Shown here: piece after piece, positions 1 to 64,000 of the stretch | Numbering within the stretch: the stretch's first letter is position 1 | Layout of the letters: every line of letters starts with the position of its first letter | Source: Methanococcus vannielii SB | Lineage (GTDB): Archaea; AGJL01; Methanococci; Methanococcales; Methanococcaceae | Direction of reading: 5' to 3' | DNA length: 64,000 nucleotides | NCBI RefSeq assembly: GCF_000017165.1 | Contig: NC_009634.1 | Span: 124,001-188,000, forward strand | Made by a program: the position numbers and the translations under genes | The notes under the pieces: model-generated | Seen by the model: the letters and a program-made list of their open reading frames with translations, nothing else | The model's database searches: none | Told to the model about the DNA's origin: nothing

Positions 1-158
1 TTGTAATTCGTATACTTGTAGGACCAATCACTCTTTTTCATTAATTCAATTACTTTTTTAATATCCGTTTTTTCGTCAAAAGTAATTTCTTTATTGCTAC
101 TAACAGACCATTTGAATGGAAACATAAATATGTGGTAACTTTTTATATCGTCTGACAT
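1..158 (-). CDS. Partial hypothetical protein, third gene of the cas6 operon (C-terminus beyond window edge)
   Basis: The gene starts with ATG at 158 and runs off the left edge, so only about 52 residues are visible. The N-terminus reads MSDDIKSYHIFMFPFKW, a hydrophobic/aromatic strand followed by a charged region. It lies 24 bp downstream of the DHH-like gene on the same strand, with cas6 before that, so the three are probably one operon. I do not recognise the family. The pairing with the DHH-like gene and the position next to cas6 suggest a CRISPR-linked accessory role, which is inference only. Confidence 0.6.
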   Translation of the reverse strand, partial: MSDDIKSYHIFMFPFKWSVSSNKEITFDEKTDIKKVIELMKKSDWSYKYTNY

Positions 159-182
159 GTTAAACCCCTCAATAATTATATC

Positions 183-935
183 TTAATTCTTTTCGTTGAT
201 TTTTGAAATAATATCATTTAATAACTGTTCCGTTATTTTTTCGCCAGATATTCCAAAATAGCCCTCCCCTTGTCCACCAAAGTAAACTTTATCATTCAAA
301 ATTTCAGAATATTTTTTTCCTAACAATTTAGCATGTTTTCCATAGTATGTGAGGTTATTTTCCGTATAAATTAAAAGTTTTTCAAATGGGTAGAGTCGAT
401 CGACAACCGGTGAGAATTTGGATGTTTTTGATTCAACCAAAATTATTCCATCAATTGTTTTTTTATCTTTTATCGATTCAACTGCCAATTTTTCGTCTTC
501 ATCCGTCACCCCTTGCATCATTCTATCAAGTTTTCTGATTTCTGCTATTTCTTCTTTTGTAGCACCAAATTCAATCATCTTTGGAATGTAACCTTTGTCG
601 TTTTCCGCAATCAACAGCTGTTCTCTCGTTAATTTTATATTCAATAATTTTGCAACCTGCTCAATAGCAGCTGGAAAATCAGCTTTTTCATTATGATGAT
701 CTATTTCAATTAAATTTTCAATTTCCATATTTGAATCGTTTGTAAGTTCAACCGAGACCAAAGTAGTATTTTTATCATTCAACTTTATTTCAATGTCGTA
801 ACTGGCGATATAATCGCTTAACTTTGCGCCCCATGATAAATTTTTATCAATATATTCGATATTATTTTCGTCTAAAATATTTCTAATTTCGACCATTTCA
901 AGGTCGTGTCCGCCCAATAAGAATAGGTATTTCAA
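183..935 (-). CDS. DHH/DHHA1-like predicted phosphoesterase next to cas6
   Basis: This 250-residue protein starts with TTG at 935 behind a GAGGAGAA ribosome binding site. It opens with a hydrophobic strand and GGHDLEM, has a central IDHHN motif near residue 80, and ends with a glycine-rich FGGQGEGYFG stretch. The order resembles DHH phosphoesterases, where a DHH motif helps bind metal and a C-terminal DHHA1 lobe carries a GG-rich substrate loop. The protein is shorter than usual for that family and the full set of N-terminal aspartates is not obvious, so the assignment is tentative. It sits between cas6 and a partial unknown gene on the same strand. A role in nucleotide or cyclic-oligonucleotide turnover linked to CRISPR is possible but unproven. 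Confidence 0.55.
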   Translation of the reverse strand: MKYLFLLGGHDLEMVEIRNILDENNIEYIDKNLSWGAKLSDYIASYDIEIKLNDKNTTLVSVELTNDSNMEIENLIEIDHHNEKADFPAAIEQVAKLLNIKLTREQLLIAENDKGYIPKMIEFGATKEEIAEIRKLDRMMQGVTDEDEKLAVESIKDKKTIDGIILVESKTSKFSPVVDRLYPFEKLLIYTENNLTYYGKHAKLLGKKYSEILNDKVYFGGQGEGYFGISGEKITEQLLNDIISKINEKN

Positions 936-964
936 ATTATTCTCCTCGTTTATCCGTTTTAATT

Positions 965-1615
965 TTAATTAACTTTTTTAACCGTTCCAAATCCCCTAGA
1001 AACGCTTTTTCCAAGCCCCAAATAATTAGGAATACTAAAATTACACTCAAAAGTCCCCTTAAATCCAACCATGTTTTTATTTTTAAATTTAACAGTTATT
1101 TCGTCCAAATTCAAGTCTGACAATATTCTTTCAGAAACAGTGTGTTCAAATCCTTTTGCCATTGAAAGAATATTTCCTGCCAAAATTCTTTTTAAAAGCT
1201 CTTCTTTTTCAAAGTTATCAGAATCGGCATATTTTTTAAAATTTTCCTGATTTATCGGCATCCAAGGTACTTTAAATTCGTAAGTATTCATTTTTGATAT
1301 TCCAAACTCTGCTTTTTCATTTATCACTTCGATTTTAGAAATATAGGTTTTTCCATCCACGTCAATGGAATCTTCGTTAACTGCGGTTTCTTTTAATAAA
1401 ATGGCCCCTTCAGAAATTCCGACTAAATGGGGAATTTTATCGATTACCTTATACTGGATTTTTGGATAGCCGTACAAAAATGATTTATTTTCGTGATTGT
1501 GAAACATCAATTCGCTTGAATACTTGTTTGCAAAGTAACCCCTAACTTTTTGGCTATCGCTCATTTTAAGTCTTAAATCCGGATATTTTATAATTAAATA
1601 ATCTAAAACTGCCAT
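965..1615 (-). CDS. cas6: CRISPR-associated endoribonuclease Cas6
   Basis: Cas6 cuts the CRISPR transcript inside each repeat to release guide RNAs. The 216-residue protein ends with the glycine-rich motif YLGLGKSVSRGFGTV (about residues 198-212), the hallmark of the second RAMP/ferredoxin-like fold in Cas6. Length fits the family. ATG at 1615 is preceded on the minus strand by a GAGGAAT ribosome binding site. It diverges from cas1, which starts about 120 bp away, and heads a minus-strand operon with the DHH-like gene and the partial gene at the window edge. The array repeat can form a short stem followed by an 8-nt ATTGAGAC tail, as expected for a Cas6 product. Confidence 0.87.
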   Translation of the reverse strand: MAVLDYLIIKYPDLRLKMSDSQKVRGYFANKYSSELMFHNHENKSFLYGYPKIQYKVIDKIPHLVGISEGAILLKETAVNEDSIDVDGKTYISKIEVINEKAEFGISKMNTYEFKVPWMPINQENFKKYADSDNFEKEELLKRILAGNILSMAKGFEHTVSERILSDLNLDEITVKFKNKNMVGFKGTFECNFSIPNYLGLGKSVSRGFGTVKKVN

Positions 1616-1738
1616 AAAATTCCTCTTATGATTGTTAAATTCGATTTAAATCTATAAATTTTTTAAATGTCGTTAAATATATAATTATTGGAATTTTTTT
1701 ACAGAACTGCTTTTTTTTAACTAAGGGAGGATGAAAAT

Positions 1739-2707
1739 TTGAAGTGTGTAGTAAATAAGTACGGATCTAAAATATCGAAATCTGGAAACAGGATCGTGAT
1801 TGAAAGTAAAGACGGGGTTTTTGAAAGTTCAATAGAAAATATAGAACAGGTTTTGATATGCGCACCTTCATCGATTACAACGGAGTTTTTGGAGCTTTCG
1901 GTGAAAAACAACGTTGATGTTGTGTTATTAAATAAATATGGAAAACCGGTTGGTAGATTTTTTGGAAATGGTATTGAAAAAACTGCTTTAAAACGAAAGC
2001 AGCTTAAATTAACAGAAAATTGGGCAGGAATTTCTATTATAAAGGAATTTTTATCCGAAAAAATTGAAAACCAAATTGAACACTTGAACAATATTTCAAA
2101 AGAAAACATTTCAGAGGGTAGTCTTTCTAAATCCATTTCTAAAATCAACAAGTCGAAAAATATGCTTTTGGAAATTAAGGGGGAAAATATCGCTGAAATT
2201 AGGGATCAAATACAGGGACTCGAAGGTTCAGTAAGCAAAATTTATTTCAGGGTGCTTTCAAAATCGCTTCCGAAAAAATACCAATTTAACGGGCGAAGCA
2301 GAAAACCTGCAAAAGACTACTTCAATTGCATGTTAAATTACGGATACGGAATGCTTTATTCGGAAATTGAAAAGATATGCATAATTTCTGGAATTGATCC
2401 CACAATTGGAATTTTACATACTGATGGGCAGAACCGGAAATCTTTTGTTTTTGACTACATTGAAAAATATAGAAATATTATAGATAAAATCGTTTATGAA
2501 TCGTTTTTAAATGAAACTATCAAAGAAAATTTCTTTAAAGAAGTTGAAAGAGGATATTTGCTCGATGAAGAGGGTAGAAAACATATTATTTCAAAGTTTA
2601 ACGGTTATTTAAACATGAAGGTTAAAAAATACGGTAAAACATATACTATGGCGGATGTTATGCAGAAAGATGCATATAAACTCTCAGAACGAATTTTAAG
2701 GAGTTAA
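1739..2707 (+). CDS. cas1: CRISPR integrase Cas1
   Basis: Cas1 is the metal-dependent integrase that inserts new spacers, working with Cas2. The 322-residue protein has the expected N-terminal beta domain and C-terminal helical domain. Candidate metal ligands are Glu162 (in GLEGSVSKIYF), His227 (in GILHTDG) and Asp239/Glu242 (in FDYIEKYR). The start is TTG at 1739, eight bases after GGGAGG; an upstream ATG at 1731 is followed at once by a stop and is not used. cas2 follows six bases after the stop codon, so they are an operon. The gene diverges from cas6. Confidence 0.95.
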   Translation: MKCVVNKYGSKISKSGNRIVIESKDGVFESSIENIEQVLICAPSSITTEFLELSVKNNVDVVLLNKYGKPVGRFFGNGIEKTALKRKQLKLTENWAGISIIKEFLSEKIENQIEHLNNISKENISEGSLSKSISKINKSKNMLLEIKGENIAEIRDQIQGLEGSVSKIYFRVLSKSLPKKYQFNGRSRKPAKDYFNCMLNYGYGMLYSEIEKICIISGIDPTIGILHTDGQNRKSFVFDYIEKYRNIIDKIVYESFLNETIKENFFKEVERGYLLDEEGRKHIISKFNGYLNMKVKKYGKTYTMADVMQKDAYKLSERILRS

Positions 2708-2713
2708 GAGAGA

Positions 2714-3004
2714 ATGATTTATTTTTTGATATATGATATATCGGGAAACAAGGCACGAAATAGGGTCATAAATTACTCAAAAAATATCGGGTTATATCGA
2801 ATTCAGAAAAGTGTTTTTTCTGGAAACACGTCGATAGAAAATATTAACGTTTTAAAAGAAAAAATACGTAAAACTATCGATTTAGAGACTGATTCAGTCT
2901 TTATTTTTGGAGTTAGTAAAGATCAGATGGATAAATTTGAAGTAATTGGGCAGGATTTTGACCGGGAATTGATAAACGGAGAAATTACTACAAAATTCCT
3001 GTAA
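2714..3004 (+). CDS. cas2: CRISPR endoribonuclease/adaptation protein Cas2
   Basis: Cas2 dimers scaffold the Cas1 integrase complex. The 96-residue length and the N-terminal strand MIYFLIYDISGNKARNRV, with the conserved Asp after the first strand (Asp8), match the family. The middle KNIGLYRIQKSVFSGN region is the typical second strand and loop. The ATG lies six bases after the cas1 stop, behind GAGAGA. It is the last cas gene before the leader and array. Confidence 0.94.
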   Translation: MIYFLIYDISGNKARNRVINYSKNIGLYRIQKSVFSGNTSIENINVLKEKIRKTIDLETDSVFIFGVSKDQMDKFEVIGQDFDRELINGEITTKFL

Positions 3005-3423
3005 ATTTATCGGATTTAGCAATAGTAACAAATATCAACCCGTTATTTCAAAAACAGGGCGTTTATATTAGTAATAATATATACTTAAAAAATAATAACG
3101 TGTAGTTGGGAGAATTATTACATAATTTAATTCAGGGGTTTTTAAAAGGTATTCTTACATAAAAACAGTTTTTAACCAAAAAATCTGCTAACAAAGTGTT
3201 TATATCCATATTTATCTTTAAAAAATATGTAAAGCAAATCAAAAACTATATATAATTTTTCCGCTCATAAATTAAGTTAAATAAAAAGCAAATACATACC
3301 CGAAACAAGAATAAAGTCTTTAAAATGTGATTTTCTAAAAAGACGTTGTTTTAAAATCTAACCGATTTTAAAGGGCTTTTGAAGAAATGAAGCATTTTTA
3401 GAAAAATAAAATTTTTGCTAAGG
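3005..3423 (+). promoter_or_regulatory. Putative CRISPR leader between cas2 and the array
   Basis: This AT-rich stretch of about 420 bases lacks a convincing open reading frame and directly precedes the first repeat. Array polarity supports a leader here: the degenerate repeat is at the far (right) end. A TATA-like element, ctatatataattttt, lies near 3247-3261 and would start transcription about 140 bases before the first repeat. A GC-containing inverted segment near 3040-3065 (cccgttatttcaaaaacaggg) could end cas2 transcription. Confidence 0.55.
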
Positions 3424-3680
3424 ATACGAAACGTTGATCCATCAAAACAAGGATTGAGACCATTTGTAGCATAACAGACGTATTGATTACCTCTATCATA
3501 CGAAACGTTGATCCATCAAAACAAGGATTGAGACTCTTTGAATATACCATCTGATGAGTCAGCTAAGATTATACGAAACGTTGATCCATCAAAACAAGGA
3601 TTGAGACAACGGATATCGATTATATAAGACGATTATATATTGAATACGAAACGTTGATCCATCAAAACAAGGATTGAGGC
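3424..3680 (+). CRISPR. CRISPR array, four 37-bp repeats and three spacers
   Basis: Repeats lie at 3424-3460, 3498-3534, 3571-3607 and 3644-3680. Spacers are 3461-3497 (37 nt), 3535-3570 (36 nt) and 3608-3643 (36 nt). Each repeat begins ATACGAAACGTTGATCC and ends GGATTGAGAC. The last copy ends GGATTGAGGC, the degenerate terminal repeat that sets transcription left to right. TTGATCC and GGATTGA can pair (with two G-U pairs) around an AT-rich loop, leaving ATTGAGAC as the 8-nt handle expected after Cas6 cleavage. None of the three spacers matches another part of the window by eye. Confidence 0.97.
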
Positions 3681-3862
3681 CTTTCAACCTACGTGTAAAG
3701 TACCCATATTCAAATAATTAATAATTCACTAAAAAATGCATTTTAAGATCTAACTATCGTTTAGGAATTAACAAAAAAAACTTTAACTTTTTTCAATATA
3801 AACAATTCTCAAAAAACTTATTTGAAAATTAAAAAATAGGGTATAAAATTATTAGGTAATCA

Positions 3863-5650
3863 TTAAGGTTGGTTGAAATATTCAGACGGCAGCAGTATTT
3901 TGGATACGTCTTCTTTACAGAAATCTACTTTTTTTACATCCGAAACCCATTCTTTATCCTTATTTACATAATATACTGAAATATCTTCTTCTGTGATTGG
4001 ATTATTCGGATCCAAAACCAGTTCCTGTAATCGTTTCAAAAGGTATTCGCTATGGGTTTCAATTATCATTTTTGAGCTTTTGTTGTCATTCAATGTTTTG
4101 TCAACAAAAAGATCTGCAAGATTGCCGTGGACTGCAGGGTGCAGATGTAGTTCGGGCTGTTCGATTAAATACATATTTTCCCCAGAATCTTTATTTTTAG
4201 GGAAATTTACCAGAATCATGGTTAAAATTGGAAGAATTTGCGAAATTCCATATCCCATGTCCACTAAATCATCAGCCTGTCGTGTAGTATTCGCAGATTT
4301 GATACTGAAGTTTCCGCTATCATTGTAATCTTCAATAATCAAGTTGCATCCAAGATTTGTCCTTAACCATACATCGATTTTGTGAAAATCATCCGAACCA
4401 TTCAATTTATCCAGGATGTATGCAGCATTTTCTCCAAGCGGGCCAACTGAATCGGGCACATAATCTATTTCAGGATATATCCGTTCGGGAACTTTTCTAA
4501 ATGGCCCGATATAATTAACATTGATATTATCAAATTCATTTTTTAATTTATCTATTATTATATGATAAATCCCTAAATTAATGCCTTGATTCAAAAACTG
4601 TGCCAGAATGTCAGGGTTTTCATTGAATATCTGTATAAAATCTCCATATTTATCTTTAAATGACTCGAGATTCCTGCATGCAAAGATTGAAAGAACACTT
4701 AAGTCTACGCCAAAAATATGTTTTATGAGCTCTTCATAAAATGAATGGATTTTTTCCATTTTATTTGGAATTTCGAAATTTTTTAATAATTCATACGAAC
4801 TTGATTTTTCAACTGCAGGCAAAAATCCATAAAACGTTAAATCATTTAAATTACATGAATTACCAAGTAATTCTCCACTTTTCGTCTTTTCAGAGTATCT
4901 AATAATTAAATTATTATTAGATCGTAATTCAAATTTCGAAACATTCATTTCATCATTTAATGAAAAAATTAAGTCAATGTTTTCCAGAGCTTTTTTTATA
5001 TTTTTAATTGGGCTGTCCAAACATCTTCTTGATAACCTATCAATATTGTATATCGCGGAATCCAGAAGTTCAGAATATCGTCCCATGACTTCGTCGAGAT
5101 TTTCAACATCTTCAGAAAAAATTTCCAATAATTTGGCCAGTCCGCGGTTACCTAACTCTTCAAATCGATATATGGTATCAATGTGATGAATTTGGTCGTA
5201 TAATTCAAAAGGATTATTCAATATCATTTTTTTTGTGGTGTGGCCCATCGGATTTTTTTTAAGTAATTCATATTTATCACAGTCCGGCAGTAGGCCCCAA
5301 GATTCTAAATTATTAACAGTATCCCGAATAAATGATTCAATAGCGTTTAAAATATCCATACTTAACAAATTAAGTTTTAAATTAAATTCAATTTCGTTTC
5401 CATTTTGAAAATGAGGTATACTTTGAAATCTACCGTAATCAATTAAAGATCCGTTAAATCTTAATGGAATATCACATTCATCGTCGTCTGTAAATGTCTG
5501 CCCCATTACTGCAAGAAAGCGTAGTAAACTACTTTTACCAGAATTATTTGGTCCGATAAATATAGTTATTGGTTTTAAATCAATGTTTCCAGTATATTTA
5601 AATGATTTAACATTTTTTAATCCAAAAGATAAAATTTCTGCTTCAGACAT
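3863..5650 (-). CDS. AAA ATPase of the OLD/RecF-like (AAA_15/21, DUF3696-like) group
   Basis: The protein has a Walker A motif GPNNSGKSS at residues 33-41 and, near the C-terminus, a Walker B-type YLIEQPELHLHP followed by an IIETHSEYLLKRL switch region. This is the ABC/SMC-like arrangement of OLD-family and AAA_15 ATPases, which often act in phage defence. I see no TOPRIM nuclease domain and no partner nuclease next to it. The frame is open to an ATG at 5716 (617 residues), but ATG at 5650 (595 residues) places the protein start just before the first strand, FGLKNVKSF, and follows GGGATGA. An odd AAAGGAGG lies at about 5699-5706, between the two candidate starts. It stands alone on the minus strand between the array and the phosphoribosyltransferase island. 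Confidence 0.8.
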   Translation of the reverse strand: MSEAEILSFGLKNVKSFKYTGNIDLKPITIFIGPNNSGKSSLLRFLAVMGQTFTDDDECDIPLRFNGSLIDYGRFQSIPHFQNGNEIEFNLKLNLLSMDILNAIESFIRDTVNNLESWGLLPDCDKYELLKKNPMGHTTKKMILNNPFELYDQIHHIDTIYRFEELGNRGLAKLLEIFSEDVENLDEVMGRYSELLDSAIYNIDRLSRRCLDSPIKNIKKALENIDLIFSLNDEMNVSKFELRSNNNLIIRYSEKTKSGELLGNSCNLNDLTFYGFLPAVEKSSSYELLKNFEIPNKMEKIHSFYEELIKHIFGVDLSVLSIFACRNLESFKDKYGDFIQIFNENPDILAQFLNQGINLGIYHIIIDKLKNEFDNINVNYIGPFRKVPERIYPEIDYVPDSVGPLGENAAYILDKLNGSDDFHKIDVWLRTNLGCNLIIEDYNDSGNFSIKSANTTRQADDLVDMGYGISQILPILTMILVNFPKNKDSGENMYLIEQPELHLHPAVHGNLADLFVDKTLNDNKSSKMIIETHSEYLLKRLQELVLDPNNPITEEDISVYYVNKDKEWVSDVKKVDFCKEDVSKILLPSEYFNQP

Positions 5651-5764
5651 ACACTTTTCATCCCGGTTATACTTATTTAGTATCCAAATCCTATGATTGT
5701 CCTCCTTTAAAAACATTGTGTTGTTTTCTTACGTTTTAAAATTTTTTTAAAATTTTTTTCGACA

Positions 5765-5815
5765 ATTTATATATTATTTTTTTAAAAATCATTTTAATCC
5801 AAACATTTATATATT
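5765..5815. promoter_or_regulatory. Two TATA-type promoters, one probably for each direction
   Basis: Two near-identical tttatatatta elements lie at about 5766-5776 and 5806-5816. The right one has an A-rich BRE-like flank and would place a plus-strand start near 5832-5840, exactly where the GC-rich hairpin RNA begins. The left one, read on the minus strand as atatataaatt, fits a promoter for the ATPase gene. Assignment is by spacing only. Confidence 0.5.
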
Positions 5816-5832
5816 ACGTCAACATATGTAAA

Positions 5833-5893
5833 GTTCCTGCATTGCGAGGGGCTTTGCAGGCAATTCGCCCGGTTGGGGCGAATTGAAACCTGG
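5833..5893 (+). ncRNA. GC-rich two-hairpin RNA candidate with CRISPR-repeat-like 3' part
   Basis: The stretch is GC-rich in a strongly AT-rich genome. Hairpin one pairs CCTGCA (5836-5841) with TGCAGG (5855-5860). Hairpin two is a perfect 10-bp stem, CAATTCGCCC (5861-5870) with GGGCGAATTG (5876-5885), closed by a 5-nt GGTTG loop. It is followed by AAAC, so the segment ends GCGAATTGAAAC, like many archaeal CRISPR repeats. A TATA element about 25 bases upstream fits transcription starting at the first hairpin. It could be a free small RNA or the structured 5' leader of the following phosphoribosyltransferase gene (ATG at 5955). Confidence 0.6.
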
Positions 5894-5954
5894 ATTTTTA
5901 ATTATTTTTTAAAGTAATAGCGAATGCTATGTAAATTTTAAAAGGGGGTAAATT

Positions 5955-6521
5955 ATGGAAAATTTTTCAAAAGTTGAATACCTAAATAATGTAAAATGTT
6001 CTTTTATTTACGACTATTATTCTGAGAATAGATTTTCGTCAATTAGCGGAGACTATCAAAAAATATGAACACTTGTTGATGAATTTAAAAATGGTAAAAA
6101 TACAGAAGTAGTTTCAAATTTGGTTTCAGATGTGCTTTTGAAGAATTTTGGTAAAAATTACCTTAAAAAATCAGTGTTTATTCCAATTCCGGCGTCTACG
6201 AAATTTAAAACTAAAAATAGGTATGAATTATTTTCTAAACTTGTTTCTAAAAGAACTGGGGTTTATAATGGATTTAACCTAATTGAAAGGACGAGAAATT
6301 CGTTTCCAAAACACGGGGGTGGATTTGGGTGCAGCGAATATTTTGCACTGGATTTTAAGGTTTCGAGTTTAAAAAATAGACCTGTAATTTTATTTGATGA
6401 TCTGTATGTTTACGGTGAAACTATTGATTTTATTTCGAGAAAATTAAAAATGAAGGAGGTAAACCATGTAGAATGTTTGTTTTTAGGTAAAACTATCTTC
6501 AATGATTTTTCAAATTCTTAA
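5955..6521 (+). pseudogene. Phosphoribosyltransferase paralogue A, interrupted by an in-frame TGA
   Basis: The frame starts with ATG at 5955 behind AAAGGGGGT and continues to 6521, but codon 38 (6066-6068) is TGA. Both sides of the stop align with paralogues B (6858) and C (8532): after it come EFKNGKN, VFIPIPAST and an ILFDD block. The PRPP-binding loop, ILFDDFICSGNT in B and ILFDDIITSGKT in C, is ILFDDLYVYGET here, so the usual TSG core is lost. A degraded loop plus a stop suggests a decaying copy. Restart at TTG 6120 would give 133 residues. The stop is unlikely to encode selenocysteine because the aligned residue in copy B is lysine. Confidence 0.75.
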
Positions 6522-6560
6522 TATCAATTTTAAATTATAGAATTAATTTGGTGGGAATTT

Positions 6561-6824
6561 ATGGTAGATTCAGTAAAATATACGGTCCATATTGATTATA
6601 ATAAAAATTTGGTTTCAATTCATTCTACAAATTGTTTAGATTACGTAAATTCAAAGAAAAACGGGTTTAATGAAAGTTTATGGCTCGGGCCCTTTGAAAC
6701 GTTCGAAGAGGCTTGTATAATTTCAGAAAATCATACAGAACATTTAGGATGTTGTAAAAAGTGTATTTCTATCGCAGTTCAAGACATTATTTGTTTTAAA
6801 GGGCTTAAGCTGAAAAATAACTAA
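6561..6824 (+). CDS. Hypothetical protein, 87 residues, cysteine-containing
   Basis: The ATG at 6561 follows GGTGGG with good spacing. The product starts with a beta-strand-rich part (VKYTVHIDYNKNLVSIHS) and contains ESLWLGPFETFEEAC and a C-terminal HLGCCKKCI cluster that could bind zinc. I do not recognise the family. It lies between phosphoribosyltransferase copies A and B on the same strand and may be part of that island's operon. No membrane segment is visible. Confidence 0.7.
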   Translation: MVDSVKYTVHIDYNKNLVSIHSTNCLDYVNSKKNGFNESLWLGPFETFEEACIISENHTEHLGCCKKCISIAVQDIICFKGLKLKNN

Positions 6825-6857
6825 TTTTTTAAAATATTTAATTAAAAGGGGGTATTT

Positions 6858-7397
6858 ATGAACAATTCATTAATTAATCGGATAATAAATGGGAATAATT
6901 ATTTATTAGTTTCTGATTATTACAATTTAGATGAATATTACGACATTGAATTTTCAGATTTAAGACTAAAGACAATTATTTCTGAATTTAAACATTGTAA
7001 ATATCAAAAAGAAGCTGCTAACCTTGTTTCACGAGTATTAATTGAACGCTACGAAGATAATATTAATAAATACTGTTTTGTAACAGTTCCTTGTTCAAAC
7101 CGGTTAAAAACTGAAAAAAAATATAATGGATTTTCTAAAATAGTTTCTTCAATTACTGGAATGGAAAACGGGCACGATTTTATAATTCGATATAAAGATT
7201 CAAAACCAAAATATGGGTTTGGTTTTGAATCTTTAACTTACTATTCAATTGAATTAGATATTAAAAAAATTAACAACAAAAAAATAGTTTTATTTGATGA
7301 CTTTATTTGTTCTGGAAATACAGTCAACTACATTAAAAAAAGATTAAGTTGGTTTTGTAAAGATTTAAACTTTGTATTTTTAGAAAAAAAAGTTTAA
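6858..7397 (+). CDS. ComF-like phosphoribosyltransferase paralogue B
   Basis: The 179-residue protein belongs to the type I phosphoribosyltransferase fold by its PRPP loop KIVLFDDFICSGNTV (about residues 147-161): two acidic residues followed by a small-residue loop. An upstream strand, FVTVPCSNRLKTEKKYNGFSK, is shared with copy C and resembles ComFC proteins (VPxxxxRxxxRGFNQ-like). The N-terminus shares YYNLDEYYD-like aromatic residues with copies A and C. ATG at 6858 follows AAAAGGGGGT, the same ribosome binding site style as the other copies. Known substrates for this fold are PRPP-linked; here the substrate is unknown. Likely cytoplasmic. Confidence 0.8.
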   Translation: MNNSLINRIINGNNYLLVSDYYNLDEYYDIEFSDLRLKTIISEFKHCKYQKEAANLVSRVLIERYEDNINKYCFVTVPCSNRLKTEKKYNGFSKIVSSITGMENGHDFIIRYKDSKPKYGFGFESLTYYSIELDIKKINNKKIVLFDDFICSGNTVNYIKKRLSWFCKDLNFVFLEKKV

Positions 7398-7469
7398 TCA
7401 AAAAAATTTCTTCTTAACTTCATGTGTTTAGTTCATTAAAAAAATGTATAAGTATAATCTGGTGAAAAT

Positions 7470-7727
7470 ATGGACGATAAAAAATGCCCGAAATGTGGTG
7501 AATGGACTAGAGAAGACGTTTATTCTTGTGAACACTGTGATCACGATTTTACGACCCAAAACCGAGTAAGGTGTCCAAGGTGTAAATCATATACTGAAGA
7601 TTTCGGTGTTTGTGAAAACTGCGACTATGAATATGAAGATAGCCAGATTTCAGAATATTGTCCAAAATGTAAACGAAAACTTACAAATTCGCACATGTTT
7701 TGTGAACATTGTGGATATCCGTTATAA
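7470..7727 (+). CDS. Zinc-ribbon protein (multiple CxxC pairs)
   Basis: The 85-residue protein is made almost entirely of CxxC knuckles: CPKCGEW, CEHCDHD, CPRCKSY, CENCDYE, CPKCKRK and CEHCGYP. Six pairs would build three zinc ribbons in tandem. ATG at 7470 follows CTGGTGAA. Such proteins usually act as nucleic-acid or protein adaptors; no catalytic domain is attached. It sits inside the phosphoribosyltransferase/dprA island on the same strand, but a separate role cannot be excluded. Confidence 0.8.
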   Translation: MDDKKCPKCGEWTREDVYSCEHCDHDFTTQNRVRCPRCKSYTEDFGVCENCDYEYEDSQISEYCPKCKRKLTNSHMFCEHCGYPL

Positions 7728-7766
7728 TACCGTAAATTTTTAAAAACATTTTAAAGAGGTAAAAAT

Positions 7767-8243
7767 ATGAAAGAATTTTTCAAATGCAATGTATCGGAAC
7801 TTGAAGAGTCATACAATAACCGTTTATCCGCATTATTTCGTGGAATTACAGAAATACGTTTTAAATCATATTTAAAAGAAGACGTAATTAAATCGGAAAA
7901 AACTTATGCTAATGATGAATTTTCGGATGGTCGACTCAAAGGGTGCAATATTGAATTTAATGTAGATATAAGTAATTTACCAGTATTTCATGCACATGGC
8001 ATTAATAAAAATGGATTAAATGTAGAAATATTCATAGCGTTAATGGATATGCCTGATGAAGAATACTTTACAATTGCATTTTCAGAAAAAGAGAGAAGTT
8101 TCCTATTTTATACGGATGGATTTAGGATAGTAATGGACCATATTAAAGTTCTAAACTCTGAAAAAAGAACATATGTTGATGAAATTAGCGGAAAAGTTTA
8201 CGAAAATGCAGCCGATATTTTTATTGAAAATGGATATTATTAA
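7767..8243 (+). CDS. Hypothetical protein, 158 residues
   Basis: ATG at 7767 follows AAAGAGGT. The product is acidic, without signal peptide or membrane segment, and I see no known motif. Visible features are an N-terminal helix (ELEESYNNRL), a central strand-rich part (IEFNVDISNLPVFHAHG) and FYTDGFRIVMDH near the end. It lies between the zinc-ribbon gene and phosphoribosyltransferase C. About 290 bases separate it from the next gene, so it may end a transcript. Confidence 0.7.
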   Translation: MKEFFKCNVSELEESYNNRLSALFRGITEIRFKSYLKEDVIKSEKTYANDEFSDGRLKGCNIEFNVDISNLPVFHAHGINKNGLNVEIFIALMDMPDEEYFTIAFSEKERSFLFYTDGFRIVMDHIKVLNSEKRTYVDEISGKVYENAADIFIENGYY

Positions 8244-8531
8244 TACATCAAACCTAGACAAGGTACCGCTTTTTTCCATACGTATTAAATTTTTTATTTT
8301 AATGTTGAACTTTAGAATATTGCCGGTAATTTATATGGTAAATTTGCATATGTAATTAGATCGGCAAATTAATCAGATGCTTATCGATCCCATTTTTTAT
8401 AATTTATCAATAACACGTCAAATTTCATTTTTTTGCTTTAGATTATTTTTCGACTTTAAAATTATACCTAGATCGGGATTTTGGGAATATATTAACAAAA
8501 AATTTTTAAAAACGTAATTGAGGGGTAATTT

Positions 8532-9146
8532 ATGGTAAATTTTGCAACACATGGGTGGGTAAACGGACATTTTTGTTCTACAATTTTTTACTACTACCCA
8601 ATAAGATCATTTTCAAATACTAATGAATTAAATTCAAAAATAAGAAATAAAATATATGATTTTAAAGAGGGTCGTAATCCAAACGAAATTGGTGAACTTG
8701 TGTCAAGCGCATTAATTAGTACGTTTGGAAAAGATAAGTTAAGAAATTGTACTTTTGTTACGGTTCCTGCATCATCCGTATTGAGGACAGAAAAAAGATG
8801 TAAATCATTTTCTAAGATAGTTTCTTCAATTACTGGAATGGAAAATGGATATAATTTTGTAAAACGGTGTAAGGACTCAAAACCAAAACATATTACAGGA
8901 TGCGAATCAGAAAATTATTATTCATTGTTCATTGAAAAGAACTTAGTTATGAATAAACGAATAATTCTTTTCGATGATATAATTACATCAGGGAAAACTA
9001 TTGATTTTATTTCTAAACGTTTAAAATGGTACTGTAAAAGCGTTGATGTAGTTGGTTTGGGAAAAACCGTTTCAAGAGGTAGTAATGAATACCTAAATCA
9101 GAACTGCTTGGGCAACGCATTAGTGAGGGCAAAATATGGTTTATGA
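8532..9146 (+). CDS. ComF-like phosphoribosyltransferase paralogue C, coupled to dprA
   Basis: The 204-residue protein has an intact PRPP loop, RIILFDDIITSGKTIDF (about residues 144-160), and the upstream CTFVTVPASSVLRTEKR strand shared with copy B. ATG at 8532 follows GAGGGGT. Its stop codon (9144-9146) overlaps the dprA start at 9136 by 11 bases, so translation is coupled and the two products probably act together. In bacteria ComF-type proteins and DprA both serve natural transformation, and pairs of this kind have also been proposed in surveys of immune systems. Copy C is the best preserved of the three and probably the functional partner of DprA. Confidence 0.82.
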   Translation: MVNFATHGWVNGHFCSTIFYYYPIRSFSNTNELNSKIRNKIYDFKEGRNPNEIGELVSSALISTFGKDKLRNCTFVTVPASSVLRTEKRCKSFSKIVSSITGMENGYNFVKRCKDSKPKHITGCESENYYSLFIEKNLVMNKRIILFDDIITSGKTIDFISKRLKWYCKSVDVVGLGKTVSRGSNEYLNQNCLGNALVRAKYGL

Positions 9147-10194
9147 TTTAATCGAATATATCGTTTTTTCAATAATATATTCTGAAATTGAAAAGCGTGG
9201 AAAATACAGTATTCAAACGTATTCGGCTTCAGCCCTTCAAAACATGTTTAAAACGTCTCTTGAATCAAATACAAACATTTTTAAGTGTACTAATGAAGAA
9301 TTGGCCATTTTAATGGATAAAATAATGAATAATTTAAAAGAATCACAAAAATCGAAAGTTTTGGAAATTTATAGACTACTTGAAAATTCAAAAATTAAAA
9401 ATAAACTCTTTAAACGAGCGTTAGAAGAATATTCTATGTGTATTGAAAACAAAATCTCATTAATGCCATATGAATCTTTAAATTATCCTGAAAAATTAAG
9501 AAATATTAAAGATTCACCGTTTTTATTATACTACATCGGAAATTTCCCTGTTGAAAAAGATTTAGAAAAGTCCATTGCAATTGTTGGTTCAAGAGATTCT
9601 GTAAAATTATCAGAAGATATTTCGTACAATACTGCTTTTGAACTATCTAAATCAAAAATATGGAACATTAGTGGACTTGCACTTGGCATTGACTCTTTTG
9701 GACACTTGGGTTCAATCGATTCAGAGGGATATACTGGTGCAGTTTTAGGTCAGGGGCTTTTAGATCCGATTTTTCCAAAAGAAAATATGGAACTATCCGA
9801 AAAAATTTTGAAAATGGGCGGATTTTTGGTTTCAGAACTTCCACCATCAACTAAAATCGATGGAATTTTTTTAATATTAAGGGATAGACTTCAAAGTGCA
9901 TTGACTGACTCAGTATTTGTGGTTCAGACTGGAAAAAAAGGAGGAACGTTAAATACCGTTAATTATGCAGTTAATCAAAGTAAAACAGTATATGTTTTTG
10001 AACCTACGGAAATTTTAGATGGATTTGAAGGTAATTTAATACTTTTAAATAAATTAGAAATCCCTGAAAAATTTAAGGTTTCGAAAAAAAACATTGAAAA
10101 AATAAAATCGGTAAAAAATGTTTTAGAACTTAAAAAAGAAGTGGGTTTGGTATGTTTTAAGGTACAGATTACAATGGATGAATATTTTTGTTAA
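9136..10194 (+). CDS. dprA: DprA/Smf-family DNA-processing protein
   Basis: The C-terminal two thirds form the DprA Rossmann-like (SLOG) fold: SIAIVGSRDS (about residue 154), the conserved SGLALGIDSFGHLGSI, LVSELPPS, and the nucleotide-loop region GKKGGTLNTVNYAVNQ. About 130 N-terminal residues are helical and unlike the usual SAM-like domain. Known DprA proteins bind single-stranded DNA and load RecA; SLOG relatives also sense or cut nucleotides. ATG at 9136 overlaps the end of phosphoribosyltransferase C. The gene closes the island; a non-coding stretch follows. Confidence 0.85.
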   Translation: MVYDLIEYIVFSIIYSEIEKRGKYSIQTYSASALQNMFKTSLESNTNIFKCTNEELAILMDKIMNNLKESQKSKVLEIYRLLENSKIKNKLFKRALEEYSMCIENKISLMPYESLNYPEKLRNIKDSPFLLYYIGNFPVEKDLEKSIAIVGSRDSVKLSEDISYNTAFELSKSKIWNISGLALGIDSFGHLGSIDSEGYTGAVLGQGLLDPIFPKENMELSEKILKMGGFLVSELPPSTKIDGIFLILRDRLQSALTDSVFVVQTGKKGGTLNTVNYAVNQSKTVYVFEPTEILDGFEGNLILLNKLEIPEKFKVSKKNIEKIKSVKNVLELKKEVGLVCFKVQITMDEYFC

Positions 10195-10316
10195 AATTTA
10201 AAAAATACCGTTAATTATGAGCACATTTTATTTATCAGTTTGGATTATTTAAATTTAATGATCTTTAAAAAGTCAGTTTTTTGTAGCGTTTTCATATATA
10301 TTTTAGAGGTGATAAT

Positions 10317-10460
10317 TTGAAGTTATACCCGATTTAATTAATTTATTTAATATAAGGTATTTAATTTACAAGTCTTTTGCATCAAACTTATTGGAATTAG
10401 AAAAAAAGGTTAAAATACAGGATAGTTGGATTATTAAGTCCAACCAATGTTTAAAGTAAG
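10317..10460 (+). pseudogene. Possible remnant of a small gene downstream of dprA
   Basis: GAGGTGAT at 10306-10313 precedes TTG at 10317, a normal start for this genome, but that frame stops after six codons. Moving one frame gives an uninterrupted stretch (EVIPDLINLF ... SWIIKSNQCLK) ending at TAA 10458-10460, about 47 codons. This looks like a small gene with one frameshift near its start. The rest of the dprA to chlD gap (10195-10609) shows no other supported feature. Confidence 0.3.
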
Positions 10461-10609
10461 TAATAAAAAGGAGCTTGATTATATGTGATTTGTTGACATG
10501 CTTGGACTATTCAACTAGTATAATTGCAAAAAATATCTAATGAAGTATATATTATGCTTTCAGGAATTCCATTTAGAATAAAGTAAATAATAAAATCAAT
10601 AAAAAATAA

Positions 10610-11428
10610 TTAAATAGTTTCTACTTCTGCATTTGTAATTTCAGATATTTTATCTAAGTATGATATTGAAGGGTCAATTATACTTTTATTTCGGATATCA
10701 TATATTTTAAAAGAAATTTTCCGCTTTTGTATGGCTTTTGAAAGTTCTTCTATTTCATATTTTATATTTTCCTTAAGAGGCACGTTTGCTTTTCCATCGC
10801 TTATTAGTATAAATTCAACAGTGCACTTTTTATTTTTATCTTTAAACTGTTTAAATACTTTCAATGCAGTTTTCAGTGCTGCAGAAAGGGGTGTTTTACC
10901 ACCTGTTTTTAAAGAATTTAACTGGGCCTTAATTAAACTATATTTTTTTGTGAATGGCGATAAAACTAGAGCTTCACGTCCCCTAAATGTTACTACTGAT
11001 AAATATTCCCGTTTAACGTATGAATCATCAGTATATTTATCTACTATCCCTTTTGCAATACCTACTCTTTTTGAAATGCCCATGCTTCCACTTAAATCAA
11101 GTAAAATTACTGAAAGCTTTGGAATCCTATTTTTTCTAATTTTTACCTTATAATCACTTTCTAAAAGGGCATATCGGTTTTGATTTAAAATTGCACTATT
11201 TATTGTAGAAATTAGGTCTATATCTTCTAAGTGTTCTGGTTTTGATAGTTCTGCATATGCGACATGGTAACCTTTTTTAGAACCTACTTCGGATATCCTT
11301 ACTTTTTTAGAGCCATTATAGTTTTGAAAAGTGTTTTTTTCAACTTCTGATTTTTTTGAAACTATTTTTTTATCAAAATCTTCTATTTCGAAGTTTAATT
11401 CTTTAGATGAAGTTTCTTTTTCGCTCAA
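10610..11428 (-). CDS. ChlD/BchD-like von Willebrand A-domain chelatase subunit (reached by -1 frameshift)
   Basis: This part encodes a vWA domain with a MIDAS metal site: LLDLSGSMG, a TGGKTPLSAAL threonine loop and LISDGKANVP. In Mg/Co chelatases the D subunit joins this domain to the AAA+ ring that drives metal insertion. The nominal start is TTG at 11428 without a ribosome binding site, but the frame stays open upstream through an acidic/proline linker to the A9 tract at 11494-11502. A -1 shift there fuses it to the AAA+ domain to give 640 residues, the usual size of a fused ChlI-ChlD chain. Translation from TTG alone is the weaker alternative. Confidence 0.8.
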   Translation of the reverse strand: MSEKETSSKELNFEIEDFDKKIVSKKSEVEKNTFQNYNGSKKVRISEVGSKKGYHVAYAELSKPEHLEDIDLISTINSAILNQNRYALLESDYKVKIRKNRIPKLSVILLDLSGSMGISKRVGIAKGIVDKYTDDSYVKREYLSVVTFRGREALVLSPFTKKYSLIKAQLNSLKTGGKTPLSAALKTALKVFKQFKDKNKKCTVEFILISDGKANVPLKENIKYEIEELSKAIQKRKISFKIYDIRNKSIIDPSISYLDKISEITNAEVETI

Positions 11429-11460
11429 GCCATTATTTTTTTCACTATTGTTTTTACCAT

Positions 11461-12531
11461 CTAGTGGTGATGTCGTTTGTGGATTTGATTCCGTTTTTTT
11501 TTAGATTCTTCATCAATTTCTTCACTTTCTTCATTTTTCATAGATTCAGAAGGAGGATTCCCACCTCGATTAGATACCCTATGGGCCAGTGCAAGATCCA
11601 TGGCCGTTTTTAAATCTTCTAAAACGACTTCAAGTCTCCCATCAAGTGCTGCAATAGCTTTTGCAGTTTTTATTGTGGTTATTTCTGCACGATGTGTCTT
11701 TATACCTAAATGTATTATCGAATCAATTAATAATTTTAAAAGCTCTTCTGGAACTTTTACATCCTTTAATATCCTTTTTGCAGTCGTTATTGAATATGTT
11801 AGATTTTTTTCTATTTTTGAATATTTTTCATAAAATAAAACAGGGTCGTTTTGAAATTCTTCAACTCTTTTCAAAACTTCAAGTCTATCTTCTGCTTTGA
11901 AAAGTGATTCAATTTCCACATAAAGACCAAATCTATCTAAAAGTTGGGGCCTTAATTCCCCTTCTTCAGGGTTCATGCTTCCAACAAGTACGAACCTTGA
12001 AGGATGTTTAAACGACATTCCTTCCCGTTCTATGGTATTCCAGCCCATTGCTGCAGAATCAAGTAATATATCAATAACATAATCGTCAAGCAAATTAACT
12101 TCATCAATATATAAAATGTTTCTATTTGCATCTGCTAGGATTCCGGGTTGCAGTACTCTTTTTCCTTCATTTAGTGCTTTTTTAATATCTATTGTTCCAA
12201 TAAGCCTATCTACAGTTATACTTAAGGGTAGGTCGACTACTTTCATAGCTTTATCAATTACTTCAAATTTAGTTTCAGCTAATCCTTTGTAACAGTTATC
12301 ACACATTTCAAGGGAATTTCTAGGATTACAATTAAATGGACATTCTAAAACTATTTCATAATTTGGCAATATATAAGAGAGTGACCTTACAAGCGTTGAC
12401 TTTCCAGCACCTTTATCCCCAGTTAAAAGTACTCCACCAATAGATGGATCAACTGCGCAACAAGTTAATGCTTTCTTTGCTTTTTCTTGTCCCACAATAG
12501 CTCCAAATGGGTATATAAATTTCCTAGTCAT
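11461..12531 (-). CDS. ChlI/BchI-like AAA+ ATPase subunit of a metallochelatase
   Basis: The 356-residue zero-frame product is a MoxR/ChlI-type AAA+ ATPase: FGAIVGQEKAKKAL, Walker A GDKGAGKST, Walker B NILYIDEVNLLDD, and VLVGSMNPEEGELRPQLLDRF. It would form the ATP-driven ring that powers a CobN/ChlH-type chelatase. ATG at 12531 overlaps the cobN stop codon by 8 bases and follows AAGGTGAT, so it is coupled to cobN. The last residues (KKKRNQIHKRHHH) come right after the A9 tract. This tail looks like out-of-frame read-through of the linker and is consistent with two products from one gene. Confidence 0.88.
   Translation of the reverse strand: MTRKFIYPFGAIVGQEKAKKALTCCAVDPSIGGVLLTGDKGAGKSTLVRSLSYILPNYEIVLECPFNCNPRNSLEMCDNCYKGLAETKFEVIDKAMKVVDLPLSITVDRLIGTIDIKKALNEGKRVLQPGILADANRNILYIDEVNLLDDYVIDILLDSAAMGWNTIEREGMSFKHPSRFVLVGSMNPEEGELRPQLLDRFGLYVEIESLFKAEDRLEVLKRVEEFQNDPVLFYEKYSKIEKNLTYSITTAKRILKDVKVPEELLKLLIDSIIHLGIKTHRAEITTIKTAKAIAALDGRLEVVLEDLKTAMDLALAHRVSNRGGNPPSESMKNEESEEIDEESKKKRNQIHKRHHH
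11494..11502 (-). other. Slippery A9 tract, probable -1 frameshift site between ChlI and ChlD parts
   Basis: On the coding (minus) strand the sequence is TCT AAA AAA AAA CGG. Staying in frame gives the ChlI-like product ending at 11461. A -1 slip gives KKTESNPQTTSPLDG and continues, open, into the vWA domain. A run of nine A contains the classic A_AAA_AAA heptamer. Programmed -1 frameshifting that yields both small and medium cobaltochelatase subunits from one chlD-type gene has been described in bacteria, which fits. A mutation or sequencing error in the homopolymer is the alternative. Confidence 0.65.
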
Positions 12532-15500
12532 TTTTTATCACCTTACTGCTATTCCAAAGTTTTTCTAGCTGGGATAATGATTCATTCTGTGCATCTTCAT
12601 TAAATGAGCTAGTTATTATCTGTCCACCCTGTAATTCTGATTCTCCATCCATTAATTCCTCCAAATCCGCTTCCAAACTAGAATATGCTTCTTTAAGTTT
12701 TTCAACTGTTTCTTCATTTGCATTCCATAATCCACGTGTTGAAGCTTCAATTAACCTTCTTGCAATTTCTTCACATGCATAAATATTGTTTTCTTTGAAC
12801 CATTCTCTCATTTCTTCATCTAAAACATATTTTTCAGTTATTTCATCAAAAACCCAGTCATTAACCATCTTTGTAGTTGCAGACCACCCGTAAAGATGCT
12901 GAATTTTCTTTGAAAATTCGTTTGCGCCCCCATACCCATGGACTTTCATTTCAGTAACCCATTTAGGATTTAAAATTTTGGATCTTACAATACGCTCAAA
13001 TTCCTTTTCAACAGTTCTAACTTCGGAGTTTGAAAGGTCTTTGGTATCAACAATTACTAGATCAACATCAGAATCGCCTTTTAGTGTTGAAACAGTTGCG
13101 TACATTCCTCCTTGGTAACCGTAGTAACAACAACAGTTCGTAAGGTCGTGTTCATCACTTAAATGGTTAGTAGTTATAATGTCAACAGTTTTTAAATTAG
13201 AAATAAGTGCTTTTGGACTGTATTCGCCGTATGATTTTGACGTATACCGATATGAACTCCACTGCAGCCATACTTTACTTAAATCGTCATCCGAATTCCA
13301 TGCAGATGAATCAACCGCCAAATTTACGCCTGAACCATATGCGCCAGGTGCATTTGCCCATATTCTAGATTTTGCCTCATCTAACAAGTCTTCAGTTATA
13401 TTTTCCCCAAAGTTATTTATGTATTCTAAGTAATGTTTTTTTACGTAATTCATTTCAAGTGGCTCTTCAAGGCTTATTACTTTATTGACGGCATCATCAA
13501 TCATTTTAATGTAGTTTGGAAGAGTATCCCTAGTAATACCACTTATTCTGACGGTTGTATCTATTCTAGGTCGACCTAATTCATTTAATGGAATAACTTC
13601 AACATCTTTTACTGAACCATCCTTATTCCACACAGGTTTTACCCCCATTAAATAAAGGATTTGTGCAATCTGTTCTCCATCGGCCTTGTATGCATCCATA
13701 CTCATTAAAATCTGCCCAACATTTTCAGGGTATCTATCGTGATGTTTTAAGTGGTGTGAAATAAGTTTTTCTGCCGTTTTTACTCCAACTTTCCATGATG
13801 AAGGGGTTGGAAGTGCACTTGGGTCTATCGTATAAAAGTTACGGCCAGTTGGAAGTATTTCTATTTTTCCACGAGTTATGGATCCAGATGGCCCGGGAAG
13901 GATATAATTTGAATTAAATACATCTAATATCCCAGTATATTCTAAAACACACGACTTTATTTTTTTAGAAATTAATATCCCTGTTTCTATTGATTTTAAG
14001 GGTTCTCCATTACTTTTACTACAGTCCTTAAAAATTTGATTTTTAGCGACTTTTTCACTAATTATTTTTAAAATTTTGTTATCTTCAATATCTTCTTCCA
14101 TTAAACTTTCTTTTAAAGTATCTTTAGCTAATTTTGAAATTTCATTAAGTATTTCTTTTGCAGTTAGTCCATTTAAATAGATTTTTGAAGGATTATTTTT
14201 TAATTCGTCATAGTCAAATCCCACGTGTTCTGCAAAAACTCGATTTATTGATTTAAAATTATAATTATCATATTCCATCATTGTTAATACATATTCGGAA
14301 ATTTTTTCAGAGTTTGTTGTTGGATTTCCAAATATATGGAGCCCATTTTCCACTTGGGTTCCAGATATCATGTTTAGGTATCCGTGGAGTTCTTCGATAA
14401 CTTCATCAGATATTTTAGAAACTATTTTAATATTATTTTTTGTTGCCATATTCGTTATTTCTTCGAAGATTATTTCCATTTTTGTGCTGTCTTCTAATGA
14501 CTTTGCTTTCGAATATTCTGCAAGTAATTGTTCTAAATCACCTAAAATTTCAGGCATTGTCATTGGAGGATACATGTGGTCGATAATTGTTGCATAAGAT
14601 CTTCTTTTTGCCATTACTCCTTCCATGGGATTTGCTGAATTATAGATGTAAGCATGCGGAACGTTATCAATTGTAATTTCCGGCCAACATGAAGGAGAAA
14701 GTCCAACTCCTTTTCCAGGCCTAAATTCAAGGTAACCATGAGTTCCAAAGTGTAGTAAAATGTCAGAATCAAAAATTCTTGTCATCCACCGGTATGCTGC
14801 AAGCCACTGGTGCGGGGGCGTTATTAACTGATCATGTAATATTTTGCATGCTTTTCCATCACAAAAGGATCCTGCACATCCGGATTTTGGTTGCGGAGTT
14901 AACAGTATATTCCCAAACATAATTCCTGGAATTATGAATTTATTTTCATGAACCATTCCAATATACTCTCTTGAAACATTTTTAGAAAGTACGTCTTTTG
15001 GATCCATCCAATCATTAAACACTTTAGACCTAACTTTTTCAGGTAGCTCGTCAAGCCAGCTTTTATATGTATCATAATCTACAAATCCAACAGCCCCGCC
15101 TTTTTGAACAATTTCAGAACTTGAAGTCCACCTAAATTCATTAACTGCTTTTTTAGATAGCATTAAATCCATCAAATCCTGTCCCGTTTCAGGTATATAA
15201 TTTCCAACATTATATCCTTCTTCTTTTAATTTTTTAAGTAGTCTTACAATACTTTCAGGAACATCTAATCCAAAACCAACCGCAAGTGATGCTTCTGAAC
15301 CATGACACGGAGGATTAATTAATACTATTGAAATTTTCTTTTCGTAATTTGATTTTTTTGATAAGTTTACCCATTTTTTAATCCTGCTTGAAATATATTC
15401 TGAATGCTCTTTAAAGGGTTCATAATGTTTAACGCCATTTTCATCAAGGTTACTTCCAACTAAAAAAATAGGTTCGATAGTTCCATCTACTTCAGGCATT

Positions 15501-16399
15501 ACTACTTGATAAATTTGAGACATTGGATCTATCCCTTGAGGATTTTCTGCCCATTCTTCAATACTGGATCTAAATGAATGAATAATTTGTATTACTGGCA
15601 CATTTAGCTTTTTTAATAGTTCTACCCCTGAAACATCTTTAAATCTAATTTTTACATCTTCAATACCTGAAGAATGATCCAACATAAAAAAGAATGTTGA
15701 ATTAACTAATGCACTTATTATTGGATAACCTTCCCTAAAAAAATATTTTTGAATTGTTTCTTCAGCAGTTAATGAATCATATTCTTTAATTTTTAACCTA
15801 TTTGTAAAAACAGGAATTACGCCTAAACCCTGTTTTTCAATTGATTCAATTAATGAATGAATATGATCCATACTTTGACTTATCCAAAATGATCTGTGGA
15901 AAAGTATGCCTACAAAATCTTTTTCTGCCCCATATTCTTTCAAATAATCCCCTAAGTTTTCAAAAGTTCCGTGTTCATGATGCCATATTCCTTGCCAAAG
16001 GGTATTTTCGGGTTCATCTATATCTAAATTAAACCCTGTAAAATTTAATAGTAGTTTAACAAGTTGTTCAATGTTTTTTTGGCCGCCCATGCTGTAATAC
16101 ATCATCACTTTTGAAAATTGTGAATTTGCACCCCTTGAAAGCTGAACATTTGCTTCTGAACCTGAAATTACTATTTTTGCTTTTGATTTTTCAATAGCAT
16201 TTTTTAAGCTTTCGTCAATGGTTGAGGAATAAATAAATAAAACGTCAGAATCTTTAATAAAATCAATATTTAAATCTTGATTTTCACTATTTGCTAGTAA
16301 ACATTCAAAGGAATTATTAAATTGTAGTTTTTCAACCGCGTTTGAAAATTGAGGTAATGTTAGTGCGCCATAACCTAACAAAATAGATATTTTAGCCAT
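12524..16399 (-). CDS. cobN: CobN/ChlH-family metallochelatase large subunit
   Basis: The 1291-residue protein is a CobN/BchH-family large subunit, which binds the tetrapyrrole and catalyses metal insertion with an AAA+ ring. Typical blocks are LLHFGTHGYLEFRPGKGVGLS, YIYNSANPMEGVMAKRRSY, ILPTGRNFYTIDPSALPTPS and WLQWSSYRYTSKSYG. ATG at 16399 follows GAGGAATA. The chlI/chlD partner overlaps its 3' end. Methanogens are known to insert cobalt and nickel into sirohydrochlorin with small CbiX/CfbA-type chelatases, so this enzyme probably has another job. Its location beside an importer recalls HmuS, a CobN-like protein that removes iron from haem in Bacteroidetes. Corrinoid, haem or another tetrapyrrole are all possible substrates. 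Confidence 0.9.
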   Translation of the reverse strand: MAKISILLGYGALTLPQFSNAVEKLQFNNSFECLLANSENQDLNIDFIKDSDVLFIYSSTIDESLKNAIEKSKAKIVISGSEANVQLSRGANSQFSKVMMYYSMGGQKNIEQLVKLLLNFTGFNLDIDEPENTLWQGIWHHEHGTFENLGDYLKEYGAEKDFVGILFHRSFWISQSMDHIHSLIESIEKQGLGVIPVFTNRLKIKEYDSLTAEETIQKYFFREGYPIISALVNSTFFFMLDHSSGIEDVKIRFKDVSGVELLKKLNVPVIQIIHSFRSSIEEWAENPQGIDPMSQIYQVVMPEVDGTIEPIFLVGSNLDENGVKHYEPFKEHSEYISSRIKKWVNLSKKSNYEKKISIVLINPPCHGSEASLAVGFGLDVPESIVRLLKKLKEEGYNVGNYIPETGQDLMDLMLSKKAVNEFRWTSSSEIVQKGGAVGFVDYDTYKSWLDELPEKVRSKVFNDWMDPKDVLSKNVSREYIGMVHENKFIIPGIMFGNILLTPQPKSGCAGSFCDGKACKILHDQLITPPHQWLAAYRWMTRIFDSDILLHFGTHGYLEFRPGKGVGLSPSCWPEITIDNVPHAYIYNSANPMEGVMAKRRSYATIIDHMYPPMTMPEILGDLEQLLAEYSKAKSLEDSTKMEIIFEEITNMATKNNIKIVSKISDEVIEELHGYLNMISGTQVENGLHIFGNPTTNSEKISEYVLTMMEYDNYNFKSINRVFAEHVGFDYDELKNNPSKIYLNGLTAKEILNEISKLAKDTLKESLMEEDIEDNKILKIISEKVAKNQIFKDCSKSNGEPLKSIETGILISKKIKSCVLEYTGILDVFNSNYILPGPSGSITRGKIEILPTGRNFYTIDPSALPTPSSWKVGVKTAEKLISHHLKHHDRYPENVGQILMSMDAYKADGEQIAQILYLMGVKPVWNKDGSVKDVEVIPLNELGRPRIDTTVRISGITRDTLPNYIKMIDDAVNKVISLEEPLEMNYVKKHYLEYINNFGENITEDLLDEAKSRIWANAPGAYGSGVNLAVDSSAWNSDDDLSKVWLQWSSYRYTSKSYGEYSPKALISNLKTVDIITTNHLSDEHDLTNCCCYYGYQGGMYATVSTLKGDSDVDLVIVDTKDLSNSEVRTVEKEFERIVRSKILNPKWVTEMKVHGYGGANEFSKKIQHLYGWSATTKMVNDWVFDEITEKYVLDEEMREWFKENNIYACEEIARRLIEASTRGLWNANEETVEKLKEAYSSLEADLEELMDGESELQGGQIITSSFNEDAQNESLSQLEKLWNSSKVIKND

Positions 16400-16652
16400 T
16401 TTTTATTCCTCTTTTTTAGTTGAAGTTTTATAGTAACATATCTAAAAATTATATGAATTATTTTTTTTTAATATTAATAATACCATATTTTATTAAAATA
16501 TTTAAGATAATATAATAACATTAATAAATACTTACGTTTTAATATTATAATTTTTTTAAAAGTATTATGATATGCATATCTATAATACGTATATAATATT
16601 TTCGATTAATATGGGCAAAAAATATATTAAAAAATTTAAATTTTTAAGTCAA
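16400..16652 (-). promoter_or_regulatory. AT-rich promoter region of cobN with a GATATGCATATC palindrome
   Basis: The gap holds long AT tracts and no reading frame of note. A perfect 12-bp palindrome, GATATGCATATC, lies at 16569-16580, flanked by near-symmetrical tattat and ataata. It lies about 170 bases upstream of cobN and about 70 bases beyond the stop of the membrane-protein gene. It could be an operator, but distance from the start makes that uncertain. Confidence 0.35.
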
Positions 16653-17607
16653 TTATATCAAAAATATAATGGCACCGATTATTAAAATATCTAATAGTAA
16701 GGTAATTACTGCATTTATCATGACAATTTTAGTACCTAATTTTGGGCCAAATAGTGAAACATGTAACGGTAATGAATGTTTTGCATACCGTGTTGAAAGA
16801 GAAAGTACGTTTGCAAAAATCAGCCCAACAATTACTTCTTTAGAATTTAAAACCCCTTCTTTTAAAAGATTACTACTCATAATCATTGCAGCTTGTACGT
16901 TAAAAAGACAAGTCATTATTAAGATACCTACATTGGGGTCAAGATTAAAAAATCGTGTGAAAGGCGAAATTAATACTGATACATGATCAAAAACTCCGTT
17001 TTTTGAAAGAAAAATTACAATAAAGGTAGTAATTGCCATTAGTATAATAATCCTTTTTGAAACTTTTAATGTACTTTTTAACGATTTTTTTAAGTTATCG
17101 GATATTTTTGATACATTATCACTTTTTGGTTCAAAGTCTACTTTTTTAGACACCATTGATAGGTAAATAATGCCTATGATAGTTTTAATTAGTGCTACGC
17201 CTGATCTAATTAAAATATATACTACGCCAGTTAACCCGAGGAGTGGTATCGTTATAGGTATAAAAAACGTAAATGTATGTGAAAATATGGGATGGAAATG
17301 AATTTGCAAGAGAACTGCCTATTAATTCCTTTTCAGTTATCTTTTTTTCAGTATATCCTTCTGCAAGAATGGAATAACCCACCGTGGGGCTAAAAAAACA
17401 AGAAAGTATAGAATATAATGAAAGTTGGTTCATTTTTAATTTTTTTGTAACAGGATATAAAAAATTACTTAATTTTTTCATTACTCCTGAATTTATAAAA
17501 TAATTCATTATAAACATAGTAGTTATAATCAAAAAAGACATGTTTACTGTGAATTTAATTGATTCCAAAACTGAATCGATAATAAGTATATAATCTATAG
17601 TAATCAT
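16653..17607 (-). pseudogene. Gate-domain (nucleoside-recognition type) membrane protein, split by a frameshift
   Basis: Two overlapping frames together encode one membrane protein. The first runs from ATG 17607 (behind GGGTGA) to 17206; it carries a Gate-like block, FINSGVMKKLSNFLYPVTK and SPTVGYSILAEGY, and reads LANSFPSHIF before going out of frame. The second, down to 16653, resumes with IFSHTFTFFIPITIPLLG and holds a second Gate-like block. Removing one base near 17285-17300 joins them into about 317 residues with some eight membrane segments. Relatives are Gate-domain transporters related to FeoB and spore-maturation proteins. It lies between cobN and the ABC importer. A real mutation, a +1 recoding site or a sequencing error are all possible; alternatively two half-proteins are made. 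Confidence 0.65.
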
Positions 17608-17757
17608 TTGTTCACCCAATATACTATAAAATAATAAAAAAAATAATATCCTATTACTATTTAAAACAAACATGATAATTTATGATACATATATAACAAA
17701 TCTTAGTTTAAAATAATACTATCAAAAAGTTTTGAATGATTAAAGGATTGTGATAAA

Positions 17758-18888
17758 ATGTTAAAAACAGAAAATTTAACTGTAGGCTATAATAATTATA
17801 CTGTAGTTGAAAATGCAAACTTAGAGATACGGGAAAGGGAGATACTATGTATTATCGGTCCAAATGGAGTTGGTAAGTCAACACTTTTAAAAACGATTGC
17901 AACATATCTAAATCCAAAAAAAGGGGCAGTGTACCTAAATTCTAAAAAAATACATGACTTAAAACCAAAAGACCTCGCAAAAGAAATGGCGGTAGTATTA
18001 ACTGAACGCGTAAATCCTGGAAACATGACTGGATTTGATATAATTGGAATTGGTAGGCATCCTTATACTGATCTTTTTGGAAGCCTAACTGAAAATGATA
18101 AAAAAATTATTGTAAATTCTGCAAAATCGGTAAATGCAGAATATCTACTTAAAAAAAACTTTTTTGAAATGAGTGACGGGGAAAAACAGAAAATAATGAT
18201 TGCACGGGCTATTGCACAAGAACCAAATGTTTTGATACTTGACGAACCAACAAGTTTTTTAGATGCACGGCATAAAATTGAACTAACGCTTCTTTTAAGA
18301 AAACTCGCTACTGATAAAAATATTGCTATAATAGTAACGCTTCACGATATTGAACTAGGTTTAAGAATTGCTGATAAAATGGCACTCATAAAGGACCATA
18401 AAATAATTGCATACGGTTATCCTGAAAATATAATGGATAAAAATACGGTAAATACATTATATGGGTTAACTAGTGCCAATTATAGTAATTTGCTTGGTTA
18501 CTTTGAATTAAAAAACGAATTTAAAAAAGAATATAAAAAAAAAGTGTTTGTGGTTTGCGGAGGCGGTACTGGAACAGGTTTATTAAGATATCTTGTGAAA
18601 AACGGTTATGAAATTATAGTTGGAGTATTACATAAAAATGACATTGACTATGCTGTTGCAGAGTCCATGGAATTAAATGTTATTTTTGAATTGCCCTATA
18701 CTAAAATATCCTTTGAAAAACTAAACAGTGCAGTAAATGAACTAAAAAATATTGATATATTAATCCATACTGACTTTGCAGTTGGCGAAATAAATCTTTT
18801 AAATTTAGAAATAATTACGGAGGCTAAAAAATTAGGTAAGCAGATTATTTCGTTTAATGGAAATATTGAATGCTTAAACAATCTATAA
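17758..18888 (+). CDS. FecCD-type ABC importer ATP-binding protein with C-terminal extension
   Basis: Residues 1-250 are an ABC ATPase: Walker A GPNGVGKST (34-42), signature FEMSDGEKQK, Walker B VLILDEPTSFLD and switch TLHD. This resembles BtuD/FhuC-type subunits of corrinoid, haem or siderophore importers. A further 115 residues (from KKKVFVVCGGGTGTGLLRYL) form an extra alpha/beta domain with a glycine-rich, nucleotide-binding-like loop; its role is unknown. It is transcribed toward the permease genes, the opposite direction to the rest of the importer, so it has its own promoter. The upstream region holds an actatcaa half-site like that before the binding-protein gene. Confidence 0.87.
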   Translation: MLKTENLTVGYNNYTVVENANLEIREREILCIIGPNGVGKSTLLKTIATYLNPKKGAVYLNSKKIHDLKPKDLAKEMAVVLTERVNPGNMTGFDIIGIGRHPYTDLFGSLTENDKKIIVNSAKSVNAEYLLKKNFFEMSDGEKQKIMIARAIAQEPNVLILDEPTSFLDARHKIELTLLLRKLATDKNIAIIVTLHDIELGLRIADKMALIKDHKIIAYGYPENIMDKNTVNTLYGLTSANYSNLLGYFELKNEFKKEYKKKVFVVCGGGTGTGLLRYLVKNGYEIIVGVLHKNDIDYAVAESMELNVIFELPYTKISFEKLNSAVNELKNIDILIHTDFAVGEINLLNLEIITEAKKLGKQIISFNGNIECLNNL

Positions 18889-18915
18889 TTAAACTTTTGA
18901 TAAACTTTTTCTTCT

Positions 18916-19971
18916 TTAGTTTGTAAGCTTTACCTTTTCCCTTGAAACTACTAAATATACAACAAGAACCCCTCCAACAATACTTAAAATACTTCCAATC
19001 GGAAGCATTATTGGAGGCCTATTTAAACCCAATAAATAGTTAAACGGTAAAGTGTATTTTATAGAGATTATATGGCATGAAAGCATTAAAAAAACACCCG
19101 CAAGAAGTGTCGTTGGCATAAGCCACTTATGGTCTGATGTTTTTATAAGTGGTCGTGCCATAAATGGAGCTATGACTCCTACAAATGTTATCATCCCTAC
19201 AAAGGGTATTATTGACCCTACAATAAACCCAGTTGATACTAAAATTAGCAATCTTATTTGTTTTATATTTAGCCCAAAACTTTTTGCATATTGTTCTCCA
19301 AAAAGTAACGCATTTAATGGTTTTATAAGTAGTATTGCAGCAGTTAAGAATACCATTGTGCAAGAAGCAATTAATAAAATGTTTTCAGGCCGAACCCCCA
19401 TTAAACTGCCAAGCGTAAAAAAATAGTAGTTCATTATACTATGTCCTTCCGCATTTGCAATTAAGTATGATCTAACTCCCCCAAGTAAATAGCTCATTAA
19501 CAAGGATACTATTATAATATCATTTACATCTTTAACAATTGATGCAATTATAATTAGTAAAATTATGGAAACTAATCCGCCAATCCAACCTGCAACCAAT
19601 AATTCATTGTTGAAACTAGAAAATATATTTGAAAACCCTTCTAAAAAAATTGTAAATGCGGCAAATAGTAAAACCCCGCTTGTCATTCCTGTTGTATATG
19701 GGGATGCAAGGAAATTCCTAAATAGTGTTTGAAGCATCAGTCCACATAATGATAGTCCAATCCCTACAAAAATTGCAGTTAAGATGGGAGGTAGTCTAAC
19801 ATTGCCAATTATACTATCTTTAGTATCATCCCCTGTAGTTCCATTGATTAGATATTCAGTTACGTCATTAATGCTAATCGACTTTGCATTTCCGCCAAAG
19901 TATATTCCGGTAATAATAAGCCCGATATTTATTATAACTAATGCCAATATTATAACGAATCTCTTTTTCAT
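18916..19971 (-). CDS. FecCD-family ABC importer permease (second)
   Basis: The 351-residue membrane protein has about ten hydrophobic segments and FecCD/BtuC family blocks: RLPPILTAIFVGIGLSLCGLMLQTLFRNFLASP near the start, and IIPFVGMITFVGVIAPFMAR, the cytoplasmic loop that contacts the ATPase. It follows the first permease with a 27-bp gap. Two different permeases suggest a heterodimeric channel like FepD/FepG rather than a BtuC homodimer. It converges with the ATPase gene; only 27 bp separate their ends. Confidence 0.87.
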   Translation of the reverse strand: MKKRFVIILALVIINIGLIITGIYFGGNAKSISINDVTEYLINGTTGDDTKDSIIGNVRLPPILTAIFVGIGLSLCGLMLQTLFRNFLASPYTTGMTSGVLLFAAFTIFLEGFSNIFSSFNNELLVAGWIGGLVSIILLIIIASIVKDVNDIIIVSLLMSYLLGGVRSYLIANAEGHSIMNYYFFTLGSLMGVRPENILLIASCTMVFLTAAILLIKPLNALLFGEQYAKSFGLNIKQIRLLILVSTGFIVGSIIPFVGMITFVGVIAPFMARPLIKTSDHKWLMPTTLLAGVFLMLSCHIISIKYTLPFNYLLGLNRPPIMLPIGSILSIVGGVLVVYLVVSREKVKLTN

Positions 19972-19998
19972 ATTTTCGCCTAAGTTACATAGTGTGTG

Positions 19999-21054
19999 TT
20001 AAATTTTATGATTTCTACTCTTAAAGAATAGTAAAAGGGAAATTGGTGCACCAATTAAAGACAATGGAGCATGTAATGGAAGAGGCACTGTTGAAGTAAA
20101 TAGTACGCCAGGTCTTGCTAATATATCTGCAAAAATTAGAAAAGTAATCCCTAACAATGCAGTAATTGGAAATACATAGATGTGTTTTGAAGTATTGAGT
20201 ATTCCTCTTGCAATTATTGGACAAATTATTCCAATAAATGATATGGGGCCAGTAAACGCAACAACCGTTGATGTTAATATACAAGAAAGTAAAATTAAAA
20301 GCCTTTTAAATTTCTTTAAATCAACGCCCACACTAGCAGCATAGCTTTCCCCTATTAAATTTGCATCCAAACTTTTTGAAAGTAGGATGTATGTTAGAAA
20401 GATAAACGGCAAAATAACTACAGCCATAACTTTTAGCTGATCCCATGTTAAACTCTGTACGCTGCCCATCCCCCAAGTAAGATATCCTGAAATTCCTGAA
20501 CCTTCTGTATCGATGTAATTTCCTGTTGTTACAATTACGTCTGAAAGCCCTGAAACAGCACCGCTTATCATCATACCGCATATTAAAAGGGTCGATATCT
20601 GTTTAACTTTTTTTGAAATGCCTATAACTAAAAGCATAGTAATTATGGAACCAATATATGCCATAACTATTCTGATAAGTATTGAATTTGATATTCCAAT
20701 ATGTAATAATACTGAAGTAAACATGTAAATTGCAATACCTAGTCCTGCACCACTTGATACCCCCATAAAATAAGGATCAGCTAATGGATTTCTAAAATAA
20801 CCTTGCATTAAAAGTCCAGAGATTGAAACTGCCGCCCCGACTAAAAAACATCCAATTACTCGGGTTAGTCTTAAATCCTTAATTATCTTATCAACCCCCG
20901 AATTTCCCGTAGTTCCGTTTAGTACATAGTCTTTTAATTCATTACTACTAACGGGTACACTTCCTTCTAAAATACTAAAATACGATAAAATACCAATTAA
21001 AACAAAGCATACGACTAAAACTACTGAAAAGTTTTTAAAACTCACTAAACTCAC
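19999..21054 (-). CDS. FecCD-family ABC importer permease (first)
   Basis: The 351-residue protein has the FecCD signature [19 protein letters not shown] and [19 protein letters not shown], and the coupling loop [20 protein letters not shown]. About ten membrane segments are visible. It lies between the binding-protein gene and the second permease on the minus strand. Its partner is probably the next gene; they share only moderate similarity. Likely substrate, from the cluster, is a metal-tetrapyrrole or metal chelate. Confidence 0.87.
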
Positions 21055-21148
21055 CTTAATGTAAATATTAAAATTTTAAAAAAAGTAGGAAATAATAGTA
21101 TATATACATGATATATTTTAATATCAATCGTATTTACACGATATTAAA

Positions 21149-22417
21149 TTATGGTTGGATTTTATTGTGGTGTGCTAAATTTGAATCCCCGCCAGAAAAC
21201 AAGGTCGGCTGAACCATTCTAGCAAAATCTTCCATATATCGTTTAGGGTCTTTCATTTCTTGGATAAAGTAGTCCCTATTTGAAGTATAAAATCTACCAT
21301 TTTGATATGCCTTAAAGTTTGCAAAATCAGGATTGAATGCAAGTAATTCTTCTTTTGTTTTTATTTCATTGCCGGTAAATACCCTCATTATGACTACATC
21401 TGCAGTCATTGCTCGTTCATAAAATGTTTCTTTATCTATGGTATTTGAACTTGAGCCGGGAATGTCATTAAATACGTATTCTCCACCAAATTCGTTAACC
21501 ATTCTACTATTGTAATTTTGAGCACCTTGAACTGTTGCAGTATTTCTTGCAGTAGACCATGAGAAACTTACAACTGTTGGATAATCGTTAGCTTTTGAAG
21601 TAGTTCTTAATAATTCATTTCTTTTTCTCCAAGTATCTTGGAAATAGTCTTCTATCTCGTCTGAGTTTTCTTCACCAAAGAATGCTGCTGCAAATTTTGT
21701 CCATTCAGTTCTACCCATGAATGTTGGTTCTTGATAGGTAAATACCCTACTTGGTAAAATGTTTAATTCTTTTAGTTTATTTTCCATGTCATCATGTTGA
21801 ACCCATTCTCCTAAAAATACGATATCTGGATTAGATGCAACAACTTTATCATAGTCCATTGCCGATGCAGAACCTATTCCTAGTATTTCTCCTTGATTAT
21901 ATCTAGTTTCTATTTTAGAAGAATATTTTGCGTAAGAATTTGTAATCCCTTTAAATGAATCATATATTTCGTCTTTATCGAGTATATCCGCAGTTGACAT
22001 TAATGGTGCATAGAATATCGTTGATATTCTAGTTAATGGAACACTTAAAACCGTTGTACCGGAAATCTTCGGATCGCTTGCACCTTCTTTTAATAGTACA
22101 AACTTATTTCCAGTAGAATCTACTACATAACTGTAACCTTCATCCCATTTTGGTTCCATTTCAAAGTTTTCTGCAAAAACAACTGGACTTCTAAACTTAT
22201 CATAATTTCTAAATAAATAAACTACGTCTGCAACGTTTACATTTCCGTCACAATTTAAGTCTCCAACATCAATTGGAACGTTTCTATTTTTAAATAAATA
22301 AACTACGTCTGCAATATTTATGTTTCCATCACCATTCACGTCCCCAATTTTTTGGGCGGATGTGGATGGTAAAAGAGCTAACATTGCGAGTACTAATAGT
22401 ACTACTATCTTTTTCAA
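21149..22417 (-). CDS. ABC importer substrate-binding protein with N-terminal dockerin domain
   Basis: TTG at 22417 follows AGGTGGT. The 422-residue product has a signal peptide (KKIVVLLVLAMLALLPSTSA), then two dockerin calcium repeats, IGDVNGDGNINIADVVYLF and VGDLNCDGNVNVADVVYLF, within residues 24-70, then a Peripla_BP_2 domain of the BtuF/FepB class (PDIVFLGEW, FSWSTARNTATVQGA, RFYTSNRDYF). Dockerins bind cohesin domains; four cohesin-type proteins are encoded right beside it. The dockerin therefore probably fixes this binding protein to a surface scaffold instead of a lipid anchor. The first permease follows after about 95 bp. An inverted repeat lies over its promoter. Confidence 0.9.
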   Translation of the reverse strand: MKKIVVLLVLAMLALLPSTSAQKIGDVNGDGNINIADVVYLFKNRNVPIDVGDLNCDGNVNVADVVYLFRNYDKFRSPVVFAENFEMEPKWDEGYSYVVDSTGNKFVLLKEGASDPKISGTTVLSVPLTRISTIFYAPLMSTADILDKDEIYDSFKGITNSYAKYSSKIETRYNQGEILGIGSASAMDYDKVVASNPDIVFLGEWVQHDDMENKLKELNILPSRVFTYQEPTFMGRTEWTKFAAAFFGEENSDEIEDYFQDTWRKRNELLRTTSKANDYPTVVSFSWSTARNTATVQGAQNYNSRMVNEFGGEYVFNDIPGSSSNTIDKETFYERAMTADVVIMRVFTGNEIKTKEELLAFNPDFANFKAYQNGRFYTSNRDYFIQEMKDPKRYMEDFARMVQPTLFSGGDSNLAHHNKIQP

Positions 22418-22467
22418 AATACCACCTTTGTAATAATAATTTTTAAAATATATTATAAAATAGTATA

Positions 22468-22481
22468 ACTATCAAGATAGT
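22468..22481 (-). promoter_or_regulatory. Inverted repeat ACTATCAAGATAGT over the importer promoter
   Basis: ACTATC-AA-GATAGT is a perfect inverted repeat 51 bases upstream of the binding-protein start. Read on the minus strand, a TATA-like element (aattttatatac, 22482-22493) lies directly upstream, so the repeat covers the space between TATA box and transcript start, typical of a repressor site. A MarR-type regulator gene lies in the same locus and is a candidate binder. Confidence 0.5.
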
Positions 22482-22557
22482 ATATAAAATTTATTATAAA
22501 ACAAAAAAAAGTAATACTAATAAAAAATAATACCCGTAGTTATGACTGAATTTTATT

Positions 22558-24645
22558 TTATTTTATTTTAGAGTTCACAAAAGTAAGTCCTGTAAATACT
22601 CCTAAAATTGATGCAAAGCAGTAGTAAATTATTGAAAATCCTGAATCAGAAAAACTTTGCTCAATTACCTGATTTTCAACCTTTTTCACTTTATTTACCT
22701 TTAAAAGTATATTACTCCCTTCAATGTCAACAATTTCTGTTGAATTTATAATTTTTGGCGGATCTATAAATTCAATTTTTTCTGTAAAGTCCCATTGGTA
22801 ATATCCAATTGCAATATCTTTATTACCTAAGGATACTGGAGGATAGTACCGCACATTCCATTTTATTTCAGTAGTTTTTGAAACATCTAACTTTAAGTTA
22901 ACCGTTTTATTTTCTTGGCTATTTAATTCGATATTATATCTTGGACTATTGGGGCTTCCAGTTCCAGTAAATTCAATATATACGCTTACTGGATATGTAA
23001 ATGGGTTTGTTAAACTCATGTTTAAAACTATTGTTTCATTTTCACCCGATTTAAGAGTTTTAAATGATCTGTTAGATACCTCATAGGTGATTGGATTAAT
23101 GTTTAAAATTTCGATTATTCCTTTTGCAGTATAACTTGCATTTAATGGGTCAGTGACTTTACACGAAACAAGGTACATGGAGTAGTCAGGATATTTTTGA
23201 GAAGACTTTTCCCTAGTTGAATTTTTTCCATTTCCAAATTCCCAATAGTATTTCAAACTATCTAAATCATCATCTTCATCATGACTTATTGCTTGGAAAT
23301 TTACTTCATTATTATTGTGTATTGTGTAATATATTCTAGTTACTGGCGGAATATTTTTACGCCTTTCAATAACACTTATAGTTAATTCTTTAAATTTAGG
23401 TAAAATTTCAGTTTCATTTGAGTATACGGTAATATTTCCAACATGAACTTTTGAAGAAGTATTTTCATTTGTCTTTGGAGTCACCCTAAACTCCAGTAAA
23501 CTAAATGTATTTGTTGTCGTTTGTTCTTTTAGAGAAATGTTAAAATAAAGATAACTCTCATTTACGTAAATATTAGGATTATTTGATTTTGACCTATTCA
23601 ACTTTGAATAAACTTCTGAAACTTCGGGTATTTTATAGTCTAAGATTTCGAAAATTGAATCATTAATAAAAATATATCCTGAAATATCGGTAAGGTTTTC
23701 TTTGAAGTTATTTGCTCTTAATCTAATTGTTTTGGAATTACCTATCGTCGTATCCATTTTTTCAGTATATTTCCCATCAACATAAAACATAAATCCATCA
23801 AAAGTATCTTGATTCTCATCTTGCTTTTTTTCATTTACTGAAAAATTATCTAAAAGAATATCATTTACATAAACTTTTGGAGTTATTCTATAATCATCGT
23901 TCTTTACAGTTATTGGAAGAGTTAATAAATTAATAAATGTTTCATTTTCATAAATTGAATTTGGAATCATGAAAAATGAAAGATTATTATCCCTAACTTC
24001 GTAATTAAATTTTGAACATAATATATTTGGAACAGGATTATCCATAATAGATATGTTTTCAAAGTAAATATTTCCAGATATATTTTTTAAAGGGGTTTTA
24101 ACACCTTTTATTGATATTTTAGAATTTATTTTTTTATTTGTTTCGTAATTAATTAAGTCAATTTCAGTAACTGTGTACCCTAAGGGAGATAATTTAACTT
24201 TTAAATTACTCAAAGTCATATTATTGTACGTAAAACCGTTAGAATCAGAAACAGTAGTCCCCAGTAATTCAATAGTGGAATTACCTTCTTTTAATACGTT
24301 AAATTTTATTTTTGCAATATTTATATCGCCAGTTGGAGGAGTTGAAAACCATACAATACTAATCCTACCATTTGACAAAGATACGTCCCCAATATCGGAA
24401 TTTAAATCTTTTGATAGGGTAATACTTGATAGTTGTAATTGAGTTTTATCGTAAGATATCCGTGTTTCAAAGCCACCACATTTTTTATCTGAGGGAATAT
24501 TTAAAAGATTTAATTCTAAATCAAAAGATTCACCAATAAAAAAAGAATCAGAACTAGAGTTTAATACTACTGAAATTTCCTCTGAAAACGTCTGGGGCAC
24601 AATGCAAAAGATCAATGCTATAAAAACTAAGGTTTTTATTTTCAT
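22558..24645 (-). CDS. Large surface protein with cohesin-like and PKD domains and C-terminal membrane anchor
   Basis: The 695-residue protein has a signal peptide (TLVFIALIFCIVPQTFS), a cohesin-like domain at about 24-155 (FFIGESFDLELNLLNIP, GGFETRISYDKTQLQLSSI, FNVLKEGNSTIELLGTTVSD), a second strand-rich cohesin-like region at about 310-430, a PKD-like domain at about 437-520 (FQAISHDEDDDLDSLKYYWEF) and a C-terminal membrane helix (YYCFASILGVFTGLTFV) with a short basic tail. It should sit on the cell face with the domains outward. It is last in a three-gene operon; its ATG overlaps the previous stop by four bases. It may bind the dockerin of the importer protein or the ligand. Confidence 0.82.
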   Translation of the reverse strand: MKIKTLVFIALIFCIVPQTFSEEISVVLNSSSDSFFIGESFDLELNLLNIPSDKKCGGFETRISYDKTQLQLSSITLSKDLNSDIGDVSLSNGRISIVWFSTPPTGDINIAKIKFNVLKEGNSTIELLGTTVSDSNGFTYNNMTLSNLKVKLSPLGYTVTEIDLINYETNKKINSKISIKGVKTPLKNISGNIYFENISIMDNPVPNILCSKFNYEVRDNNLSFFMIPNSIYENETFINLLTLPITVKNDDYRITPKVYVNDILLDNFSVNEKKQDENQDTFDGFMFYVDGKYTEKMDTTIGNSKTIRLRANNFKENLTDISGYIFINDSIFEILDYKIPEVSEVYSKLNRSKSNNPNIYVNESYLYFNISLKEQTTTNTFSLLEFRVTPKTNENTSSKVHVGNITVYSNETEILPKFKELTISVIERRKNIPPVTRIYYTIHNNNEVNFQAISHDEDDDLDSLKYYWEFGNGKNSTREKSSQKYPDYSMYLVSCKVTDPLNASYTAKGIIEILNINPITYEVSNRSFKTLKSGENETIVLNMSLTNPFTYPVSVYIEFTGTGSPNSPRYNIELNSQENKTVNLKLDVSKTTEIKWNVRYYPPVSLGNKDIAIGYYQWDFTEKIEFIDPPKIINSTEIVDIEGSNILLKVNKVKKVENQVIEQSFSDSGFSIIYYCFASILGVFTGLTFVNSKIK

Positions 24646-25505
24646 AATGTCTTCCCCTTAAATATTGAACCAAATACTGCCCCAGAAATAATGCTACCAA
24701 AAAATATAGATAATAATAAAAAAGGATTTATTGAACCATTATTTTTAACTATTATGGTTATATTTGGGGATATTTCCTCAATATATACTTCTTTTATAAT
24801 TATTTCCGGTTCTTTTTGATTTGGTATAACTTGAATATTGTAAACTACATTTGAACCGGAACTAGATGCTATTTTTGAATCATCAAACGTATCTTCTAAC
24901 TTTGTACTTCCCCCATACTCTTTTACCCCATTTATGATTATTTCTGAACCTTTAAATTCCGTATCAGGATATATTAAACGTGTAGTTCCTGTTTTAGTAT
25001 TTGCTATTCGGGATATCTTACTATATCCATATCCTAAGTCTGAACTGGTAGTTCCGGATAAACTAAGTTCGGTATTTGATTCTTTTTTAGGGCTAAATAC
25101 AATAGTTCCAATAAAAACTGAATCTTCATACCGTGTTTCATCAAAAGTAATTGAAAGGTAAAAATTACCATTTTCAAATTTGAATTCTTTCCACTTTTCA
25201 TTTTTACAATTTTCGCTCCAATTAAACTCGATAGGTTGCAAATTTTCTGTGGAAAAGTCGATATGAACATCTAATGCTCCAAGGCCTCCATCTAACTCTT
25301 CATCAATTACGGTTGAACCATCCATTCCACTATATATTCCCCCCTTTTGAGGGATATTTTCAACACTGATATTAAAATATAATAATTCCCCGTTAGTTTC
25401 GATTGTATTTGGGTCAATCTTTAAAATAAGATTATCTAATGCAAAATTTTGACTAAATATTGCAAAAATAAAAAAAAATAATGTTAAAATAGTAATTAGT
25501 TTCAT
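24642..25505 (-). CDS. Surface protein with one cohesin-like domain and C-terminal membrane anchor
   Basis: The 287-residue protein has an N-terminal signal peptide (ILTLFFFIFAIFSQNFA), a cohesin-like domain at about 24-165 (LYFNISVENIPQKGG, GALDVHIDFSTENLQPIEF, IGTIVFSPKKESNTELSLSG) and a C-terminal helix (PFLLLSIFFGSIISGAVFGSIF) before a basic tail. The strand pattern matches the start of its two neighbours. It overlaps the downstream gene by four bases and abuts the upstream one, so the three are one operon. It is membrane-anchored and faces outward. Ligand unknown. Confidence 0.8.
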   Translation of the reverse strand: MKLITILTLFFFIFAIFSQNFALDNLILKIDPNTIETNGELLYFNISVENIPQKGGIYSGMDGSTVIDEELDGGLGALDVHIDFSTENLQPIEFNWSENCKNEKWKEFKFENGNFYLSITFDETRYEDSVFIGTIVFSPKKESNTELSLSGTTSSDLGYGYSKISRIANTKTGTTRLIYPDTEFKGSEIIINGVKEYGGSTKLEDTFDDSKIASSSGSNVVYNIQVIPNQKEPEIIIKEVYIEEISPNITIIVKNNGSINPFLLLSIFFGSIISGAVFGSIFKGKTL

Positions 25506-26066
25506 TTAACCACCGAAAAAGAAACTTAAAATGTAGTTTATGAACCTTGATATTGCATTTTCAGATTTTGAGTCTTCAGAATTTAAATTTCCAGAAACAG
25601 TTATTTCTTTTGAGACCTGAGTTATTGGTACCTCATTACCTTCAGTATCTGCACCTGTTGACTTAAAATTTAACTGAAATGTCCCAGGATGAAGAGTCTT
25701 TACTTTTACAGTTAAAATATGGTGGTTTCCAGTTATGGGTTCCTCAGTTAAAATAAACCAGTTTTTTACACTCGATTTAGTATATTTTGTTTCATAAAAC
25801 TGGCCTGCAAGCGTACGTAATTCAGCATTGTCTGTCACAGAAATTATTTCATATTTATCTCGACTATTGGATGGAATACTAAACTCGAATTCAAATCCAG
25901 ATAACTCTTTTTTACTATTCAAACTGATTAAAATGTCAAATTCATCGCCTAAACTAACTTCTTTTGGCATTTGTACATCTAAAACTGTAATATCCGCAGG
26001 AGAAGCTGCAAAAGATATTTGAATAAGTATCAAAGACATTATTACTGTTAAAAGTATTTTTTTCAT
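25506..26066 (-). CDS. Small surface protein with one cohesin-like domain
   Basis: The 186-residue protein has a signal peptide (ILLTVIMSLILIQISFA), a single cohesin-like domain at about 24-160 (VSLGDEFDILISLNSKKELSGFEF, ILTVKVKTLHPGTFQLNFKS) and a short hydrophobic end, FINYILSFFFGG, that may attach to the membrane. It is the first gene of the three-gene cohesin operon and starts 230 bp from the divergent 763-residue protein, with which it may share control. Confidence 0.8.
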   Translation of the reverse strand: MKKILLTVIMSLILIQISFAASPADITVLDVQMPKEVSLGDEFDILISLNSKKELSGFEFEFSIPSNSRDKYEIISVTDNAELRTLAGQFYETKYTKSSVKNWFILTEEPITGNHHILTVKVKTLHPGTFQLNFKSTGADTEGNEVPITQVSKEITVSGNLNSEDSKSENAISRFINYILSFFFGG

Positions 26067-26295
26067 TGTCTTCCTCGATTTTTTATTTTTGGATAATTTA
26101 TTGGATGGTATTTAAATTACTACTTATTTAAAATTTAACTTATGCTTTATGCCATAAAATATAAATAGTAATCCTTTGTAATATCAAAAATGGTTTTATT
26201 AATAATAAGTATATAAAATAAACGGTAGGGTAAGACTATGTCAAAATTAAAAAATTAGCCCTATTGATCTAACCTATAAATAATTTTTAAAAAAG
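26067..26295. promoter_or_regulatory. Divergent promoter region between cohesin-protein genes
   Basis: This 229-bp gap separates two divergently transcribed surface-protein genes. It is AT-rich with TATA-like elements in both directions (for example aaaatataaatag near 26155-26167 and aagtatataaaataa near 26208-26222). No perfect operator-like repeat stood out. Shared control of both transcripts from here is likely. Confidence 0.4.
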
Positions 26296-26304
26296 GTGAT
26301 TTAT

Positions 26305-28587
26305 TTGAAATGGAAGATTTTAATGCTTTCAATAATGGCCTTACTAGTTATAAATTCCTGTTTTGCGGCCAGTATTGAACTAAGTCCTAATGTAATCAAT
26401 ATTCAAAAGGGTAATAATTTTACCGTAGACGTGCTATTAAGAGATATACCCGAAATAGCAGGATATGACAGTAAACTAAATTATGATAAAACTATCTTAA
26501 AATTAAATAGTATTTCATTAAGTACTGATGTAAATAGTGCAAGTTTAAAAGATACGAATCTTAATAATGACGGTTCTGTATCACTATTATGGATGGGTAA
26601 CTCAGTTACTGGAAATTTAACTGTTGCTACATTTACATTTGAAGCAATTAATGAAGGAGATACTAAAATATCATTAAAAAATGCAGCACTATCTGATATT
26701 GAGGGTCAGGGAATTAATAATTTTGATACTTTAGATTCGGAAGTGTTGGTATTTGAACCAAAACCTGATTTATCGATTCAAAATGTAACTGTAGTAAAAT
26801 CTAATGCTTATGAAAAAAATAATATTTCCATTATTATTAAAAATATCGGCCAGTTAGATGCAGTGGGATTTAATGTTTCATTAGAAATTTCCGGAATTTT
26901 TGAATCAAAATATATTAAGACAGTAGAGTTATTACCAAATAATTCAGATGCTGAATTAATTTTTGAAGACGTACTTCTTGGACCAAATAACCAGATTAGT
27001 GTTCATATAGATCCTGAAAACAATATTATTGAACATAAAAAAGAAAATAACCAGATTACATTTAATGAAAAACCTTTGGAAAGGCATATTTCTATGATAC
27101 TGAATTCAAATATACATCCAGTAAATACTGGAGAAACATTTGAAGTTACAGTTTCACTAAATAATTTAACTAAAAACAGACCTGCAAAAGCAGTTGATGG
27201 AATTTTAAAATTTGATTCAAATGTTTTAGAGTGTTTAAACTTTACTTTCGAACTAGTTCCTTCTGAAGCTGAAGGTTCATACTTAGAAAATATAACCATA
27301 TCAAAGAAAGATGTTAAATTCAGTATAGTTGATGGGGAAATAAAAGGGGATACCGTAATTGCAAAAGCAACGTTTAAAGCACTAACTGTTGGAAATTCAA
27401 ACATCAGTTTAGAAAGCATTGTAGTATCTGACGTAGAAGGATACGAATTTAATAAAATGGATGTTAAATATAACTACATTATGTACAAATTTTTAAATGA
27501 TTCCAAAAACATTGTAATTGAAGAAAGTTTATTTAATAAAATTAATAAAACCAAAGAAATTTCAAATAATGGATCAGATATTAACATGACCGAAATATTT
27601 TTTGGAAATGATAGTTTAGTCATTCCTATAGTAAACAGTCATGTACATAAAATAAACCAGGAACTTTTTGAAAAAATTGAAGATATACTAAATAATGCAA
27701 ACGATCTTAAAAAGACTAAAATAAATAATGAAAGTGAAATGAGCAGTAGGTTAAATAAAACATTGGAAGGTTCACAAGAGATCTTAAATAGTGGATTTAA
27801 TGTCTCTAACATGGGTTACGATATTAAAAAAGATGGAAATATACTAAAATCAAGATTAACATTTAATGCAGTAAATACGACTAATAAGTCCGTATTAATA
27901 ATGAGGTTCCCAATTGGAAACCTAAATTTAGATGAAATTATTGTAGATACTGGAACTGAAAATGTTACTTTATTAGAAAATGAGTTTTCAAGTACAGTAG
28001 GTTGGTATAGAATTCCTAGTGAAGGAGTTTTAGAAATAACTTTAGTAAAAGACCCATTGGTTACAATAAAACTTTCATCAGTTCTTCCGTCGACAGATTC
28101 TCCATCAAGTACTAATCGTAGAAGAAGTAGTAGTCAAAGTGTAACTACTATTGATCAGACAGAAATCTCTAAAAACGTAATAAGTTCAATAAAGTCAGAA
28201 AAAATTAAACAAATTCTTTCAAACGCTAAAGTAGTAGCTGGAAATACAGTTGACCATAATTATGCAGCAAATTTACGAACTGATTCAATTATTACAACAG
28301 TATCTGAATTAAATCAAGATACAGTAATTGTTGGAGGACCATTGGCAAATCCATACGCTAAAATGTATGATAATAAATTTGACTTAAAAATAACTAATGA
28401 TTATCCTGGAGAAAATAAAGGAGTAATTCAAGTTAAAGAAATTAATGGATACATGGTAATTTATATTGCAGGTTCAGATAGATTTGGAACACTTGCAGCA
28501 TTAGAATATTTTAAAACATTAGATGAATTACCTGAAAAACCATTAATTATAGAATGGACTAGTACTGGATCAAAATTAATAAAGTAA
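26305..28587 (+). CDS. Scaffold-like surface protein: two cohesin-like domains, CARDB-like domain, S-layer-type C-terminus
   Basis: TTG at 26305 (KWKILMLSIMALLVINS...) follows AAAGGTGAT; the frame is open slightly upstream to 26296. After the signal peptide come a cohesin-like domain (about 28-150, GYDSKLNYDKTILKLNSIS), a CARDB-like domain (about 155-250, DLSIQNVTVVKSNA, IIKNIGQLDAVGFNV), a second cohesin-like domain (about 260-395), a long linker with a serine/arginine-rich part, and a C-terminal domain of about 120 residues: DTVIVGGPLANPYAK, YPGENKGVIQV and IYIAGSDRFGTLAAL. The last blocks match the C-terminal domain of methanococcal S-layer proteins, so the protein probably inserts into or on the S-layer. 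With two cohesins and an anchor it looks like a small archaeal scaffoldin for the dockerin-bearing binding protein. Confidence 0.85.
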   Translation: MKWKILMLSIMALLVINSCFAASIELSPNVINIQKGNNFTVDVLLRDIPEIAGYDSKLNYDKTILKLNSISLSTDVNSASLKDTNLNNDGSVSLLWMGNSVTGNLTVATFTFEAINEGDTKISLKNAALSDIEGQGINNFDTLDSEVLVFEPKPDLSIQNVTVVKSNAYEKNNISIIIKNIGQLDAVGFNVSLEISGIFESKYIKTVELLPNNSDAELIFEDVLLGPNNQISVHIDPENNIIEHKKENNQITFNEKPLERHISMILNSNIHPVNTGETFEVTVSLNNLTKNRPAKAVDGILKFDSNVLECLNFTFELVPSEAEGSYLENITISKKDVKFSIVDGEIKGDTVIAKATFKALTVGNSNISLESIVVSDVEGYEFNKMDVKYNYIMYKFLNDSKNIVIEESLFNKINKTKEISNNGSDINMTEIFFGNDSLVIPIVNSHVHKINQELFEKIEDILNNANDLKKTKINNESEMSSRLNKTLEGSQEILNSGFNVSNMGYDIKKDGNILKSRLTFNAVNTTNKSVLIMRFPIGNLNLDEIIVDTGTENVTLLENEFSSTVGWYRIPSEGVLEITLVKDPLVTIKLSSVLPSTDSPSSTNRRRSSSQSVTTIDQTEISKNVISSIKSEKIKQILSNAKVVAGNTVDHNYAANLRTDSIITTVSELNQDTVIVGGPLANPYAKMYDNKFDLKITNDYPGENKGVIQVKEINGYMVIYIAGSDRFGTLAALEYFKTLDELPEKPLIIEWTSTGSKLIK

Positions 28588-28633
28588 CTTTTTATTTTTT
28601 TATATTTTTTAAAAATAAATTAAAAAAAATATA

Positions 28634-29379
28634 TTATTTATCTTTTAAAATTATTCCAATGATAAATAGTACGGACAAAAGAACCGCAAATGGAGATATT
28701 GGTAATTTTAAAATTTTTGAAGATTGCCGATATTTAAAAATTTCAGAAGGCATATATTCACTTCCATTTACTGAATACTTGCTATTTTTAATATCAAAGT
28801 ATAAGCTATCTTTAAATGCGAGGTCCCCATTTCTTTGCCCCCCGGTAAATATGGAAGATATATCGATTCACGTAGCCCCTCTTCATCAATAGTTGTTAAA
28901 GAAACATTATGATAAAGGCCACGAGAGGGGGCGTACAGTACGGTCCATTTCTATTGCTGAACCATCACTTGGAAACTTTATAATGTATTCTCCATCATTA
29001 TAATTATTATCATTAGCATTATCATTTAAATTAAGTATTATTGTAGATCCTAGTAAATTTTCAGGAAAGTACGGAATTTCTTTTACTGGATTTAAATTAT
29101 TTCCGGATATGGCCATAATCTCTTGATCATCTATTTTCATTAGCCCTGTAGCTACAGGGTCGGTTATTCCACGATTATCTTTTAATGATAAAAACTGGGT
29201 TTTTACCTTGATTTAGGCACTGCTCCTGTAACGTATTATTATATGCATCTAAAAACGTATTACTAGTTTTATCAGTATGTTCCCTAACTATTAATTCTTG
29301 CATCTACAATTTTTTGTTCTGCTGCAAAGGTATTTCCAATAAGTAAAAATAACGTAATAATCATTATTATATTTTTCAT
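28634..29379 (-). pseudogene. Decayed surface-protein gene, co-directional with marR
   Basis: From ATG 29379 the sequence encodes a signal peptide (MKNIIMIITLFLLIGNTFAA) and then stops after 31 codons. Coding sense resumes in other frames: VREHTDKTSNTFLDAYNN, then a long part with MKIDDQEIMAISGNNLN and GEYIIKFPSDGSAIEMD, then LYAPSRGLYHNVSLTTIDEEG, and finally SPFAVLLSVLFIIGIILKDK, a membrane anchor, ending at TAA 28634-28636. At least three or four frameshifts separate the pieces, so it is a pseudogene of an anchored surface protein. It begins 14 bp after the marR stop. A perfect palindrome CCCTGTAGCTACAGGG lies inside it at 29144-29159. Confidence 0.75.
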
Positions 29380-29392
29380 AATACTCAAACCC

Positions 29393-29899
29393 CTAAATTT
29401 TTTTTAAAGGATAATAAAGTGTTCGTATAGTTTCTTTTTTATCAACTTTATTATAATAGTTTGGAAGTACTTCATCAATTTGTTTTCCAATTTTTTCCAT
29501 TAATACCTCATAAATTAAAAGTTCTTCACTAGTTAATGCATTTTTCATTTCTTCAAGTGTTCTTTGATACATTTCAATATCCCACTTAAATAATGCTTCG
29601 CCTTTTTCAGTTAATTCTATAATTATTTCTCGTTTATCAGTTTTAGACTTTATTCTTTTTAAATATCCTTTATTTTCAAGTTTTGTTACCATGTTTGTAA
29701 CGGATGTTTTTGTATACCCCATACTTTTTGCAATTTCTGAAAGCTTTGGACGTTTAAGTTTTTTTATAACTCCAATATACTCTCTATCGCTCATGGTTAA
29801 TTCTGAAAGGTCTTCACTTGAAATTATATCTTGAAGGTAGGCGTAAGACGATAAATACATAAATTCCCATATTTTATCAATATTTTCAATTATTTTCAT
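29393..29899 (-). CDS. MarR-family transcriptional regulator
   Basis: The 168-residue protein has the MarR winged helix: LKRPKLSEIAKSMGYTKTSVTNMVTKLENKGYLKRIKSKTDKR (helix-turn-helix and wing), flanked by dimerisation helices. MarR proteins are usually repressors released by small ligands. ATG at 29899 follows AAGGTAAG. The decayed surface-protein gene lies directly downstream and the cohesin/importer genes nearby, so it may control this locus. No ligand can be inferred. Confidence 0.88.
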   Translation of the reverse strand: MKIIENIDKIWEFMYLSSYAYLQDIISSEDLSELTMSDREYIGVIKKLKRPKLSEIAKSMGYTKTSVTNMVTKLENKGYLKRIKSKTDKREIIIELTEKGEALFKWDIEMYQRTLEEMKNALTSEELLIYEVLMEKIGKQIDEVLPNYYNKVDKKETIRTLYYPLKKI

Positions 29900-30352
29900 A
29901 TAACTTACCTTAAATTAATTTTATAATTACTAAATACTGTAAAAAATTTTAAAACTTTTAAGTAGAATAGATGTTTAAATTTGTTTTAAATTTGCTTTTT
30001 TAAATTATCCTAAATCAATAAAAAGTATTTAGTGCCCAATATTTAATTTTTGGGAAATTAAGTGACACTATATTTATTTTAAAATAAATATCTAGTAATT
30101 TTGGGCATAACAATTCTTTAACTTTTTAATATTTATAAATATACTTTTGATTTTTATAATAATTTAGTATTAAAAAATTATAAAAAATAATTATTTATTC
30201 TTAAATATTTTACAATTTTTTTTAATATCTACTACATTTTAAGAAACTTTTAAAAAATATTTTTTACATACATAAAAAATATATAAATTATTAAATTAAA
30301 GGTTAGTAAAGAATATACTAACAATTATTAATATACTTTTTTGGGTGCTAGT
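29900..30352. promoter_or_regulatory. Divergent control region between marR and the chemoreceptor gene, with a perfect 22-bp palindrome
   Basis: The 450-bp gap has no gene. A perfect 22-bp palindrome lies at 30070-30091 (half-site atatttatttt). GTGCCCA at 30032-30038 and TGGGCA at 30102-30107 bracket it. A TATA-like aaaaatatataaatt near 30275-30290 fits the chemoreceptor promoter. The palindrome is about 170 bases from marR and 260 bases from the chemoreceptor start; which gene it controls is unclear. Confidence 0.4.
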
Positions 30353-32548
30353 ATGAAAATAATAAACAAAAAACTAAGTAACAAATTACTGTTTTTTTCA
30401 GTAATTAGTGTTTTAATACCAATATTGATACTGAGTTTTGTTGCAACCGATACTATTGAAGGTATCTTAGATAAAAATGCTCAATCAAATGTAGATACAA
30501 GTATGAATGCATTAGAAGAATCAATAACTTTACGAAAGGCAGAGATTGAAAGTGTGGGTGAATATTTAACAACTACCCCTGGAATAATTAACGGAATACT
30601 AAATCGAGATGAAAAAGAACTACTTTCTAGAATTCAAAGTTTTAAAGATAGTGTTAATGCAGATTTTATTGGGATAGTTGATTCTAATGGACATATAATT
30701 ACTTCAACAGCAGGAAAAGATATTCAAAGTGCAGCCATAATAAACGGTATGAAAAAAGCAGGTGTTGAAACTTCTTTTGAAATAATTTCAGATAATGCTG
30801 CATCTAAAATGAATAAAAATTATAAAGTTGAAGGGGTAACGGGTGCACTTTCACTAGTTATCGTAAAACCAGTTTATAATGATGGGGAATATATTGGTTC
30901 AATTGTTGCAGTTGAAATCCTTAACAATAACTACAAAATAGTAGATGAGGCAAAAAGAATTACTGGTGATGAAGCAACAATTTCACTTGGAACAAAAAGA
31001 ATCACTACAAGCCTAGTTACAGATGGAAAAAGATCTGTTGGAACATCAATTTCTGATAATGTTTGGAATCATGTTCGTTCAACTGGTGAAGTATATCGGG
31101 GAACTGCTGAAGTTGTTGGAGTTCCTTTTGTTACTTCATATAAACCGATTTATGATTCAAATAAAAATCCAATTGGAATGATTTTTGTAGGTTCCCCTCA
31201 GACAAATGCAATTTTAGCAAAAAATGAAGCTAGAAACAAAATGATTTTAGTTGCATTAATTGGCACTATATTAGCTGTTTTAATATCTTTAATCACAAGT
31301 AAAAAAATAACAAAGCCAGTTGAAGAGTTAAAACATGCAACTGAAGAATTTGGTAAAGGAAATTATGAATATAAGTCAAATATTAAAACTGGCGATGAAT
31401 TAGAAGTATTATCAAATTCTTTTAATTCAATGGCTGAAAATGTTAAAAATTTAATGAAAACAATGGATATGGATAAAGCAGAACTTGCAAAACTATTATC
31501 TGAAGTAACTACTGTAATGAACAACGTTTCAAAAGGAGACTTTACAGCAAGGGCAAATGAAAATTCTAAAAATAACGAACTACAAAAAGCAATAAATAAA
31601 GCAGTTTCAAACGTTGCTGTTTTAATTAAGGATTTAAGAGAAGAAGTTATTTTATTAAATAAACAGGTTCAAAGAGTTGAAGGTCAACTTAAAGGGGCAG
31701 AAGAAACTGCAACACAAGTTACAGAAGCAGCAACACAGGTTGCCGAAGCATCAAGTGATCAATCTTCAAAACTACAGGATGCATCAGATAGATTAGAAAA
31801 TACTTATGAAGTTGCAAAATCCGTATATGCTGCTGCAGAAGAAACCGTTAAATCTGCAAAGGAAATTTCAGAAAACTCTGAAAACGGGGTTAAAAAGGTT
31901 GAAAATGCAATAAAAAGAATGCAGACAATTACAAACGTAATTGATGACCTTGGACGGTCAATTCAAATGCTTGGCGAAGATGGTAAAAAAATTAATGAAG
32001 TTACTGGACTAATTAAAGATATCGCTGAACAAACTGGCCTTTTAGCACTGAATGCTTCAATTGAAGCAGCAAGGGCAGGTGAAGCTGGAAAGGGTTTTGC
32101 AGTTGTTGCAAGTGAAATTAAGGCTTTAGCAGAAGAAATTAAAAAGTCAGTTGAAAATATTAATCAGACAATTAATGGAGTTCATAAACGAATCGATGAA
32201 ACCGTTAAACTTGGAAATAAGGGTAAAGATGAAGTTGATAAAGGAGTAGTTGCAATTGATGATGTAAACAATGCACTTTTAAAAATTAATGAAAGTGTGA
32301 ATGGTGCAGTAATAAAGATAAATGGAATTAAAGATGGTGCACAAAGTGCAGCAGATAACACTGAAGGAGCTTTAAAGAATGCACAAGATATTGCAGCACT
32401 TTCAGAAGAATTTACTGCAACTGCAGAAGAAGTAACTGCATCAACTGAAGAGTTAAATTCAATAATTGAGGAAATCAGAAATGTTGCAGAAGAAGTTACA
32501 AAAATTGCTGAAAGAGTAACTGAAAAATCAAGTCGATTTAACATTTAA
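30353..32548 (+). CDS. Methyl-accepting chemotaxis protein with extracellular Cache-type sensor
   Basis: ATG at 30353 follows GGGTGCT; TTG at 30341 is less likely. The 731-residue receptor has a membrane helix near 10-30, an extracellular double-Cache-like sensor to about 295, a second helix ([18 protein letters not shown]), a HAMP domain and a long coiled-coil signalling domain with the conserved hairpin tip ([40 protein letters not shown]) that binds CheA and CheW. The sensor is nearly the same as that of the histidine kinase at 33752. CheW follows about 110 bases downstream. Confidence 0.93.
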
Positions 32549-32664
32549 TATTCTTTTTAATTTTTTAATTAAATGTTTTTGAATATAAGTTTTTTAAAAA
32601 CATATCATTATTTTTTGGAATTTGAAATATTTAATTAAAAAAGACATTAAATGAGGTGTTTATT

Positions 32665-33108
32665 ATGGATGACGTTCCAAAAGTAGTAGTTTTTAAGTTA
32701 TCAAGTAATGAATACGGTTTAAGAGTAAATGAAGTTAGAGAAGTTTTAAAATTACAAGACATTACTTCACTTCCAAATACTCCAAGTTATATTGTTGGCG
32801 TTACGAACATTCGTGGAGAAATAATGCCAATTATTGACTTAAGAAAAAAATTAAACCTTTTTGAAGATAATTTGGATGAAGCAGCGTCTGAAAAACTTGT
32901 AATGGTAATTGAAATTGATAAAATTCCAGTAGGAATTTTAGTTGATTCAGTAAGTGACGTTATGCAGATTTCATCAAAACAGATTGAAACTATTGAAGGA
33001 ATTAAGAAAAATGCAAGTGGAGAATATATCGAAGGAATTGCAAAAATTGGAAACCGTTTAATAATTATTTTAAATATTAAGAATTTAATTGACCCACAAG
33101 AATTTTAA
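32665..33108 (+). CDS. cheW: Chemotaxis adaptor CheW
   Basis: ATG at 32665 follows GAGGTG; the frame is open to 32656. The 147-residue protein matches CheW: VVFKLSSNEYGLRVNEVREVLKL, SYIVGVTNIRGEIMPIIDLRKKL and VGILVDSVSDVMQI. CheW couples chemoreceptors to CheA. It follows the receptor gene and probably serves it. No cheA or cheY is in the window, so the rest of the pathway is elsewhere. Confidence 0.94.
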   Translation: MDDVPKVVVFKLSSNEYGLRVNEVREVLKLQDITSLPNTPSYIVGVTNIRGEIMPIIDLRKKLNLFEDNLDEAASEKLVMVIEIDKIPVGILVDSVSDVMQISSKQIETIEGIKKNASGEYIEGIAKIGNRLIIILNIKNLIDPQEF

Positions 33109-33203
33109 ACTATTAATATTTTTTAAAATTTATTGTATAATTTGAATTTTTACCATATAGTTTATAAAAGCTAAAATAAAGCTAAAAGTATACTTTTTAA
33201 CAA

Positions 33204-33677
33204 TTATCCAAAAATTCCTAAATTTTTTGATGCTTTTAAAAATATATTTCCAATGGCTTCTAAATGAACAATATTTGGAATTGGAATTGCGTAGATTTTT
33301 ACCCAACCGGAATTTTCTACTTCTAAGTAAGATTTATATTCATCAATCGAATACCTTACTACTTCGTCTTTTTTCCATATTAAATATTTTAAGTAATTTT
33401 CAATGTATTCTCCAGTAAGTTCTCGATTAATATACTGCTTAAATACTTCAATAGTATTTTTTTCGTCATCGTTTAAGTTTAACGTATTAATTTCTTCTTT
33501 TAATAATTCGAAAATAATCAATGTAAATAATATTAACTCTAAGTATTTTTTAGGTTCCAAACTATTAAATCCTTTATTTTTAGCTTTAAAATAGTCTACA
33601 AAATACCTTAAAACTTCAGAGGATATAGGGGTTGTCCTTGAAGAAATTACATTTATTCCTAATTTTTTAAATTCCAA
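33204..33677 (-). CDS. Hypothetical protein, family shared with the gene at 57937
   Basis: The 157-residue protein is helical and charged without membrane segments. Its C-terminal half, YLKYLIWKKDEVVRYSID, KIYAIPIPNIVHLEAIGNIF and FLKASKNLGI, aligns with the 158-residue protein at 57937 (YVKFSLWKNSEGTLKYKI, KLYAYLIPHPEIMHVI, FLKVALSKGI). Both share an N-terminal YFVDYFKAKNKG/YFIKYSEFEKKG block. They are paralogues of a family I do not recognise. It lies convergent to cheW and about 75 bp upstream of the histidine-kinase stop side on the same strand, so any link with chemotaxis is unproven. Confidence 0.72.
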   Translation of the reverse strand: MEFKKLGINVISSRTTPISSEVLRYFVDYFKAKNKGFNSLEPKKYLELILFTLIIFELLKEEINTLNLNDDEKNTIEVFKQYINRELTGEYIENYLKYLIWKKDEVVRYSIDEYKSYLEVENSGWVKIYAIPIPNIVHLEAIGNIFLKASKNLGIFG

Positions 33678-33751
33678 ATGTAACCACCTGCTTTAAAATA
33701 TTTAAGTTAAAAAATACCAAATTAAGAATTAAAAAAGTATTATAAAAAGTA

Positions 33752-35614
33752 TTAATTATCGATATTTTTTGGTAAAACGATATAGAAAGTACATCCTTTT
33801 CCAATTTCACTTTTGACCCATATTGAGCCACCGTGAGCTTGAATAATACTTTTACATACTGCAAGTCCTAATCCTGTTCCCTTACCTTTTCTTTTTGGGG
33901 AAAGGTCTGCTTGGTAAAACCTATCAAACACTTTTTCTAATTTATCTTTAGGAATTCCTTCACCGTTATCTTTAACAGTTATTGAAACATCTCCATGGTA
34001 TTCTTCTTTTCCCTTAATTTCGATAATTTCATTTTCAGGACTAAATTTAATTGCATTTTCAATCAAATTTATAAAAACCTGCTTCATTCTATCTTTATCT
34101 GCATTTATAATAATATCATCTATTTCGAGAGTTATATTAATGTTTTTTTCTGCCGAAATGGGTTTTAAATCATCAATAACTTCATCAATTGTTTTTTTAA
34201 TATTAATTTCTTCACGATGCATTTCAAGTTCCCCCTTAGCTAACTTTGAAAGGTCAAGCATACTTGAAATAAGCCTGTTTAGTCGCACTACATTTTCACG
34301 TGCCGTAGTAAGACATTTTCTCTGCGAATTATTAATTTTTCCAACAGCTTCATCAAGCACTAATTCAACGTAACCTTTAATTGAAGTTAGCGGAGTTCTA
34401 ATTTCATGTGAAACTATTGCAATAAGGTCTGATTTTAAGTCATCAAGTTTTTTTAATTCAGTATTTTTTTCTTCTAACTCTAATGCTCGTTTTTCAAGTT
34501 CTTTATTTGAAATGGCTATTTTTTCAGCCATTTTATCAAACGAATTTGATAAAAGTTCTAATTCATCTCCTGATTTGATATTTGTTTTATACTCATAATT
34601 TCCTTTACCAAATTCTTCAGTTCCACGTTTTAAATCCATTATCGGCTTTTTAATCCGATAATTTGAGTATGTTGAAGTAATAACTGAAAGTAATATGCAT
34701 AAAATTGCAATAATTATAATTTTTTCTTTAATTTCGTTTTTAGCGACTGCTGCATAAGTTTGAGGGGAACCTACAAACATCATTCCAATTAATTCATTTT
34801 TTGAATTATAAATTGGCCTATATATGGTAATATATGAAACTCCTAAAACTTCAGTAGTTCCCTTGTAGTCGTTTCCGGTTTGAATATAATCCCAAACTAG
34901 GCTTGAAACTTCAGTTCCAACTTGCTTTTTTCCATCATGAGTGATACTTGTTGTAATTCTTTTGTTACCAAGAAATAGTGTTGCATCACTTCCGGTAATT
35001 TTTTTAACGTCATTTATCATGTGAAAATTATTATTTAATATATCAATTGCAATTATTGAACCGATATATTGATTGTTATCATCAAAAATGGGTTTTAAAA
35101 CTACTATTGAAAGGGCTTTATCTACCCCTTCAATTTTTGAAGTATTATCTATTAAATATGCAGTATCGCTAGAAATTACTTCAAACGATGATTCAATATT
35201 ATTTTTAAATAATTCTTTAGAAATCTCTTCAATTTCAAAATTTACATCATTAGCAGTTGAAGTAATTAATTTTCCATCTTTATCAATAATTCCAACAAAG
35301 TCTGCATCAGAAACACTTTTAAAGTGATTAATTCTTAATAAAAGTTCTTCTTTATCTCTTTCGTTTATTCCTTTAATAATTCCAGGCGTAGTTGTAATAT
35401 AATTTGAAGTAATACTTATCTCAGTAATTTTTAAATTTATTGCTTGCTCTAAAGAACTAATTCCAGTTGTAACCTCTGATTGTGCTTTGTCATCTAAAAT
35501 GTTGTTTAGTGTATCGGTTACTACAAATCCAAACAACATTATCGGAATTAATACGTTTATTAGTGAATAGAACAGTAATTTAGTACCTAGTTTCTTTTTG
35601 TTAGGTATGGCCAT
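33752..35614 (-). CDS. Sensor histidine kinase with Cache-type sensor and HAMP domain
   Basis: The 620-residue kinase has a membrane helix near 12-32, an extracellular sensor to about 300 that closely copies the chemoreceptor at 30353 (for example TTTPGIIKGI, DADFVGIIDKDG, SIVVLKPIFDDN), a second helix, HAMP (about 320-370), a dimerisation/phosphoacceptor helix with IVSHEIRTPLTSIKGYVEL, and an ATPase domain (INLIENAIKFSP, GEGIPKDKLEKVFDRFYQ, GKGTGLGLAVCKSI). It should autophosphorylate on the histidine in response to the same cue that the chemoreceptor senses. No response regulator is adjacent. Confidence 0.93.
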   Translation of the reverse strand: MAIPNKKKLGTKLLFYSLINVLIPIMLFGFVVTDTLNNILDDKAQSEVTTGISSLEQAINLKITEISITSNYITTTPGIIKGINERDKEELLLRINHFKSVSDADFVGIIDKDGKLITSTANDVNFEIEEISKELFKNNIESSFEVISSDTAYLIDNTSKIEGVDKALSIVVLKPIFDDNNQYIGSIIAIDILNNNFHMINDVKKITGSDATLFLGNKRITTSITHDGKKQVGTEVSSLVWDYIQTGNDYKGTTEVLGVSYITIYRPIYNSKNELIGMMFVGSPQTYAAVAKNEIKEKIIIIAILCILLSVITSTYSNYRIKKPIMDLKRGTEEFGKGNYEYKTNIKSGDELELLSNSFDKMAEKIAISNKELEKRALELEEKNTELKKLDDLKSDLIAIVSHEIRTPLTSIKGYVELVLDEAVGKINNSQRKCLTTARENVVRLNRLISSMLDLSKLAKGELEMHREEINIKKTIDEVIDDLKPISAEKNINITLEIDDIIINADKDRMKQVFINLIENAIKFSPENEIIEIKGKEEYHGDVSITVKDNGEGIPKDKLEKVFDRFYQADLSPKRKGKGTGLGLAVCKSIIQAHGGSIWVKSEIGKGCTFYIVLPKNIDN

Positions 35615-35800
35615 AGTTTCCCAAAAAAATTCCTAATTTTTTTAATAATTTTAATAACTTTAATAATTTTTAAATAACTTAATAATAATCTACATTTATT
35701 GTATATATTTTTATTATGTAGATTAATTCTTAATTTTTATTGATGGAAAAAATAATAAAAAATCAAGGAAATAGATTAAGAAAATAACGTTTGGATTTTA

Positions 35801-36061
35801 TTAAACAAAATATTTAAGGAAAATTAAGCTTACAATTACTGAAGATACTACTAAAAATGTGCTTACTAAATTACTAAAAAATCTAAGTTTATAAAGTAAA
35901 TTTATTGAAATAGCAATTACTGTAAGATATAAAATATAAAATATGGCCATTAACTTTGAATGATAATGTGAATAAATAAAGTATTCAATACAAAGGAAAT
36001 TATAACTTAAAATAGCAAAAATAATAAAAAATAATGCTAGTTTTTCTATTTTTTTAAGCAT
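35801..36061 (-). CDS. Small membrane protein, three predicted helices
   Basis: The 86-residue product is mostly hydrophobic: LALFFIIFAILSYNFL, AIFYILYLTVIAISINLLY and FLVVSSVIVSLIFLKYFV. ATG at 36061 follows AAGAGGTTT. I do not recognise the family. It stands alone between the histidine-kinase gene and a long non-coding region. Confidence 0.65.
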   Translation of the reverse strand: MLKKIEKLALFFIIFAILSYNFLCIEYFIYSHYHSKLMAIFYILYLTVIAISINLLYKLRFFSNLVSTFLVVSSVIVSLIFLKYFV

Positions 36062-36816
36062 TTTAAACCTCTTATTAATAATAATTTAACTTTTTACCAT
36101 TAGTTTGATTTTAAGATGCATTCTTTATATTAATATTCATTTGCGTAATACGTTAAAATAGAAAGATTTATATATCTTAACTACGCTTAGTATATTTAAG
36201 CATACTTAAAAACATTAAGAATGCTTAAAGTAAATCCACCTAGAAAATACGCATCCAGTATAATTCTAAGGTATTAGACGAGTATTTACCTATTAAATAA
36301 AAATCGAACTGACACAATACTTTTAAATATGATATAAATATGATATAAGGCACTTGTACACCAATATGGATTAAATCTCTTTCAAATGACACGATATACC
36401 TCTTGAACACCACACTAAAAAATCTGGCATCATCTAGGAAATACATGGAAAAATCATAATATACGGATTTAAATATATTTCATACTCTTTTTGAACTATT
36501 TTTTAAATAGTCATCACCGTAACTTTTTTTAAAGGAATTTTTAAAGATTAAATATATTAAATTAACCTTTATTTTAAATCCAGAAAACTTAAATATTATA
36601 ATATATATAATTCAAAGCATCTTGAAAAAACATTTTTCAAGAATTATTAAAAATTTAATAAATTTATTAAAAACTATACTGCCGTATGAATAATGAATTT
36701 AATTTAACTATCAAGATACAACACCTTTTAAAACCTTATTAATTTTTTAATATCGAAAAATATTTTAAATATTTTTAATTTCTATAATAAAAAATAAATG
36801 TTTTATAGGGGACAAA
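36062..36816. other. Non-coding region of about 750 bp with several inverted repeats
   Basis: No convincing gene is present. A 15-bp inverted repeat with one mismatch (tttaagcatacttaa, 36195-36209, with 36215-36229, 5-nt loop) lies near a weak reading frame. A perfect 9-bp hairpin, CTTGAAAAA/TTTTTCAAG, lies at 36621-36641. ACTATCAAGATA at 36707-36718 matches 12 of 14 bases of the inverted repeat upstream of the dockerin-protein gene. Confidence 0.5.
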
Positions 36817-37125
36817 ATGGAAAAATATTTGGAATTAACTTTAGAAGACATTCGAAATATTATGATAGAAGTATATTCTAAAAATTGGAAAATTGATGAT
36901 ATAACAGAATATTCTGGCCCATTAACCCGTATAGACTATGAAGACTCTAAAAGAAAATACATTTACTTAGGAATAGGTGGAACGCCAGATAAAGTATGTT
37001 CAATATATAACCCAAATACAAATAAAATAAACGTGTTTTTAAAATCCGGCAAGCCTGTTGATACCATATATGATAATATGGATGTTAAAATTATCGATTT
37101 AGAAAAATATAATGAAATTATTTAG
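36817..37125 (+). CDS. Hypothetical protein, 102 residues
   Basis: ATG at 36817 follows GGGGAC. The product is soluble, with an N-terminal helix (LELTLEDIRNIMIEVYSKNW) and strands (YIYLGIGGTPDKVCSIYNP, NKINVFLKSGKPVDTIYD). I do not recognise the family. An ACTATCAAGATA element about 100 bases upstream resembles the site upstream of the tetrapyrrole-importer binding protein. Confidence 0.6.
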   Translation: MEKYLELTLEDIRNIMIEVYSKNWKIDDITEYSGPLTRIDYEDSKRKYIYLGIGGTPDKVCSIYNPNTNKINVFLKSGKPVDTIYDNMDVKIIDLEKYNEII

Positions 37126-37543
37126 TAACTTTTATTTTTAAATTAGTATTTTTAATAATACGTTTTAATTAAAAAGTTTTTACATATATAAAATTTATAA
37201 CCTAAGTCATTAATAAGTTTTTACATTTAAATCGTAGATTTTAAGTATATATACATGAAAATATATATTATAATTTGTGCCCATATCCCTTTCAAAGTAG
37301 CCAAGAAAAAGCCCCCCGAAATATATTCTGGCTAAAAAATAAGTTAATACCTCCTCGATAATAATTTTTTATAAGATCCTTTTAAAATATGCTTACAAAT
37401 AAAATAGATTATTTGGGCACAAATATTACTTTTAAAATTATTTAACATATTTATAACTTAATTAAATCCTGCATTTTTCATTAAATTGGTTATTTTATAT
37501 ATTTTATTTTATTTTATTTTAAAACAAATTAAGGTATCTAAAA
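37126..37543. other. Non-coding region containing a 152-bp element with 11-bp inverted ends
   Basis: ATTTGTGCCCA at 37273-37283 is repeated perfectly in inverse orientation, TGGGCACAAAT, at 37414-37424. Inside, TAGCCA (37298-37303) pairs with TGGCTA (37329-37334), and a rare GC tract (agccccccg) lies between them. The segment encodes no protein of note. It may be a structured RNA closed by the 11-bp helix or a small non-autonomous mobile element. Confidence 0.45.
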
Positions 37544-37648
37544 ATGGTTTTAAAATACTTAAGTTCAAAAGAAATACTTATAAAATTTGTTTTAATATCA
37601 TTACTAATCTGGATTTTGATAAGAGTAATTAGATACGTTACTAATTAA
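37544..37648 (+). CDS. Small single-helix membrane protein, 34 residues
   Basis: ATG at 37544 follows AAGGTAT. The product begins MVLKYLSSKEILIK, has one helix (FVLISLLIWILIRVI) and ends RYVTN. Positive residues lie on both sides of the helix. Short membrane proteins of this kind exist in methanogens but the family is not recognised. Its small size leaves room for chance. Confidence 0.4.
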   Translation: MVLKYLSSKEILIKFVLISLLIWILIRVIRYVTN

Positions 37649-37721
37649 ATATTATTGAAACATTTAGATTTAATAATGGAAGCTCTAAAAAATTAACTCG
37701 AAAAAAAGAATGCTTTTTAAA

Positions 37722-38987
37722 CTATTTTTTTGGTAAACTTATATAAAATGTACTTCCTTGATTAAGTTCACTTTCAACCCATATTTTTCCATTATGTGCT
37801 TTAATAATCCCCTTAGAAATTGGAAGCCCTAATCCAGCTCCTCCTTTTTTCCGCCTATTTGACGAATCAATTTGATAAAATCTATCAAATATCTTTTCAA
37901 ACTCGTTTTTTGAAATTCCTATCCCATTATCCTTAATACTTATTAGGATATCACTATTTAATCCTTCTTTTCCAGTAATTTCTACTTTTTCATTTTCAGG
38001 ACTAAATTTTATTGCATTTTCGGTAATGTTTGTAAAGACTTGATTTAACCTATCCTTATCTGCATCGATAGTGATATTAGGTATTTCAAGTGACAATTTG
38101 ATATGTTTTTTTAAAGCTATCGGTGCTAATTCACTTAAAACATGCTCTAATACGTCTTTAACATCTACTTTTTGAATATTCAATGTAAATGTATTTCTTT
38201 CTATTCTTGAAATGTCTAAAACGTCTGAAACTAGTCTTCCAAGCCTTATAACGTTTTCTAAAATCGTATTTAAACACATTTTTTGATTATTATTAAGTTT
38301 CCCCATGCTTTCATCATTTAATAATTCAGTGTAGCCTTTAATTGATGTTATCGGCGTTCTAATTTCGTGGGAAATTATTGCAGTAAATTCAGACTTTAAT
38401 CTATCTAACTCCTTTAATTCATCATAAGATTTTTTTAGTTTTTGTTCAGCAAGTTTTTGTTCAGTAATGTCTTGAAATGCCCCATATACGTTGACAATAT
38501 TTCTCTTACTGTTTTTTACTGCTTCGCCAGTTGTTCTAACCCATATTTTTTTCCCATTTTTAGTTATAAGTTCAACTTCAATGTCATATGGGGTACCATT
38601 TATTCCACAGTTAAAAAAAAGTTCTTTTGCTATATTTTGGTATTTTGTATCATAGCAATCTATTAACTCATCTATTAATGGTGAATAATTTTCCGGCATT
38701 TCAAAAATTAAAGCCGCCTGTTTAGATAGCGTAATTTTTTGTTCACCAATGTCTGCACTAAATCCTCCAAATTTTGCAGTTCTTCCAGCAATTTGTAATA
38801 GTGCTTCACTTTCCCTTAATTCTTTTTCAGAATCCTCTAAATCTTCTAAAATATTTAAAAGTGCAATGGATTTTTCTTCAAGGTACTTTAATTTTTCCTG
38901 TAACTGAGGATAGTAGCTTTTTTTAGCTGAACGTTCTCCTAATCCAATAATTTTATCTCGAAGTGATATTTCGTTATCAGAGTGCAT
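37722..38987 (-). CDS. PAS-domain sensor histidine kinase
   Basis: ATG at 38987 (421 residues) follows GGTGT; the frame is open to 39011. It has a coiled coil at about 20-60, a PAS domain with PAC motif (about 65-185, FSADIGEQKITLS, WVRTTGEAV, YGAFQDITEQ), phosphoacceptor helix IISHEIRTPITSIKGYTEL and ATPase motifs (NITENAIKFSPENE, GIGISKNEFEKIFDRFYQ, GGAGLGLPIS). There is no membrane segment, so it senses an internal signal. Its start overlaps the alcohol-dehydrogenase-like gene, the second gene of the operon. Confidence 0.92.
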   Translation of the reverse strand: MHSDNEISLRDKIIGLGERSAKKSYYPQLQEKLKYLEEKSIALLNILEDLEDSEKELRESEALLQIAGRTAKFGGFSADIGEQKITLSKQAALIFEMPENYSPLIDELIDCYDTKYQNIAKELFFNCGINGTPYDIEVELITKNGKKIWVRTTGEAVKNSKRNIVNVYGAFQDITEQKLAEQKLKKSYDELKELDRLKSEFTAIISHEIRTPITSIKGYTELLNDESMGKLNNNQKMCLNTILENVIRLGRLVSDVLDISRIERNTFTLNIQKVDVKDVLEHVLSELAPIALKKHIKLSLEIPNITIDADKDRLNQVFTNITENAIKFSPENEKVEITGKEGLNSDILISIKDNGIGISKNEFEKIFDRFYQIDSSNRRKKGGAGLGLPISKGIIKAHNGKIWVESELNQGSTFYISLPKK

Positions 38988-40140
38988 TTTTATACACCAT
39001 TTCAATATCATTTAAAGTAGCAGTTCTAGGATTAGTTACAATACACGGGTCATTAAAGGCATTTATTGAAAGTGATGGAATTTCCTTTTTAGTAACCCCT
39101 AAAGTTCCAATTGTGCCGGTAATTCCAATAGATTTTCTTAAATCTGATAAAAAGGATACTATTTTATATTTACACTCTTCATCCGAGTAATTTTCAAGAT
39201 TTAATCCAAAAATATTTCCAATATCCTTGTATTTTTCGGTTGCATAGTAATAATTAAAGTCAACTACATGTTCAAGAAGAAGAGAATTACAAATTCCATG
39301 GGGTAAATCCAGTAAACCGCCAAGGCTATGGGCCATTGCATGTGTAAGCCCTAAACTTGCATTTGAAAAGGCAATTCCTGCATATAAACTTCCAAGCATC
39401 ATGTTACTACGATATTCCAAATTTTCAGGGTCTTTTATTGCAGGCATTATATTATTTACAATTAAAGGCATTGCAGCTAATGCATGTAAATCAGTAATAC
39501 TTGAACTTGCATTAGATACATAAGCTTCAACAGCGTGTGAAAGTGCATCCATTCCAGTTGCGGCAGTTAATCTTTCAGTCATTGTAATTGTTGTTTTAGG
39601 GTCAATTATAGAAACATCTGAAACTACAGATTTACTTATAATTGCAAGTTTTACATTTTTAGAATTGTCATTCAATATTGCAAACTGAGAAACGTCTGCT
39701 GATGATCCTGATGTAGTAGGGATACAGATTAAAGGGGGCCCAGGAATATCTACTTCATCTACCCCGATAAATTCAAGCGGGTTTTTTTTATTAGTATATG
39801 TTATTCCTATGGTTTTTGCACAATCAATCGGACTTCCGCCCCCTACGGCAATTATTATATCGCAATTGTTTTTTTCGTAAACACTGGCACCCTTTTCAAC
39901 TTCATAAATCCTTGGGTTTTCTGAAACATCGCTAAAGATTATATAACTAATTTTTTCCGACTCTAAAGATAACGTTACATTTTTTAAAATTCCTGCCTTT
40001 AAAACGCCTAAATCCGTTACAATAAGGGCTTTTTTTGCACCAAAATTTTTAGCGTAGTGCCCAACTAAAGATATTGCACCAATTCCATACACAAATTCAG
40101 GTATAACTATTTTTCGTAAGAAATTATAGGATTTTTTCAT
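38977..40140 (-). CDS. ercA: ErcA-like iron-containing alcohol dehydrogenase homologue
   Basis: The 387-residue protein is an iron-type alcohol dehydrogenase: nucleotide motif VGGGSPIDCAKTIG, ICIPTTSGSSADVSQFAI, and metal ligands around TGMDALSHAVEAYVSNA and GLTHAMAHSLGGLLDLPHG. The closest match I know is ErcA of Pseudomonas, a dehydrogenase-like regulator linked to ErcS kinases. It overlaps the PAS gene upstream by 17 bases and the kinase gene downstream by 11 bases. Placement between two signalling genes favours a regulatory or sensing role; true alcohol oxidation is the alternative. Confidence 0.88.
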   Translation of the reverse strand: MKKSYNFLRKIVIPEFVYGIGAISLVGHYAKNFGAKKALIVTDLGVLKAGILKNVTLSLESEKISYIIFSDVSENPRIYEVEKGASVYEKNNCDIIIAVGGGSPIDCAKTIGITYTNKKNPLEFIGVDEVDIPGPPLICIPTTSGSSADVSQFAILNDNSKNVKLAIISKSVVSDVSIIDPKTTITMTERLTAATGMDALSHAVEAYVSNASSSITDLHALAAMPLIVNNIMPAIKDPENLEYRSNMMLGSLYAGIAFSNASLGLTHAMAHSLGGLLDLPHGICNSLLLEHVVDFNYYYATEKYKDIGNIFGLNLENYSDEECKYKIVSFLSDLRKSIGITGTIGTLGVTKKEIPSLSINAFNDPCIVTNPRTATLNDIEMVYKNAL

Positions 40141-41425
40141 TAAAACCAGCCTCTTTTAATTTCTTTTCAAGTTTACTGATTTTTTCTTTTAATTCAATCA
40201 TTTTTAATTCCCTTTCTATAACTACCCTTTCAAATCTTTCTAATTCTTCATTTCTTTTTTTAAGGGATTCTTCAGCAAGTTTTTTTTCAGTTACATCTAC
40301 AAAACTAACTGCAATACTGTTTTCAAGTGTTTGAAATGCTCTGACATCAAAATATCTTAATATATCATTAACATAGTATGATATTTGAAAAGTCTGATTC
40401 CCAAGTTCTTTTTTTGCTATTTTTTTATAAAGTTCTGGAACAAACGTATCTTTAAGTCCCGGAAATGCTTCTTCAATGGTTTTTTCAACTAATTCGTCAT
40501 GATCAAGTGCTAAAATTTTATCGGCTGCTGGATTTGCACACGTAAAAATGAGTTCATCCCCAATAAGGCGGTATAAATAAAACCCATTTGGAGAAGACTG
40601 AATAATACTTTTAAATTTTGTTTCATTTTCTTTAACTGCTTTTTCCATTTCTTTTCTGCTAGTGATATCCCTAATAAGTGCAAATACATTATTGTGACCC
40701 ATAGAAATTATCCTAGCTTCATAAAAATGAGTTTTAGAATTTAGTTCAAGACTGTATTCGACAGTTTGGATTGAATTTTCATTAATGCACTTTTCAATTG
40801 AATCAATTACATTTTTAGCATCATTAACAGGTAATACATCCCTAATATTTTTTCCAATTACTCTACTTTTTGGCATTGGAAGTTCGTGGTTTTCTGACGA
40901 TATTATATCTAAATAGTCGCCATTTTTATTTGACATAATAATTAAATCAGGTATTAGTTCAACAATTTTACGTGAATACTTTTCACTTTTTTTAAGAGAT
41001 TTTTCTGTGCCTTTAATACCTGTAATATCAGTAATAAATCCTTCTATTCCAATAAATTTTTTATTTTCTGAAAATATGCCTTGACTATTTTCTAAAACCC
41101 ATTTCATAGTACCATCTTTACAGATAACCCTATATTCTAATGTTAATTTTTTATTTGGCTCTAAATTTTTATTAATGGTATCTCGAACAAAATTTCTGTC
41201 CTCAGGATGGATTAAAGACCCAAATGAAATTTTTTTGGTTAATTCTTCAGGTTCATAACCTAAAAGTTCAAAACATCCCCTACTTACAAAATCCATGGTC
41301 CACTCAGGGTCATTTTTACACCAAAAGACCATTCCGGGTAAATTTTCAATAATTAATTCTAATTTACAGGAGTAATTCTTTAATTTTGAGATACACTCGC
41401 TTGAAATAGGTTCTACTTTTTTCAT
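40124..41425 (-). CDS. Multi-PAS signalling protein without kinase domain
   Basis: The 433-residue protein has three PAS domains: about 20-140 (LPGMVFWCKNDPEWTMDFVS, FITDITGIKG), 150-265 (IPDLIIMSNKNGDYLDII, FALIRDITSRKE) and 270-385 (SSPNGFYLYRLIGDELIF, VSFVDVTEKK), then a coiled coil (IERELKMIELKEKISKLEKK). It lacks histidine-kinase motifs, so it probably passes its signal to the kinase at the end of the same operon. ATG at 41425 is followed by the ErcA-like gene with a 17-base overlap. Cytoplasmic. Confidence 0.85.
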   Translation of the reverse strand: MKKVEPISSECISKLKNYSCKLELIIENLPGMVFWCKNDPEWTMDFVSRGCFELLGYEPEELTKKISFGSLIHPEDRNFVRDTINKNLEPNKKLTLEYRVICKDGTMKWVLENSQGIFSENKKFIGIEGFITDITGIKGTEKSLKKSEKYSRKIVELIPDLIIMSNKNGDYLDIISSENHELPMPKSRVIGKNIRDVLPVNDAKNVIDSIEKCINENSIQTVEYSLELNSKTHFYEARIISMGHNNVFALIRDITSRKEMEKAVKENETKFKSIIQSSPNGFYLYRLIGDELIFTCANPAADKILALDHDELVEKTIEEAFPGLKDTFVPELYKKIAKKELGNQTFQISYYVNDILRYFDVRAFQTLENSIAVSFVDVTEKKLAEESLKKRNEELERFERVVIERELKMIELKEKISKLEKKLKEAGFNEKIL

Positions 41426-41608
41426 AAAAATGCCTTTTTCTGGAGGGGGTAAAAATTAGTTTTAACAGTCAGCTGTTTTAATACAATATACTAATAATAA
41501 TGCACTACTAAAATTAATAATTTTCCAGAATTTTTACAATTATCCAATTAAAAGTATTCTGATAACTAATACTCCTTATTAAAAAATTAAAAATAGAATA
41601 CTGTATTT

Positions 41609-42319
41609 TTAATCTAAACCCCACTTTTTTCTAAAATTTAATTTTTGTTCTTTAGTCATCCAGTGGCTTCCATCACAATACGGTTTATTTTCAGATTTTC
41701 CACAGCGACAAAGTGTTATTCGGTTTCTGATTTCGTAAATTTGCCCATCATAAGATTCAATAGGAATTTTACCTCTAACCCATATTGGCCCTTGACACTT
41801 TTTTTGACTATCCTGTATTAAAACTATGGAGGGTTCAAATTCTTTTTCAAAGGGATTTCCTGTTTTTTTATCCCATAAAACAAGCCTTCCAGAAGGGCAA
41901 ATAGTAGCTTCTTCAATTGCAATTTGTTTAGCTTTTTGGTCGTTAGAACATTCGATAAGTTTTCTAATTCCTCCAGCCCGATTACAAAACCTTGAATGGT
42001 CACAAAATTCATGTGCATCGGTTAATTTTAATTCTGGGCCTTCAAAAATTTCAGCCTGTTTTAGATATGGTTCTTTACTTGCAGTTTCAGTACCATCAAA
42101 ACCTATTTTGACATGCGTACCATCACAATAAGGCATATTTTTTGATTTTCCACAGCGACAAAGTGAATATGTTTCTTTAATTGGATATTCCTTTTCATAA
42201 TCTAAATTTTTTGCATGATTATCTTCATCAGTTACAATTACCTGCTGATATAAAGGTATACTCCCTGTTACAATATACGGCCCATTTTTAATTATTTTAA
42301 TTTTTTTTTCTAAAGACAT
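41609..42319 (-). CDS. CDGSH iron-sulfur protein with extra Fer4_19-type domain
   Basis: ATG at 42319 (236 residues) lies eight bases after GGGAAG; the frame is open to 42328. It contains two CDGSH-type sites, CRCGKSKNMPYCDGTH (near residue 56) and CRCGKSENKPYCDGSH (near 204), each binding a 2Fe-2S cluster by three Cys and one His. Between them is a divergent single-cluster domain (HEFCDHSRFCNRAGG, CSNDQ, ATICPSGRL). Proteins of this design are common redox proteins of unknown function. Divergent from the FmdE-like gene. Confidence 0.9.
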   Translation of the reverse strand: MSLEKKIKIIKNGPYIVTGSIPLYQQVIVTDEDNHAKNLDYEKEYPIKETYSLCRCGKSKNMPYCDGTHVKIGFDGTETASKEPYLKQAEIFEGPELKLTDAHEFCDHSRFCNRAGGIRKLIECSNDQKAKQIAIEEATICPSGRLVLWDKKTGNPFEKEFEPSIVLIQDSQKKCQGPIWVRGKIPIESYDGQIYEIRNRITLCRCGKSENKPYCDGSHWMTKEQKLNFRKKWGLD

Positions 42320-42627
42320 TTTTAACACTTCCCATTTTAAATTTTAAGTTTAAATCCATTTTATCGTTATTACCTTATTTTCTAATTATCTCTATTATAT
42401 TTATTATCTCTATTATATTTATTATCGCTATTATTTTTATTATCTTTATTATCTTATTTTTTAAAATAGTAAAATCAATAAAAATTCCCATATTGATTAT
42501 TTTATTTTTGTAATTTTATTGATGAAAAATAACTAATGGTTAATAACAAATTATAAAAAGTAATATCTCATATAACAGTATTACTTATTAAATAGAATGT
42601 CAAAAAGAGATTATCTTTGGTGAAACT
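42320..42627. other. Intergenic region with an 18-bp tandem repeat
   Basis: Four 18-bp units lie at 42385-42402, 42403-42420, 42421-42438 and 42439-42456. Units one and two are identical (attatctctattatattt); three and four diverge. The rest of the gap is AT-rich promoter sequence for the divergent CDGSH and FmdE-like genes. GGTGA precedes the FmdE-like start. Confidence 0.8.
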
Positions 42628-43206
42628 ATGGACGCATATAATAAAGTAGTTGAATTTCATGGTCATGAATGCCCAGGCGTTACAATAGGATACAGGGTTT
42701 CAAAATATGTAGAAGAACATTTTGAACGGTCTGAAGACGAACAATTAGTTGCAATAGTTGAAAATAATTCATGTAGTGTTGATGCAGTTCAATTCATGCT
42801 TGGATGCACTTTTGGAAAAGGAAATTTAAAATTTAAGGACAATGGAAAACATGTTTACACGTTTTATTCAAGAGAAAATCCTGAAAAAGCACTTAGAATT
42901 TACTTAAAGTATGAATCATTTAAACCAATTCAAGAATTAAATAAAAAATACAACGAAGGAACGCTAACAAAGGAAGAAGAAGTGGAAATGTTTGAAAGAA
43001 GAAAAGAAGCAACTAAAAACATGCTTTCACTTCCTGATGAAGAATTGTTTGATGTAAAATGGGTTGAAATAAAAGAACCTAAAAAAGCAAGACTTTATCC
43101 TTCAATAAAATGTCAAAACTGTGGCGAATCATTCATGGAAATTAAAGGAAGAACAATTGACGATAAAATTGTATGTAAGGACTGTTTTGAAAAATTAGTC
43201 CATTAA
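42628..43206 (+). CDS. FmdE-family (formylmethanofuran dehydrogenase subunit E-like) protein
   Basis: The 192-residue protein has the FmdE signature VVEFHGHECPGVTIGYRVS at the start, NNSCSVDAVQFMLGCTFGKGNL with conserved cysteines, and a C-terminal zinc finger (CQNCGESFMEIKGR, IVCKDC). FmdE proteins accompany molybdenum formylmethanofuran dehydrogenase in methanogens, but members also occur apart from it. No other fmd gene is nearby, so its partner is unknown. ATG at 42628 follows GGTGA. Confidence 0.9.
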   Translation: MDAYNKVVEFHGHECPGVTIGYRVSKYVEEHFERSEDEQLVAIVENNSCSVDAVQFMLGCTFGKGNLKFKDNGKHVYTFYSRENPEKALRIYLKYESFKPIQELNKKYNEGTLTKEEEVEMFERRKEATKNMLSLPDEELFDVKWVEIKEPKKARLYPSIKCQNCGESFMEIKGRTIDDKIVCKDCFEKLVH

Positions 43207-43351
43207 ATTAATTTATTTTAAGATTTTTTAAATATTATTTTTAAATAATACTATTTTTATTTTAATACTATTTAATTTTCAAAATTTTTAAATAAATGTA
43301 TTTAATATTATTTTTAAGTAATACCTAACTAAAAAAAGGAAAAAATAAGGA

Positions 43352-44071
43352 TTATTCTGAATTTAAGTATTCATAAGTAAATGCAGCAAAAATTGCTCCA
43401 AGAATGGGGCCTATTATATATATTGGGAAAAATTCCCAGAGATTTAATCCATAAATGCTGTTAATTAAATAAGGCCCAAAAGTCCTTGCAGGGTTTAGCG
43501 ATGATCCAGCAATATTTCCAGTTGTAACAATTATTGCACCAACCGTTAAACCTATTACTATGCCTGCAAATCCATTAGGTGCACGTTTATCTACGGCAAC
43601 GCCCATTATTGTAAACATTAAAAGGAACGTCCCGATAAATTCTGCAAGTATTGCTTGGGTATAGCTAATCCCTACAAAAGGTGCAGTAGCCCCAAGTCCT
43701 CCAATTGTTACTGCATCAAGTCCGATACAAGAGAAGAATAGTACGGAACCAATTGAAGCACCTATTAACTGCGCTAAAATATATGGAATAACTTCTTTTG
43801 TAGGAAATTTTTTAATAGACCAAAGTGCAATTGTTACGGCAGGATTTATATGTGCACCAGAAATTCTTCCAATAGAATAAATTACTGCAGCAATAGACAT
43901 TGCAAATGCAAACCCAATTGAAAACCAATCTCCCAATCCACCTAAAAGACCAATTCCAGGACTTCCTGCACTATTTGCAATTAATAGAGTAATTACTGCG
44001 GCACCGGGCCCAAAAAATACTAAAATTAGCGTTCCAAGTGCTTCAGCAATCGCTCTTTTTAGCAAGCTCAT
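43352..44071 (-). CDS. aqpM: Aquaporin/glycerol facilitator (AqpM type)
   Basis: The 239-residue membrane protein has six helices and two NPA boxes, SGAHINPAVTIA and GSSLNPARTFGP. It matches archaeal AqpM, a channel for water and small neutral molecules such as glycerol or H2S. The extended loop after helix one (ANSAGSPGIGLLGGLGDWF) is typical of AqpM. ATG at 44071 overlaps the DUF2180 stop by four bases; the gene ends a three-gene operon. Confidence 0.92.
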   Translation of the reverse strand: MSLLKRAIAEALGTLILVFFGPGAAVITLLIANSAGSPGIGLLGGLGDWFSIGFAFAMSIAAVIYSIGRISGAHINPAVTIALWSIKKFPTKEVIPYILAQLIGASIGSVLFFSCIGLDAVTIGGLGATAPFVGISYTQAILAEFIGTFLLMFTIMGVAVDKRAPNGFAGIVIGLTVGAIIVTTGNIAGSSLNPARTFGPYLINSIYGLNLWEFFPIYIIGPILGAIFAAFTYEYLNSE

Positions 44072-44283
44072 TTTTTACCCTCTTTATAAGCTTCATGGCA
44101 CGGAATACATAGCATTCTTGGAATTTTATTTTTTAATTTTTTAGATGGAAAAGGGTATCCTCCTTCCCATAAATCTACTTCTTCACGTACTACGTGGTCA
44201 ATACATACTCCCATTCCACAAACAATACATGATGCAACAGCATCAGTATCTTTTCCCTGTAGTTTACAAAGATAACATTTCAT
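44068..44283 (-). CDS. DUF2180-type cysteine-rich small protein
   Basis: The 71-residue protein has CYLCKLQG, CIVCGMGVCIDHV and MLCIPCHEAY, so two zinc sites are likely (B-box/FYVE-like spacing). It matches the archaeal DUF2180 family, of unknown function. It lies between DUF2193 and aqpM on the minus strand and overlaps aqpM by four bases. Confidence 0.82.
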   Translation of the reverse strand: MKCYLCKLQGKDTDAVASCIVCGMGVCIDHVVREEVDLWEGGYPFPSKKLKNKIPRMLCIPCHEAYKEGKK

Positions 44284-44331
44284 TTTATAACCCCTTGAAA
44301 AAATTTTAAAAAAATTTTAAAAACGGCTTAA

Positions 44332-45831
44332 TTAAACCGCTTCTTTGTACTGGCAGTACTGGTGTCTAAAATCAGCTAAACATGCAGTTGCACAGTCTTT
44401 ACATACTCTTGCAGGGGCCCCAGGAGTTTCTTTATGTAGTGCAATAATGTTTGTCATTAAAGTTGCAGTTACTGGTTCACTTGTTAAAAGGCATGGATAA
44501 TCAGAAAGCCTCATGAGTGCTGAAAATCGTACTGTTATTGCACATCCAGGATATGCATACCTTTGAGGATTCATTAAAACCTCATTATTAAATATCGGGT
44601 CAAGGTTTACACTAAATTCCCCAACTTTTGGTTTTAATTTATCCCCGCTTCCATTTTTAACCCTTCTAGCTTTATCAATTAATTTCCATCCCCTATATAT
44701 CATATCCATAAAGTCGTGGTTGTGTAACTCTGCAGCAGCACTTCTCGTAGGATTAAGCTGTACAAAATTATGGAATCGTTTTGTAAGTAAATCTACTACT
44801 GTTGGTGCATTAAATCCGTCTAATTCAAGAATACACTCTGTTGCAGCCGCAGTTGACCCTGTTGCAACAGAAAGTACCTGATATTCATTTTTAAAGTTTT
44901 TTACATTTTCCCGTAATGTAGTATCCATTACTTCAGATACTGCCTCAATTACGGACATTATAACGTCATCTTTACACATGTTAAAGGTAGATTGTGCAAC
45001 GTGGTGCGAAATGTCACCTACACAGTAAGCCGGAACCGTTACAATGTTTCCATAATGTACTTCCTGTTCAAGTGCTTCTTTTACGGACTTTTCCATTCTT
45101 CTTTTATATTCTGACATGTATTTTCTTACATCAAAACTTTTATGGCCAAAATCATCCATTAATTTTGCCTGTGCATCTATTGGCCTATCATAAACTAATT
45201 TAATCATTTCAAGTTCTTCTTTAATTGCCTCATTTACAGATTTTCCTAATTCAATTGCATTTGCAAATTTTTCTCCAAATCCATAAGATGTATTCATCCC
45301 CCAAGATTTAGCGGCTAAAATAGCTTGTTTATGGTTTTTAGGAATATCTACGTCTTTTAAAATCTGGTTTACAATATTACTCGTACTTCCAGGTATTAAT
45401 GCAAAATCTACTACACACGTTGGCCCGTAAAAACCAGCGTATCTGCGTATAACTTCCCGCCCGATTAAAGATTCTGATTTATCTACTGCATCGATAAATT
45501 TTTCAACGCTTTTTCTAAATTCCGGGTCTTCTTTATATAATATTTCTAAAATTGCAGGGGTTTGGTAATGTTCAACAAACGGGTCATCTTCTGGCCTTAC
45601 AGTTTTTGTAAGGTCACAAAGTATATCAAAATGTGCGTTTATTGAATCTTTATGAAGACTAAATACTGCTGGACACTGCCCTGAAACAGGTTCCATTTTA
45701 TTTGCAACATCAACATAGCTTTTAGCATGTTTTATTTTAAAGTCCTTACCCCGTTTTTCTTTAATAATATTTACATCAGCCCACTGGGCAGCCATGGCTT
45801 CATCAACCATTTTTGAAAAAAGTTCTTCCAT
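44332..45831 (-). CDS. DUF2193-family archaeal protein
   Basis: The 499-residue soluble protein matches DUF2193, a methanogen/archaeal family without known function. Features are a VSGQCPAVFSLHKDSINAHFD block near residue 53, repeated conserved histidines (ISHHVAQST, AAAELHNHDFMD) and a C-terminal cysteine cluster, CKDCATACLADFRHQYC, suited to binding a metal or iron-sulfur centre. It is the first gene of the operon with DUF2180 and aqpM. ATG at 45831 follows GAGAGGGGAT. Confidence 0.82.
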   Translation of the reverse strand: MEELFSKMVDEAMAAQWADVNIIKEKRGKDFKIKHAKSYVDVANKMEPVSGQCPAVFSLHKDSINAHFDILCDLTKTVRPEDDPFVEHYQTPAILEILYKEDPEFRKSVEKFIDAVDKSESLIGREVIRRYAGFYGPTCVVDFALIPGSTSNIVNQILKDVDIPKNHKQAILAAKSWGMNTSYGFGEKFANAIELGKSVNEAIKEELEMIKLVYDRPIDAQAKLMDDFGHKSFDVRKYMSEYKRRMEKSVKEALEQEVHYGNIVTVPAYCVGDISHHVAQSTFNMCKDDVIMSVIEAVSEVMDTTLRENVKNFKNEYQVLSVATGSTAAATECILELDGFNAPTVVDLLTKRFHNFVQLNPTRSAAAELHNHDFMDMIYRGWKLIDKARRVKNGSGDKLKPKVGEFSVNLDPIFNNEVLMNPQRYAYPGCAITVRFSALMRLSDYPCLLTSEPVTATLMTNIIALHKETPGAPARVCKDCATACLADFRHQYCQYKEAV

Positions 45832-46167
45832 ATTAAATCCCCTCTCTTGATTTAATATTTGGCACTAAAAGTTAAATATGGTATAAAATAATTATTCTAA
45901 GTTAAGTCCACACCTAACTATTTTTGCCATATAAAAATATGAATTTTAGGCTATATATCTTTTTTGAAGTATTTTTAAGGGAATAATTAATTAAAAACGA
46001 AAACTATATATTTTAGAAAAGTAGTGTAATATTAAGACACAACATTAAACAATATCCAAAACATGATTACTTGAATCAACGTAATTAATTTCTTTTGATA
46101 TGTAATTTAAAGTATAATTTAAAAAGCCAATATTTAAAAAATTTTTTAAAATTTAAACGGTGGTAAT
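45832..46167. promoter_or_regulatory. Divergent intergenic region with an imperfect inverted repeat
   Basis: The gap separates the DUF2193 operon from the 335-residue gene. AGTTAAGT and ACCTAACT, near 45900-45920, form an 8-bp inverted repeat with one mismatch and a short spacer. It lies about 75 bases upstream of DUF2193. The rest is AT-rich with no reading frame of note. Confidence 0.35.
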
Positions 46168-47175
46168 TTGGTATTGTGCCAAAATGACTTTAAAGAAGGT
46201 TATTTTAAGCATACGTATCCCCAGTACTGGAGCAGAATAATTGAAAAATATAACCTAAAGTCAGTTAATACTTATGAATTTACGTATTCAAAATCTCATA
46301 GATTTATCGGTATGATTGGGGATTTTTTATCTAAAAATATAACTACTGGCCCTTGTTTATTGACCCATAATGAAATAAAGAGTTTAAATACAAAAACGAC
46401 ACCTGAAGAAGTCTCAATAATGTTAAATAGGCACCCTACACTTGAGGACTACGTATCTGTTGCAGTTGAAACTCTCCCAGATTTTAAAAATAACTTAATA
46501 ATTGAGACGTACGAATATGCAAAATTAATTGAATATAAAACAAATATCGAATTTAAAGAAGCACTCTCGTTAACCAAAAATGCATCAAAAAATCTAATTA
46601 GTTATTATGATAAAAAACTAAAAAATTGCAATGTAAAATACCATTTAACGCATAAAAAATTGCAAGATAGTAGATTAAGGGAGTTATCAACTGAATTTAG
46701 CGAATATTTTTTAAATAACGGGGAATTATCTAAACGAGGCAAAGAATTAATAAAGGAAAATCCTGAAGAAAGCACTTGGCTTCGAATTAAAGTATCTTTT
46801 CTTCCCGAATTTATTGGAAAAGATGAATCAACAATAATTGAGCCTGCGTCAAGTCTTGATGGGATGATTCATTCTTCAATACTTTCAAAAAGTTCCGCAA
46901 TTGTTACAAGAAGTCCTCAAACTTTAAATAATAAGCCAGTAATGAATGAAGGGAGTGAATTTGAAATTATTTATTTAAACAATGATATTTCAGAAGAATT
47001 GAAAAAATTAAATCTTCCAAAAACGAAAAAAACGCAATACGGGTGTCCTGCATATAATATTTTTGCATTTATTGATACTGACGAATTAAAAAGAATTGAG
47101 AGAAATTGTGCTGATGAAAACATATTTGACTGTATATCTTATCTAAAAGAGAAACTTGAATCATTTAAGCCATGA
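46168..47175 (+). CDS. Hypothetical protein, 335 residues
   Basis: TTG at 46168 follows CGGTGG. The product is soluble with no signal peptide. It has an N-terminal part rich in aromatic residues (GYFKHTYPQYWSRII), a central helical segment (YAKLIEYKTNIEFKEALSL), and a C-terminal part with WLRIKVSFLPEFIGKDES, IVTRSPQTLNNKPV and TQYGCPAYNIFAFIDT. I see no catalytic motif I can name. It lies about 130 bp upstream of the thioredoxin reductase gene. Confidence 0.68.
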   Translation: MVLCQNDFKEGYFKHTYPQYWSRIIEKYNLKSVNTYEFTYSKSHRFIGMIGDFLSKNITTGPCLLTHNEIKSLNTKTTPEEVSIMLNRHPTLEDYVSVAVETLPDFKNNLIIETYEYAKLIEYKTNIEFKEALSLTKNASKNLISYYDKKLKNCNVKYHLTHKKLQDSRLRELSTEFSEYFLNNGELSKRGKELIKENPEESTWLRIKVSFLPEFIGKDESTIIEPASSLDGMIHSSILSKSSAIVTRSPQTLNNKPVMNEGSEFEIIYLNNDISEELKKLNLPKTKKTQYGCPAYNIFAFIDTDELKRIERNCADENIFDCISYLKEKLESFKP

Positions 47176-47303
47176 ATAACTGTAAATTGTTAAGCTATTT
47201 AAGATATTTAATATATTGATAATTGGGATATTGGCAAATTTATATATTTTTAAATAAAGAATATTAATTATCATTAATAATGTTAATTATAAAAGGTGGT
47301 TTT

Positions 47304-48212
47304 ATGGCTTACGACTTGATAATTATTGGGGGAGGGCCTGCAGGCTTAACGGCAGGAATTTATGCAATGCGGGCTAGGTTAAATGTTTTATGTATTGAAA
47401 AAGAAAATGAAGGCGGAAAAATTGCGGAAGCAGGTATAGTTGAGAATTATCCGGGATTTAAATCTATAAAAGGATTTGAACTTGCAGAACAGTTTTCAAA
47501 ACATGCAGAATACTTTGAATTGCCAATAATGCATGAAGAGGTCATTGGAATAGATACAAAGTCAAAGCCGTATAAACTTACTACGAAAAATGGAATTTAT
47601 GAAGCTAATTCAATAATTATTGCATCAGGGAGCCACTATAAAAATGTAGGAATCAATGAAGATGATTATTTAGGAAAAGGAGTTTGTTACTGTGTAATGT
47701 GCGATGCTTTCTTTTTTATAAATAAAGAAGTAATTGTTCTTGGCCGTGGAACGTCTGCGATAATGGCCGCTTATAATTTAAAAGATATTGTAAAGAAAAT
47801 TACAATAGTTACAGATAGGCCAAATTTAAAAGCTGTTGAAAAAATAATGGAAGAAAGGTTAGTTGAAATTCCTAACTTAGAAATTATATACAATGCAAAG
47901 CCAGTAAAAGTAGTTGGCGAAAATAAAGCTGAAGGAGTAATTGTTTTAATCGATGGAAAAGAACATTTAATTCCTACTGAAGGAATATTTGTAAGTTATG
48001 GATACGTTCCAAATACCGAATTTTTAGGAGATACAAATATAGAACTTAAAAAAGGTAATTTTATTAACGTAGATAAAGATTGTAAAACAAATGTTGAAGG
48101 AATTTATGCATGTGGTGACGTTACAGGCGGGATTTTACAGGTTTCAAAAGCCGTTGGTGAAGGCGTTACTGCATTTAACAGTGCTTTAACGTATCTTCAA
48201 AAAATGCATTAA
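47304..48212 (+). CDS. trxB: Thioredoxin reductase-like FAD flavoprotein
   Basis: ATG at 47304 (302 residues) follows AAAGGTGGT. It has the FAD motif [18 protein letters not shown] at the N-terminus, the redox CxxC in [12 protein letters not shown] (near residue 132), the nucleotide motif [17 protein letters not shown] and the C-terminal [22 protein letters not shown]. It would reduce a thioredoxin using a pyridine nucleotide or F420-type cofactor. The reductase cofactor motif GRGTSA departs from the usual GGGNSA, so specificity is uncertain. No thioredoxin gene is adjacent. Confidence 0.88.
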
Positions 48213-48240
48213 ATATCAAAAATTATTGTTTTTCCATCAT

Positions 48241-48339
48241 TTATTTTTTATTTTGATATTTTTTTGAAACTCCCCAAATTTTTTTATCCATTACAATTTT
48301 TGCATTTTCTTCTGTTGTGATACATAAAAAATAGTTCAT
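48241..48339 (-). pseudogene. Truncated EVE-domain-like fragment, 32 codons
   Basis: ATG at 48339 follows AAGGGGAT. The 32-residue product MNYFLCITTEENAKIVMDKK plus IWGVSKKYQNKK resembles the very start of EVE-domain (PUA-like) proteins, which begin with a similar NYW-C-T-EENW-KEK-IWGVS pattern. Sequence then stops, so only the first fifth of a domain remains. EVE proteins often accompany restriction systems, and one lies directly to the right. Confidence 0.5.
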
Positions 48340-48509
48340 TTTATCCCCTTAAAATTTGTTAATTAGATTATGTCTAAAAAAGAATTTAAAATAATTGGTT
48401 TTATTTTTTAATATTAATAATGTTGAATACGAAAATACTTATTTTATATACCTTCAAAAATATATCTAAATTGGTTTAATTATGACTTTTAGTTTATTTG
48501 GTGGGTATT

Positions 48510-51500
48510 ATGACAATCATTGATAATGTGGCCAATTTACTTGGTGATGATTTAAAAAAATCATTAGATAATAAATCAAAAATGAAAATTTGTGCTGCAT
48601 ATTTTTCAATTTATGCATATGCAGAACTCAAAAAAGAACTTGGGTCAATTAAAGAATTTTCCTTTTTATTTAATTCACCTACTTTTTTAAAAGAGGAAAA
48701 TAAATCGCAAAAAGAATTTTATATAAATCCTGCTGCTAGGGAACGTGCAATTGCAGGGGGCGAATTTGAAATTAAGTTAAGAAATGAATTAAGTCAAAAG
48801 GCTATTGCAAAAGAATGTAAAGAATGGATTCAAAAGAAAGGAAAATTTAAATCGTTAAAAAAACATATTCGGTTAAACGACGGCGTATTTATAGAAAACA
48901 GCGCCGAATCTATCGCATACCCTGGAGTCATCAGTTTTACTACAGATGGGTTAGGTTATGAAAAAAATGATAACCCTGTAATTACAATGATTCCACAATT
49001 GATCGGGGAAAATGCAAAGAAATATATCGATAGTTTTGACCAAGTATGGAATAATAGGGAATTGGTTAAGGATGTAACAGATAAAGTAATTAATTATATT
49101 TCGGCAGTGCATAAGGAAAATCCCCCAGAATATCTCTACTTTATTACCCTTTATAATATTTTTAATGAATTTTTAGAAGATATTTCTGAGGATAATATTG
49201 CAAACGAAAAAACTGGATTTAAGGATACGGAAATATGGAAAACAATGTATAATTTCCAAAGGGATGCAGTATTGGGTGCAATTAATAAATTAGAAAAATA
49301 TAATGGATGTATTTTGGCAGATAGTGTAGGTCTTGGAAAAACATATACTGCCCTTGGAATTATCAAGTATTATGAACTTAGAAATAAAAAAGTACTTGTT
49401 TTATGTCCTAAAAGGCTTCATGAAAACTGGAATACTTTTGTATCCCCTTACAAAACCAATATTTTAATTAATGATCGTTTTAATTACGATATATTTTACC
49501 ATACGGATCTTTCAAGAGAAACTGGAACTAGTAATAGTAAAAATTTAAGTCTTGTAAATTGGGGTAATTACGATTTAGTTGTTATTGATGAATCGCATAA
49601 TTTTAGAAACAACACCGCAAGACGTGAAAAAGAAACTAGATATCAAAAATTAATGAGAAAAATAATAAAAGAAGGCGTTCAAACAAAAGTATTAATGCTC
49701 TCTGCGACTCCCGTTAATAATAGATTTTTGGATTTAAAAAATCAGCTTGCGTTAGCATATGAAGGTCAGAGCGAACGTTTCAGTAAAAAAATGGGCCTTG
49801 GTAAAAGTATTGATCGAATATTTACTGAAGCACAAACTGCATTTAATGAATGGTCAAAAATAGATGCGGATAAAAGAACTTCTGCTAGACTACTCGAAAT
49901 GCTTAGTTTTGATTTTTTTGAGGTTTTGGATTCAGTTACAATTGCAAGATCGAGGAAACATATTCTAAAATATTACGATACAAAAGATATCGGATCTTTT
50001 CCTCAAAAATTAAAGCCAATAAATAAAGATTTCCAGATAACTGAAATTGAAGATTTCATGACTTTTGAAGAACTTTCTGAAATTTTAAGTTCATTAAATC
50101 TTAAAATATATAATCCTTCAGACTATATCCTTCCTGGAAAAAAAGCACATTATGAATCGCTTTATGATACAAAATTATCAGAAAAGTCTTCATTAAAACA
50201 AAGTACAAGAGAAACCGGACTTTTAAAATTAATGAAAGTAAACTTATTAAAAAGACTTGAAAGCTCTGTTGAATCATTTAGAATAACTCTTAATCGATTA
50301 AATTATAATTTAAAAAATACGCTTGAAACTATTGAAAAATATGAAAATGGGGGAAATAGTAATATACAGTACGATAATTCTGAACTTATTAAAAATGATT
50401 CTGATGATGAACTTGAGAACTGTTCGACAATTGGAGATAAAATTAAAATTAATTTATCTGACATGGACTATTTATCGTGGGAAAGAGATTTAAGGGACGA
50501 CTATGAAAAAATTAATGTTTTGATAACGGAAATTAATAAAATAACACCAAATGAAGATAGTAAGTTAAAAGAACTCATTGAATTAATTGAAAACAAAATA
50601 AACAATCCAATAAATAAAGAAAATCAAAAAGTAATTATATTTTCAGCATTTGAAGATACGGTTTATTACATTTACAACAATATTTCAAAATATTTTAATG
50701 AAAAATATGGGATAAATTCTGCATGTGTTAGTGGAAGTAATAATAACAGATGTACGTTAAAAATCTCAAAAGAAATGAATAATATTTTAACCCATTTTTC
50801 ACCAAAATCCAAAAAAATGAGTCAGACGTGTCCAGACGACATTGCAAAAATCGATATTCTAATTGCAACAGACTGTATTTCAGAAGGTCAGAACTTACAG
50901 GATTGTGACTATCTGATTAATTATGATATTCATTGGAATCCAGTTAGGATAATTCAAAGATTTGGTAGGATTGATAGAATTGGATCTGAAAATGAAAAAA
51001 TACAACTGGTTAATTTTTGGCCACCTGTCGATTTAGATGAATATATTAACTTAAAATCAAGAGTCGAAAGCAGAATGCATGCACTGAATCTTGCTGCAAC
51101 AGGTGAAGAGAATTTACTTGTTGATGAAGATGGAGATCTTGAATATCGGAAAAAACAGTTACTTAAACTTAGAAATGAGGTTATTGAACTTGAAGATATG
51201 GATACCGGTGTATCAATCACAGACCTTGGTTTAAACGACTTTAGAATTGACTTAATAAATTATTTCAAAGAACACGGTGAAATTGAAAACGTTCCTTTTG
51301 GACTTCATGCAATCGTAAAACAGTCAGAACACTTTAAACCTGGAGTAATATTCATTTTAAAAAATGTAAATGAAAATGTTAATATAAATAATACAAATCG
51401 ACTGCATCCATTTTACCTTGTTTATGTTTCAGAAGACGGAGATGTTATAACTAATCATTTACAGGTGAAAGAAACACTTGATGCGTTTAGGGCACTCGCA

Positions 51501-51737
51501 AAAAATAGAAGCGATCCAGATTACGAACTTTGTGATCTTTTTAATAATGAAACAAAAGAAGGGTCCAAAATGGATAAATATTCTGAACTTTTACAAAAAT
51601 CGATTAAATCAATTATTGAAGTAAAAGAAGAAAGCGATATAAACAGTCTTTTTAGGTCAGGGGGTACCTCAATAGGTAGTGATTCAATAAAAGGACTAAA
51701 TGATTTTGAACTGATATGCTTTTTGGTGATAAAATGA
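48510..51737 (+). CDS. SNF2-type helicase of a type III restriction locus
   Basis: ATG at 48510 (1075 residues) follows GGTGGG; the frame is open to TTG 48498. An N-terminal part (about 1-230) resembles the PLD-like domain fused to such helicases. The helicase core has Walker A LADSVGLGKTYTALG, LVVIDESHNFRN (motif II), LMLSATPVNN (III), IDILIATDCISEGQNLQ and RIIQRFGRIDRIGS (VI). It starts a four-gene operon with DUF4391, mod and res; its stop overlaps the next start. It probably remodels DNA or protein-DNA complexes in this defence system. Confidence 0.87.
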   Translation: MTIIDNVANLLGDDLKKSLDNKSKMKICAAYFSIYAYAELKKELGSIKEFSFLFNSPTFLKEENKSQKEFYINPAARERAIAGGEFEIKLRNELSQKAIAKECKEWIQKKGKFKSLKKHIRLNDGVFIENSAESIAYPGVISFTTDGLGYEKNDNPVITMIPQLIGENAKKYIDSFDQVWNNRELVKDVTDKVINYISAVHKENPPEYLYFITLYNIFNEFLEDISEDNIANEKTGFKDTEIWKTMYNFQRDAVLGAINKLEKYNGCILADSVGLGKTYTALGIIKYYELRNKKVLVLCPKRLHENWNTFVSPYKTNILINDRFNYDIFYHTDLSRETGTSNSKNLSLVNWGNYDLVVIDESHNFRNNTARREKETRYQKLMRKIIKEGVQTKVLMLSATPVNNRFLDLKNQLALAYEGQSERFSKKMGLGKSIDRIFTEAQTAFNEWSKIDADKRTSARLLEMLSFDFFEVLDSVTIARSRKHILKYYDTKDIGSFPQKLKPINKDFQITEIEDFMTFEELSEILSSLNLKIYNPSDYILPGKKAHYESLYDTKLSEKSSLKQSTRETGLLKLMKVNLLKRLESSVESFRITLNRLNYNLKNTLETIEKYENGGNSNIQYDNSELIKNDSDDELENCSTIGDKIKINLSDMDYLSWERDLRDDYEKINVLITEINKITPNEDSKLKELIELIENKINNPINKENQKVIIFSAFEDTVYYIYNNISKYFNEKYGINSACVSGSNNNRCTLKISKEMNNILTHFSPKSKKMSQTCPDDIAKIDILIATDCISEGQNLQDCDYLINYDIHWNPVRIIQRFGRIDRIGSENEKIQLVNFWPPVDLDEYINLKSRVESRMHALNLAATGEENLLVDEDGDLEYRKKQLLKLRNEVIELEDMDTGVSITDLGLNDFRIDLINYFKEHGEIENVPFGLHAIVKQSEHFKPGVIFILKNVNENVNINNTNRLHPFYLVYVSEDGDVITNHLQVKETLDAFRALAKNRSDPDYELCDLFNNETKEGSKMDKYSELLQKSIKSIIEVKEESDINSLFRSGGTSIGSDSIKGLNDFELICFLVIK

Positions 51738-52429
51738 TACATTTCCCAAAAAGCACCGAAGTTTTAAAAAAAATTCCAAAAAATAAATTTTATAATATTG
51801 AAAATTGTGAATTGGATAGAAAAACAGTGCAAAAATTTACTGATTACATCGATTCAATTTACATAACAAACAAAATTTCAAAACATACGATAAATATAAA
51901 TCCAACTAAAAATTTTGAAGAATTACTTGTTTTTCAAGTGAATTTAAAGGATAAAAAATATTTTGAAAAAATTGAAGAATTACTCGAAATTATAGATAAA
52001 TTTATCCCTTATCCGATACTTTTTCAAATAATACATAATGATTACAAAATTTATAAAATTGCGCACAAAACAAAGAATAAAATCGATTCAAATAAATGTA
52101 TTGTTGATATTTATTTAACAAAAGAAAATTTTGACACAGAAAACTCAAATATGCTCTTTAATTCAAATAACCTAGATATATTTTATGAAAGGCTTTTAAA
52201 ATTATTTTTAGATGATTTTAAAATTCCCAATACTTTTGAGGATAATGACGATCATCCTGAAGAACGTAGTTTTGAAATTGAAAAGTCAATTGAAAACTAT
52301 AAAAAATTTAGAGAAAGATATAAAGAACTTGAAATTTTAGAAAAAAAAGTTTTAAAAGAAAAGCAACCTGATAAACAGTTTAAAATTTATAACGAAATAA
52401 AACGAATTAAAAAAGAATTGGAAAAATAA
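51734..52429 (+). CDS. DUF4391-family protein
   Basis: ATG at 51734 overlaps the helicase stop codon (ATGA) and follows TTGGTGAT. The 231-residue product has FPKSTEVLKKIPKNKFYN, a strand-rich core (ILFQIIHNDYKIYKIAHK) and a C-terminal coiled coil (YKELEILEKKVLKEKQ). It matches DUF4391 in size and context, found between helicase and methylase genes of type III-like restriction loci. Function unknown; it may bridge helicase and enzyme. Confidence 0.78.
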   Translation: MIHFPKSTEVLKKIPKNKFYNIENCELDRKTVQKFTDYIDSIYITNKISKHTININPTKNFEELLVFQVNLKDKKYFEKIEELLEIIDKFIPYPILFQIIHNDYKIYKIAHKTKNKIDSNKCIVDIYLTKENFDTENSNMLFNSNNLDIFYERLLKLFLDDFKIPNTFEDNDDHPEERSFEIEKSIENYKKFRERYKELEILEKKVLKEKQPDKQFKIYNEIKRIKKELEK

Positions 52430-52438
52430 GGGGAAAAA

Positions 52439-54379
52439 ATGGATATTGAAAAATTACCGCTGAAAACTGAAAATTTAGTAACTGAAAATGTATTAAAATT
52501 AGGTGAAATTTTTCCAGAAATTTTAACTGAAATTGAAAAAGATGGGAAATCAATTAAAACAATTAATTTGGAAAAACTAAAAGAATTGGTTGGCGACTAT
52601 GCAGATAAAAATTCTGAAATTTATGAACTGACGTGGGCAGGAAAACAAAATGCGAGAAGAGTTGCAACTGAAAGTACAACAAATACCCTTAGACCAGTAA
52701 TTGAAGACTCTGTTGACTTTGAAAATACTGAAAATTTATACATTGAAGGAGATAATTTAGAAGTTTTAAAAATCCTAAGAAAATCATATTCAAATTCAAT
52801 TAAATGTATCTACATCGATCCACCATATAATACTGGAAAAGACTTCGTTTACAAAGATAATTTTTCAATGAGTAAAGAAGATTATGAAGCAGAAGCAGGA
52901 GCAATAGACGAAGAAGGAAACAGACTAATTAAAAATACGGGAACTGATGGAAGATTCCACAGTAACTGGTTAAACATGATGTATCCAAGATTGCAACTTG
53001 CATATAAACTTCTAAAAAAAGATGGAGTTATCTTCATATCTATTGATGACAACGAAGTTGATAATCTAAAAAAAGTGTGTAATGAAATATTTGGGGAAAA
53101 TAACTTTATTGCTCAATTAGTTTGGGAGAATAAAGAAGGAGGAGGAAGTTCAGATAGTAAATTTTTCAGAATAAAACACGAGTATATTTTAGTATATACA
53201 AAATCGATTGAATTAGCTGAACTTAAAGGAGAGTTCAAAAAAGAAGATTCCTCATACGCCTATTCAGATGAGTTTGTTGAAGAAAGAGGAAGATATAAGT
53301 TAATTAAACTTAATAGTTTTAGCATACAGTATTCAAAATCATTAGATTATGAAATTGAAATGCCGAATGGTGAGAAGGTAACCCCTTCAGAAAATGGCAA
53401 AAGAGGTTGTTGGAGATGGTCAAAAACTAAATTTGAATGGGGCATCAAGAATAATTTCATAGAATTTAAAGAGAATACTGATGGAAAACTATGGGTATAT
53501 ACTAAACAATATTTTAAATTAGATCATAATGGTAATCCAATAACAAGATCAGTCCCTCATAGAGGAGTTATAGCTAAATATTCCAGTACTCAAGCGACAA
53601 AGCAAATGGAAAAAATATTCGGTAAAAAAATGTTTGATTATTCTAAGCCTTATGATTTGATACAATTTCTTGGTTTATTGGCTACCGATAAAGACGACAC
53701 AATCCTTGACTTCTTCTCAGGATCAGCAACTACTGCTCATGCAGTTATGCAACTAAATGCTGAAGATAATGGAAGTCGTAAGTTCATTATGGTTCAATTA
53801 CCTGAAGAAGTAGAGGAAGGAACTGAGGCTTTTAAAGCAGGATATAAAAACATCTGTGAAATAGGTAAAGAAAGAATAAGAAGAGCTGCTAAAAAAATCC
53901 AAGAAGAAAATAGTGATAAGGATTTATCCAATGTTGATTTTGGATTTAGAGTATTTAAATTGGATGAATCAAACATGAAAGATACATATTACAGCCCTGA
54001 AAAAATTACGCAGACCACATTGATTAATTTCAAAGATACGATTAAAGAAGACAGAACTGAAGAAGATTTGATTTACCAAGTTCTTTTGAACATGGGAATT
54101 CCAATTTCTGCAAAAATCGAAATTAATACAATACAAAATAAAAAAGTATTTGTTATAAATTCTGGCTGGTTAGTTGGGTGTTTTGATCAGAACATTGATT
54201 TAAATTTAATTAGAGAATTAGCCGAAATAAAATCAGAAATTTCTGGATTAAAACCAAAATTCGTATTTAGGGAATCTTCATTTAAAAACGATTCAGAAAT
54301 GATTAATACAATGGAATATTTAAAAACAAAATTATTCAAGACCGATGCTGAACTTAAATCAAACGTTAAGGTGATTTAA
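52439..54379 (+). CDS. mod: Type III restriction-modification DNA methyltransferase (Mod)
   Basis: The 646-residue protein is a beta-class adenine methyltransferase: catalytic CIYIDPPYNTGKDF near residue 123 comes before the AdoMet motif ILDFFSGSATTAHAVMQLN near 422. The segment between (about 230-400) is the target-recognition domain and sets the sequence specificity. The N-terminal helix is typical of type III Mod. Its stop precedes the Res start by one base. It protects host DNA and guides Res. Confidence 0.93.
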   Translation: MDIEKLPLKTENLVTENVLKLGEIFPEILTEIEKDGKSIKTINLEKLKELVGDYADKNSEIYELTWAGKQNARRVATESTTNTLRPVIEDSVDFENTENLYIEGDNLEVLKILRKSYSNSIKCIYIDPPYNTGKDFVYKDNFSMSKEDYEAEAGAIDEEGNRLIKNTGTDGRFHSNWLNMMYPRLQLAYKLLKKDGVIFISIDDNEVDNLKKVCNEIFGENNFIAQLVWENKEGGGSSDSKFFRIKHEYILVYTKSIELAELKGEFKKEDSSYAYSDEFVEERGRYKLIKLNSFSIQYSKSLDYEIEMPNGEKVTPSENGKRGCWRWSKTKFEWGIKNNFIEFKENTDGKLWVYTKQYFKLDHNGNPITRSVPHRGVIAKYSSTQATKQMEKIFGKKMFDYSKPYDLIQFLGLLATDKDDTILDFFSGSATTAHAVMQLNAEDNGSRKFIMVQLPEEVEEGTEAFKAGYKNICEIGKERIRRAAKKIQEENSDKDLSNVDFGFRVFKLDESNMKDTYYSPEKITQTTLINFKDTIKEDRTEEDLIYQVLLNMGIPISAKIEINTIQNKKVFVINSGWLVGCFDQNIDLNLIRELAEIKSEISGLKPKFVFRESSFKNDSEMINTMEYLKTKLFKTDAELKSNVKVI

Positions 54380-54380
54380 G

Positions 54381-57300
54381 TTGAAACATTTGCATTATAA
54401 AAAGCAGGACTTTCAAGAACATGCAGTAAATGCAGTCTGCGATATTTTTGAAGGGGAAATGGGTGCAGTTTCAAAATATATTTTGGATAAAGAAAAATCA
54501 AATTTAAAAGACTGGACTGGAACCGACAAAAATATCTACGCATTTAGAAATGAAAAAATTAATCTTTCAAATGAACTCCTTTTGAAAAACATAAATGAAA
54601 TTCAAAAAAGAAATGGTATTTTTGGAAGTGAAGTTGCTGAATCAATGGATAAAGCTAATTTAAATATAACTATTGAAATGGAAACTGGAACTGGAAAAAC
54701 CTATACATACATTAATACAATTTTTGAATTGAATAAAAGATACAACTGGACTAAATTTATTATCGTAGTTCCAAGTATCGCAATTCGAGAAGGTGTTTAT
54801 AAATCATTTGAAGATATGGAAGAACATTTTTTAGCGATATATGGTAAAAAAATAAATTATTTTGTATTCAATTCATCAAAAATAAACGATGTAATGAGTT
54901 TTGCACGAGATGACGGAATTAATGTAATGATTATCAATAATCAGGCTTTTAATAAAACTGAAAGTAATACAATACATAATTCTAATAATGAATATGGTGT
55001 TGCACCTATTGAATACATCAATACCACAAACCCGATAATGATAATTGACGAACCCCAATCTGTTGAGGGTAAGGGAAAAACCAAAACAAAAGATGTTTTA
55101 AGCGAATTTAAACCATTATTTACTTTAAGGTACTCTGCAACACATAGGGAATTATATACGCTTGTTTACAGGTTAGATGCAGTAGATGCATTTAACAAAA
55201 AACTGGTTAAACGAATTGAAGTTAAGGGAATTGAAGTTAAAGGTGGAAATGCAACACATGGCTACTTTTTAGTCGATGAAATATTAACCAGCAAGGGTAA
55301 CCCAAAAGCAAGAATTGAAATTGATATTTCAACATCCAAAAGACAGTTAAAAAAAGTAGAGGATGGCGACAATATTTATGAAAAATATGCACAATTAGAA
55401 CAATATAAAGATTGGGTTATCGATAAAGTTGACGGAAGAAATAATTGTGTTGTTGTAAGAACACCTGAAGGAGATAAAACATTTGATCAAGGCGTAATTT
55501 ATGGAAAACCTGATAAAATGTATCAAAGAAGAATTCAAATTAGGGAATTGATAAAATCCCACCTAAATAAAGAATCTATGAATTACAAAAACGGGATAAA
55601 AACAATATCTCTTTTCTTTATTGACGAAGTTGCAAAATATAGACAATATGCTGATGACGGAAATCAAGTAAATGGTGAATATGCTGAAATTTTTGTTCAG
55701 GAATATACTTCAATAATTTCAGAATTTTTAGAAGAAAATCCCGAATTAAATGATTATTTGGGAAAAATTTCAGTAGATGATACACATAAAGGATACTTTT
55801 CAATTGATAAAAAATCTAAACAACTTAAAAATCCAGATTTAAAAGGTAAGGGGAAAGAAAAAACTTGTAGTGACCCCGATACTTTTGAATTAATTATGAA
55901 AGATAAAAAAAGACTGCTTGATCTTAAAAACCCAGTCCGGTTTTTGTTTTCCCACTCAGCACTTAAAGAAGGTTGGGATAACCCAAACGTTTTCCAAATT
56001 TGTATATTAAGAGATAATGAATCTACCGAAATAAAACGAAGACAAGAAGTCGGCCGTGGGTTAAGACTTTGTGTAAACCAAAATGGGGAAAGAATAGACA
56101 GTAGTTTTGAAGGAATTGATGTAGATAAAACAAATGTACTTACAATTATTGCAAATGAATCTTATGAATCCTTTGCAAACGCATTGCAGTCAGAATTTAA
56201 TGAAAGTTTAAAAATTAGGCCTACTAAATTTAGTGTCGAATTCCTTAAAACCCAGAATATTAATGGAACACAAATATCTCCGGATTTAGCAAATAAAATT
56301 CACTATTCATTTGTAATAAATCAGTATTTAACTGAAGATAATGAATTTACGGAAAAATTCAGAACTGATTTGGAAACTAACGATATAAAAATCTCTGAAT
56401 CATTAAAAGAGTATTCTAAAGAAATTATTGAACTATCTAAAAAAGTAGTAAACAATAAAATAGATATAAGTAAGGCATCTGGAAAATCGGACGTACGATC
56501 ACACATAAAACTTGAAAAATTAAATGATCCCGAATTTGACAAATTGTGGAATTATATAAGTACTAAAAGTTATTACACAGTGGATTTTGATACAAAAGAA
56601 TTGATTAAAAATTCAGTAGCTAAAATCAATGAAAAATTGACTGTAAGTTCAGTATATGTAGAATTACGTACCGGAATAACAAAAAAAGAACATGAAAATA
56701 CTGTTGAATTTGAAGAAAAAAAGTTAGATACTATTTCAGTAGAAAATGCCATCTCAAAAAACATTAAATTTGATTTAATTTCACAGATTGTTGACAAAAC
56801 AAGGCTTACAAAAAATACAATTATTGAAATATTAACCAATATAACGCAGGAAAAATTTGAATGTTTTAAGAAAAATCCGGAAGAATTTATAAAAAATATT
56901 TCAAATTTGATAAATCACGAAAAAGCAGTAATCATTGAAAATAATATCGTATACCATAAAGCTGATGAAAAAATTCCAAAAGATATTTTTGAAAATATTT
57001 TAAAATTAAACCCTGAAAAGTATATTGAAACGCCAAATAATTATCTTTATGATAAGTTAGAGTACGATTCAGTGGATCCAGAAAAGAAAATAGGGGAAGA
57101 AATGGATATTTATAATAATCTAATAGTATTTACAAAACTTCCTAAAAATAAATACAATATTGAAACACCAGTTGGTAAATTTAGTCCGGATTGGTTAATG
57201 GTATTTAAAAAAGATACTGTTTCGCACGCTTACTGTGTTTTTGAATCTAAAGGAAGTTTAGTTGAAGCTGACCGGCGAGAAATTGAAAATATAAAAATAG

Positions 57301-57410
57301 ACTGTGCAAAAAAACATTTTTCAGCAATATCGAATGAAAAAATTATATTTGATGCAGTTACCAGCGTAGATAATGTAATTGACTCTATAAAACCAAAAGC
57401 TACAGTATAG
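54381..57410 (+). CDS. res: Type III restriction endonuclease subunit (Res)
   Basis: TTG at 54381 follows AAGGTGAT. The 1009-residue protein has helicase motifs: METGTGKTYTYINTIFELN (Walker A), MIIDEPQSVEGK (motif II), RYSATH (III) and IKRRQEVGRGLRLC (VI). The C-terminal nuclease shows PDWLMVFKKD followed by CVFESKGS, the PD-(E/D)xK core with ExK. It cuts DNA beside sites marked by Mod and uses ATP. Both active centres are intact, so the system looks functional. Confidence 0.93.
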   Translation: MKHLHYKKQDFQEHAVNAVCDIFEGEMGAVSKYILDKEKSNLKDWTGTDKNIYAFRNEKINLSNELLLKNINEIQKRNGIFGSEVAESMDKANLNITIEMETGTGKTYTYINTIFELNKRYNWTKFIIVVPSIAIREGVYKSFEDMEEHFLAIYGKKINYFVFNSSKINDVMSFARDDGINVMIINNQAFNKTESNTIHNSNNEYGVAPIEYINTTNPIMIIDEPQSVEGKGKTKTKDVLSEFKPLFTLRYSATHRELYTLVYRLDAVDAFNKKLVKRIEVKGIEVKGGNATHGYFLVDEILTSKGNPKARIEIDISTSKRQLKKVEDGDNIYEKYAQLEQYKDWVIDKVDGRNNCVVVRTPEGDKTFDQGVIYGKPDKMYQRRIQIRELIKSHLNKESMNYKNGIKTISLFFIDEVAKYRQYADDGNQVNGEYAEIFVQEYTSIISEFLEENPELNDYLGKISVDDTHKGYFSIDKKSKQLKNPDLKGKGKEKTCSDPDTFELIMKDKKRLLDLKNPVRFLFSHSALKEGWDNPNVFQICILRDNESTEIKRRQEVGRGLRLCVNQNGERIDSSFEGIDVDKTNVLTIIANESYESFANALQSEFNESLKIRPTKFSVEFLKTQNINGTQISPDLANKIHYSFVINQYLTEDNEFTEKFRTDLETNDIKISESLKEYSKEIIELSKKVVNNKIDISKASGKSDVRSHIKLEKLNDPEFDKLWNYISTKSYYTVDFDTKELIKNSVAKINEKLTVSSVYVELRTGITKKEHENTVEFEEKKLDTISVENAISKNIKFDLISQIVDKTRLTKNTIIEILTNITQEKFECFKKNPEEFIKNISNLINHEKAVIIENNIVYHKADEKIPKDIFENILKLNPEKYIETPNNYLYDKLEYDSVDPEKKIGEEMDIYNNLIVFTKLPKNKYNIETPVGKFSPDWLMVFKKDTVSHAYCVFESKGSLVEADRREIENIKIDCAKKHFSAISNEKIIFDAVTSVDNVIDSIKPKATV

Positions 57411-57936
57411 TCACAAAATCTTAAGTAAAAAATATTTTTTAAATTTTTTATGGAATCAATATCGTAAAAATAAAATTGAAAAATAGTTATTTTATCAAAA
57501 CCTTTCAGACAGTAAACTAACCAATTCATCACCTAAACTGACTTTTTGAAACGTCTGTTTTATAATCAATTAATTCTAAACCCGTAATTATTTTTTCCAA
57601 GTTTTAGTTATTCCCTATCCAAATAGATGTTATCTAATTCAATTTTGTAGCCGTATTTTGTTTTAATATTGAGCTTTTTAAGACTCGACAGAAAAGTTTA
57701 ATTCACTGCTTATTCTGAAGATTTTATTTATAATAAAATATTGCTAAAATTATCATTTTGATTAAAAGTTAATTCAAAAAAACAAAATAAAACTGTTTTA
57801 TATCTTTGTTATATAAATAATCCTTAACCTCAATTAATCAAGGTATTATATATCGACCAGTGTTTAAATTTAAAAATATAAATGGCTTTTAAAAATGAAT
57901 TAATTAATTAAAAGTAATAATTTAATTAAAAAAGCA
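57411..57936. pseudogene. Intergenic debris: decayed coding fragment on the minus strand
   Basis: At about 57495-57722 on the minus strand, coding-like pieces appear in shifting frames: RISSELNFSVES, then SLKKLNIKTKYGYKIELDNI, then LEKIITGLELIDYKTDVSK, and finally GDELVSLLSERF before a TGA at 57495-57497. At least two frameshifts and a stop interrupt them. It looks like the 3' part of a decayed gene next to the restriction locus; I cannot name the family. The rest of the gap is AT-rich with no feature. Confidence 0.4.
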
Positions 57937-58413
57937 TTATAATTCTATTATTCCTTTTGAAAGTGCAACTTTTAAAAAAACCTCTTTTATCACATGCATG
58001 ATTTCAGGGTGGGGTATTAAATAAGCATAAAGCTTTTCAAATCCATCTTCACTTTTCAAATCTTGCTGGTAATCGCTTATCTTATACTTTAAGGTACCCT
58101 CTGAATTTTTCCATAGTGAAAACTTAACATAATTTTTAGGAGACGGGTCGGATACTTCCATTTGTTTATATCTTCTCATGACCATTACAGCGTTTCTTTC
58201 ATCTTTTGTTAGATTTTGAAGTCCTATTTCTTTTTCAAGTAGTCGATATATAAACATTGCTTGACATGCAAGTTTTGCGTAAATATAAGGATCCATATTT
58301 TCAAGGCCTTTTTTTTCAAATTCTGAATATTTTATAAAATATTTTAATATAACAGAAGACGTGTTTCTTGCACTTGAATAGCATTCATCAAAAATTTCAT
58401 AGCATTCATCCAT
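57937..58413 (-). CDS. Hypothetical protein, paralogue of the gene at 33204
   Basis: The 158-residue helical protein shares an N-terminal YFIKYSEFEKKGLEN block and a C-terminal YVKFSLWKN, KLYAYLIPHPEIMHVI and FLKVALSKGI with the 33204 protein. I do not recognise the family. ATG at 58413 lies behind GTGAGAT (read on the minus strand). A 14-bp tandem duplication lies about 120 bases upstream. No operon partner. Confidence 0.72.
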   Translation of the reverse strand: MDECYEIFDECYSSARNTSSVILKYFIKYSEFEKKGLENMDPYIYAKLACQAMFIYRLLEKEIGLQNLTKDERNAVMVMRRYKQMEVSDPSPKNYVKFSLWKNSEGTLKYKISDYQQDLKSEDGFEKLYAYLIPHPEIMHVIKEVFLKVALSKGIIEL

Positions 58414-59134
58414 ATTATCTCACGCAAATAAAAAATTGTTATGATTTTAAATTTAATAAACTAATTAACCAAAAAATAAAACACGGCATTTATATAACCT
58501 ATTTTTTTATAGTATTTAAAATTATATATCTAATATGCTATAAGTTATATGCTATAAGTTATTAAAAAATTAAAAATAATTAAAAAAGTTTACTATACGA
58601 AAATTATTTTAGCCATACATATTTTTTATTAAATATGTTTTATCGAATAATAAAATATATTTTCTTTTAATACAATTTAATCAAAAAGTTCTTATACCAT
58701 ATTAAGTAATTATTTTTGTTGGAATTATTCGTAAAATATTTTTTACGGATTTTACTAGCAACATTATAGTGTGTATGAAAGTTTTGATTAAATTTACCTT
58801 TGAAAACATTTGAAATTTATACTACTTTAATAGAATAAATAATTAAATATGGTAAACTTTGATTTTTAGGTAGATTTTATAAAAATAGTGACCTTTTGAG
58901 GTTTTTAAAAATCTCAATTACTATTTTAGTATTGTACTTTAGTATTGTACTCCATATTATCGTATTTTACAAAATAGTTTAAAATAAATTCTTTTTTCCA
59001 ATTTGATTTTTTAGAGTTTCTAGTGTTTAAACAACGAATATTTATATATTATATACCAATATGTGAATATTAATAGATATTTTAATATTAAGGTGCCTTT
59101 GAAATTTATTTTATTTCAGCTACGAGGTGAAATA
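58414..59134. promoter_or_regulatory. Long non-coding region upstream of sucD with short tandem duplications
   Basis: No convincing gene lies in this 720-bp gap. ATGCTATAAGTTAT is repeated twice in tandem at 58535-58562 and TTTAGTATTGTAC twice at 58925-58950. A TATA element, atatttatatattata, near 59038-59053 fits the sucD promoter. Confidence 0.5.
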
Positions 59135-59998
59135 TTGATACTTTTAGACGAAAACACTAGAGCAGTTGTTCAGGGAATTACGGGAAATCAAGGGCGATTT
59201 CACACACAAAATATGCTTGAATGTAAAACAAATATTGTTGCTGGAGTCACACCTGGAAAAGCAGGTCAAGATGTTTACGGAATTCCAGTTTACGATACGG
59301 TACTTGAAACTGTTGAAAAATACGACGTAAATGCATCAGTTATATTTATTCCCGCACCATTTGTAAAAGATGCGGCATATGAAGCAATTGATGCAGGAAT
59401 AGAACTTGTAACAATTATTACCGAACACGTGCCAATCCAAGATTCAATGGATATAGTTTCATACGGAAAAAAACACGGCGTAAATATAATTGGGCCAAAT
59501 ACTCCTGGCTTAGCATCTCCAAAAGTGGGAAAACTTGGAATTATCCCAATGAATATCCTAAAAGAAGGAAATATTGGAATGATTTCAAGAAGTGGTACTT
59601 TAACATATGAAATTGCAAGTCAGCTTACAATTTCAGGGCATGGCCAATCAACTTGCGTTGGAATTGGTGGAGACCCGGTAACTGGTTTAAGGTACATTGA
59701 AGTTTTAGAAATGTTCGAAAAAGACCGTGAAACTGATGCAATTATTATGGTTGGAGAAATTGGTGGAAATGCAGAAGAAAATGCTGCAGAGAAAATGGTT
59801 TCAAAGATGAAAAAACCAGTAATTTCATATATTGCAGGACAATCTGCTCCTGAAGGAAAAAGAATGGGCCATGCAGGTGCAATTATTGAAAAAGGCGTTG
59901 GAACTGCAAAGAGTAAAATGGAAGCACTTGAAAATTCTGGTGCATATGTTGCAAAAAGAATTTCTGATATTCCACTTATTTTAAAAGAAATTATTTAA
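59135..59998 (+). CDS. sucD: Succinyl-CoA ligase alpha subunit
   Basis: TTG at 59135 follows GAGGTGA and gives 287 residues, the family size; the frame is open to 59063. Motifs are the CoA-binding [32 protein letters not shown] and [10 protein letters not shown], and the phosphohistidine loop [10 protein letters not shown]. With SucC it makes succinyl-CoA (or the reverse) in the incomplete reductive TCA pathway of methanogens. No sucC is adjacent, as is usual in Methanococcus. Confidence 0.94.
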
Positions 59999-60055
59999 AT
60001 AGCTTTTTTATAATTTTTATTATCTATTATTTTATTAATTTAAAAAGTGAAAATT

Positions 60056-62509
60056 ATGACCGGACTAATTATTTGTGAAAAGCCAAATGTTGCTAAAAAA
60101 ATTGCTGAAGCCCTTGGAAAGCCAAAGAAAAAGTCCCACAATTCTGTTCCATATTATGAACTTGAAAGGAATGGGGAAGATATAATTGTAGCTTCCGCCG
60201 TAGGTCATCTATATACGCTACAGGAAAAAGAAAAGACAAAATTTGGCGATTATCCAGTATATGATATAGAATGGGTTCCAGCATCAACTCTTGACGATAA
60301 AAAGTACATTCAAAAATATATTGACACACTTAAAAAGGTTTCAAAAGAGGCCAGCAAGTTTTACGTTGCAACGGACTTTGATATAGAAGGGGAATTGATT
60401 GGATACCATGCATTATCTCATGCATGCGGTCAAAAAAATGCACATAGATTAAGATTTTCAAGTTTAACGAAAAAAGAAATCATAAAATCCTTTGAAAATC
60501 CAAACCAGATCGATTTTGGACTTGTTGATGCAGGGGATAGTCGGCATAAAATAGACTGGTATTTTGGTATAAATGTATCAAGGGCATTAATGCAGGCGGT
60601 AAGCTCCGCTAAAAGATGGAAAACATTAAGTACAGGGCGTGTTCAAGGGCCGGCACTTGCATTTTTAGTTGACAAGGAAATTGAGATTAAAAATTTTATT
60701 CCAACGCCATATTGGGTACTTGAAGCAGTTTTAGATAATAATTTAAAAGCACTACACGAGTTAGAAAAATTTACTGACGAAAAACGTGCAAAAGAAGCTT
60801 ATGAAAAAGTAAAAAATGAAAAAGAAGCACTTGTTACAGAAATTAAGAAAACTCTAAAAAGTATCCCTCCAAACGTTCCTTTTGATTTAGGAGCATTACA
60901 ACGGGAAGCGCATAATGTATTTCGATTTTCACCTAAAAAAACACAAGAAGTTGCTCAGAAACTTTATGAAAAAGGATATTGTTCTTATCCAAGGACTAGT
61001 TCTCAAAAGCTTCCAGATGATAAGGCTTATATGGACGAAGTTTTGAAAAATCTCTCTAAAAACAAAGAATACAGTAAATACATTGAATTAATTTTAAGTG
61101 AAGGTAGAAAACCAGTAGATGGTAAAAAAGACGATCCTGCACACCCTGCAATTCACGCAGTAGATGTTCCAAAAGAAAATTTACCGGATGATGAATTAAA
61201 ACTTTATGAACTTATTGCAAGGCGTACTATTGCACTTTATTTGGATGATGCAAAACGGGAATACTCAAAAATAAGTCTTGAAATTAACGGGGAACCATTT
61301 AAATTAAACGGTTCAAGAACTATCGAGGAAGGATGGCATGAACTATACTACTTTACAAAATTCGATGAAATAGAACTTCCAACATTAAAGAAAAAAGATT
61401 TGCTAAGAATAAATGAAATAGCTTTTGAAGAAAAGGAAACTAAGCCACCTAAACGGTACACGATGGCTTCAATTATTAAGGAACTTGAAAAAAGAACACT
61501 TGGAACAAAGGCTACTAGGGCTGACATTTTAGAAAAATTAACAAAAAGAGGATACGTAATTGATGATGGTTCTTTAACTGTAACTGAACTTGGAATAGGA
61601 GTTACTGAAACTTTAAGGAAATTCTGTCCAGAAATTGTTGAAGAAACTCTTACAAGGGATTTAGAAAATAAATTAGAATTGATACAAGATAAAAAAATTA
61701 AAAAAGAAACAGTAATTAAAGAAACTAAAGACAAATTAACAAAAATATTGGGCGAATTTAAGTTAAAAGAAAAAGAAGTAGGAAATGAATTAGTTGAAAA
61801 GCTCGATTCTACAAACCGGTCAATGCAAGTTATTGGAAAATGTAAATGTGGCGGAGACATGATAATTATTCGCACAAAAGGTAAAAAAAGGTTTGTTGGA
61901 TGCAGTAATTATCCAGAATGTGAAATAACATTCCCTATTCCACAAAAAGGAAGAATTAAGGTAATAAATGAAGTTTGTAAAACTTGTGAAAACCCTATTA
62001 TCGGTCTTGATTCAATAAAAATATGTGTAAATCCAGACTGTAAAACAAGAATTTCCGAAGAAGATAGAAAAGAAATGGAAAAAGCAGCCCTTGAAGAAAA
62101 AAGTTGTCCAAAATGTGGCGGAAAATTATCAATAAAAAAAGGGCCTTATGGTGTATTTAGGGGATGTGAAAACTATCCAAAATGTAAATATACTGAAAAA
62201 TTAAACGGAGAATCGAATGAAAAAGAAGTTATTGGAAAATGCCCAAAATGTGGAAATGACCTTTTGAAACGGAAAGGTAGGTTTGGGGATTTTATCGGAT
62301 GTAGTAACTATCCAAAATGTAGATACACTGAAAAAATAGAAAAGAAAAAAGAAGGGGATTTAGAGGATAAAATAGAAGTAACGAAGGAAAAAGTAAAGGC
62401 TAAAGAAACTTTAAAATCTGAAAAAAACCTAGATAAAACCTTAGATAATCCAAAACCTAAACGTACAAAAACTGCATCAAAAAAGAAAAAAGAAGAGCTT
62501 AAAAATTAA
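60056..62509 (+). CDS. topA: DNA topoisomerase I (type IA)
   Basis: ATG at 60056 (817 residues) gives the normal N-terminus TGLIICEKPNVAKKIAEALG; GTG at 60047 is the alternative. The TOPRIM domain has the Glu of CEKPN and DFDIEGELIG, and the active-site tyrosine lies in YCSYPRTSSQKLP. Four C-terminal zinc ribbons follow: CKCGG...CSNYPEC, CKTCENP...CVNPDC, CPKCGG...CENYPKC and CPKCGN...CSNYPKC. The tail is very basic (PKPKRTKTASKKKKEE) and may bind DNA. It relaxes negative supercoils. Confidence 0.96.
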   Translation: MTGLIICEKPNVAKKIAEALGKPKKKSHNSVPYYELERNGEDIIVASAVGHLYTLQEKEKTKFGDYPVYDIEWVPASTLDDKKYIQKYIDTLKKVSKEASKFYVATDFDIEGELIGYHALSHACGQKNAHRLRFSSLTKKEIIKSFENPNQIDFGLVDAGDSRHKIDWYFGINVSRALMQAVSSAKRWKTLSTGRVQGPALAFLVDKEIEIKNFIPTPYWVLEAVLDNNLKALHELEKFTDEKRAKEAYEKVKNEKEALVTEIKKTLKSIPPNVPFDLGALQREAHNVFRFSPKKTQEVAQKLYEKGYCSYPRTSSQKLPDDKAYMDEVLKNLSKNKEYSKYIELILSEGRKPVDGKKDDPAHPAIHAVDVPKENLPDDELKLYELIARRTIALYLDDAKREYSKISLEINGEPFKLNGSRTIEEGWHELYYFTKFDEIELPTLKKKDLLRINEIAFEEKETKPPKRYTMASIIKELEKRTLGTKATRADILEKLTKRGYVIDDGSLTVTELGIGVTETLRKFCPEIVEETLTRDLENKLELIQDKKIKKETVIKETKDKLTKILGEFKLKEKEVGNELVEKLDSTNRSMQVIGKCKCGGDMIIIRTKGKKRFVGCSNYPECEITFPIPQKGRIKVINEVCKTCENPIIGLDSIKICVNPDCKTRISEEDRKEMEKAALEEKSCPKCGGKLSIKKGPYGVFRGCENYPKCKYTEKLNGESNEKEVIGKCPKCGNDLLKRKGRFGDFIGCSNYPKCRYTEKIEKKKEGDLEDKIEVTKEKVKAKETLKSEKNLDKTLDNPKPKRTKTASKKKKEELKN

Positions 62510-62799
62510 TAATATTTATTTCATTACCGTTTTTTGTGTTTTTAGCAGGTTTTAAAAAATTTTTAATAGAGTTTATTGAACATCTCTTTAAATTTTATTT
62601 CTTAAAAACAAACCCGATGCTAAATTTGGCATTTTTTTTAGAAATATTTAAATCAAATCAATTAAGTAAATTAATTAGGTAAATTAATTGTATGCTAAGT
62701 TATGTTAAATAACCTAAATCATAAAAAAATTATTTTTTAATGTTTTTAATGTTTCTAATTTGGATTTTAGATTTAGTTAAAAACTTAAGAGGCAATTTT

Positions 62800-63018
62800 A
62801 TGAAAAATTCAGATAATGAAGATTTAGTTTTTGATAATCGAATAGTTCCAAATTCTAAGAGGGACTTTACAACCGTTGGAATAAACTGTCCAAATTGTAA
62901 TTTTTTTATAAAAGTTTCAATTTCAGAACTGTTAACTTCTGAAATTACCTGTCCGGCATGCAATAATACTATGAAGTTAGAAAAGCCTAAATATATAGAT
63001 TTTGAAAACTTTAAATGA
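62800..63018 (+). CDS. Small zinc-finger protein, 72 residues
   Basis: ATG at 62800 follows AGAGGC; the frame is open to 62740. It holds two CxxC pairs, INCPNCNFFIKVS and ITCPACNNTMKLE, that form one zinc ribbon. I do not recognise the family. It sits between topA and a convergent small membrane-protein gene. Confidence 0.72.
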   Translation: MKNSDNEDLVFDNRIVPNSKRDFTTVGINCPNCNFFIKVSISELLTSEITCPACNNTMKLEKPKYIDFENFK

Positions 63019-63039
63019 TAAATAACTAAATTTAAAAGT

Positions 63040-63378
63040 TTATTTCAATTTTTTAAACCGTTTTCCAGTATTCAGGTATATAAGTGAGGCCATTATAACT
63101 ATAACAAATAATATCATCCCAAAATCTAAAATATGCCTAAAATAAGCTATATTTATTAATTTAAATATTCCAATAGAAAATAAAATTCCTGAAAGTACAA
63201 ATAACAAATTTCCAACAAAATTACATAGTTTAACTTCATCGTACTTTGCCTTTTCTTCTTTTGATGAGGTATTATATCCTGAAATTAAGAAACTGGCTTT
63301 TTTAATTCGTATTGCAAAGCCTAAAGCTGCTAAAATTAACGCATTTATAAAAAATATTATTTCAAATATAAATTCCAT
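63040..63378 (-). CDS. DUF3784-like membrane protein
   Basis: ATG at 63378 (112 residues) follows GTGAGA; the frame is open to 63420. Hydrophobic helices FIFEIIFFINALILAALGFAI, FVGNLLFVLSGILFSIGIF and FGMILFVIVIMASLIYL flank the block SGYNTSSKEEKAKYDEVKLC, the signature of DUF3784. Function unknown. It converges with the small zinc-finger gene. Confidence 0.78.
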   Translation of the reverse strand: MEFIFEIIFFINALILAALGFAIRIKKASFLISGYNTSSKEEKAKYDEVKLCNFVGNLLFVLSGILFSIGIFKLINIAYFRHILDFGMILFVIVIMASLIYLNTGKRFKKLK

Positions 63379-63647
63379 AATTCTCACTTTTTCAAATTTT
63401 TTTAGCAACACTTCATTCAATACTAAATGTTAATAAAGTATTCCATTTCTTTTTGAGAGTACTAACAAGATTTAAAAATTATCGAATACTGAGAATTTTA
63501 GAATTGAACGTGAAAATAAAACAATAAAAAATAATTTAAAAATAATTTAAAAAATAAAACAACTAACAAAACTTAGGTAAAATAGATAAAATAGATAAAA
63601 TAAATTCAAAAGAATAAAAGAATATAAAGGTTAATTAGGGTGCCTTT

Positions 63648-64000
63648 TTACTTAAATTCTTTTGATGCGGCGTTCATTGAAGATGAGCGGAAAGTAATTT
63701 TTTTAATAGGCATTTTGTCTTTAAGAAGTTCATAAAAAAGTTCACAAAGATTTTCACAAGTTGACACTTTTTTTGTAACAACTATTCTGTATTCTGGGTA
63801 TGAATAAGCAAGTGGGTGGTCAATCTTTTTAAGAGGAACGCAGTTTTCCGGGTCATTATTAATGCCGTGATTTTTATATACTTCAATAACTGCATCAAGA
63901 AGTGGGTCGCCTTCTTGAAATATTGTTGCATGGTGGAAATGATCACAAACTTCCCATGCTTTTTTAACTCCTTCTTTACAAGGATGTGCAAACCCAGTTA
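63648..64000 (-). CDS. Partial gene at right edge, possibly PTPS/QueD-like
   Basis: The C-terminal 116 residues end at TAA 63648-63650; the start is beyond the window. Visible motifs are VCDHFHHATIFQEGDP, KKIDHPLAYSYP, TCENLCELFYELL and FRSSSMNAASKEF. The ENL helix and the C-terminal strand recall 6-pyruvoyltetrahydropterin synthase-like proteins (QueD family), but the metal-binding N-terminus is not visible, so the assignment is weak. Confidence 0.45.
   Translation of the reverse strand, partial: TGFAHPCKEGVKKAWEVCDHFHHATIFQEGDPLLDAVIEVYKNHGINNDPENCVPLKKIDHPLAYSYPEYRIVVTKKVSTCENLCELFYELLKDKMPIKKITFRSSSMNAASKEFK

What the first reader, a model, noticed from the sequence alone, without database searches (positions are those of the whole stretch)
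5833..5893. GC-rich two-hairpin RNA with a CRISPR-repeat-like end
In an AT-rich genome a GC-rich block with a perfect 10-bp stem and a TATA box at the right distance is a strong RNA signal. The second hairpin plus ATTGAAAC tail is built like an archaeal CRISPR repeat and lies 2.2 kb from an array whose repeat ends ATTGAGAC. It could be a solitary Cas6 substrate, a CreA-like guide RNA, or a leader of the phosphoribosyltransferase gene.
Basis: partly seen in the sequence, partly recalled or inferred. Interest (0 to 1): 0.72.

Follow-up and report, generated by a model that had tools for sequence, protein, structure and literature searches.

The report
Structured RNA leader before toxin-like genes
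A methane-making archaeon has a short, GC-rich double-hairpin stretch just after a promoter-like box and just before a row of genes resembling a phage-defence toxin-antitoxin set; it looks like a real structured RNA, but its likeness to a CRISPR repeat is little more than eight letters.

Summary
At 5836-5889 lie two predicted hairpins, the second a perfect 10-bp stem, 56% GC in a 29% GC window: the strongest fold and GC island of the 64 kb. A BRE/TATA-like box (5801-5815) puts the inferred start at the foot of hairpin 1; two T runs follow. The genes downstream are a ShosTA-like set: three ComF-like PRTases (the first broken by a TGA) and a DprA-fold ShosA, not found in 35 other genomes of the order. 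I read the element as the 5' leader, or short attenuated RNA, of that operon.

CRISPR likeness: ATTGAAAC equals the last 8 nt of the genome's main type I-B repeat (100 exact copies; 133 kb away), not of the nearby array (ATTGAGAC). Beyond the handle there is no similarity (p 0.17), the CreA-type seed test failed, and another 10-bp stem in this window carries ATTGAAAC one base off the same place. A Cas6 substrate or CreA-like guide is not excluded but unsupported.

No homologous RNA was found, so function rests on anatomy. Most likely an orphan structured leader; moderately interesting.

The parts
5801..5815 (+). BRE/TATA-like promoter box (AAACATTTATATATT); inferred start about 5834-5838
   Evidence: Exact match to AAANNTTTATATA at 5801-5813; start distance is recalled archaeal spacing, not measured
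5836..5860 (+). hairpin 1 (CCUGCA/UGCAGG with inner GC/GC stem); refolds if more upstream sequence is included
   Evidence: fold
5861..5885 (+). hairpin 2, perfect 10-bp stem, 5-nt loop
5882..5889 (+). ATTGAAAC, identical to last 8 nt of the genome's main I-B CRISPR repeat; ATTG lies in the stem
5895..5910 (+). two T runs (T5, T6), possible archaeal-type termination site; not a bacterial-type terminator by the scan
   Evidence: sequence; one search found 0 terminator-like sites in 5600-6000
5955..6521 (+). ShosT/ComF-like PRTase 1, in-frame TGA at codon 38, probably decaying
6858..7397 (+). ShosT/ComF-like PRTase 2
8532..9146 (+). ShosT/ComF-like PRTase 3, overlaps shosA
9136..10194 (+). ShosA/DprA-like protein
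   Evidence: ShosA E 2.4e-52, DNA_processg_A 1e-48

Best explanation
The element is the 5' end of the transcript of a ShosTA-like operon. RNA polymerase starts at about 5835 (inferred), and the first 50 nt fold into stable hairpins, followed by T runs where part of the transcripts end (inferred). The products would be a short, stable 65-75 nt RNA and a minority of read-through mRNAs for the PRTases and ShosA; the leader thus protects the 5' end and keeps the toxin-like genes low. Shown: sequence, predicted fold, promoter-like box, gene order and gene families. Inferred: start, termination, read-through, regulation.
For: Strongest fold and GC island of the window, z -3.9 to -4.7. BRE/TATA-like box at the right distance. 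T5 and T6 runs at 5895-5910. Same strand as the genes, with 65 bases between its end and the first ATG, and no match to AAANNTTTATATA (up to 1 mismatch) between the two. Downstream genes match ShosT (E 7.8e-10, 7.4e-8, 3.3e-6 for PRTases 3, 2, 1) and ShosA (2.4e-52).
Against: No transcript data. No homologous RNA in what was searched, so no covariation. Hairpin 1 refolds when upstream bases are added. The single 150-nt leader stretches tested for two distant PRTase/DprA-type loci do not fold unusually (z -1.4 and -1.0), so the RNA is not shown to travel with the system. The scan found no bacterial-type terminator, and the T runs start 9 nt after the stem. PRTase 1 is broken.
Confidence: 0.48

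Rival explanations
1. An ectopic, degenerate CRISPR repeat: a Cas6b substrate or CreA-like guide whose ATTGAAAC becomes the 5' handle and whose 'spacer' (5890 on) ends in the T-rich terminator, guiding the I-B Cascade to a promoter.
For: Handle identical to the main I-B repeat; a full I-B effector set with its own cas6b is present, and a second cas6b lies in the window; AUUG ends the 3' arm in element and main repeat. H. hispanica CreA has one repeat-like sequence and a T-rich end (PMC8501985 section 12). Among stems of 6 bp or more in the 211-kb sample only this one has the handle in exactly this register.
Against: No similarity to the repeat beyond 8 nt (p 0.17) and no second repeat downstream (p 0.63); seed test 8 of 10 at best, p 0.34; no exact seed match elsewhere in the intergenic region; AACAAG before the handle absent. 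ATTGAAAC occurs 33 times outside arrays in the 211-kb sample (36 less 3 at the array end), and two more stems there carry it within 3 bases of this register, one of them a 10-bp AT-rich stem at 62919-62946 (minus) of this window, one base off.
Confidence: 0.08
2. A free-standing small RNA acting by base pairing, for instance on 23S rRNA: 5853-5876 is antisense to the 23S rRNA, 24 nt with 3 mismatches and one G-U.
For: 0 of 500 dinucleotide shuffles reach the score; 0 to 2 of 500 in six further tests (two shuffles, three scorings), and reversed, complemented and reverse-complemented rRNA score clearly lower.
Against: Genome-wide the same match has E 1.5; the target was chosen after seeing the hit; the rRNA stretch is itself self-complementary; no Rfam family reached its threshold at the element.
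Confidence: 0.08
3. The inverted repeat acts as DNA, an operator between the divergent ATPase gene and the PRTase operon, bound by a dimeric regulator or by ShosA.
For: Perfect 10-bp inverted repeat in a divergent intergenic region.
Against: It lies downstream of the inferred start; an RNA hairpin explains it as well; no second full copy in the genome.
Confidence: 0.14
4. A relic without present function: leader of an operon whose first gene is already broken.
For: TGA at codon 38 of PRTase 1 and, by eye, an altered PRPP loop; no conservation.
Against: PRTases 2 and 3 and ShosA are intact open frames; hairpin 2 carries no mismatch.
Confidence: 0.22

Closest known systems
ShosTA (PRTase/DprA toxin-antitoxin, PADLOC ShosT/ShosA)
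   Same: ComF-like PRTase directly before and overlapping a DprA-fold protein; both match the ShosTA models
   Different: Three PRTase paralogs with small unknown proteins between them and a structured leader; an archaeon
CreTA of haloarchaea (CreA guide RNA, type I-B)
   Same: 8-nt handle identical to the host's I-B repeat, followed by a T-rich end; toxin-like genes near
   Different: No repeat similarity beyond the handle, no seed match, strong GC hairpin, protein rather than RNA toxins
The two CRISPR repeats of this genome seen here (main I-B repeat and DR64)
   Same: AUUG (main) or AUUGA (DR64) ends the 3' arm of the weak predicted hairpin, then AAAC or GAC
   Different: Repeat folds are no better than shuffles, and AACAAG precedes the handle; the element has a strong stem and no AACAAG
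Structured mRNA leaders and attenuators (kind, no named family)
   Same: Hairpins at the inferred 5' end of a transcript, then a T-rich stretch, then an operon
   Different: No known ligand or conserved relative

Membership tests
ShosTA | DprA-fold ShosA gene | tested here: met
   PDLC03961 E 2.4e-52
ShosTA | PRTase ShosT gene next to it | tested here: met
   PDLC03962 E 7.8e-10 for 8532-9146, frames overlap; modest scores, but the best PADLOC hit for all three PRTases
ShosTA | Toxicity neutralised by ShosA | not testable with these tools
   needs expression assay
CRISPR repeat / Cas6b substrate | Sequence similarity to a host repeat over its length | tested here: not met
   only ATTGAAAC aligns, p 0.17 main, 0.64 DR64
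CRISPR repeat / Cas6b substrate | 8-nt 5' handle | tested here: met
   identical to main array
CRISPR repeat / Cas6b substrate | Cleavage by Cas6b | not testable with these tools
   needs enzyme assay or small-RNA sequencing
CreTA (CreA) | Seed pairing (spacer 1-5, 7-11) to toxin promoter next to a PAM | tested here: not met
   best 8 of 10 in 5717-5889, 34% of 5000 random 12-mers as good; PAM of this system unknown (searches gave no protospacer)
CreTA (CreA) | Small RNA toxin gene in tandem | not tested
   hairpin 1 is the only candidate seen; no test was run
CreTA (CreA) | Cascade-dependent repression | not testable with these tools
   genetics needed
Archaeal SECIS for the TGA of PRTase 1 | SECIS covariance model match in the transcript | tested here: not met
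   no SECIS among the 3 matches up to E 10 in 5700-6700; the TGA aligns with R and K, not Cys
Known Rfam RNA | Match to a family at its threshold | tested here: not met
   whole window: only the 4 CRISPR-DR64 repeats; 3 sub-threshold matches in 5700-6700, E 1.7-2.3

The most novel reading that the evidence does not exclude
A CRISPR-guarded protein toxin operon: a solitary, hairpin-clamped repeat at the head of a ShosTA-like operon is cut by Cas6b, and its RNA, loaded on the I-B Cascade or the Cmr complex, holds down its own promoter, so that loss of CRISPR frees PRTase toxins. It would be a CreA-like guard with a protein toxin outside haloarchaea.
Probability: 0.04. Interest if true: 0.85.

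Novelty: new member of a known kind. Interest (0 to 1): 0.36.

Why it matters
It flags a structured RNA without an Rfam family at the head of a ShosTA-like set in an archaeon, within a defence cluster that holds a published CorA/NrN type III-B system. If the leader sets toxin dose, it adds an RNA layer to ShosTA; if the handle is used by Cas6b, it ties CRISPR to a protein toxin. Both are testable with one small-RNA library.

Tried and rejected
Homologous RNA by DNA: the 6 other genomes of the genus gave only pieces of at most 34 bases (best E 0.007, 21 bases); no match in phages or plasmids at E 1; none in viral contigs for the handle-bearing arm. Nine viral contigs hold the same stem arms, but with other loops, in three sets of shared flanks, without ATTGAAAC at the stem: I take them as unrelated. 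Covariance model from the one sequence given twice: 3 of 36 genomes at E 0.5 or below, its own included; the four matches beside the element itself (one each in G007 and G008, two in the own genome) keep the 3' tail or lose many pairs.

Relatives of the PRTases: none confirmed in viral contigs or genome contigs; 1 of 36 genomes, its own, at E 1e-6. At E 0.01 20 further places appear; 18 of them lie in open frames of 449-528 aa, which I take to be amidophosphoribosyltransferase (recalled, not tested). Distant relatives (28-30% identity over about two thirds) sit in 1 plasmid and 2 phage records. ShosA: 1 of 36 genomes, its own, at E 1e-5; DprA-type matches in 235 plasmid and 37 phage records, all under 60% identity, three loci looked at; one Clostridia locus, not analysed. 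ATPase 3863-5716: 2 of 36 at E 1e-20, own included.

Selenocysteine reading of the TGA: rejected. PAM from spacers: the main array gave no match in phages or plasmids. A possible second repeat at 5914 was my idea; it scored no better than shuffles. A tRNA origin of the 24-nt genome matches was my first guess; they are 23S rRNA. TGGATT of the would-be spacer recurs on the minus strand at 5796-5801, beside the BRE, but this site has 6 of 10 seed positions. The seed pattern is common: 45 exact places in the genome, 31 with up to 1 mismatch in the window against 12.8 expected. One search also printed an ORF check on 30 of the 45; for minus-strand places it read the wrong position, so I do not use it.

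Full report
What is there. The window is bases 124001-188000 of a single 1.72-Mb contig. The length equals, from memory, that of Methanococcus vannielii SB. The Cas10/Cmr2, Cmr6, CorA and NrN-type genes at and beyond its left edge agree with the M. vannielii locus named in PMC10600005 (passages read). Cas6b, Cas1 and Cas2 and the DR64 array follow. Between a divergent AAA_15 ATPase gene (3863-5716, minus) and a row of plus-strand genes lies a 238-bp AT-rich gap with one GC-rich block. Folded as 5834-5895 the block gives hairpin 1 (5836-5860) and hairpin 2 (5861-5885, perfect 10 bp), then AAAC. With more flank, hairpin 1 can rearrange and hairpin 2 gains a few pairs below an AAA bulge. It is the best fold and the highest-GC island of the 64 kb, and the only GC-rich perfect stem of 10 bp or more among 11 in a 211-kb sample (2 kb counted twice).

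Promoter and end. AAACATTTATATATT at 5801-5815 fits the archaeal BRE/TATA layout (layout recalled; match). The motif is not rare in such AT-rich DNA, so the weight lies in its place, some 20-35 bases before hairpin 1. T runs follow at 5895-5899 and 5905-5910. The bacterial-type terminator scan found nothing, which says little if archaeal termination needs T runs rather than a hairpin (recalled).

Genes behind it. Three ComF-like PRTases (PRTases 2 and 1 are 42% and 38% identical to PRTase 3) match ShosT; the last overlaps a DprA-fold gene that matches ShosA at 2.4e-52. A DprA-PRTase pair protects E. coli against phages T7 and lambda, and DprA homologs are antitoxins in shosTA, syrTA and rqlHI (PMC9122126, passage read). 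PRTase 1 has a TGA at codon 38 and, by eye, an altered PRPP loop; it looks decayed. Neither the PRTases (E 1e-6) nor ShosA (E 1e-5) were found in the 35 other genomes of the order that are held, so the cassette was probably acquired (inference).

The CRISPR question. The main array, from G000:C1:262821 on, has the repeat GTAAAAGAGCATAATGCATTAGAACAAGCATTGAAAC (100 exact copies in the stretch 262001-282000) and lies next to cas8b-cas7-cas5-cas3-cas6b. Its last 8 nt equal 5882-5889. In the weak fold of this repeat and in hairpin 2 the 3' arm ends in AUUG (in DR64, AUUGA). Against: the repeats fold no better than shuffles, and haloarchaeal repeats and CreTA repeats show no conserved hairpin (PMC9458426, passage). 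Upstream of the handle the similarity is that of shuffles (p 0.17; second repeat p 0.63). The CreA rule, pairing of spacer positions 1-5 and 7-11 to the toxin promoter (PMC8501985, passages and section 12 read), gives at best 8 of 10 in 5717-5889, which 34% of random 12-mers reach. Degenerate repeats are the rule in CreTA, with the first repeat the more diverged (PMC9458426, abstract passage), so the missing similarity lowers but does not end the case. ATTGAAAC occurs 33 times outside arrays in the 211-kb sample. Of the stems of 6 bp or more there, three have it at or near the foot: this one exactly, a 10-bp AT-rich stem at 62919-62946 (minus) of the same window one base off, and a 6-bp stem three bases off. 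So the coincidence is not very rare; for this I lowered the CRISPR reading from 0.10 to 0.08 and the novel case from 0.05 to 0.04, and moved the 0.02 to the relic reading.

Antisense to rRNA. 5853-5876 pairs with 23S rRNA over 24 nt with three mismatches and one G-U. Shuffle p is 0.002-0.006, but blast E against the genome is 1.5, and the stretch was tested because it had shown up. I keep it as a lead.

Comparison. No match by Rfam at threshold, by DNA, by a covariance model built from this one sequence or in viral contigs. The 150 nt before a Phocaeicola PRTase-DUF1273 pair and before the phage Mana dprA-PRTase pair fold with z -1.4 and -1.0, and the 150 nt before PRTase 2, PRTase 3 and the 158-aa gene at 7767 with z 0.9, 1.4 and -0.6. 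So the RNA is single in its operon and not shown to travel with ShosTA.

Verdict. A real structured element, most likely the 5' leader or attenuated small RNA of a ShosTA-like operon (0.48). Alternatives are a relic (0.22), a DNA operator (0.14), a CRISPR-type RNA (0.08) and a pairing small RNA (0.08). I did not see this element in the papers found by my eight searches (listings, plus passages of four papers and one section); that is a limited search.

Noticed in passing
window 1-3680 and G000:C1:117348-124158: Type III-B genes (Cas10/Cmr2, Cmr6) with CorA and NrN-type DHH protein (SAM-AMP signalling type), plus cas6b, cas1, cas2 and a 4-repeat array; agrees with the M. vannielii locus in PMC10600005.
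   Followed up: partly
G000:C1:263553-263924 and 269062-269430: The main I-B array carries several spacers twice in the same order, as if part of the array had been duplicated.
   Followed up: no
window 5955-6521: PRTase 1 has an in-frame TGA at codon 38 in a genome thought to read selenocysteine (recalled); the aligned residues are R and K, not Cys, and no SECIS was found.
   Followed up: yes
window 7193-7235: A perfect 18-bp stem with a 7-nt loop lies inside the coding sequence of PRTase 2.
   Followed up: no
window 62919-62946 (minus): Another 10-bp stem, AT-rich, whose 3' arm runs into ATTGAAAC one base off the register of the element.
   Followed up: no
window 5814-5832: 19 bases just before the inferred start recur exactly inside a coding sequence that looks like a thymidine/AMP phosphorylase at G000:C1:1365667 (E 0.003; name recalled).
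   Followed up: partly
window 5796-5801 and 5891-5896: TGGATT near the start of the would-be spacer recurs on the minus strand next to the BRE of the same promoter; only 6 nt, 6 of 10 seed positions.
   Followed up: partly
window 5853-5876: 24-nt antisense match to 23S rRNA with three mismatches.
   Followed up: partly

What the first reader, a model, noticed from the sequence alone, without database searches (positions are those of the whole stretch)
16653..28587. Archaeal cohesin-dockerin surface assembly joined to a metal-tetrapyrrole importer
Seen: an ABC binding protein with a two-repeat dockerin right after its signal peptide; four neighbouring secreted proteins with cohesin-like domains, one with two cohesins and a methanococcal S-layer-type C-terminus; two FecCD permeases and an ATPase. 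Known: dockerins bind cohesins to build bacterial cellulosomes. Inference: the dockerin attaches the binding protein to an S-layer-bound scaffold, so this is a scaffold for nutrient capture rather than for enzymes. I know of no described system with this design.
Basis: partly seen in the sequence, partly recalled or inferred. Interest (0 to 1): 0.88.

Follow-up and report, generated by a model that had tools for sequence, protein, structure and literature searches.

The report
Dockerin-tethered metal-cofactor importer in methanogens
In this methane-making archaeon and most of its order, the part of a nutrient importer that catches the nutrient seems to be held at the cell surface by a protein plug-and-socket known from bacterial cellulose-digesting machines, in place of the usual lipid anchor; relatives that lack the sockets have the lipid anchor instead.

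Summary
The binding protein at 21149-22417 carries a two-repeat dockerin directly after its signal peptide. All four secreted neighbours carry cohesin domains, five in total. These are the only cohesins and the only dockerin found in the 1.72 Mb genome. Across 36 Methanococcales genomes, 25 have dockerin binding proteins, 25 have cohesins, 24 have both.

The strongest evidence is a natural swap. In five cohesin-less genomes, two paralogous binding proteins have a lipobox exactly where the others have the dockerin. The window genome's four other PF01497 binding proteins are all lipoproteins. In genomes with both paralogs, the two dockerins resemble each other (81% versus 70% between genomes, permutation p=1e-5), while the ligand-binding domains do not (34% versus 34%).

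Best explanation: dockerin-cohesin pairing replaces the lipid anchor of an ABC-importer binding protein.

A tetrapyrrole substrate is inferred: a CobN-type chelatase lies within 20 kb in 20 of 29 genomes (about 2.5 expected). Dockerin-bearing binding proteins were already noted in ANME archaea, so this is a new variant. No binding was measured.

The parts
21149..22417 (-). Substrate-binding protein (BtuF/FhuD class, Peripla_BP_2), 422 aa, TTG start, class I signal peptide, no lipobox, no other membrane segment
   Evidence: Pfam PF01497 1.6e-17; N-terminus MKKIVVLLVLAMLALLPSTSAQKIGDVNGDG; hydropathy
22184..22345 (-). Two-repeat dockerin (GDVNGDGNINIADVVYLFKNRNVPIDVGDLNCDGNVNVADVVYLFRNYDKFRSP)
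   Evidence: Dockerin_1; 37-member profile matches PDB dockerins; only dockerin in the genome
22558..24645 (-). C695: secreted protein with one cohesin, a PKD domain and a C-terminal transmembrane helix
   Evidence: Cohesin 3.1e-8, PKD 5.6e-7; C-terminal hydropathy 1.93
24220..24579 (-). Cohesin domain of C695
24642..25505 (-). C287: secreted protein with one divergent cohesin and a C-terminal transmembrane helix
   Evidence: No Pfam hit; family profile 3.2e-6; hhalign 98.1%; Foldseek cohesins 2.9e-8
25038..25391 (-). Cohesin domain of C287
   Evidence: G000:C1:149038-149391
25506..26066 (-). C186: small secreted protein, one divergent cohesin and a C-terminal amphipathic or short hydrophobic helix (a true TM helix in Methanocaldococcaceae orthologs)
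   Evidence: Family profile 5.8e-5; hhalign 98.7%; pLDDT 85 model, Foldseek cohesins 1.7e-9; hydropathy
25653..25964 (-). Cohesin domain of C186
   Evidence: G000:C1:149653-149964
26296..28587 (+). C763: secreted scaffoldin-like protein: cohesin, CARDB, cohesin, S-layer-type C-terminal domain, no TM helix; orthologs have 2 to 4 clear cohesins
   Evidence: Pfam; domain scan; PF05124 also matches at six other places of the genome
26362..26715 (+). Cohesin 1 of C763
27082..27450 (+). Cohesin 2 of C763
28174..28506 (+). S_layer_C-type domain of C763
   Evidence: PF05124 2.7e-8
19999..21054 (-). FecCD/BtuC-type permease
   Evidence: PF01032 8.7e-60; nearest NCBIfam BtuC, below its cut-off
18916..19971 (-). 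FecCD/BtuC-type permease, second subunit
   Evidence: PF01032 5.8e-55
17758..18888 (+). ABC ATPase with a C-terminal extension
   Evidence: PF00005 4e-28; nearest NCBIfam corrinoid transporter ATPase PRK09536, below its cut-off
12524..16399 (-). CobN/ChlH-type chelatase large subunit, functional context
   Evidence: PF02514 E=0; within 20 kb of these binding proteins in 20 of 29 genomes
11461..12531 (-). ChlI-type AAA+ chelatase subunit, context
   Evidence: PF01078 3.5e-14
10610..11428 (-). VWA (ChlD-like) protein, context
   Evidence: PF13519 1e-12

Best explanation
This is an ABC-importer binding protein whose membrane anchor has been replaced by a dockerin. After secretion the soluble binding protein docks, in a calcium-dependent way, onto cohesins. 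Two of the cohesin proteins (C287, C695) are fixed in the membrane by a C-terminal helix next to the importer, and C186 probably is too, by its short C-terminal helix. The fourth (C763) carries two cohesins and an S-layer-type domain. The docked protein captures a ligand and delivers it to the FecCD/BtuC-type permease pair. The ligand is most likely a metal-tetrapyrrole or another metal complex that the neighbouring CobN-type chelatase then works on. Shown computationally: the domains, their exclusivity in the genome, the conserved neighbourhood, the dockerin/lipobox exchange, and dockerin-specific similarity between paralogs of one genome. Inferred: physical binding, calcium dependence, which cohesin binds, and the substrate.
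For: The only dockerin and all five cohesins of the genome are in this locus. Across 36 Methanococcales genomes 24 have both, 1 dockerin only, 1 cohesin only (64% complete), 10 neither; Fisher p=4.6e-7, phylogeny not corrected. The C186-C287-C695 cassette, C763 and one or two dockerin binding proteins are syntenic across the order. In cohesin-less G024, G027, G028, G029 and G033 the orthologs of both binding-protein paralogs have lipoboxes (FAGC, LSGC, LPGC, MSGC, IAGC) in place of the dockerin; in the tree these lipobox proteins nest inside the dockerin clades of both paralogs (100/99, 100/100). The other four PF01497 binding proteins of the window genome carry a lipobox. Within-genome dockerin similarity of the two paralogs exceeds between-genome similarity (81.1 vs 70.1%, p=1e-5), not so for the binding domains (33.8 vs 33.6%, p=0.30). 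Position 11 of the calcium loop, which I recall as a cohesin-contact position in cellulosomal dockerins, is the same in both repeats in 30 of 34 distinct dockerins (19 expected), as symmetric dual-mode binding would require. Profiles and folds match solved cohesins and dockerins, including the Archaeoglobus cohesin 2xdh. A CobN-type chelatase lies within 20 kb in 20 of 29 genomes (2.5 expected).
Against: No binding has been measured and no complex was modelled. G004 keeps an intact-looking dockerin binding protein with no detectable cohesin, so the dockerin can persist alone, at least for a while. The co-occurrence and swap statistics rest on few independent events: the lipobox proteins form one clade per paralog. 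In G008, G013 and G031 the within-genome dockerin match includes recent gene conversion (1-2 synonymous differences), which could be a copying artefact rather than selection. The substrate evidence is neighbourhood only, and CobN is far away or on another contig in 9 of 29 genomes.
Confidence: 0.82

Rival explanations
1. The dockerin and cohesins are relics or calcium-stabilised folds that no longer bind each other; the binding protein acts as a free, released scavenger.
For: G004 keeps the dockerin without any cohesin. Cohesin folds occur in proteins with other roles (general knowledge).
Against: Calcium motifs are conserved in 37 dockerins across the order. Absence of cohesins goes with absence of the dockerin and presence of a lipobox in two paralogs. 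A released protein would not need lipobox replacement in sister genomes.
Confidence: 0.08
2. The dockerin protein is one client of a wider S-layer display scaffold that also holds enzymes; nutrient capture is not the main purpose.
For: Some relatives encode secreted alkaline phosphatases and a TED-domain protein with C-terminal dockerins. C763 orthologs have up to four clear cohesins and an S-layer-type domain.
Against: In the window genome the binding protein is the only dockerin protein. The cassette sits with the importer genes. G026 and G030 lack C763 altogether yet keep two dockerin binding proteins.
Confidence: 0.2
3. The importer carries free iron-siderophore-like or other metal chelates, not tetrapyrroles; CobN is a neighbour with a separate role.
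For: FecCD transporters serve siderophores, citrate-iron and B12 alike; no NCBIfam substrate model reaches its cut-off. CobN is more than 20 kb away or on another contig in 9 of 29 genomes.
Against: Strong CobN linkage in 20 of 29 genomes. The nearest models are the corrinoid transporter ATPase and BtuC.
Confidence: 0.4
4. The two dockerins of a genome match only because of neutral gene conversion between linked paralogs, not because they share a partner.
For: 1-2 synonymous differences in G008, G013 and G031.
Against: Conversion stops at the domain border although the binding domains are linked too. G009 and G023 match at 81% with 18-20 of 43 codons differing synonymously.
Confidence: 0.25

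Closest known systems
Bacterial cellulosome (dockerin enzymes on cohesin scaffoldins)
   Same: Homologous dockerin and cohesin modules by profile and fold; a multi-cohesin surface protein
   Different: Client is an ABC-importer binding protein, not a glycoside hydrolase; no carbohydrate-binding module found; dockerin is N-terminal; only one client in the genome; several cohesin proteins end in the membrane
Archaeal non-cellulosomal cohesin/dockerin proteins (Archaeoglobus fulgidus; Peer et al. 2009, cited in PMC9012536)
   Same: Archaeal cohesin fold, PDB 2xdh among the top structural matches; non-cellulosic setting
   Different: Per PMC9012536, archaea in that survey had no multi-cohesin scaffoldins; C763 and its orthologs have 2-4 cohesins, and a defined client and transporter
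Dockerin-bearing ABC binding proteins of ANME archaea (Chadwick et al. 2022, PMC9012536)
   Same: Dockerin fused to a periplasmic binding protein; cohesin and S-layer/dockerin proteins present
   Different: There NikA/OppA and TroA types among many dockerin proteins with unassigned partners; here a BtuF/FhuD-class protein linked with dedicated cohesins, its permeases and ATPase, with a lipobox/dockerin exchange documented in sister genomes
BtuCDF / FhuBCD-type importers
   Same: Peripla_BP_2 binding protein, two FecCD permeases, ATPase
   Different: No lipobox or other covalent anchor on the binding protein
HmuS/CobN/ChlH chelatase superfamily (PMC12583661)
   Same: The adjacent gene is a CobN-type large subunit, with ChlI and VWA partners in the window
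   Different: Function in archaea is unclear, as that paper states; this locus links it to an importer

Membership tests
Dockerin (type I-like) | Two ~22-residue F-hand repeats with DxNxDGxxxxxD calcium loops | tested here: met
   Sequence and alignment A1; Dockerin_1 23.8 bits with neighbours in the frame; PDB dockerins found by profile
Dockerin (type I-like) | Binds a cohesin | not testable with these tools
   Needs a binding assay
Cohesin | Nine-stranded jelly-roll cohesin fold or profile | tested here: met
   Pfam for C695 and C763; profile and structure for C186 and C287
Cellulosome | Dockerin-bearing glycoside hydrolases | tested here: not met
   Only one dockerin protein in the genome, an SBP
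Cellulosome | Scaffoldin with several cohesins plus a carbohydrate-binding module | tested here: not met
   C763 has two cohesins but no CBM in Pfam
FecCD/BtuC-type ABC importer | FecCD permeases, ABC ATPase, Peripla_BP_2 binding protein | tested here: met
FecCD/BtuC-type ABC importer of corrinoids or tetrapyrroles | Substrate-specific equivalog model reached, or ligand shown | tested here: not met
   Best NCBIfam models are corrinoid/BtuC ones but all are below curated cut-offs; ligand not testable here
Lipoprotein binding protein (the archaeal norm) | Lipobox cysteine after the signal peptide | tested here: not met
   Absent here and in the dockerin homologs; present in cohesin-less orthologs and in four other PF01497 proteins of the genome
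Methanococcal S-layer protein | S_layer_C outer domain | tested here: met
   C763 residues 627-737 match PF05124 at 2.7e-8
Methanococcal S-layer protein | S_layer_N domain (structural S-layer subunit) | tested here: not met
   Not among the Pfam hits of C763; C763 is S-layer-associated at most

The most novel reading that the evidence does not exclude
A two-station capture relay: dockerin binding proteins, and in relatives perhaps other nutrient-getting clients, are held in multiple copies by S-layer-type multi-cohesin proteins outside and exchange reversibly onto membrane-anchored cohesins beside the permease. Capture surface and transport rate are thereby uncoupled, and one cohesin set serves several binding proteins for metal-tetrapyrrole salvage through CobN.
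Probability: 0.3. Interest if true: 0.88.

Novelty: new variant of a known kind. Interest (0 to 1): 0.73.

Why it matters
It gives non-cellulosomal cohesins and dockerins, called functionally unclear in the papers I could read (PMC5244752, PMC9012536), a specific and testable job: to replace the lipid anchor of an importer's binding protein. The dockerin/lipobox exchange inside one order is close to a natural control experiment. The link to CobN-type chelatases also offers a handle on archaeal chelatases whose function PMC12583661 calls unclear.

Tried and rejected
Pfam alone misses the cohesins of C186 and C287 and scores the dockerin below its cut-off; family profiles and structures were needed.

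PDB sequence search with the C186 and C287 profiles found nothing useful; Foldseek did.

The phylum search added nothing, because the held phylum is the same 36 genomes.

A scan of public genome contigs with the dockerin profile found Methanothermococcus, Methanocaldococcus and Methanocaldococcaceae records, one archaeal MAG whose contigs match the lengths of G034's, and one weak Zixibacteria hit.

Substrate assignment by NCBIfam failed: no model reached its cut-off.

Peer et al. 2009 (PMC3035643) is not in the library, so its content is taken second-hand from PMC9012536. No dockerin-cohesin complex could be folded, since the folding tool takes single natural chains.

Full report
Setting. The window is G000:C1:124001-188000 of a single-contig 1,720,048-bp genome of a Methanococcus-type archaeon. 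From memory, that length equals Methanococcus vannielii SB; this is a lead, not a test.

The observation. The 21149-22417 product has a signal peptide, then GDVNGDGNINIADVVYLFKNRNVPIDVGDLNCDGNVNVADVVYLFRNYDKFRSP, then a Peripla_BP_2 domain. Both dockerin repeats carry the full calcium-loop motif. Pfam scores the dockerin below its cut-off on the single protein, but a 37-member family profile recovers solved cellulosomal dockerins. Pfam finds three cohesins, two in 26296-28587 and one in 22558-24645. A profile of 39 local cohesins finds five in the genome, adding one each in 24642-25505 and 25506-26066. Profile-profile comparison (98.7% and 98.1%) and predicted structures whose top Foldseek matches are solved cohesins confirm the two divergent ones. 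No other cohesin and no other dockerin is found in the genome.

Anatomy. C186, C287, C695, the binding protein and the two permeases run in that order on the minus strand (26066 to 18916). C763 is divergent from C186 across a 229-bp gap. The ATPase is convergent with the permeases. C695 and C287 end in a hydrophobic, transmembrane-type stretch in the complete orthologs examined. C186 ends in an amphipathic helix here and in a true transmembrane helix in Methanocaldococcaceae. C763 ends in an S-layer-type domain without a membrane helix. PF05124 matches at six other places in the genome, so it is a general surface domain of this organism.

Conservation. In 36 Methanococcales genomes, 25 have this dockerin and 25 have these cohesins; 24 have both (Fisher p=4.6e-7, not corrected for phylogeny). 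The exceptions are G004 (dockerin only) and G020 (cohesin only, 64% complete). The cassette is syntenic from Methanococcus to Methanocaldococcaceae. Most genomes have two paralogous dockerin binding proteins, A (about 422-448 aa) and B (about 454 aa). The window genome has only A. G026 and G030 have a minimal set: two dockerin binding proteins and the single transmembrane cohesin C186. C763 orthologs have two to four clear cohesins.

The swap. Five genomes without cohesins (G024, G027, G028, G029, G033) still have A and B. In every one of these ten proteins the segment between signal peptide and binding domain is a lipobox followed by a short linker: FAGC, LSGC, LPGC, MSGC or IAGC. The tree of the binding domains alone puts the lipobox proteins inside the dockerin proteins in both paralogs (100/99 and 100/100), so two paralogs changed anchor in the same lineage that lacks cohesins. 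In the window genome the four other PF01497 binding proteins carry lipoboxes. This is the strongest reason to read the dockerin as an anchor. It rests on one clade per paralog, so on few independent events.

Matched dockerins. In 13 genomes with A and B, the two dockerins of one genome are 81.1% identical against 70.1% between genomes (permutation p=1e-5). The binding domains show no such effect (33.8 against 33.6%, p=0.30). Some of this is recent gene conversion (G008, G013, G031: 1-2 synonymous differences), but G009 and G023 match without it. Position 11 of the calcium loop, which I recall as a cohesin-contact position in cellulosomal dockerins, is the same in both repeats in 30 of 34 distinct dockerins (19 expected). 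That fits the symmetric dual-mode binding known for cellulosomal dockerins (general knowledge).

Mechanism. Most likely the secreted, unlipidated binding protein is retained by cohesins: on the membrane side by C287, C695 and probably C186, and farther out by C763. It hands its ligand to the FecCD pair. Binding, calcium dependence, partner choice and S-layer placement are inferred.

Substrate. The transporter is of the FecCD/BtuC kind, and the nearest curated models are corrinoid ones, all below cut-off. A CobN-type chelatase lies within 20 kb of a binding protein in 20 of 29 genomes, against about 2.5 expected from random placement (uncorrected for phylogeny). In the window it has ChlI- and VWA-type partners. 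PMC12583661 shows that the homolog HmuS removes iron from heme and states that the roles of the archaeal homologs are unclear. Import of a tetrapyrrole followed by metal insertion or removal is plausible but unproven.

Known or new. Archaeal cohesin-dockerin binding and non-cellulosomal use are known (Archaeoglobus; as cited in PMC9012536). That paper also reports dockerin-bearing binding proteins (NikA/OppA, TroA) as common dockerin proteins in ANME. What I did not find described is a dedicated cohesin set linked to the importer genes, multi-cohesin S-layer-type proteins in Methanococcales, and the dockerin/lipobox exchange. My searches covered only the open-licence library. I rate it a new variant of a known kind.

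Noticed in passing
16653-17673 (-): The two Gate-domain ORFs are one gene broken by a frame change near 17,230-17,300; G004 (L062:8662-9618) and L113 have it intact as 311-318 aa. It could be a pseudogene or a sequence error.
   Followed up: partly
L062 (G004:C1:430001-450000): Orphan system: an intact-looking dockerin binding protein in a single-contig genome with no detectable cohesin and no CobN, and no matching permeases in the fetched 20 kb.
   Followed up: partly
L073:8033-9553, L077:7965-9485, L084:15296-16819, L090:7877-9361: Secreted alkaline phosphatases with a C-terminal dockerin in several cohesin-bearing Methanococcales, a possible second nutrient-getting client.
   Followed up: partly
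L083:9144-14399: 1751-aa protein with PKD, CARDB and a complement-type TED (alpha-2-macroglobulin) domain plus a C-terminal dockerin.
   Followed up: no
L119:9452-10453, L120:9817-10797, L128:600-1574: A third, distant paralog of the binding protein without signal peptide, dockerin or lipobox in three Methanocaldococcus-side genomes; possibly cytoplasmic.
   Followed up: no
L094:9816-11254 (G058): A more distant archaeon has a small dockerin protein directly followed by a small cohesin protein: another adjacent pair.
   Followed up: no
3863-10194: OLD-like AAA ATPase, two weak PRTase-CE-like proteins, a weak MULE transposase match and a DprA-like gene lie together upstream; a possible conflict or mobile-element region.
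   Followed up: no
G001 and G003: CobN-type ORFs of 1660-2128 aa, much longer than elsewhere, in same-genus genomes that lack this binding protein and the cohesins.
   Followed up: no
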